Shown one piece after another: positions 1 to 25,218 of a DNA stretch of 25,218 nucleotides (its first letter is position 1; each line of letters begins with the position of its first letter). Position numbers and translations under genes: made by a program. The notes under the pieces are model-generated. The model saw nothing but the letters and a program-made list of their open reading frames with translations, was not told the DNA's origin and ran no database searches. The stretch spans positions 1,288,028 through 1,313,245 of the forward strand of contig NW_003126883.1 in assembly GCF_000003605.2 (NCBI RefSeq), in the 5' to 3' direction. Source of the DNA: Saccoglossus kowalevskii (lineage: Eukaryota; Hemichordata; Enteropneusta; Harrimaniidae).

Positions 1-1000
1 GTTGTACATATGCAAGTGCATTTCGGTCATGATCTGCTTTGAATGTATATGTCACTCAAATATGAATGGAACGGGGACGTGTCATTGACAATGACTTGTT
101 TTGAACATGCTTTGTCCGTTTTCATTCAAACTTGGTACATAGATTATACATGTTAGGATACATGTCCATGACGATTTATTTCACAATTGGATCAAAGATG
201 GCCGACTGGCAACCCACTTGTTTTTTGAAAATGTCGAAAATGTAAGTGAGTTCCTGAGTCTATCCATCCGTATGTCCGTGTGTCCGTCCGTGCGTCAGTC
301 TGTCCAGAGTCATATTTCAGAATCCTGTGGACCGATTCTGTTCATTCTTTGCATGTGCCTAGTACCTTATGTGGGACATATGAACATTCAAAATGGCCGA
401 CTGGCAGCCATCTTGTTTTTTGAAAATGTTGTATTTTGGACATGCTTTGTCAGTTGTCATTCAAACTTGGTACATAGATTATACATGTTAGGATACATGT
501 CCATGACAATTTATTTCGCAATTGGATCAAAGATGGTCGACTGGCAGGCATCTTGTTTTGTTTTTTTATGGGGTATCTTGGACGTGCTCTGTCAGTTTTC
601 ATTCAAATTTGGCACATACATGTAAATTATACAATGACAATTTGTTTGAAAATCTGGTCAAGGATGGCCGATTGACGGCCATCTGACTTTTTGGCCTTAC
701 TACTATATTTCCACAATTTATGTACCATTTTTATTCGTATTTGGCACATACATCATACATATCAGTGTGTTTCATAATCAGATCAAAGATGGCCGAATAA
801 CGGCTGTTTTTATTTTTGGCCATATTACTACTACACGGAACACGTGTTTTGATGTAAATAAACAATCTGTTGTATAGGTCACTTGGAACTCAAGTTTCAA
901 GGACACGCTCGTGACAACCCCTCCGCTTTTATATGATGAGCACAAAGAGAACTTTCAAAAATTTAACGGGGACTGTGTCATTTTCAATGACTTGTTATTC
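1..1000. repeat. Dispersed repeat with internal imperfect copies, in a GCH1 intron
   Basis: Two direct copies, 106-224 and 441-559, are offset by 335 bp and differ at only about ten of 119 positions. A GGCCGAC/GGCAGCC module beginning 'aagatggcc' recurs near 195, 393, 530, 663 and 786 and forms small imperfect inverted repeats (AAGATGGC...GCCATCTT). A degenerate TCCG tetranucleotide run lies at 261-306. A similar 'gtgtcatt..caatgacttg' segment occurs near 79 and again near 974, as if marking both ends of the element. No intact open frame or transposase is visible. The repeat sits in the intron upstream of the 32-bp exon, and I saw no earlier GCH1 exon in 1-1705. Confidence 0.8.
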
Positions 1001-1705
1001 CTGGTTTATTTGTCACATTATAAGCAATAATTTTTTTTTTATATATATTTCTAATGTTGCATATTGTTAATTTATTTCCGTTGCATGTTGACATTTGCCA
1101 TTCTATCCCCTGCTGCAGTTTGATATTCGTGTTGTCAATTTCTGCAAATTTTAATTTTTTTCTTAGGAGATAGTTCGGGCATATGCCTGCCCCTATTGTT
1201 TTGCAATTTTCTATGTTCAGGACCCTGGGTTCTTACCAGAATAAATACGGTATATCTCTAATAGAGTATAAATCCAAATATCACATTTGTTGTGTACTGA
1301 ATCATAAAAACCTTTTAATTTAAGCACATGGCATGACTTGCATACCCTCTTAAAAATAAATTCACTATATTCAACCAACGTTCGGTTTAAGCTAAGAGCA
1401 TTAACGTTTGTTCGTAAAATAAATCCAAAGCTTCAAAACTTGTGCGCTCTAATATCAAATGTATGTTTTCCCAATTTACTGAATATCAGATTTCAATGTC
1501 AGATTTATTTTTACTTTTTATACATATGTAAAAAAAAATAAATAAAAAAAAGTAGTCACTGTTATTCATGTAGAATATATCGAAAGATTACTATTAGAAT
1601 GTGATTTAAAGTTCAATGAAAACAGCTAGTAAACAAACAGTTTGTGTAGTTTTTAGGATGCTGCCAACTCACAATCCTTATCAATTATCACTTGCTTTTT
1701 TACAG
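1001..1705 (+). other. GCH1 intron, right part, nothing recognised
   Basis: AT-rich intron with a T-run at about 1031-1040 and an A-rich stretch at 1528-1550. I find no exon-like block or structured RNA. A short TACGGTAT...CTAATAGAG motif near 1246-1265 resembles the dispersed motif also seen at 17266 and 20168. Confidence 0.6.
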
Positions 1706-1737
1706 AATTGTGGAAATGTTCAGTCGAAGACTGCAAG
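1706..1737 (+). CDS. GCH1: GCH1 32-bp micro-exon (matches human exon 4)
   Basis: This very short exon follows the acceptor tttttacag and ends at the donor AAG/gtaatt. Its first base completes an Arg codon begun upstream. It then encodes [10 protein letters not shown] and gives the first G of a Val codon finished in the next exon. The helix it encodes precedes the substrate-binding VQERL segment. The human exon 4 is also 32 bp. At this length, ab initio gene finders would easily miss it. Confidence 0.95.
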
Positions 1738-4730
1738 GTAATTTTGTAATTTCTTATGTATGCGCCCTCTAGTGGCCAATTTATAAATACTTTTGTCTTT
1801 ATATGAAAAAATACTGCTAGCTTGTTGATGGTGCAAAGCGAGTAGGAATGACCGATTTGTTCATAATTTCAACATTGAAATTAAACATTAGTTGCCATGG
1901 TGACCATATTTTACAATTAATACATATTTATACTAACCTGTATGTATAATATGCAGTGTGATACCACGCTGACATGTTTTATTTTCTAATCACTTATTTC
2001 AATAAATATTAATGATTAAAAAAAGATAATATTTTCTGGAGTTGACCATTCTTGGTCATAGTTGTTTAATTATAAAGCAAGTTTTTTTTGTCTTTGTTAT
2101 AGTTCAAGAGAGGTTAACAAAACAGATAGCTTTGGCCTTGACAGAAGCAGTAAAACCAACTGGTGTGGGAGTTGTCATTGAAGCTTCGTAAGTATTTATT
2201 TTGTTTGTTTAAAGCATATATCATTCGTTAGGTGCATTAATATTTGTAATTAGTAGGATAAATGAATTACTGTAAATGCACTAATTATTTACTGTTTTTT
2301 AATTTCATTATTTTTGCTATGAATCCATGTGAACTTGCGGAATATCAATAGAACTAATTGGGGTTTTTTTGCCAAGTTCATGAACTTGAAACCCAGTGAA
2401 ATTGCTCAAAATAGTGAAAATAAATGATTTTACCATTTTTCAAAGTGTCTACTGTTTTTGCACAGAAACATACACATAAATATTGAATCATTAAAATATT
2501 ACTTATTTTCAAACATGGAAACTGCTGTAATTTACATAGCCCATGTAACTTGGTAACAACACTATATGTATGGCTTGCTGTTTAGTTGATCAAAACCATT
2601 GTAACATCAGTAGATTACAGCTTACAGTTTAGCGCCCTCTCCAGGTATATATTGTTTTTTTCTTAAATATAGCAGTATTTAGAATAACTAATTTATTTAA
2701 TTCAACGTTGCATTTGAGGATGAAACTGTCAATTTAAAAATATATCTTAATGAATTTTTCACACAACATTACACTGGGAAAAATCTACATTCTAAACGAC
2801 TTTCATTCACAAGACATATTTCGGCATATCTGGGCAAATCCTAACAGTTGTGTTGTTTAAACAAGGAATGAATTTTATGAAATGCAGTCTCTATGAACAG
2901 TTGTTCTGGTAGTAACATTTTAAAGAATTTGCATTGTTTTCTCAACTGTCGTTATTGATATGTTTAACAATTTGTTGTGTGTTGTTGTTGACATAGCATA
3001 CAAACATACATTCAAATTTCATGCAAACAGACAATATTTTTGTATATTTCACATACAACATGACACATTCTATATCTCGGCCATCACTGTCCAAGCGATT
3101 TTTTTTTTTTTTTTTATACACTGTGTATCAATAGATAGATAAACAGTTTATCCTGTGTTGGTGTGTATCATATAATCTCTTGAATAAGCATCATTTTTCA
3201 AACATTTCAACCTTTCCCGACGCCTAGATTAGAGTCTATAAATTTAGATTTACTGTAGTCATTGACGCCTATCCAAGAGTCTGATGTTTATTGTGACTCG
3301 CGTGAATGGGTAAACTTCTTTTCGACAATGAACAACAAAAGTGTTGAATCCTTCTTCAATGCTCAGTTTAATTTTCGAAATAAATGTAAATGAGTATTTT
3401 TATGTTATCATTTGAGCAGTTTTTTGTGTGGATTGACTGTAATTTTTCAACATTTCGTGACAACTATTTTAAAACCAAATTAAAGTTTTTCACTAAAGTG
3501 ACGTCCATTCAAGAGAATATACGGTATATAGTGTTAGGTTTATTTTCATATAAATATCCAATAATAGTATCACTGTTTTATACATCAGCTTTGAAGAATT
3601 GGGGGTGACAATGTGTCCATTATTTCAGCAATCTCATCTAAACTTACATTGTCCACCACTCAACAATGCATATCACATCTGTTTATTTATTGCTATTCTC
3701 AGTATTGCCATGGCGATGGCATATCACTTTCATTTCGTAATGGAAATGTTGTTGATGTTTATTTACTTAAAAGCATGTCAATGGCGTCACTTAACCTTTA
3801 CTCGTGTATCAAGTGTTTACAAACATAACACTCTGAATTCAGACTATAACTGTAAGTCTTACTTCTACATTTAGCATTCAGGAGTTTTTCTTATACATGT
3901 AGTATGCATCTTATGTTACAAAGTCAATGTAACTATGGTACTTTGGAGAGAAAAAACACGAGTTAAGACTTGTCCTTTTTGATGGCAGTGATGCATAGCT
4001 GCAATTCAAATAAAGTCAGAATGTCTTGGTCGTTTCATGTGCTTGTTACTATGTGCATTTTGAAAAGAGGAAATGCAAAATTCACCATGGTAACAGCTTG
4101 AATGTTTTAACTGTGATCTGTAATTGTAAAACAGAATGATGTTATATTCACTCAAAGGTGTAATTAGCTTCCTCATGACGTCTTATAACTTTATTGAAAT
4201 TTTGACAAATAATTATACCTTCTGACTACATCGCCATAGATTTTTAAAAAAACTGAAGATGAAAAAAAACTAGATTTTGAGTTGTAAAACTCAGTTTTAT
4301 GTTGTTGTTCAATTTTTGATTCAGAATAACATGCAGACTAGGGTTTCAGGCTCGGAGAAAAATCGTGAAGTCATTTTTTCATTCCAATGTTCACATTTAA
4401 TCCTCTAGTCATCCACATGTACCGGTATTGGCATTTTATCTTTATCTGTTTTGTTAATAGAATTCTGTATATGCATCTGGTTTTGTCGCCTTTTTATCCC
4501 TGCCAATCATTTTATTATGATGAAAATCCTAGTAGTAACTGACATTTGAAGTGTTTTTTTTCTTGTTTGCTTAATTTTTTTTATTTTTCTTTAATATTTC
4601 TAGGCATATGTGCATGGTGATGAGAGGAGTACAGAAATTGAATAGCCAAACTGTCACCAGTTGCATGCTGGGAGTTTTTCGTGAGGACTCCAAGACCAGA
4701 GAAGAATTCCTAACTTTGCTCAGAAGATAA
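1706..4730 (+). CDS. GCH1: GTP cyclohydrolase I, C-terminal three exons (partial gene)
   Basis: GTP cyclohydrolase I converts GTP to dihydroneopterin triphosphate, the first and usually rate-limiting step of tetrahydrobiopterin synthesis; the animal enzyme is a cytosolic decamer. Three exons, 1706-1737, 2103-2187 and 4604-4730, join in one frame and give the last 80 residues of the protein. Visible family motifs are [20 protein letters not shown] (the Gln-Glu pair belongs to the GTP-binding pocket), [10 protein letters not shown] (His-x-Cys supplies a catalytic His and a zinc-ligand Cys, and the Arg contacts substrate) and the terminal [16 protein letters not shown]. The 80 residues equal human residues 171-250 in length, so the C-terminus looks complete. 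The catalytic N-terminal half, with the other zinc ligands, is encoded left of the window. Introns are GT-AG with phases 2, 1 and 2. No frameshift or stop is seen, so the gene looks functional. Family assignment is near certain. Confidence 0.97.
1762..1775 (-). promoter_or_regulatory. CTCF-core-like motif in GCH1 intron
   Basis: The reverse complement reads CCACTAGAGGGCGC. It fits the published bilaterian CTCF core CCASYAGRKGGCRS at all 14 positions. It lies 24 bp after the donor of the 32-bp exon. The same string also occurs as part of dispersed repeats in many animal genomes, so binding is unproven. Confidence 0.35.
2103..2187 (+). CDS. GCH1: GCH1 85-bp exon (matches human exon 5)
   Basis: The exon follows the acceptor ttgttatag and ends at a consensus donor, TTC/gtaagt. 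It completes the split Val codon and encodes [20 protein letters not shown] then VGVVIEA, ending on two bases of a Ser codon. Gln-Glu in QERL corresponds to pocket residues known from the E. coli enzyme. Its 85-bp length equals that of human exon 5. Vertebrates usually have Thr where this protein has Ser before HMCMV, a conservative change. Confidence 0.96.
2188..4603 (+). other. Last GCH1 intron, 2.4 kb
   Basis: The intron runs from a gtaagt donor to a tttctag acceptor. It contains a T-run of about 17 at 3099-3115 and a short direct duplication with 45-bp spacing, in which GACGCCTA followed by AGAGTCT appears at 3219-3237 and 3264-3282. It also holds the weak CTCF-like site at 2632. Open frames between 3390 and 3874 are short, overlap each other and resemble nothing I know. 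No nested gene is supported. Confidence 0.75.
2632..2645 (-). promoter_or_regulatory. Weaker CTCF-core-like motif
   Basis: The reverse complement CCTGGAGAGGGCGC matches the CTCF core at 12 of 14 positions. It lies in the intron between the last two GCH1 exons. Confidence 0.2.
4604..4730 (+). CDS. GCH1: GCH1 last coding exon with stop codon
   Basis: The exon follows the acceptor tttctag. Its first G completes a Ser codon, and it then reads [20 protein letters not shown] followed by [20 protein letters not shown] and a final Arg before TAA at 4728-4730. It carries the zinc-ligand Cys and the His two residues earlier, both needed for catalysis in this family. The coding part is 127 bp, the same as in the human last exon. 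A second in-line stop-like TGA follows the TAA by chance. Confidence 0.97.
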
Positions 4731-5560
4731 TGACAACCAACTTCCAATGTCTAAGAATTAATTTTAATTAACAAATGAGTACAAGCAATACAAGCAGTGA
4801 GATCCACTACTGTGAACATGTATACCTTGAGCTAAAACTACTGCCTTGACACAGATATATAGATGCCGTATTTGCTCTATTTAAATCGCATCTCAAAATA
4901 GCCCAACGTTCTCATATGTTAGTTTTTAATGGAAGAGATGGGTTTCTAATAGAACAATTACAGTAGTTGTATGTCATTTGTGTTTAACTGAATAACTGAT
5001 GGTATGATTTTTTCTCATCAGGCACATGATTTATGCTAATTTATGCTAATTTCCCTCAAGGTATTAATTTACTACATCTCAGTTAGTGGTACAATAGAAA
5101 TAACAACCCTCCTTTCAAATTTTGTGTTTTTTGTAGCACTACTTCATGTTTCATTCCTCAACAATTTCGCTTGATAAAAATAAGTGACTTGTGCTGCTGC
5201 AATTATCAAGTTTTTTTTATAAACACCATATAGATATGCTTTAGCAGTAATGTATGCATTTACATAATGACAAACATGTGTCTATGGTTAAAACTATTCA
5301 TATTTTTAATGATTATGCATACAATATAAGGAACCCGCTGGTTTACATGCGCTTTGGAGCAAATACAGTACATTTATCTTTAATTTTATTTTTTTTATTA
5401 TAGCTAAGAATTATTATGTAAGTTAGAATACGTATTTTTACAAATTTTTGAAAATCATGAAATTCCTTGCGTGAAAGTTACTGGTACTGTAATTGGTTTA
5501 CAATACTTTTTTGTCTAGGACTTTTAGCAATAAAATTACTGTATTTGTTTATTGAAAGCG
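4731..5560 (+). other. GCH1: Probable GCH1 3' UTR
   Basis: This non-coding AT-rich stretch follows the stop codon. The first canonical AATAAA I found after it is at 5529-5534, followed by a T/G-rich stretch that could be the downstream element, so a 3' UTR of about 0.8 kb is plausible. A doubled 'tttatgctaa' lies at about 5032-5051. A piece of a dispersed motif (GCGCTTTGGAGCAAATACAG) lies at 5350-5369. The end is inferred; RNA reads would be needed to place it. Confidence 0.4.
5529..5534 (+). terminator. Candidate poly(A) signal AATAAA
   Basis: A perfect AATAAA lies 799 bases after the GCH1 stop codon. It overlaps the left end of a repeat-like stretch (5535-5650), so it may be repeat-derived. 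AATAAA occurs often by chance in DNA this AT-rich. Confidence 0.35.
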
Positions 5561-6343
5561 CAACTCTAATAGAAGTGTACATAGATTTCTTGTATGCTGA
5601 GACATGAAAATATGAATTACTTTGACTATAAACACACCTGTCATTTACGTGAAATTGCTCGTATTACTGACCGACACCGACAAATGTGAAATGAGTGATA
5701 GTGAAGGAGCATTGATTTTTCAGTTACTTTATTATCACCTCTTGAATATGCATGATATTATTTCATTAAAAAAATTAAAATAGCGAATGACGTATTTATA
5801 ATCGTATTGGCGTTGTCATAATTTGGCAATGGCCTAGCCCTTGTTCTGGTAGTAAACAGGTAGTTAAAACAAATCACTGAAAAAAACTGCAACAAAGTGT
5901 CAAACACAGTTTATGTGGGATATATCTTTATTGTCTTCTCACATCTGAATTTAATTCGTTTCTCGCTGTATAGTGTTTTATGGTTACGTCAATTCTATTT
6001 TTGGTAAGATCTCGTAATCATGACCTCGACTTGTTTTATACCATCTGTTATTTTATTAGTATGCGCCACTGTGATGAAATTTTTCAAAATAAGTCACTAT
6101 TTTAAATTTCACCAAAGTGTTCTTGTGATCATGGCTAACAAAAGACATTTTATATGGTTAACTGAAATATGTAATTCTTTTTGTAGACGTTCTTGTCTTT
6201 ATTTTTAAAATGTGTATTATTGGATTATAATTAACAGATTTTATTTTGGTTTTACAGGTTTACAAAAGATTGTAATTATATTGACTTCATTGTTTGATGA
6301 AATGCAACTTGTTATACATATCTGATTGTTTTTCAAATATGCA
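5561..6343. other. Intergenic DNA with a dispersed-repeat fragment
   Basis: The stretch 5624-5650 (GACTATAAACACACC..) is nearly the same as 20139-20167, with two mismatches and a two-base gap. Next to it, at 5549-5573, is a GCGC..CTAATAGA motif that recurs elsewhere. No gene is recognised in the remainder. Confidence 0.55.
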
Positions 6344-6457
6344 TGTATATTAAGAAGCTGATTTGCATATCAATTTATTCATGTATATTAAGTAGTTGAT
6401 TTGCAAATCAATTTGTTCTTGTATATTAAGTAGTTGATTTCCACATCAATTTATTCA
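6344..6457. repeat. Three-copy 38-bp tandem repeat
   Basis: Copies begin at 6344, 6382 and 6420, each opening with 'tgtatattaag' and exactly 38 bp apart. Each carries a GATTTGC..ATCAA core. In the middle copy the core is a perfect 16-bp palindrome, TTGATTTGCAAATCAA (6396-6411). The first copy contains ATTTGCAT, which equals the POU octamer. Confidence 0.9.
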
Positions 6458-7359
6458 ACTGAGCTGATTATAAATGTTCAATTGATTCATTTTCCCTGGA
6501 GCAGCTTATATCTGGATTAACCGTTATAATTCCTGTAAATTAGTTTTAGATGGTGTTTACATTTTTATGAATATATATGTATACTATAACCAACAAATTC
6601 CAATATATATATGGAAGTCAATTTGTTTTCTGATTCAACTGGCAAGACCATTTTGGTCCTAGAAACTAAATTTATAAATGTGAGAATTGTTTTTTCTGTT
6701 TTCTGACAAACCTGGGTGGGGCAGTTTTATTTAAAGTAACATTCCATCTTTGTATTTTATACAGAACACTCGCACTGAAGAGGTTATAGAGCAATTCCTG
6801 AAATATTGAAGTACAGCTACCTTACACTGAAAGTTGTAGTGTCTAACCACCAAACAAAACATAATTTCCATTTCTGTAAACACGTTTCTGTATTTTTTAG
6901 ATTCTTCTACAGATTGTTACAGACAGAATATGCTAATCTAATAATACATATATATATATATATTCAACAAACATATTTTATTATAAAGAAGGTAATAAAA
7001 AACAATGACAGTGCGGGGTGGCAGCCTTGAGTTCTGATGAACTGGGTTTTTCTCTAATACTATTCACTATCATCAAATTTACTTTTTGAGATTTTCTATG
7101 AATATTTTCTGACTAACAATTTTTTTTTCATATGTGGGTTTACTTTGGTTTGAGACTCATAACACAGCAGTATGTGTAGAGTTGATTCCCTGTGGGTGTC
7201 TAACCTCGCAAAATACCTGCAACTTGTGTGTCTGAATGGGTGTGTGATTGAGTGTTTGAACAATCTCTACTCACATTGACATATCATTTTGTATTTTAAC
7301 CCAAAATGTTATTATCATTAATTTGCAATTTCTATAACTGACAATGAGAGCATTTTAAC
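6458..7359. other. Intergenic DNA, no gene recognised
   Basis: AT-rich DNA with a short TA dinucleotide run at about 6948-6962. The small open frame at 6806-7030 has no recognisable motif. Confidence 0.55.
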
Positions 7360-7569
7360 GTACTGTAAAATACTTTATTTTCAATTGAAATTTTCGTTAT
7401 TTTCGCTGAAGGAATGATTCAGTGAAAATAAAATCCAGCAAATATACCTTTTTTCCTATATTTTACATTGAACTCGTCAAAAATCAGTGAAAATAATTTC
7501 CACACAAAACACCCAAAAAGTCTTTTCAGCGAAAATTAATTCCAGCTAAAATAAAGTATTTCACAGTAC
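7360..7569. mobile_element. MITE-like element with terminal inverted repeats
   Basis: The left end reads GTACTGTAAAATACTTTATT. The right end, reverse-complemented, reads GTACTGTGAAATACTTTATT. Complementarity continues inward over about 45 bp with one small gap, through TTTTCGCTGAA on both arms. The interior carries further CAGTGAAAATAA/TTCCAGC motifs. At about 210 bp with no coding capacity, this fits a non-autonomous DNA element. Target-site duplications are not obvious beyond TA at the termini. Confidence 0.75.
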
Positions 7570-7971
7570 TTGACCAAAACAATAGTTTCTCATATTGCCA
7601 AATATTAATCATGTCAAGCACTGTCATATTACCGACAGTGAGATAATAAGCTGTGTATCTGTATTGAACAAAATGATGTAATATATTGTGAAATAGGGAT
7701 TATTATCTCTCAGTGGTTGAATATCTTGAAGCACCATAAAAGTGAATGTATACAATAAGGGTATGACTGTGTCGCACCAAATAAGAACCAAGTATCAGTA
7801 ATTGTATATCAGTATATTTTAATGACAAATCATGGAATTGTAGTAATTAATGTGTTGTGAGCAGAAAACAAATGACCAAAACAACTAAATAAATTATTTA
7901 ACTTCAATCATTCTGCCTTGACTTGTTTTGCAATGGTTTGAATAGAATACATGCGTGTGGTGAACTGATCC
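7570..7971. other. Intergenic DNA, nothing recognised
   Basis: AT-rich single-copy-looking sequence between the inverted-repeat element and the small palindrome. No open frame or repeat stands out. Confidence 0.5.
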
Positions 7972-7996
7972 AAAATGGCCAACTAGTGGCCATTTT
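7972..7996. repeat. Perfect short inverted repeat (AAAATGGCCA arms)
   Basis: Ten-base arms AAAATGGCCA and TGGCCATTTT flank a 5-base loop, actag. The right half (AACTAGTGGCCATTTT) recurs at 20762-20777. The arms also resemble the 'aagatggcc...ggccatctt' modules of the repeat at 1-1000, so this may be a relic of the same family. Confidence 0.75.
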
Positions 7997-8126
7997 AACA
8001 CCTGCTCAAAGCCCCCACAAATAGCGGAAATAAAGAGGAAAAAACTACATCAGCTGGTGATGTTAACCTGAAAATGATGGGTGTTTCCTATCATAATATA
8101 AGTGATCAAGTTGCATGTGTGTGCTC

Positions 8127-8447
8127 ATTGGCTGGAATCTTGTCATGTGATCAAGCTGTATACGTGCTGTCACTGGGTAGGATTTTTTGATGTGATCATG
8201 CTGTTGTCTTATTGGCTGAGATCTTGCCATGTGATCATGCTGTTGTCTTATTGGCTGGGATCTTGTCATGTGATTTAGCTGTGTGGTTATTGGCTGGGAT
8301 TTTGTTACGCGATCATGTGGTGCACTATCATCATGACTGTGATCTTGTCATGTTACCAAGCTATGTCTTATCAACAGGTACATTGTCTTGTGATCATGCT
8401 GTGCTCTCATTGGCTGGGATTTTGCCATGTGATCAAGCGTGACTTGC
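8127..8447. repeat. 39-bp minisatellite, about eight degenerate units
   Basis: Units begin at 8127, 8172, 8211, 8250, 8289, about 8331, 8370 and 8409. Most spacings are exactly 39 bp, with small indels in three places. A typical unit has ATTGGCTG, then GGATCTTGTCATGTGATCA, then a variable GCTGT tail. ATTGGCTG is an inverted CCAAT box and CATGTG an E-box. Because 39 is a multiple of three, both strands show 13-residue peptide repeats in short open frames. I see no other evidence that these are translated. Confidence 0.9.
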
Positions 8448-9220
8448 TGCCAGCCAGTCTACCTCAGTGGTTCCTGGGTAATACCGGTAGAATATTTAGT
8501 TTTGCTCCATTTTTTTGCACTGAAGCACAGCAGCTTCCCCATGAGCAATACAAAAGAGCCTATGGAAAATGTGTACTGTAAGTAAGTGGACTGGTTGGTA
8601 GCAGTTCTATTCCAAGGATCATGTTGACTAAACTAGTAATAATTTGTCTGTCTGAATATAAAATTTAGAATTTGGATATTGAAAAAGTTATGTTACCGTT
8701 CAGCAATTGTACAGCGCCCTCAATTGATGAAACATGCAAAATCTGTGCCTCTTTAAATATGTTAGCAAAAAAAGAGAAGGGAAAAAAAACAATTTGACCA
8801 GAGAACTTTTTTGCAAGGGCCGAGTAGTCTTGTGCCAACTTTTAATGGCCATAGTAATTTGGGTTCTGCCTACATAATTTTCAGGCATATTGCCAATTTA
8901 GCTCAAAGATTTGCATTTGAATATTAAACTAACTGCCATTTAGTTAAAAAGAAACCTCATGATTTCTCTTGTATTAGGTCCGTCAAAGTACACAATGATA
9001 AGGTCTGAACTGTTGGCTCTATCTATGTGTTCACATGGATATTAATGAAAGCTGTCACAGGTTGTCATCTACTCTCTCCTGTGCTGTCTAGTCAGTTTTT
9101 TATTTGCTGTTCCAGTCCCTGTCTGTGTTCATCTTTACTGGCTTTTAAAAGACTGATTTTATGATATTTGTCCTTGTATGGTTTTATACTGCCCGATGAC
9201 AGTTACAATGTAACAGATCT
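8448..9220. other. Intergenic DNA, nothing recognised
   Basis: No exon-like block or clear repeat. A GCGCCCTC string at 8713-8720 is a poor partial match to the CTCF core. Confidence 0.5.
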
Positions 9221-9455
9221 TTGAGTTACAGGCAACATACATCTCTGTTTTTGTTAGCACATTTAGTAACCCAAAATTTAATTAACAGTTAAACAAACTA
9301 TGAGTTACGAGCGACATAGATTTGTCTGTTTTGTTTAACATTGTATGTTTGCTTGTTTGTTTGTTTGTTTAACTGTTAATTAAAGTTTGAGATACTAAAT
9401 TTGAACTAGAACAATACAAAAAATCTATGTTGCCATTTGAGTTACTAAATGTGGG
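9221..9455. repeat. Nested fold-back repeat rich in GAGTTAC
   Basis: Arms 9273-9298 and 9363-9388 are inverted copies matching at 25 of 26 positions, around AATTAACAGTTAAACAAAC. Outside them, CACATTTAGTAAC (9258-9270) is matched exactly by its complement at 9441-9453, and GCAACATA..T (9232) by ATGTTGC (9427-9433). GAGTTAC recurs at 9223, 9302, 9439 and 9513. A TTTG run lies in the right arm (about 9348-9370). This fits a decayed fold-back or MITE element; no coding is seen. Confidence 0.75.
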
Positions 9456-9564
9456 CGTTCAACAAAAACAAAACAGTATGATTCTCGTAACTCGAAGTTC
9501 TGTTGACTTAACATTGAGTTACAAATTGGGCATGGTTTCTAAAATAAGGACAGAGTTATTTTTT

Positions 9565-9565
<1 letters not shown>

Positions 9566-9595
<30 letters not shown>
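9566..9595. repeat. (TAA)10 microsatellite
   Basis: Ten uninterrupted TAA units. The surrounding 9456-9720 still carries GAGTTA/TAACTC motifs from the adjacent fold-back repeat family. Confidence 0.95.
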
Positions 9596-9596
<1 letters not shown>

Positions 9597-9943
9597 CTTA
9601 ATTGATATCGTATATTTTATAGGAACTTGAGTTAAATTACAATAAAGTGAGGATAAAAAAATAAAATAAAATAATAACAATTGTAATTCAATGTTTTCAT
9701 AACTCGATGTCCGTTCAGCATGACTTCACAATGAATGAGATTGTTAAACTACGGTCAACTAGAGTTTGTGTCTTTTTTTAAAAATCATGTTTATTTCACA
9801 TCGGTGACAACTTACACATAACCTCTCTCTTTAGTACTGACACATTCTAAACTAACGTGGGATGTGTACCATAATTGTTTGCTAACTCATCAGTCACCTT
9901 ACATGGTAAACTTTAATAGTCTAATGCAGCACAGATAATGGGA

Positions 9944-9957
9944 ACACTAGAGGGCAG
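9944..9957 (+). promoter_or_regulatory. CTCF-core-like motif, intergenic
   Basis: ACACTAGAGGGCAG matches CCASYAGRKGGCRS at 13 of 14 positions. It lies between GCH1 and SAMD4. Function is inferred from the motif alone. Confidence 0.3.
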
Positions 9958-9959
9958 TG

Positions 9960-10363
9960 TTTCTCATTACTCATTTAATTTCCTTTTTTTTTTTTAAATA
10001 CGTAGTCCATTGTTTCTGTGAAATAAGAGACATTTATATCTTATGTATTAATCATATATATTATTGTTCTAATCATTGAAAATAACCTTTATACAAAGTT
10101 AGACACTTGTTTTCCGGGATTATTTGTGTTAGTATTACCATAGTACGGTAATCCATGGTATTATGTTACGATAAAGCCGGAAACTAGGGTATTTGTTCGG
10201 AATGCAAATGATTTATGGGTGGTCAGAGAAGGCGTGGTAGTTTTGTCACGATGTGCTCCGCGTCATGTCAATTTTCGAGAAAATTATGGTTATAAATTCA
10301 ATCACGGCGGCAACTGTGATAATCATTGTCATATGACATTCGTGTGGTGTTTCTGTATCGTGT
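9960..10363. other. Intergenic DNA, nothing recognised
   Basis: Contains a T-run at about 9986-9995 and a small hairpin-like TACCAT...ATGGTA near 10137-10161. It is slightly richer in CpG than its surroundings at 10200-10320, but no open frame or RNA gene is evident. Confidence 0.5.
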
Positions 10364-10520
<157 letters not shown>

Positions 10521-10609
10521 CCATCCTCAGCAGATCTTAGACATTCTATGAATCTTGGTTATACAACAAATCCCAGGAAAACCTTATATAGATGCGCACA
10601 AGGAAGGCA

Positions 10610-10645
10610 CACAGACAAACAGACAAACAGACAAACAAACAGAAA
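10610..10645. repeat. CAGACAAA microsatellite
   Basis: Several ACAGACAA-type octamer units decay into CAAACAGAAAG. It lies 90 bp right of the long AAAT repeat. Confidence 0.85.
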
Positions 10646-12939
10646 GCCAAACAAATGAAAAAAATATATAAAATCGTCAATTGCAAATTTTGGTTAGACT
10701 ACATTTATATTTCATTTCTTTGTCATAATCTACTGTGTACGAGACGCTGTACCGGTACTTAATTTACTGGTGAACTTTAAGTCAGTCAGTCATAATTCGA
10801 CACAACAATTAATTATCTTCAAATTAAGGATATGCACGATATTGAAAATAAAAAAAAAATACAAATTATTTGCTCTGACCTAAATTTAGAAACATCCATC
10901 ACAGTCTCAAATTTGGTTCAGAAATACAATTTGTCTTGTTGTGTTTACATCAACTCTACCGAAAATGCATGTTTTATTTAAGTGACCGCCATCAAACCAC
11001 CCTGCCCATTACATTTGATGTCCCCAATGCTCTATCTTGCGTCCTCTTCTTTTCCTGAAAATTTATAAATGGTTATCTTCTAAGCTCTTCTACCTTTTTC
11101 AACTTTAAGCAATTTTCTGATGATTCTAATCTTTTCAGTCTTTTGCAAAAAAAGTACACAGGAACAGAAACTAACCTTTCATAACAAGTTCATACATGGT
11201 GTAATGCCAATAAGCTCAGTGTCAATGATAATAAAACTACATGTATATGTTATTTTCTACAGTCAAGAATAAAACTAATACCAAACTAGAACTTCGTATT
11301 GATAACACATTTTACAGGAAGTTGAATCAACATCATGAGTGAACAGTGAGATCCATTGTCCATTTTCAGTTGTGCATTGTTCTCGCTGTTGAGATGACAA
11401 TACTACGGTATTTACAGTTTGTTTACTTTTCTGTTTGCACTAAGAAAACTTAGATTCATATATTTCTCATAACTATCACTGCAGCCAAGACAGTTGTAAT
11501 TATAAATACTAGAAGCTCTGTACGCATTTCATTTTGCGCACACGAAATGTTAGCCAAGATGCTAGTTAATTACAATTTATCACCACATCTGAGATCATAG
11601 CACTGTCTTAAAATTTGCACTGTATATCGATGTAGTACTCTGCTTTATCATGGCGAACACAAACGCCCTCTAGTGACAGAGATAAATAAAAAAAATGCGA
11701 TAAAAAAATGTGCTGCATTTCCGATGGTAAGACATTCGGAAGTAAAAAAGGGGATACCATTAATATCCATATCGAAAGGCTCAGTTAAGGAAGTGCCTGA
11801 CTCAAAATATATGTTATAAATGAAGGAATAGTAACAACGTACAAAACTGAACAACTTAATATCACGTACTTTACTACTACTGGTTTGATTTCAGGGTTTC
11901 AATAGCCATTTCCAACTTTTGAGTTTAATAAATATAACTACATGACTGGGTCTAGGTTAGCAAGACGACGGGCAAAGACACCCACCGACTGACGTAATAA
12001 GACAATAAAACCGAAAACATTTTACCTATGTTATATATAGGTGGTTTCCGGACTCAACCATTACACCAACTCATTTAATTTTCACGGGGCTTTTTTTCAT
12101 CACGGTGCCAGAATTTAGACAGCGTAGTACTGTGTCTCCTTTTTTATTACCTCCATGGTTAATCGCACACATGTTTTTTTTTTTCAAGATTAGGATATAT
12201 AAATATATTCTCACTAGTACTTCTATTTGCAGTCAATAAAAAATCATACGCCCGGGGCATACGTTCATAAATAAAATAAACAACACGTTGAATACTATAT
12301 GTAGATTCACAGTCCGGTAGATTGTGCTGATCAATTAATTTTACCGATGTTGTTAATAGTTTTACTTATTTTCAGCTGTACAAATAATAATAACGTACTA
12401 AAACTTTAGATAGATTGTTTTAACTGTGACAAGATCTGCATATTTAGTCATTTAATAACGTCATCGAGTCATGAACTAAAATACAACATGGCATCATGAC
12501 TCCGTGACAGTCAACAGAAGACAAAGTTTGTTTACATTGACTTATTTGCAACCTTCACATTTTTTTCACATATAATAAAGGCACAATTGTGGACAATAAA
12601 TGATATTTTGAAAGTGTTGAGGAGAAAATGGTCGTTGAAACCTAAAACCTAAACGTCTACCATGAGACATGGCGAAGAGACTGTATTTTCCCAGCTTTGC
12701 TGACCCTGCTTGTGTGACGTATCACAGAATACTAATCGCCACATTATCATAAACGTGGTCCTATGGGAGAGCGCTGTGCGCCAAACAGAACCACACTCGT
12801 CGAAAACACGGATATTTTCATTCTTTCTGTTGACAGTGTCCACCAATTTAATCAAGACAAGAGGACTATATATCAAGGAACACAGTGAATATGCTAAGAA
12901 TGTGAAGTTTGTGAATAACGAGTGACAATTTCGTCCTTA
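10646..12939. other. Intergenic DNA upstream of SAMD4, no gene recognised
   Basis: I see no exon-like block with splice sites. Short opposing open frames at 11648-11854 and 12649-12925 have no family motif. A CTCF-like site lies at 11663-11676. CpG content begins to rise from about 12640, toward the SAMD4 5' region, so distal promoter or enhancer sequence may lie in the right part. Confidence 0.5.
11663..11676 (-). promoter_or_regulatory. CTCF-core-like motif, intergenic
   Basis: The reverse complement TCACTAGAGGGCGT matches the CTCF core at 12 of 14 positions and is opposite in orientation to the site at 9944. Confidence 0.22.
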
Positions 12940-13590
12940 TCTCCTTCGTTTCCTGAAAGCTTTGGTTTGTGTCTATCGGCAACCCCCGCGTCGGAGGACC
13001 GAACGTGATTCACTCAGTTGCATCGCACCAACGCGATATTCTGTTGGCCCGAGGGCGATGGATTTCTTCTATCAGTAATAGCTGTATTTTTGTTGACTGG
13101 AAATACGTATCGTTTCGCCGCTGTTTCTTTAATTCATCCCGAAATCTGTTCGTAAACAAGAAACGAGGAAGCTCTGTGTTGTCGACTAACCTCTACTGCT
13201 CACCGAATACAACAATGGTCTATTTTCGCATTCAGGTTGTCTGTTTTGATGACACTGTAGCTCGGTCGTAATTATCGACTCTTGTCTAATTGTTTTCAAA
13301 AAACGTATCCGCTATATTCAAAGCCGTTTTTCTCATTATGGCGCCTGTTAATATTTCATAAGCTGAAAAGTTTGTTATCGTGTCATTTGCAGGTCAAAAC
13401 GCTCGCCAAAACGTGTCTTTGTTTTGAAATTTTCGTTCTGCATGTAAATACACCCGATAAACACAACACTGTCCAAAATACGTGCAAAATACACACGTAC
13501 TCACTCCGCGGTGTTAGGCTTCTGTACATTTGTATTTCTGTGAATACATCTATGGAATTTTAGTAGATTTGTTACAACATTTTGAAAAAC
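12940..13590 (+). promoter_or_regulatory. CpG-rich promoter / 5' UTR region of SAMD4
   Basis: CpG dinucleotides are dense here, including CCCCCGCGTCGG, CGTATCGTTTCGCCG and CTCCGCGGTG. They are sparse through the rest of the window, and the CpG-rich stretch continues into the SAMD4 exon. Several upstream ATGs (for example near 13215 and 13338) would make this a uORF-bearing leader if transcribed. The start site is not visible; TATAATAAAGG near 12571 and a TATATA at 12868 are only weak TATA-like candidates. A possible acceptor (ttttag at 13558-13563) just before the coding start leaves room for a separate non-coding first exon. Confidence 0.55.
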
Positions 13591-13798
13591 ATGAAACCGT
13601 CGAACGCTTTCCGCGATCAGGTACGAATGCTGTCTGGTTGGTTCAAGGAATGGTCGGACTGTGAGCAAACCGTCGCCCTTTATTCATTACTCAGTCGCCT
13701 TTCAGCTACACAGGCACGGTTTCTGTCATTTGTCCTGGAACAAACAGTCTCCGATTCGCAAGAACTTAAATTACTTGAACAACAAGCTAATGACCCTG
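13591..13798 (+). CDS. SAMD4: Smaug/SAMD4-family protein, first coding exon (partial gene)
   Basis: Smaug proteins are cytoplasmic translational repressors that bind stem-loops through a SAM domain and recruit deadenylation machinery. This exon encodes 69 residues plus one base, with [31 protein letters not shown] and LEQQANDP. These match the conserved N-terminus of vertebrate SAMD4A/B, upstream of the PHAT-like and SAM domains. ATG 13591 is chosen because it has A at -3, lies just before the conserved block and is the first in-frame ATG after the TAG at 13564-13566. The exon ends at a strong donor, CCTG/gtaagt, phase 1, after the Asn-Asp-Pro that aligns near the vertebrate exon end as I recall it. 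Later exons are not in the window. Whether this is a single ancestral Smaug or an A/B-type paralogue cannot be told from this part. Confidence 0.92.
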
Positions 13799-14809
13799 GT
13801 AAGTCGGTGTTTCTTCTGTTGTCATAAAATGATTTAAATATTAAAAAAACACGTACGTCGCTCTGAAAATGTCAAAAAAATAAGGGCGTGTGTAAATAAT
13901 ACTAAAGTAATGTGTTGTGGCGGGATATCCATTGCGTTGCATTGCCTACTATTCGATATGTTATGGGTTTCGACATCCGGTGAACAATTTCACGGATATT
14001 CACGTATGACATTGTAACTATGCACAGGCCATATTCTCTTTCACCAGGAAATACCATATTTCTCTTGGTATTGATCATTAACAAAATCCATGGGTATTTC
14101 CTGGTTCTTAGATAAAATGTCAAAACATACAGAAATGTCCAACTGACCTCAGGTCATTGGTGGTCTGCAGACTGACAGAGCAAGCATAGAATATTTATTG
14201 ACACGCCCTTTGGCCACATTCTCAGCTGCTAGGTCACTCATTTATGACACAGTTAAATAACAAAAGGGAAGGAACTTGACTAAGTAGTGTTTTCTTTGAA
14301 TGATTTCCTTTATGTGACAAAGTGTGTTCGATGTTGTCAATCATAAAGTTACAAATTGCATTGGATACAAATCCATGCATTTTCATGATGTATAGAACAA
14401 ATTTCAATTGATTTTAATGAAAACAATTTCAATTGTCTGGCAAGGACAATTGTTGCCTGTGAAGTGCCCCCTCACATGTTTCCTATTTTAGATCTCTGTC
14501 CCACTGAAATGGACAGTTATCGATTTTGTTGTTGAAAATGATTACTCGTATCCAAGTAAATTTGAAATATTTCTCGTGCTGTAGCCACGCCTATCTATCC
14601 TGAAAGTGTCGACTGTTTCCGAATTTCCAACTCTTGCCGAAGTGCGCCATTAAATGCCAAAATATGAGAGGAAGTCATACTGTTGAGTCGTACATTTATA
14701 ACACTGCGTCATTCAATGTACTTATAAACGATATACATTTTTGGGCAATTTTTTTTTGGGGGGGGGGGAGACTGAGAAATTTTTAAGGTTGTTTTCACAA
14801 CAAGCATTT
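13799..14809 (+). other. Start of SAMD4 first coding intron, nothing recognised
   Basis: After the donor, the sequence is AT-rich with no exon-like block. A T9G11 homopolymer junction lies at 14749-14768. An open frame on the - strand (13902-14123) has no recognisable motif. Confidence 0.6.
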
Positions 14810-15056
14810 ATGATGATAAAACGTTTTGTTGTGGACATGTGGAGTGATGGGTATAGTCGTAGTGTAAGTATTCACAGCTTTCCAATCGGTCAGAAGGTGC
14901 GACATCAGTGGATGAAAGCCATGAAAGCAATGAGAAAAAGTTGTAATGGATCTTCTCCTTAAACCGTGATGTCCACTTTACCTCAGATTCTTTTTTCGAA
15001 AAACTGTCCTCGTTCATGAAAGAACAACTACCAGGTTTTAAAGAGAACTTAAACCT
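14810..15056 (+). pseudogene. Decayed THAP-type zinc-finger coding block
   Basis: From ATG 14810 one frame reads WSDGYSRSVSIHSFPIGQ then KVRHQWMKAMKAMRK. A second frame, shifted near 14940-14960, reads NRDVHFTSDSFFEKLSSF then MKEQLPGFKENLNL. Order and spacing fit the THAP domain (C2CH zinc finger): a FP pair, a W about nine residues later, then HF. All expected zinc cysteines in the open frames are lost: the second reads as Trp, and the Cys before HF reads as Arg (CGT, one transition from TGT). A TGTTGT at 14827-14832 may be the original first Cys region, now out of frame. The block ends at a good donor, CCT/gtaaga (15057). THAP domains occur in cellular regulators and in P-element-like or other DNA transposases; which gave rise to this is unclear. 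It lies inside the inferred SAMD4 intron, same strand. Confidence 0.55.
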
Positions 15057-15607
15057 GTAAGAGGTAGGAATAATTTTGTTAGTGATGCGAAAACGAAGCG
15101 TTGGACAAACAGGAAATTATGCATCACTTACACACTGCTAAGTGTTTCGATTTTCGCAGGCTAAAAGTTTCTGAAATTGCTCTTTGATTGGTGTTGAATG
15201 TGGAAATCACACCTCTGTTACCTCTACTTGCAGCTTGATCTGCTGAATAATTTATGGAATAAGAACCCGGGCTTGGGCTGTCCATGTGTTTCGATTAAGT
15301 AAATTTTTAATATGATGTCATAATTATGACAATCACGCTAACTGTAATCCATTCTGAATTTGTATATGTGTTGCTCTCACTTATCTTTTTTTATCCAATC
15401 AAACGCCCCCATTCATGCACTGGTCCTCGTTGTGACCCAGCGTTGCAACAAAATGTCAATTCATTTCCATGCGACTGTTGTTTATTTAGTGACTGTGATT
15501 TTTTTTTAAAAATTATTTCTATATGTTATTGATCACTATAGTTAAATGTTTAGAATGTCGAAATATGTTCTCTTTTTATTTTAATTTTGAATGTTTTTTT
15601 TACTTAG
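15057..15607 (+). other. Stretch between THAP relic and exon-like block
   Basis: It starts with a donor-like gtaaga and ends with a T-rich tract plus acttag, so it could be an intron of the decayed gene. It also contains an imperfect hairpin with TGCGAAAACGAA near 15087 and its complement near 15145-15158. Nothing else is recognised. Confidence 0.4.
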
Positions 15608-15766
15608 ACAATCGATGAAATAAAACAGTTTAGGGACATGCCTAGTAATGCTAAATAACGAGAAAATTCTAAGGCGTCAAAATCAATTTTGACAAACTTG
15701 GCGATGATCGACTTAGGCATAGAGAGCCCCGTGGAAATAGAAGTTGATACTTCGACAGACTACCGT
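15608..15766 (+). pseudogene. Exon-like block with splice-type borders and one stop
   Basis: The block is preceded by a pyrimidine tract and acttag and followed by a consensus donor, CGT/gtaagt. It is 159 bp, exactly 53 codons. The first frame is open except for one TAA at 15656-15658. It reads TIDEIKQFRDMPSNAK before the stop and, after it, RENSKASKSILTNLAMIDLG then IESPVEIEVDTSTDYR. The other two frames have early stops. I do not recognise the peptide. Its acidic, polar character and its position 550 bp after the THAP block suggest it was a downstream exon of the same dead gene, although the phases do not join directly (2 versus 0). Confidence 0.35.
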
Positions 15767-18700
15767 GTAAGTAATTGTGTAGTCCAGACCACAGCCCCGT
15801 TGTAGTTCTTTCTAACTTTTTACCAACTCGAATGTTGTCCAGTGCCTGGGTTCAGCAACAGTGTCCAAACTTGCGGTGACCAGCTACGCCAGAAAGGCAT
15901 CTAACTCAACACTTCTGACGTCACAAGGGGAATTTCTGTATGCAAATAAGAAGCTAATGAGGAGCCTCGTTTTATAATACACGAAAATAAAGTTGCCATA
16001 GACTGAGTTTGAAATGCATTTTTTCACTTTAAAAAAATATTTTATGCTTAGAAATGCATTTAAAATATGATTTTCAGGTCCAAGTTATACATAGATACAT
16101 GCTATTTTGTTGTAGTTTTTCGACCAATGTCACTAACATCCCTAATTTGTCCTGGGTTGTGGTACCTGTTATATTTCACCTGTTATATTTCACCATATTA
16201 TGTCCATTTTATTCTTTGAGCTTCAAATTTTGTTCTCTCTCAATGTGGGGTAATTTTGTTCACATTTTCTGTAATTTTTGCTGAATTCAATCTTAATTTC
16301 GGACCAACAGTCAAAATGTGACATTGCTTCTAGTTTTTAACAGTTGGGGAAAAAAACAGACTACTAATGGAACTATTTTGTGGATGGTGCCTGGGATTGA
16401 CTTCGGCTCTGAGTTTGTTGAAGTTACAAACACAAAATTTTTATAATAGGACATTACCATATCTACTTTATTAGCAGTGAATTTCCAATTGAAGCATATT
16501 CAAACTAATAGTTACATTTGTTGCATATTGAATTCTTAATATAAGACTTTGACCATAAAAACACTTTTTTTTACACAAACGCTTGTGTTTACTAATAGAA
16601 CAAATTCAGTATTCAGTAATTTTGTAGATTTGTTTTTTGACAAAGTCATAATGTCTAAACTAATAAAGTGTCTGGATCTTAGAAATATATTGTACCGGTA
16701 ATACAAAGATCACATAATACAGTGTCATATTTATCATTGAAACAAAATTGACTCCAATTTTAAAGATTATTCGCATTTCCAAAATCTAATAATACACTAT
16801 GCATCATTTCTATATACTTAAGGGTACGTCACATGTTCGAACAAACATGTTCCTCACACTCTACACATGTATACTGTCACATCCAAAATGTCTGCCATGC
16901 ATATTATTGTAATATATACTTTGAGGTTGACTTGTACAAATGTTAGATTACTTTTGGTTAGTGAATAAGACAATTTATAAATGACCAAACAACTTCTAAA
17001 TGTCAAATGTCCCCCAAACACCTTCAGGGTGAATCACTAAAGGATTGTGATTTGGATTGTACATCAGATTTTAAATGTAATGTATAAAATGCCAGATTTT
17101 CGACATGGTTAGGTCTGGTTAATAAAATTAATTATTTTGTATCTGCATTACTGTGTTTGCTGTATTTGTAGCACATGCTCTTATGCAAATTATAGATGTA
17201 TTTCCGTAGTCAAAATAAGTACCATTAATCTTTTAATGATTCAGTTTACAACAAATTTAGGTAGATATGCGCTTCTAATAAAGTGAATACAGTACCTCTG
17301 AAATAGAGTTGAGATAATTTCATTAAAAAATCAAATTGTGAGATTTCACTACAGGGGGGAGATTCAGAGTTTTGTTTCACCTGGGTCTTTTAACAAAAAT
17401 AAACAAACCAGAAAAAATAGTGGAAACAGGACTCTCTATACTTGGGGTTTGTACAAACTCATTACCCAACACTGCCTTATTCAGTAGCTGCGCTCCCAAA
17501 TATAAACATGTATTTTTTGGGAACTATCAGTAGCAGTTGTAAACAACAAATGAAGCTTATACACTTATGGTCATATTGATTTTTCTGCGCTTTGGGATTA
17601 ACTCATTATCTTGTGTATTCCATTGAAATATTTTATCAATTCATTTTCACTATTAAACCATAGTATTTTCTAATCTTCTTTTGCACACACTACCTTGTAT
17701 TGTAGAGAAGCATGTTAACTTAAATTTTACCCTGATTGGTGGAGTACGTATACTATGAACAAAAAGTTAAAAAATGACTATCCTATAGGAAAGATAAACT
17801 TTTGTTTGCAAAATTCGAACCAGCATGAATCGTAACAAAAAAAGACCACCAACCAACACTGAAATCAACCACGCCATGTACGAAAATTTTCAAATCGCAG
17901 TTGCAAGTTGTGTGAGCTTGTGCAGTGATGCCACTGATTTGGATGTGGATTATATAATAGCCATTTTGGAGCTTAACACAATCGAAAATAAAATCCATGG
18001 AAACAAATTCAGTATTCTATTATTTGGCTAATTTAGGAATCTACTTTACACTTTACAAGTGACAAAAATTTTGTCAATTTTTTTTATGTAGAACCTGATT
18101 TCAAGAGTGCAAGTTGTCTTGTTGCAATAGTACGTACACCATCACGAATATATAGGTGAAATGCAGAAAATATGGTGCCCAGAATGTCATACAATTACAT
18201 GTGTGTTTTTCAGTCTTAGTCCTTATTCAGTGCAGCACTGACAATTTGTAATGTGAACAAAACAGTGTCTATTTGGTAGACGCTTAATCAACTCTGATAT
18301 ATGATTAAAATTTGTCACATAACGAGCTAAATATAGTCTGTGTATCTGATACACAATATGTATAGTATCGTTTTATTATTGTCTGTCACTCAAGAACACA
18401 ATAGAAACTGGCTCGTGTTTACAAGATTGACATTTTGGATAAAACAGTGAACACCTAAAGAAGATTATTGGATGCTTGTTCAGATCCAGGTCACCCCATG
18501 AAATTTAAACTTAAATCATAGTATGTAGCAGATACATACATGTACATGTATATATGTTGCTGCTGCCTTGACCTCCTGTACTTTCCAGTCAACATCACTG
18601 CACTACTTTAGTTCTTTGTTTTAATCTTCATATACCATATTTGTAATAACCTTAAAATACTGCATGACAGAGTCCATAAACATCTTGTCAAATAATAATT

Positions 18701-20063
18701 GTAATTATCTGGTCAAGTCAATGTAAAAGTACATGGGCTGACGGTAGGATAAGGGTTAAATTACAAATGTACAGCACATTGGTAGGTGAAATGAAATGAA
18801 AATCAGCATTGTTCAACATTGTAACACTGTTTCCAATGTTAACTATTATTAATTTCATTTAATCTTGCACTGACTTAACTACATCATAAATGATATGCAT
18901 TTAACCATCATATTAGCCATTTAACCATGTCAATCTGTTTGATGATACGTATTTAGACTATATAAAATTAATAATATCAAAATTGACAGATTTTTGTTTT
19001 TTAGTTAACTGCAAAACAACTAGGACAGAAAAATCAAAATATTGTGTCCATAGAAAAACATGATTGCATTCCAGATTTCAAAAGGTACCTAGTGTTTAAT
19101 ATCATGTCGTGCTGTTATGGATTTGTTTATTTCACCGTGAAATCATTTATGTCACTTATAAATATCAATATTCAAGGTAAATGTCAATTGATGGCCATGA
19201 ACTGGTATACTGTGTTTAAATAACTCATTTGTTTTTTTAACCTAAAAGTTTATTGCACTTTAAATACTTAATGCAGAATGTAGAATGGGTAGTAACATTG
19301 TTAGCAAAAAGAGGAAAAAACTGTTTTACCGTCCTTACCAGGTCATAGGCCTCAACATGTAAAATCAAGGAAAGTAAAGGGATACCCGAGGACCACCTCA
19401 GAAAAGATGAGGATTTTTCTGTTTAACATTGTTAACCCCTTGAAAATTTATTCAAATTATAAATGACACAGAATTAGGGGAAATATTATGTGTTTGGCAA
19501 ACATTTTATTATGATATTATTTACATATTTTGTGAATTTCAGTGTAAAATTTATTAGGGTCTGTGGGTAAACAGTCAAGTCAACATCTTCATCATTATCT
19601 TAGTGTGGTACATGTATGTTCTCAATCGTACACAAACTCTAGGTGCAAAGCAATTTCTGCCAATTTTCTGCACAATTTGACCTGAAAGAATGTCCTCTGA
19701 CCCGACAGCTCAAGTCTGTTATCAACCAATCAGAATGTTGTGTCATATTGATGTACAGTGATCTGCTAGCCTAATGGGAGTGCTGGTTTCTGATGCAAAT
19801 ACTTTGTTATTCAAGTCAAAATAGTATGTTTCACAATAACATTATTACTCTGGAAAAACTACAAAATTTTATTTTGTATTTGTCTGCATGACATGCTACA
19901 TTCAGTCAAGATAATAAAGTAATAAAACTCAAATAAAAACACATTTGCAGCCAGGAATATGTTCATGAGTTTCACGATCTTATTTACAGCAAAAGCCAGG
20001 GATTCCCTCAACTCAATAAATGTCAAGAAATAAGGGCTTATACCCATGGAGGGGCTTATGAGA
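15767..20063 (+). other. SAMD4 intron interior, no exon recognised
   Basis: I looked for the next Smaug exon (PHAT-like region) and did not see it. Notes: a duplicated CCTGTTATATTTCA at 16166-16192, a dispersed motif GCGCTTCTAATA at 17270-17281, and a possible relative at 16581-16616. A double ACATGTACATGTA palindrome lies at 18539-18551. Overlapping short frames on both strands at 17783-18031 match no family I know. Confidence 0.55.
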
Positions 20064-20073
20064 GGGGGGGGGG
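20064..20073 (+). repeat. G10 homopolymer
   Basis: An uninterrupted run of ten G is followed by AGGGG. It is a likely site of length error in assembly. Confidence 0.85.
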
Positions 20074-20138
20074 AGGGGAGTATAGTAATTAATATTTTCA
20101 GCCAACAATTGCTGAGTCATCAAAACATAACTTATTGT

Positions 20139-20198
20139 GACTATATACACACCTCTGTCATTTATGTATGCGCTACTAATAGAGGAAAGTACGGTAGC
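20139..20198 (+). repeat. Dispersed repeat copy (GACTATATACACACC...GCGCTACTAATAGAG)
   Basis: The left half matches 5624-5650 closely. The right half carries GCGCTACTAATAGAGG then AAAGTACGGTA, a version of the motif seen at 5348, 17270 and, in reverse, 4865-4890. This supports a short interspersed family with several copies in the window. Confidence 0.6.
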
Positions 20199-22910
20199 AC
20201 ATCCACTTGATTACAGTGTGCGATATATCCAAATAAGGAGGAAGAAATGTTTTGCAATACATTATTAAGATTAACAAATTACTGGGTGAGGTTTGTGTTG
20301 TACTTGTAAGGGGTGGTGGTCATTGTGACTCCACAAGTTTAAATATTGTGTAAAAAATTACTAGTAACCATGTTTAAGTAGAGTGAATGCACTAGTCTTC
20401 TGCAAGGAGTTTGCATCTGTTAACTCATTGTTTTTGTTCAAATACCGGTACTGTGTAATCTCTGGATCCCTAAGATTAAAATACATGTACATACACTGTA
20501 TACCTGGTACTTCAACTTCAGTAATAGATTGACTGTATCGTGTGATTATTCACCACCAGTTTTAGCTCATTTTATCTTGTTATTCAGATGCATTGTAGTT
20601 CCCCTAAGAATATGATTGGTCTATTAATTTCGGTTCCATCAGGCCTTGCATGCATTTTGCACCATTGCCCAGACATCAATTGATCCATTTCTTTTATGCT
20701 TGGCTACATGGTATCAAACATAGCATGTCAATTTCGTTTGTGATTTAAAAAAAATGTGACTAACTAGTGGCCATTTTGGACATAAAGTTTAATAATAATA
20801 GCATAAATCATCAGTCACTGTCGTATAAATGTTTGTACTGTGTAACATCTTGGTGTGTATGTCACCTACGGCATCATGGTGGTGTGTAGTGTGTACTGTG
20901 ATGGGAAAATACTATATGTCTATAGCTAACATGTATGTTCAACGCTTGATTTTTAATCCCCTAGAATACTGTACACTGCATTAATTTTGTAGGAGAATCT
21001 ATTTTCAGAAAACTTTGGAAAATCACCAAATTTTATAGCAGTGAAAATTTCACTGGGGTTCTTTACTCCCTGTAAACTCCCACAAATTATCAATTACCAT
21101 TATCAAATTATCAACAGTGTATAATATTTCGTCTCAAATTTTATTTGGGTATTTATCAAAACAGCTGTGCAATTTAGTTGTCATGACAGTAGTTGCATGT
21201 TTCTATCTGTCTTTGTAGGGTAATCGGTCATCCTAGCAATATTTGCTCATGATTTTATGCTATAGTAGTAATTTTAACAGTTGTCTATAACAACATATGG
21301 TAAATTAGCATATACGATACATGTATGTAAATTAGCCCTCATTTCAATTGCTGCTATCCCCTCCCTCCACTATTACACTCAAATATTCTAGTGTATTTAT
21401 TGTGTACTTCCTTTCTGACCGGTCAGAAACTGAGAAATCGTTACTGTAACAACTCTTTTTTTGATACCCCATACTTTCAACAAGGAGGGAACAGTTGTAT
21501 TCCCTTGCTCCAACAAGAGTATAGTGTTTCAGTGGGTATTGAAGTATGTGAAATAGAAAGTTCACTGTATACTTGTACAATAGGTCTGTGGTTACCAAGA
21601 AGCTGAAACCTAGATAGCTGTACTTAATTTGGTGCAGTAGTATAAATCAAATATGCAATTATTATTGTAAATTACTTTTTGATACATTGCAAAAATGTCA
21701 ATAAATGACAGGACCAATATCATAATATCTGGTTATGAATTTGGTTAGGTTTAGTAATATATAATTAAAAAAATAATGTAATAACTCATATTGTAACAAT
21801 ATATTGCTAAAAATGAAATACAAATATAAGATGTGGCATGTCATATCTACTGTGTTCATGGGGTTTCATCTCACAGTTGTTCTTCAACTGAACTGTTAAT
21901 GGGCTATCAGACAGCGTGGGCGATCACTTGATTCTACTTTCTGTTGCTGGATAATATCAGCCTGAGTTGATTACTTGTAGTAATCAGAATAGCAACAAAA
22001 ATTTTAAGAAGCCGGAGCAGCTGCTGATGATTTAAATATTTTTATTTTTTTTTTGCATTTAAGTGCTATAATGTTTTAAAAAATGTGAGACAGCAGTGAG
22101 TGAGTGGGTGTTGCAACATTGCATTGAAGCTTAGTGTAAATTTAGTAGCGTTGAACAATTTTCTGGAATACGGCATAAAAATATCGTGAAAATTCCTAGA
22201 AAATTAAGGGGTTTAGGCATGGACCCTAAAAGAGGTTGTTTGGTTTAAGGTATATAGAAAGTAAGGCTCAATTAAAAGTGGTAATGATTGTTTAAACGTT
22301 CTGCATTTACCAAACTACTGTGCAAGTTGGCTGTGCTTAAAATGCCAACAGAAATGAACATAAGCTTCTAACAGAACTTCTAATGTGATGCATTCTAGGC
22401 CTATTTTTGTAACTATAATGCAGTGTATATGCATCTGACACATTGCGACTGATCTAACCAGTAATGATCTTAAAACATGATCTGGATGGATTTTATGATG
22501 AGACCTAACATTAGCATCCTTGAACCATTACTTTATTTGCTCTATTGGCTCTGTTATCAAAATAAGTAATAACAATATATGTAATTTTATGCAAGCTTCT
22601 ATTGCAAATGTACTTCTAAGAACAAAAGCAGTATTTGAAAGTAGTATTCTTGTGTATGGTTAGGCTAGGAAAAATTTACTACTGGTCTGTGTTTTTTCAA
22701 TTGATCTCGCAGGAAATACAGTATCACTAAACCTTGCAAGAGGAAACTGTTCTCATGGTATTAGACCACAGAGTACTTGGCACAGTACAGGTCAGTTATA
22801 GGAAAGGACATATGGTACACATTAATGTGGCACATGTATATAATAATTACTTGTTTAATACATGTATGGCTATGCTGGGGGTGGGGTCGCTGCAAGTGAT
22901 TGGCGAACAT
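20199..22910 (+). other. SAMD4 intron, no exon recognised
   Basis: AT-rich. The half-palindrome AACTAGTGGCCATTTT at 20762-20777 is related to 7972-7996. A 17-bp CAGTGAAAATTTCACTG palindrome lies near 21040. Opposing short frames at 21344-21606 have no known motif. Confidence 0.5.
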
Positions 22911-22948
22911 GGGCAGGGCAGGGTGGGGGGGGTGGGGGGTTGGTTGGG
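22911..22948 (+). other. G-rich tract with G-quadruplex potential
   Basis: The order GGG-CA-GGG-CA-GGG-T-G8-T-G6 gives at least four G-runs of three or more separated by loops of one or two bases. Another G-rich patch (GGGGGTGGGG) lies just upstream at about 22877-22886. In a window about two-thirds A+T this is exceptional. It is on the sense strand of the inferred SAMD4 intron. Confidence 0.75.
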
Positions 22949-25218
22949 TGTCACTGACAAGTAAATGAGATTCACTGATCCATTATTAAAATTAATATTT
23001 GATATTGATACAGTGAACTTTTTGAAGGTATGGATAATGTCTTTATGGAAATTAATAAAACATTTACCCTATAAGACCCTTGAGTTTCATTCAAATCAAA
23101 AGAAAACACTTTTATTGGCTACTAAAGCCATTTGGAAATGCCTATATTACCCACACGTCTTTACAAGATTTCATTAATCATTTGGCACACCAAAGATATA
23201 CAGATGGTATGTACAAATGTATCATCTAAGGTATTGTGGTTGGTCAAGTTGTTTTCAATCATCATTTCAAATTTATAAAATATTATAAAATCAAAATTTT
23301 ATATAAAAAAAAATATGCACGTCTTTGTGACATTTACTGTGTTTCAAATGATTAATAATATACTGATTTAACTGAACTTACGGGGAAAGGGCAGTTGATG
23401 GAAAGCTGCATCTGACAACTTTGATATTCGTATCAGATGGTGTTGATATTCAGATTTGACCAGGTTTAACATTTCCTTCATTAAGGAAGAAACTACTCTC
23501 ATTGCTGTATTATTGAAAACTAAGAAATGTGCTCATGACCTTTTATACAAACCAATTCACTGATTATAAAACTGCAGAAATGTGAAAATTCATTTGAATT
23601 GGTTAAAAAAGTACCATAGCTATTAATGTTATTACGAAAATGTAGTACAGAATGTATACTCGCACAATCCAGCAATATTGTACATGTACATGTATCTTTT
23701 ATGCATACGTGCATAATCCCATGTTTACATTTTTCTGTAACAGATCACTTTCATCTCAGTAAATAGTTTCATTTTCAGAAATGAATCTCGTTTGAACTAG
23801 GTTGGGTTAGTTTAGATCCGTTCTTATCATAAAATATTAAAATGTTTTGAAAAACGTTGTGAATATACTACATGTATATTGAATGATGGACACTTAAATT
23901 TTAATATAATGTAGCCACCATTTCCTACCATTCTTGATGTAACATGGTCAGTGGTTTCCATTGTGTTATTTTTTAAATTTACAATTTGTTATGCTGTAAT
24001 GAATGCAGAAGCTATAGAATTTGCAAGATATTGAACTTGCCATTAGCCGAACATCTCTGAACAATTTCATTGCTTCGGTTGTAATTAAGTTTTCAGCATC
24101 TTAGAGTGTCATCAAGTCACTGAATCGCATTAGAGATTCTCTGTTCAAAGATCAAAGATGAACTCACTATATAACAAAATCAATATTTAATAATGTGAAA
24201 CATAACCATTAAATTGTATCCCTCCATTTTGAGTTTATAGAACCACTATTTCACTTGTGTTATCAATTCATCCAAGTGAACATCAATTACCTACTTCCTA
24301 TGCTAGTTGTGTTTACTGTCACTGCCATTTGTTCCAAACACCAAAACATTCCCAGCAAAATTGCTGAGTTGTTTGCAATATGGTCTCAAGATTGTACATG
24401 ATTAAAACTGGTTAAATTCAAACCATTTTTATGAGGTTGTGTCGTTCTGCTAAATGTGACCCGTGACTGTGTCTTGAAATTTCAGACTATGGAAGTACAT
24501 AAATTTTGTTTGAAATAACTCTGCCATTTATTGTATAAGAATTCATTAGGTTGAATGAAATAAATTGAAAGGCAATTGCATCTTTGTCTTTTATTCATAT
24601 TTGACATGTTTGAGTCCCCCGCTATTAGTTTGACGTCTTCTGTTAAGGTTGGTTTCGCCGAGGAGGATATATATTGTTTATACCTCCATGGTTTTACCCA
24701 ACTTGTTTTAATACCTCCATGTTCTAATAGTGTAACAGTCTCCAGGCGTACATAGCAAAACTAGTCAGCAACTCAGCTGGTCATTGTTGCTGTTTTGGTG
24801 TTCTGGACAATATAGTGGTGTCAGTTGCATGCTCTTGAAATAGAATTCAAATAATAATGCATGATAGAATTTATTGTAATGAAGACAAATAATAATTTAG
24901 TCTATTAATATGCCAGGTTTTGATCACGCTTTCTGATTTTAGCCAAGTTACTCAAAATTTAAAGAGCTTTCAACAAAGTTTTGACAACTATAGAACTTTA
25001 AAACGACACATTAACCTTTTCACCAACAATTCCCTCTTTTTATCACAAATTCACACAATAGTCCTTTTTAAAGTCTGCACTTTTGTTAAGAAAATTAGAA
25101 CAAAAAAAGTTAAACTGAAAATTTAAATTTAATTTAAGGTTCATTTCCAGAAATATTGTGGAATATAAGAAAAAGTGCAGAATAATTTGGACGAGAAAGT
25201 CTGATGATGAAAAGTTTA
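22949..25218 (+). other. SAMD4 intron to window end, no exon recognised
   Basis: AT-rich. It carries a GTACATGTACATGTA palindrome near 23680-23695 and a local pairing of GGAGGATATA (24661-24670) with TATACCTCC (24679-24687), with a second TACCTCCATG at 24712-24721. No Smaug exon, tRNA or other gene was found. Confidence 0.5.

Follow-up and report, generated by a model that had tools for sequence, protein, structure and literature searches.

Why a gene for GTP cyclohydrolase I (GCH1) and a gene for the mRNA repressor Smaug (SAMD4) lie side by side in Saccoglossus kowalevskii is the question raised by this locus, since the same two genes are also closely linked in human. The stretch of DNA analyzed here, referred to as the window, comprises 25,218 nucleotides.

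Three exons of GCH1 were located on the plus strand between positions 1706 and 4730, with an intact reading frame, AG/GT borders and a stop codon. The first (1706-1737, 32 bases) lies in an open frame between AG and GT and is recognized by the match of the spliced product to PF01227 and to 1fb1. The second (2103-2187, 85 bases), likewise flanked by AG and GT, reaches 22.5 bits against PF01227 by itself (six-frame scan, cut-off 27), and the last one (4604-4730, 127 bases), which follows an AG acceptor and runs up to the stop codon, reaches 40.2 bits in the same scan. Splicing of the three exons results in a single open frame of 81 residues plus stop, in which residue 1 (R) is assumed, because its first two bases belong to the absent preceding exon and were supplied by hand. 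The product matches PF01227 (GTP_cyclohydroI) with an E value of 1.7e-32 and, across its C-terminal 80 residues, GTP cyclohydrolase I 1fb1 with 2.1e-39; the top four PDB chains range from 2.1e-39 to 3e-39. We take 1fb1 to be the human enzyme and the top PDB entries to be mammalian. Exon lengths of 32, 85 and 127 bases are presumably those of human GCH1 exons 4-6, which is why the first two exons were taken as exons 4 and 5, and the last exon carries the HMC zinc-ligand motif. Judged by its sequence, the assignment of 1706-4730 to an animal GCH1 can be regarded as secure. No earlier GCH1 exon was found when the three plus frames of 1-1705 were compared with PDB chains; the first exons are probably situated outside the window.

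The first coding exon of SAMD4, which encodes the N-terminal domain, was located on the plus strand at 13591-13798 (208 bases). It starts with an ATG at 13591, 24 bases downstream of an in-frame stop (13564-13566), and closes with a GT donor. Its product matches the PDB entries for 'Protein Smaug homolog 1' (8oik, E 6.4e-22, 40 of 64 residues being shared with that fragment) and 'Protein Smaug' (8oij, E 2.4e-07) as well as the Pfam family Vts1 (E 1.4e-09); DUF4508 (E 0.097) was below its cut-off in the six-frame Pfam scan. From these matches the exon appears securely assigned to SAMD4/Smaug and to the Smaug N-terminal domain. Neither the SAM RNA-binding domain nor later SAMD4 exons were found in 13799-25218 by the Pfam scan or by comparison of the three plus frames with PDB chains, and the later exons are probably situated outside the window. 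This exon search also brought up AGR133Cp (5c6g) at E 0.0051, a weak match that was taken as chance. Since the plus frames yielded neither early GCH1 exons nor late SAMD4 exons, both genes probably run past the window ends. Searches for relatives of the SAMD4 exon yielded 165 stretches fitting the peptide pattern in prokaryotic contigs and 64 in viral contigs, none of which was confirmed by tblastn, a result that is uninformative on animals.

The space between the GCH1 stop codon and the SAMD4 start codon (4731-13590), which includes the GCH1 3'UTR and the SAMD4 5'UTR, is 8,860 bases long. Pfam was scanned with all six frames of the whole window, cut into 12 pieces, with E values up to 0.1. 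No family was found in the gap, and the whole window contained only PF01227 (in two GCH1 exons), Vts1 and the sub-threshold DUF4508 (in the SAMD4 exon), in a scan that may miss short exons and families outside Pfam and that the 32-base GCH1 exon escaped on its own. Neither a tRNA nor an Rfam match at gathering score was detected, the gap included. With no further Pfam family above its cut-off in any of the six frames, GCH1 and SAMD4 are the nearest recognizable neighbors here, arranged head to tail on the plus strand. The sequence-only reading had described two recognizable genes about 9 kb apart on one strand, head to tail, and the Pfam and PDB matches together with the intact splice borders bear this out.

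That reading had also placed GCH1 next to SAMD4A in human 14q22. We take the human genes to be immediately adjacent and tail to tail, their 3' ends being separated by about 50 kb. In this layout, GCH1 points its 3' end towards SAMD4 in human as it does here, whereas the tail to tail order differs from the head to tail arrangement with an 8.9 kb gap in the window. The Drosophila genes Punch (2R) and smaug (3L) are not known to be linked, which counts against an inherited pair. In contrast to the spacing assumed above, a distance of about 0.8 Mb between human SAMD4A and GCH1 is given in PMC2903595. Close linkage, the part of the claim that is documented and that matches the situation here, comes from three gene lists, which give names rather than order or strand: SAMD4A, GCH1 and WDHD1 are named together for one SNP on chromosome 14 (PMC4673997), a 1.04 Mb deletion takes in SAMD4A and GCH1 (PMC6110470), and both genes are named for a 1.9 Mb region of viral integration at 14q22 (PMC6365579). 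WDHD1, CGRRF1 and others appear as outer neighbors in these lists.

Beyond human, the vertebrate gchIa genes lie within a region of conserved synteny and are linked to socs genes (PMC1890551), indicating that the GCH1 region retains neighbors throughout vertebrates. PMC3296744, comparing human with fish, relies on GCH, WDHD1 and SAMD4A to mark synteny around SOCS4, which shows that the block is old at least within vertebrates. Neither SOCS4 nor WDHD1 is present in the window, which differs in this respect from the vertebrate region. In zebrafish and pufferfish socs4a is syntenic with GCH and WDHD1, and pufferfish socs4b with SAMD4A, both matching human SOCS4 (PMC3296744). In fish, GCH and SAMD4A are thus reported beside different copies of socs4, and the pair seems to have been parted there, as would follow from duplication and subsequent loss.

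Inherited microsynteny combined with one turn of SAMD4 is, in our judgment, rather likely to be the best explanation of these observations. GCH1 and SAMD4 would be adjacent here since they were adjacent in an early animal ancestor, and in one lineage SAMD4 would have been reversed relative to GCH1, resulting in the head to tail order here and the tail to tail order in human. Each gene would have a separate promoter, GCH1 for tetrahydrobiopterin synthesis and SAMD4 for the repression of target mRNAs, and the linkage would most likely have been retained passively or through constraints invisible here. The one-gene inversion suggested in the sequence-only reading holds as the correct minimal account, as, given the human layout above, turning SAMD4 alone interconverts the two. 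With random gene order, a given neighbor would recur in about 2 of 20,000 cases (about 1 in 10,000); the fairer null, in which the roughly 1,000 genes of a single ancestral chromosome are shuffled, gives about 2 in 1,000 (about 1 in 500). Both figures are our own arithmetic. Inherited adjacency is therefore favored over chance, a preference that a single comparison cannot prove.

Conserved metazoan microsynteny is reportedly the subject of a 2012 study by Irimia et al. The pair resembles this phenomenon in that unrelated genes stay adjacent in distant animals, and differs from it in size, as the blocks described in PMC8851819 are counted from three or more genes, compared with two here. The main texts of PMC8851819, PMC5585340 and PMC6292497 mention neither gene, no paper on GCH1-SAMD4 microsynteny was found by title or abstract start, and a search on both gene names together returned one paper, PMC2903595. 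The adjacency is real and probably inherited, and thus an instance of a known phenomenon. Ancient microsynteny reaching beyond vertebrates, as proposed in the sequence-only reading, most likely accounts for this pair, an assessment based on one comparison and a prior: the pair is real in this window, human linkage is close and the block is old within vertebrates according to the synteny cited above. If the pair recurs across phyla, the genes for a metabolic enzyme and an mRNA repressor would be added to the long-standing linkages in need of a regulatory explanation; the differing orientation, together with the seeming separation in fish, would then make it possible to test whether linkage or promoter layout is kept.

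Such a regulatory reason constitutes the first alternative. The pair could be held by cis-regulation, with elements that control one gene situated within or past the other, or with a larger regulatory landscape (in human towards BMP4), so that breaks are selected against; we rate this as rather unlikely. In its favor, human endothelial cells show a response of both SAMD4A and GCH1 to TNF-alpha within 10 minutes, with the two genes in contact (PMC2903595). Moreover, regulatory constraint is one proposed cause of conserved microsynteny, a matter called unclear in PMC8851819, and ancestral microsyntenic blocks are associated with topologically associating domains (TADs) (PMC13317027). In the window, a second CpG-rich spot inside the gap (10.0-10.5 kb) fits this alternative as well. 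However, the contacts of SAMD4A extend to TNFAIP2 (about 50 Mb away), SLC6A5 (chromosome 11) and PTRF (chromosome 17), yet not to GMFB, a non-responding gene about 0.1 Mb away (PMC2903595). Because SAMD4A meets distant responders and not nearby GMFB, contact tracks response rather than linkage, and the endothelial data indicate common responsiveness and not a need for linkage. GCH1 and SAMD4 are also not classical developmental regulators, and the apparent parting of the pair in fish (PMC3296744) speaks against selection on its integrity.

Two sequence features, CTCF-like motifs and the CpG-rich start of SAMD4, bear on this alternative and weigh against it. Four CTCF-like sites with a score of at least 14 were detected (0.185 expected, maximum of 2 in 200 shuffles), none of them beyond the left half of the window: two in GCH1 introns, namely at 1760-1778 (minus strand, score 24.6 compared with 20.3 for the best of 200 shuffles, matching the consensus with 0 mismatches) in the intron after the 32-base exon and at 2630-2648 (minus strand, score 17.4) in the next one, and two between the genes, at 9941-9959 (plus strand, score 19.3, consensus with one mismatch) and, weaker, at 11661-11679 (minus strand, score 14.4). 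Seven sites scored at least 10 (0.975 expected, maximum of 5 in shuffles), and a consensus search allowing one mismatch returned two sites (0.05 expected). Part of this excess is post hoc, as the pattern was picked after the motif had been spotted by eye and the matrix was set by hand. No CTCF-like site was listed for 13.8-25.2 kb, and the motif may be common throughout the whole genome. If bound as insulators, these sites would tend to part GCH1 and SAMD4. In echinoderms, CTCF motifs are less enriched at domain boundaries than in zebrafish and show no orientation pattern (PMC13317027).

SAMD4 begins within a CpG-rich stretch (12001-14000, plus strand) with CpG observed/expected ratios of 0.91-1.55 per 500 bases, compared with 0.58 for the window. 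We took this stretch as the putative SAMD4 promoter region; its composition is consistent with SAMD4 having its own promoter, and a CpG-rich start belonging to SAMD4 itself argues against control through its neighbor. Above-mean CpG was also found at 10.0-12.0 kb (except 11.0-11.5), at 14.5-16.0 kb, at 5.5-6.0 kb and at the left end, so that the CpG island at SAMD4 has no sharp bounds. The second CpG-rich spot in the gap (10001-10500, observed/expected 1.81) lies beside an AATA microsatellite and is a possible unmethylated regulatory element. About 5 kb past the GCH1 stop are CpG depleted (4501-10000, 0.26-0.60 per 500 bases, except 0.96 at 5501-6000), as if methylated or transcribed.

The shared regulation proposed in the sequence-only reading thus finds its backing in the human co-response and contact (PMC2903595), which are not specific to neighbors; the window contributes no support, and fish seem to part the pair (PMC3296744). 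The regulatory reading of the pair is a hypothesis. Its most specific form, in which a common regulatory domain that responds to stimuli has preserved the pair from the bilaterian ancestor onwards and outlasted the turning of SAMD4, strikes us as decidedly improbable.

The second alternative is that the adjacency arose independently, both genes residing on one ancestral chromosome and being shuffled together by chance. Gene order inside ancestral chromosomes is known to scramble over long times, and the orientation here is unlike the tail to tail layout taken for human; even with a shared chromosome of about 1,000 genes, however, such a re-meeting amounts by our arithmetic to about 0.2%, and we regard it as unlikely. 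The fish arrangement (PMC3296744) makes a chance re-meeting slightly likelier and the regulatory reading slightly less likely.

A misjoin of the contig between GCH1 and SAMD4 is very improbable: the gap does contain a 153-base AATA microsatellite (10368-10520) and a 309-base repeat array (8127-8435), at both of which short-read assemblies can err, but the window is free of any N, G+C runs at 0.27-0.40 per kb with no step, a misjoin would have to bring in, by coincidence, a gene that in human is closely linked, and a short repeat flanking the gap (5595-5650 and 20110-20167, 81% over 58 bases, 51.1 bits, barely above the best score of 46.8 in 50 shuffles) speaks against a join of two species. 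The array at 8127-8435 is built from a 39-base unit present in about eight degenerate copies. At the left end of the window, 85-825 contains related repeat units of the AAGATGGCCGACTGGCAGCCATCTTG type, which probably represent a dispersed repeat family.
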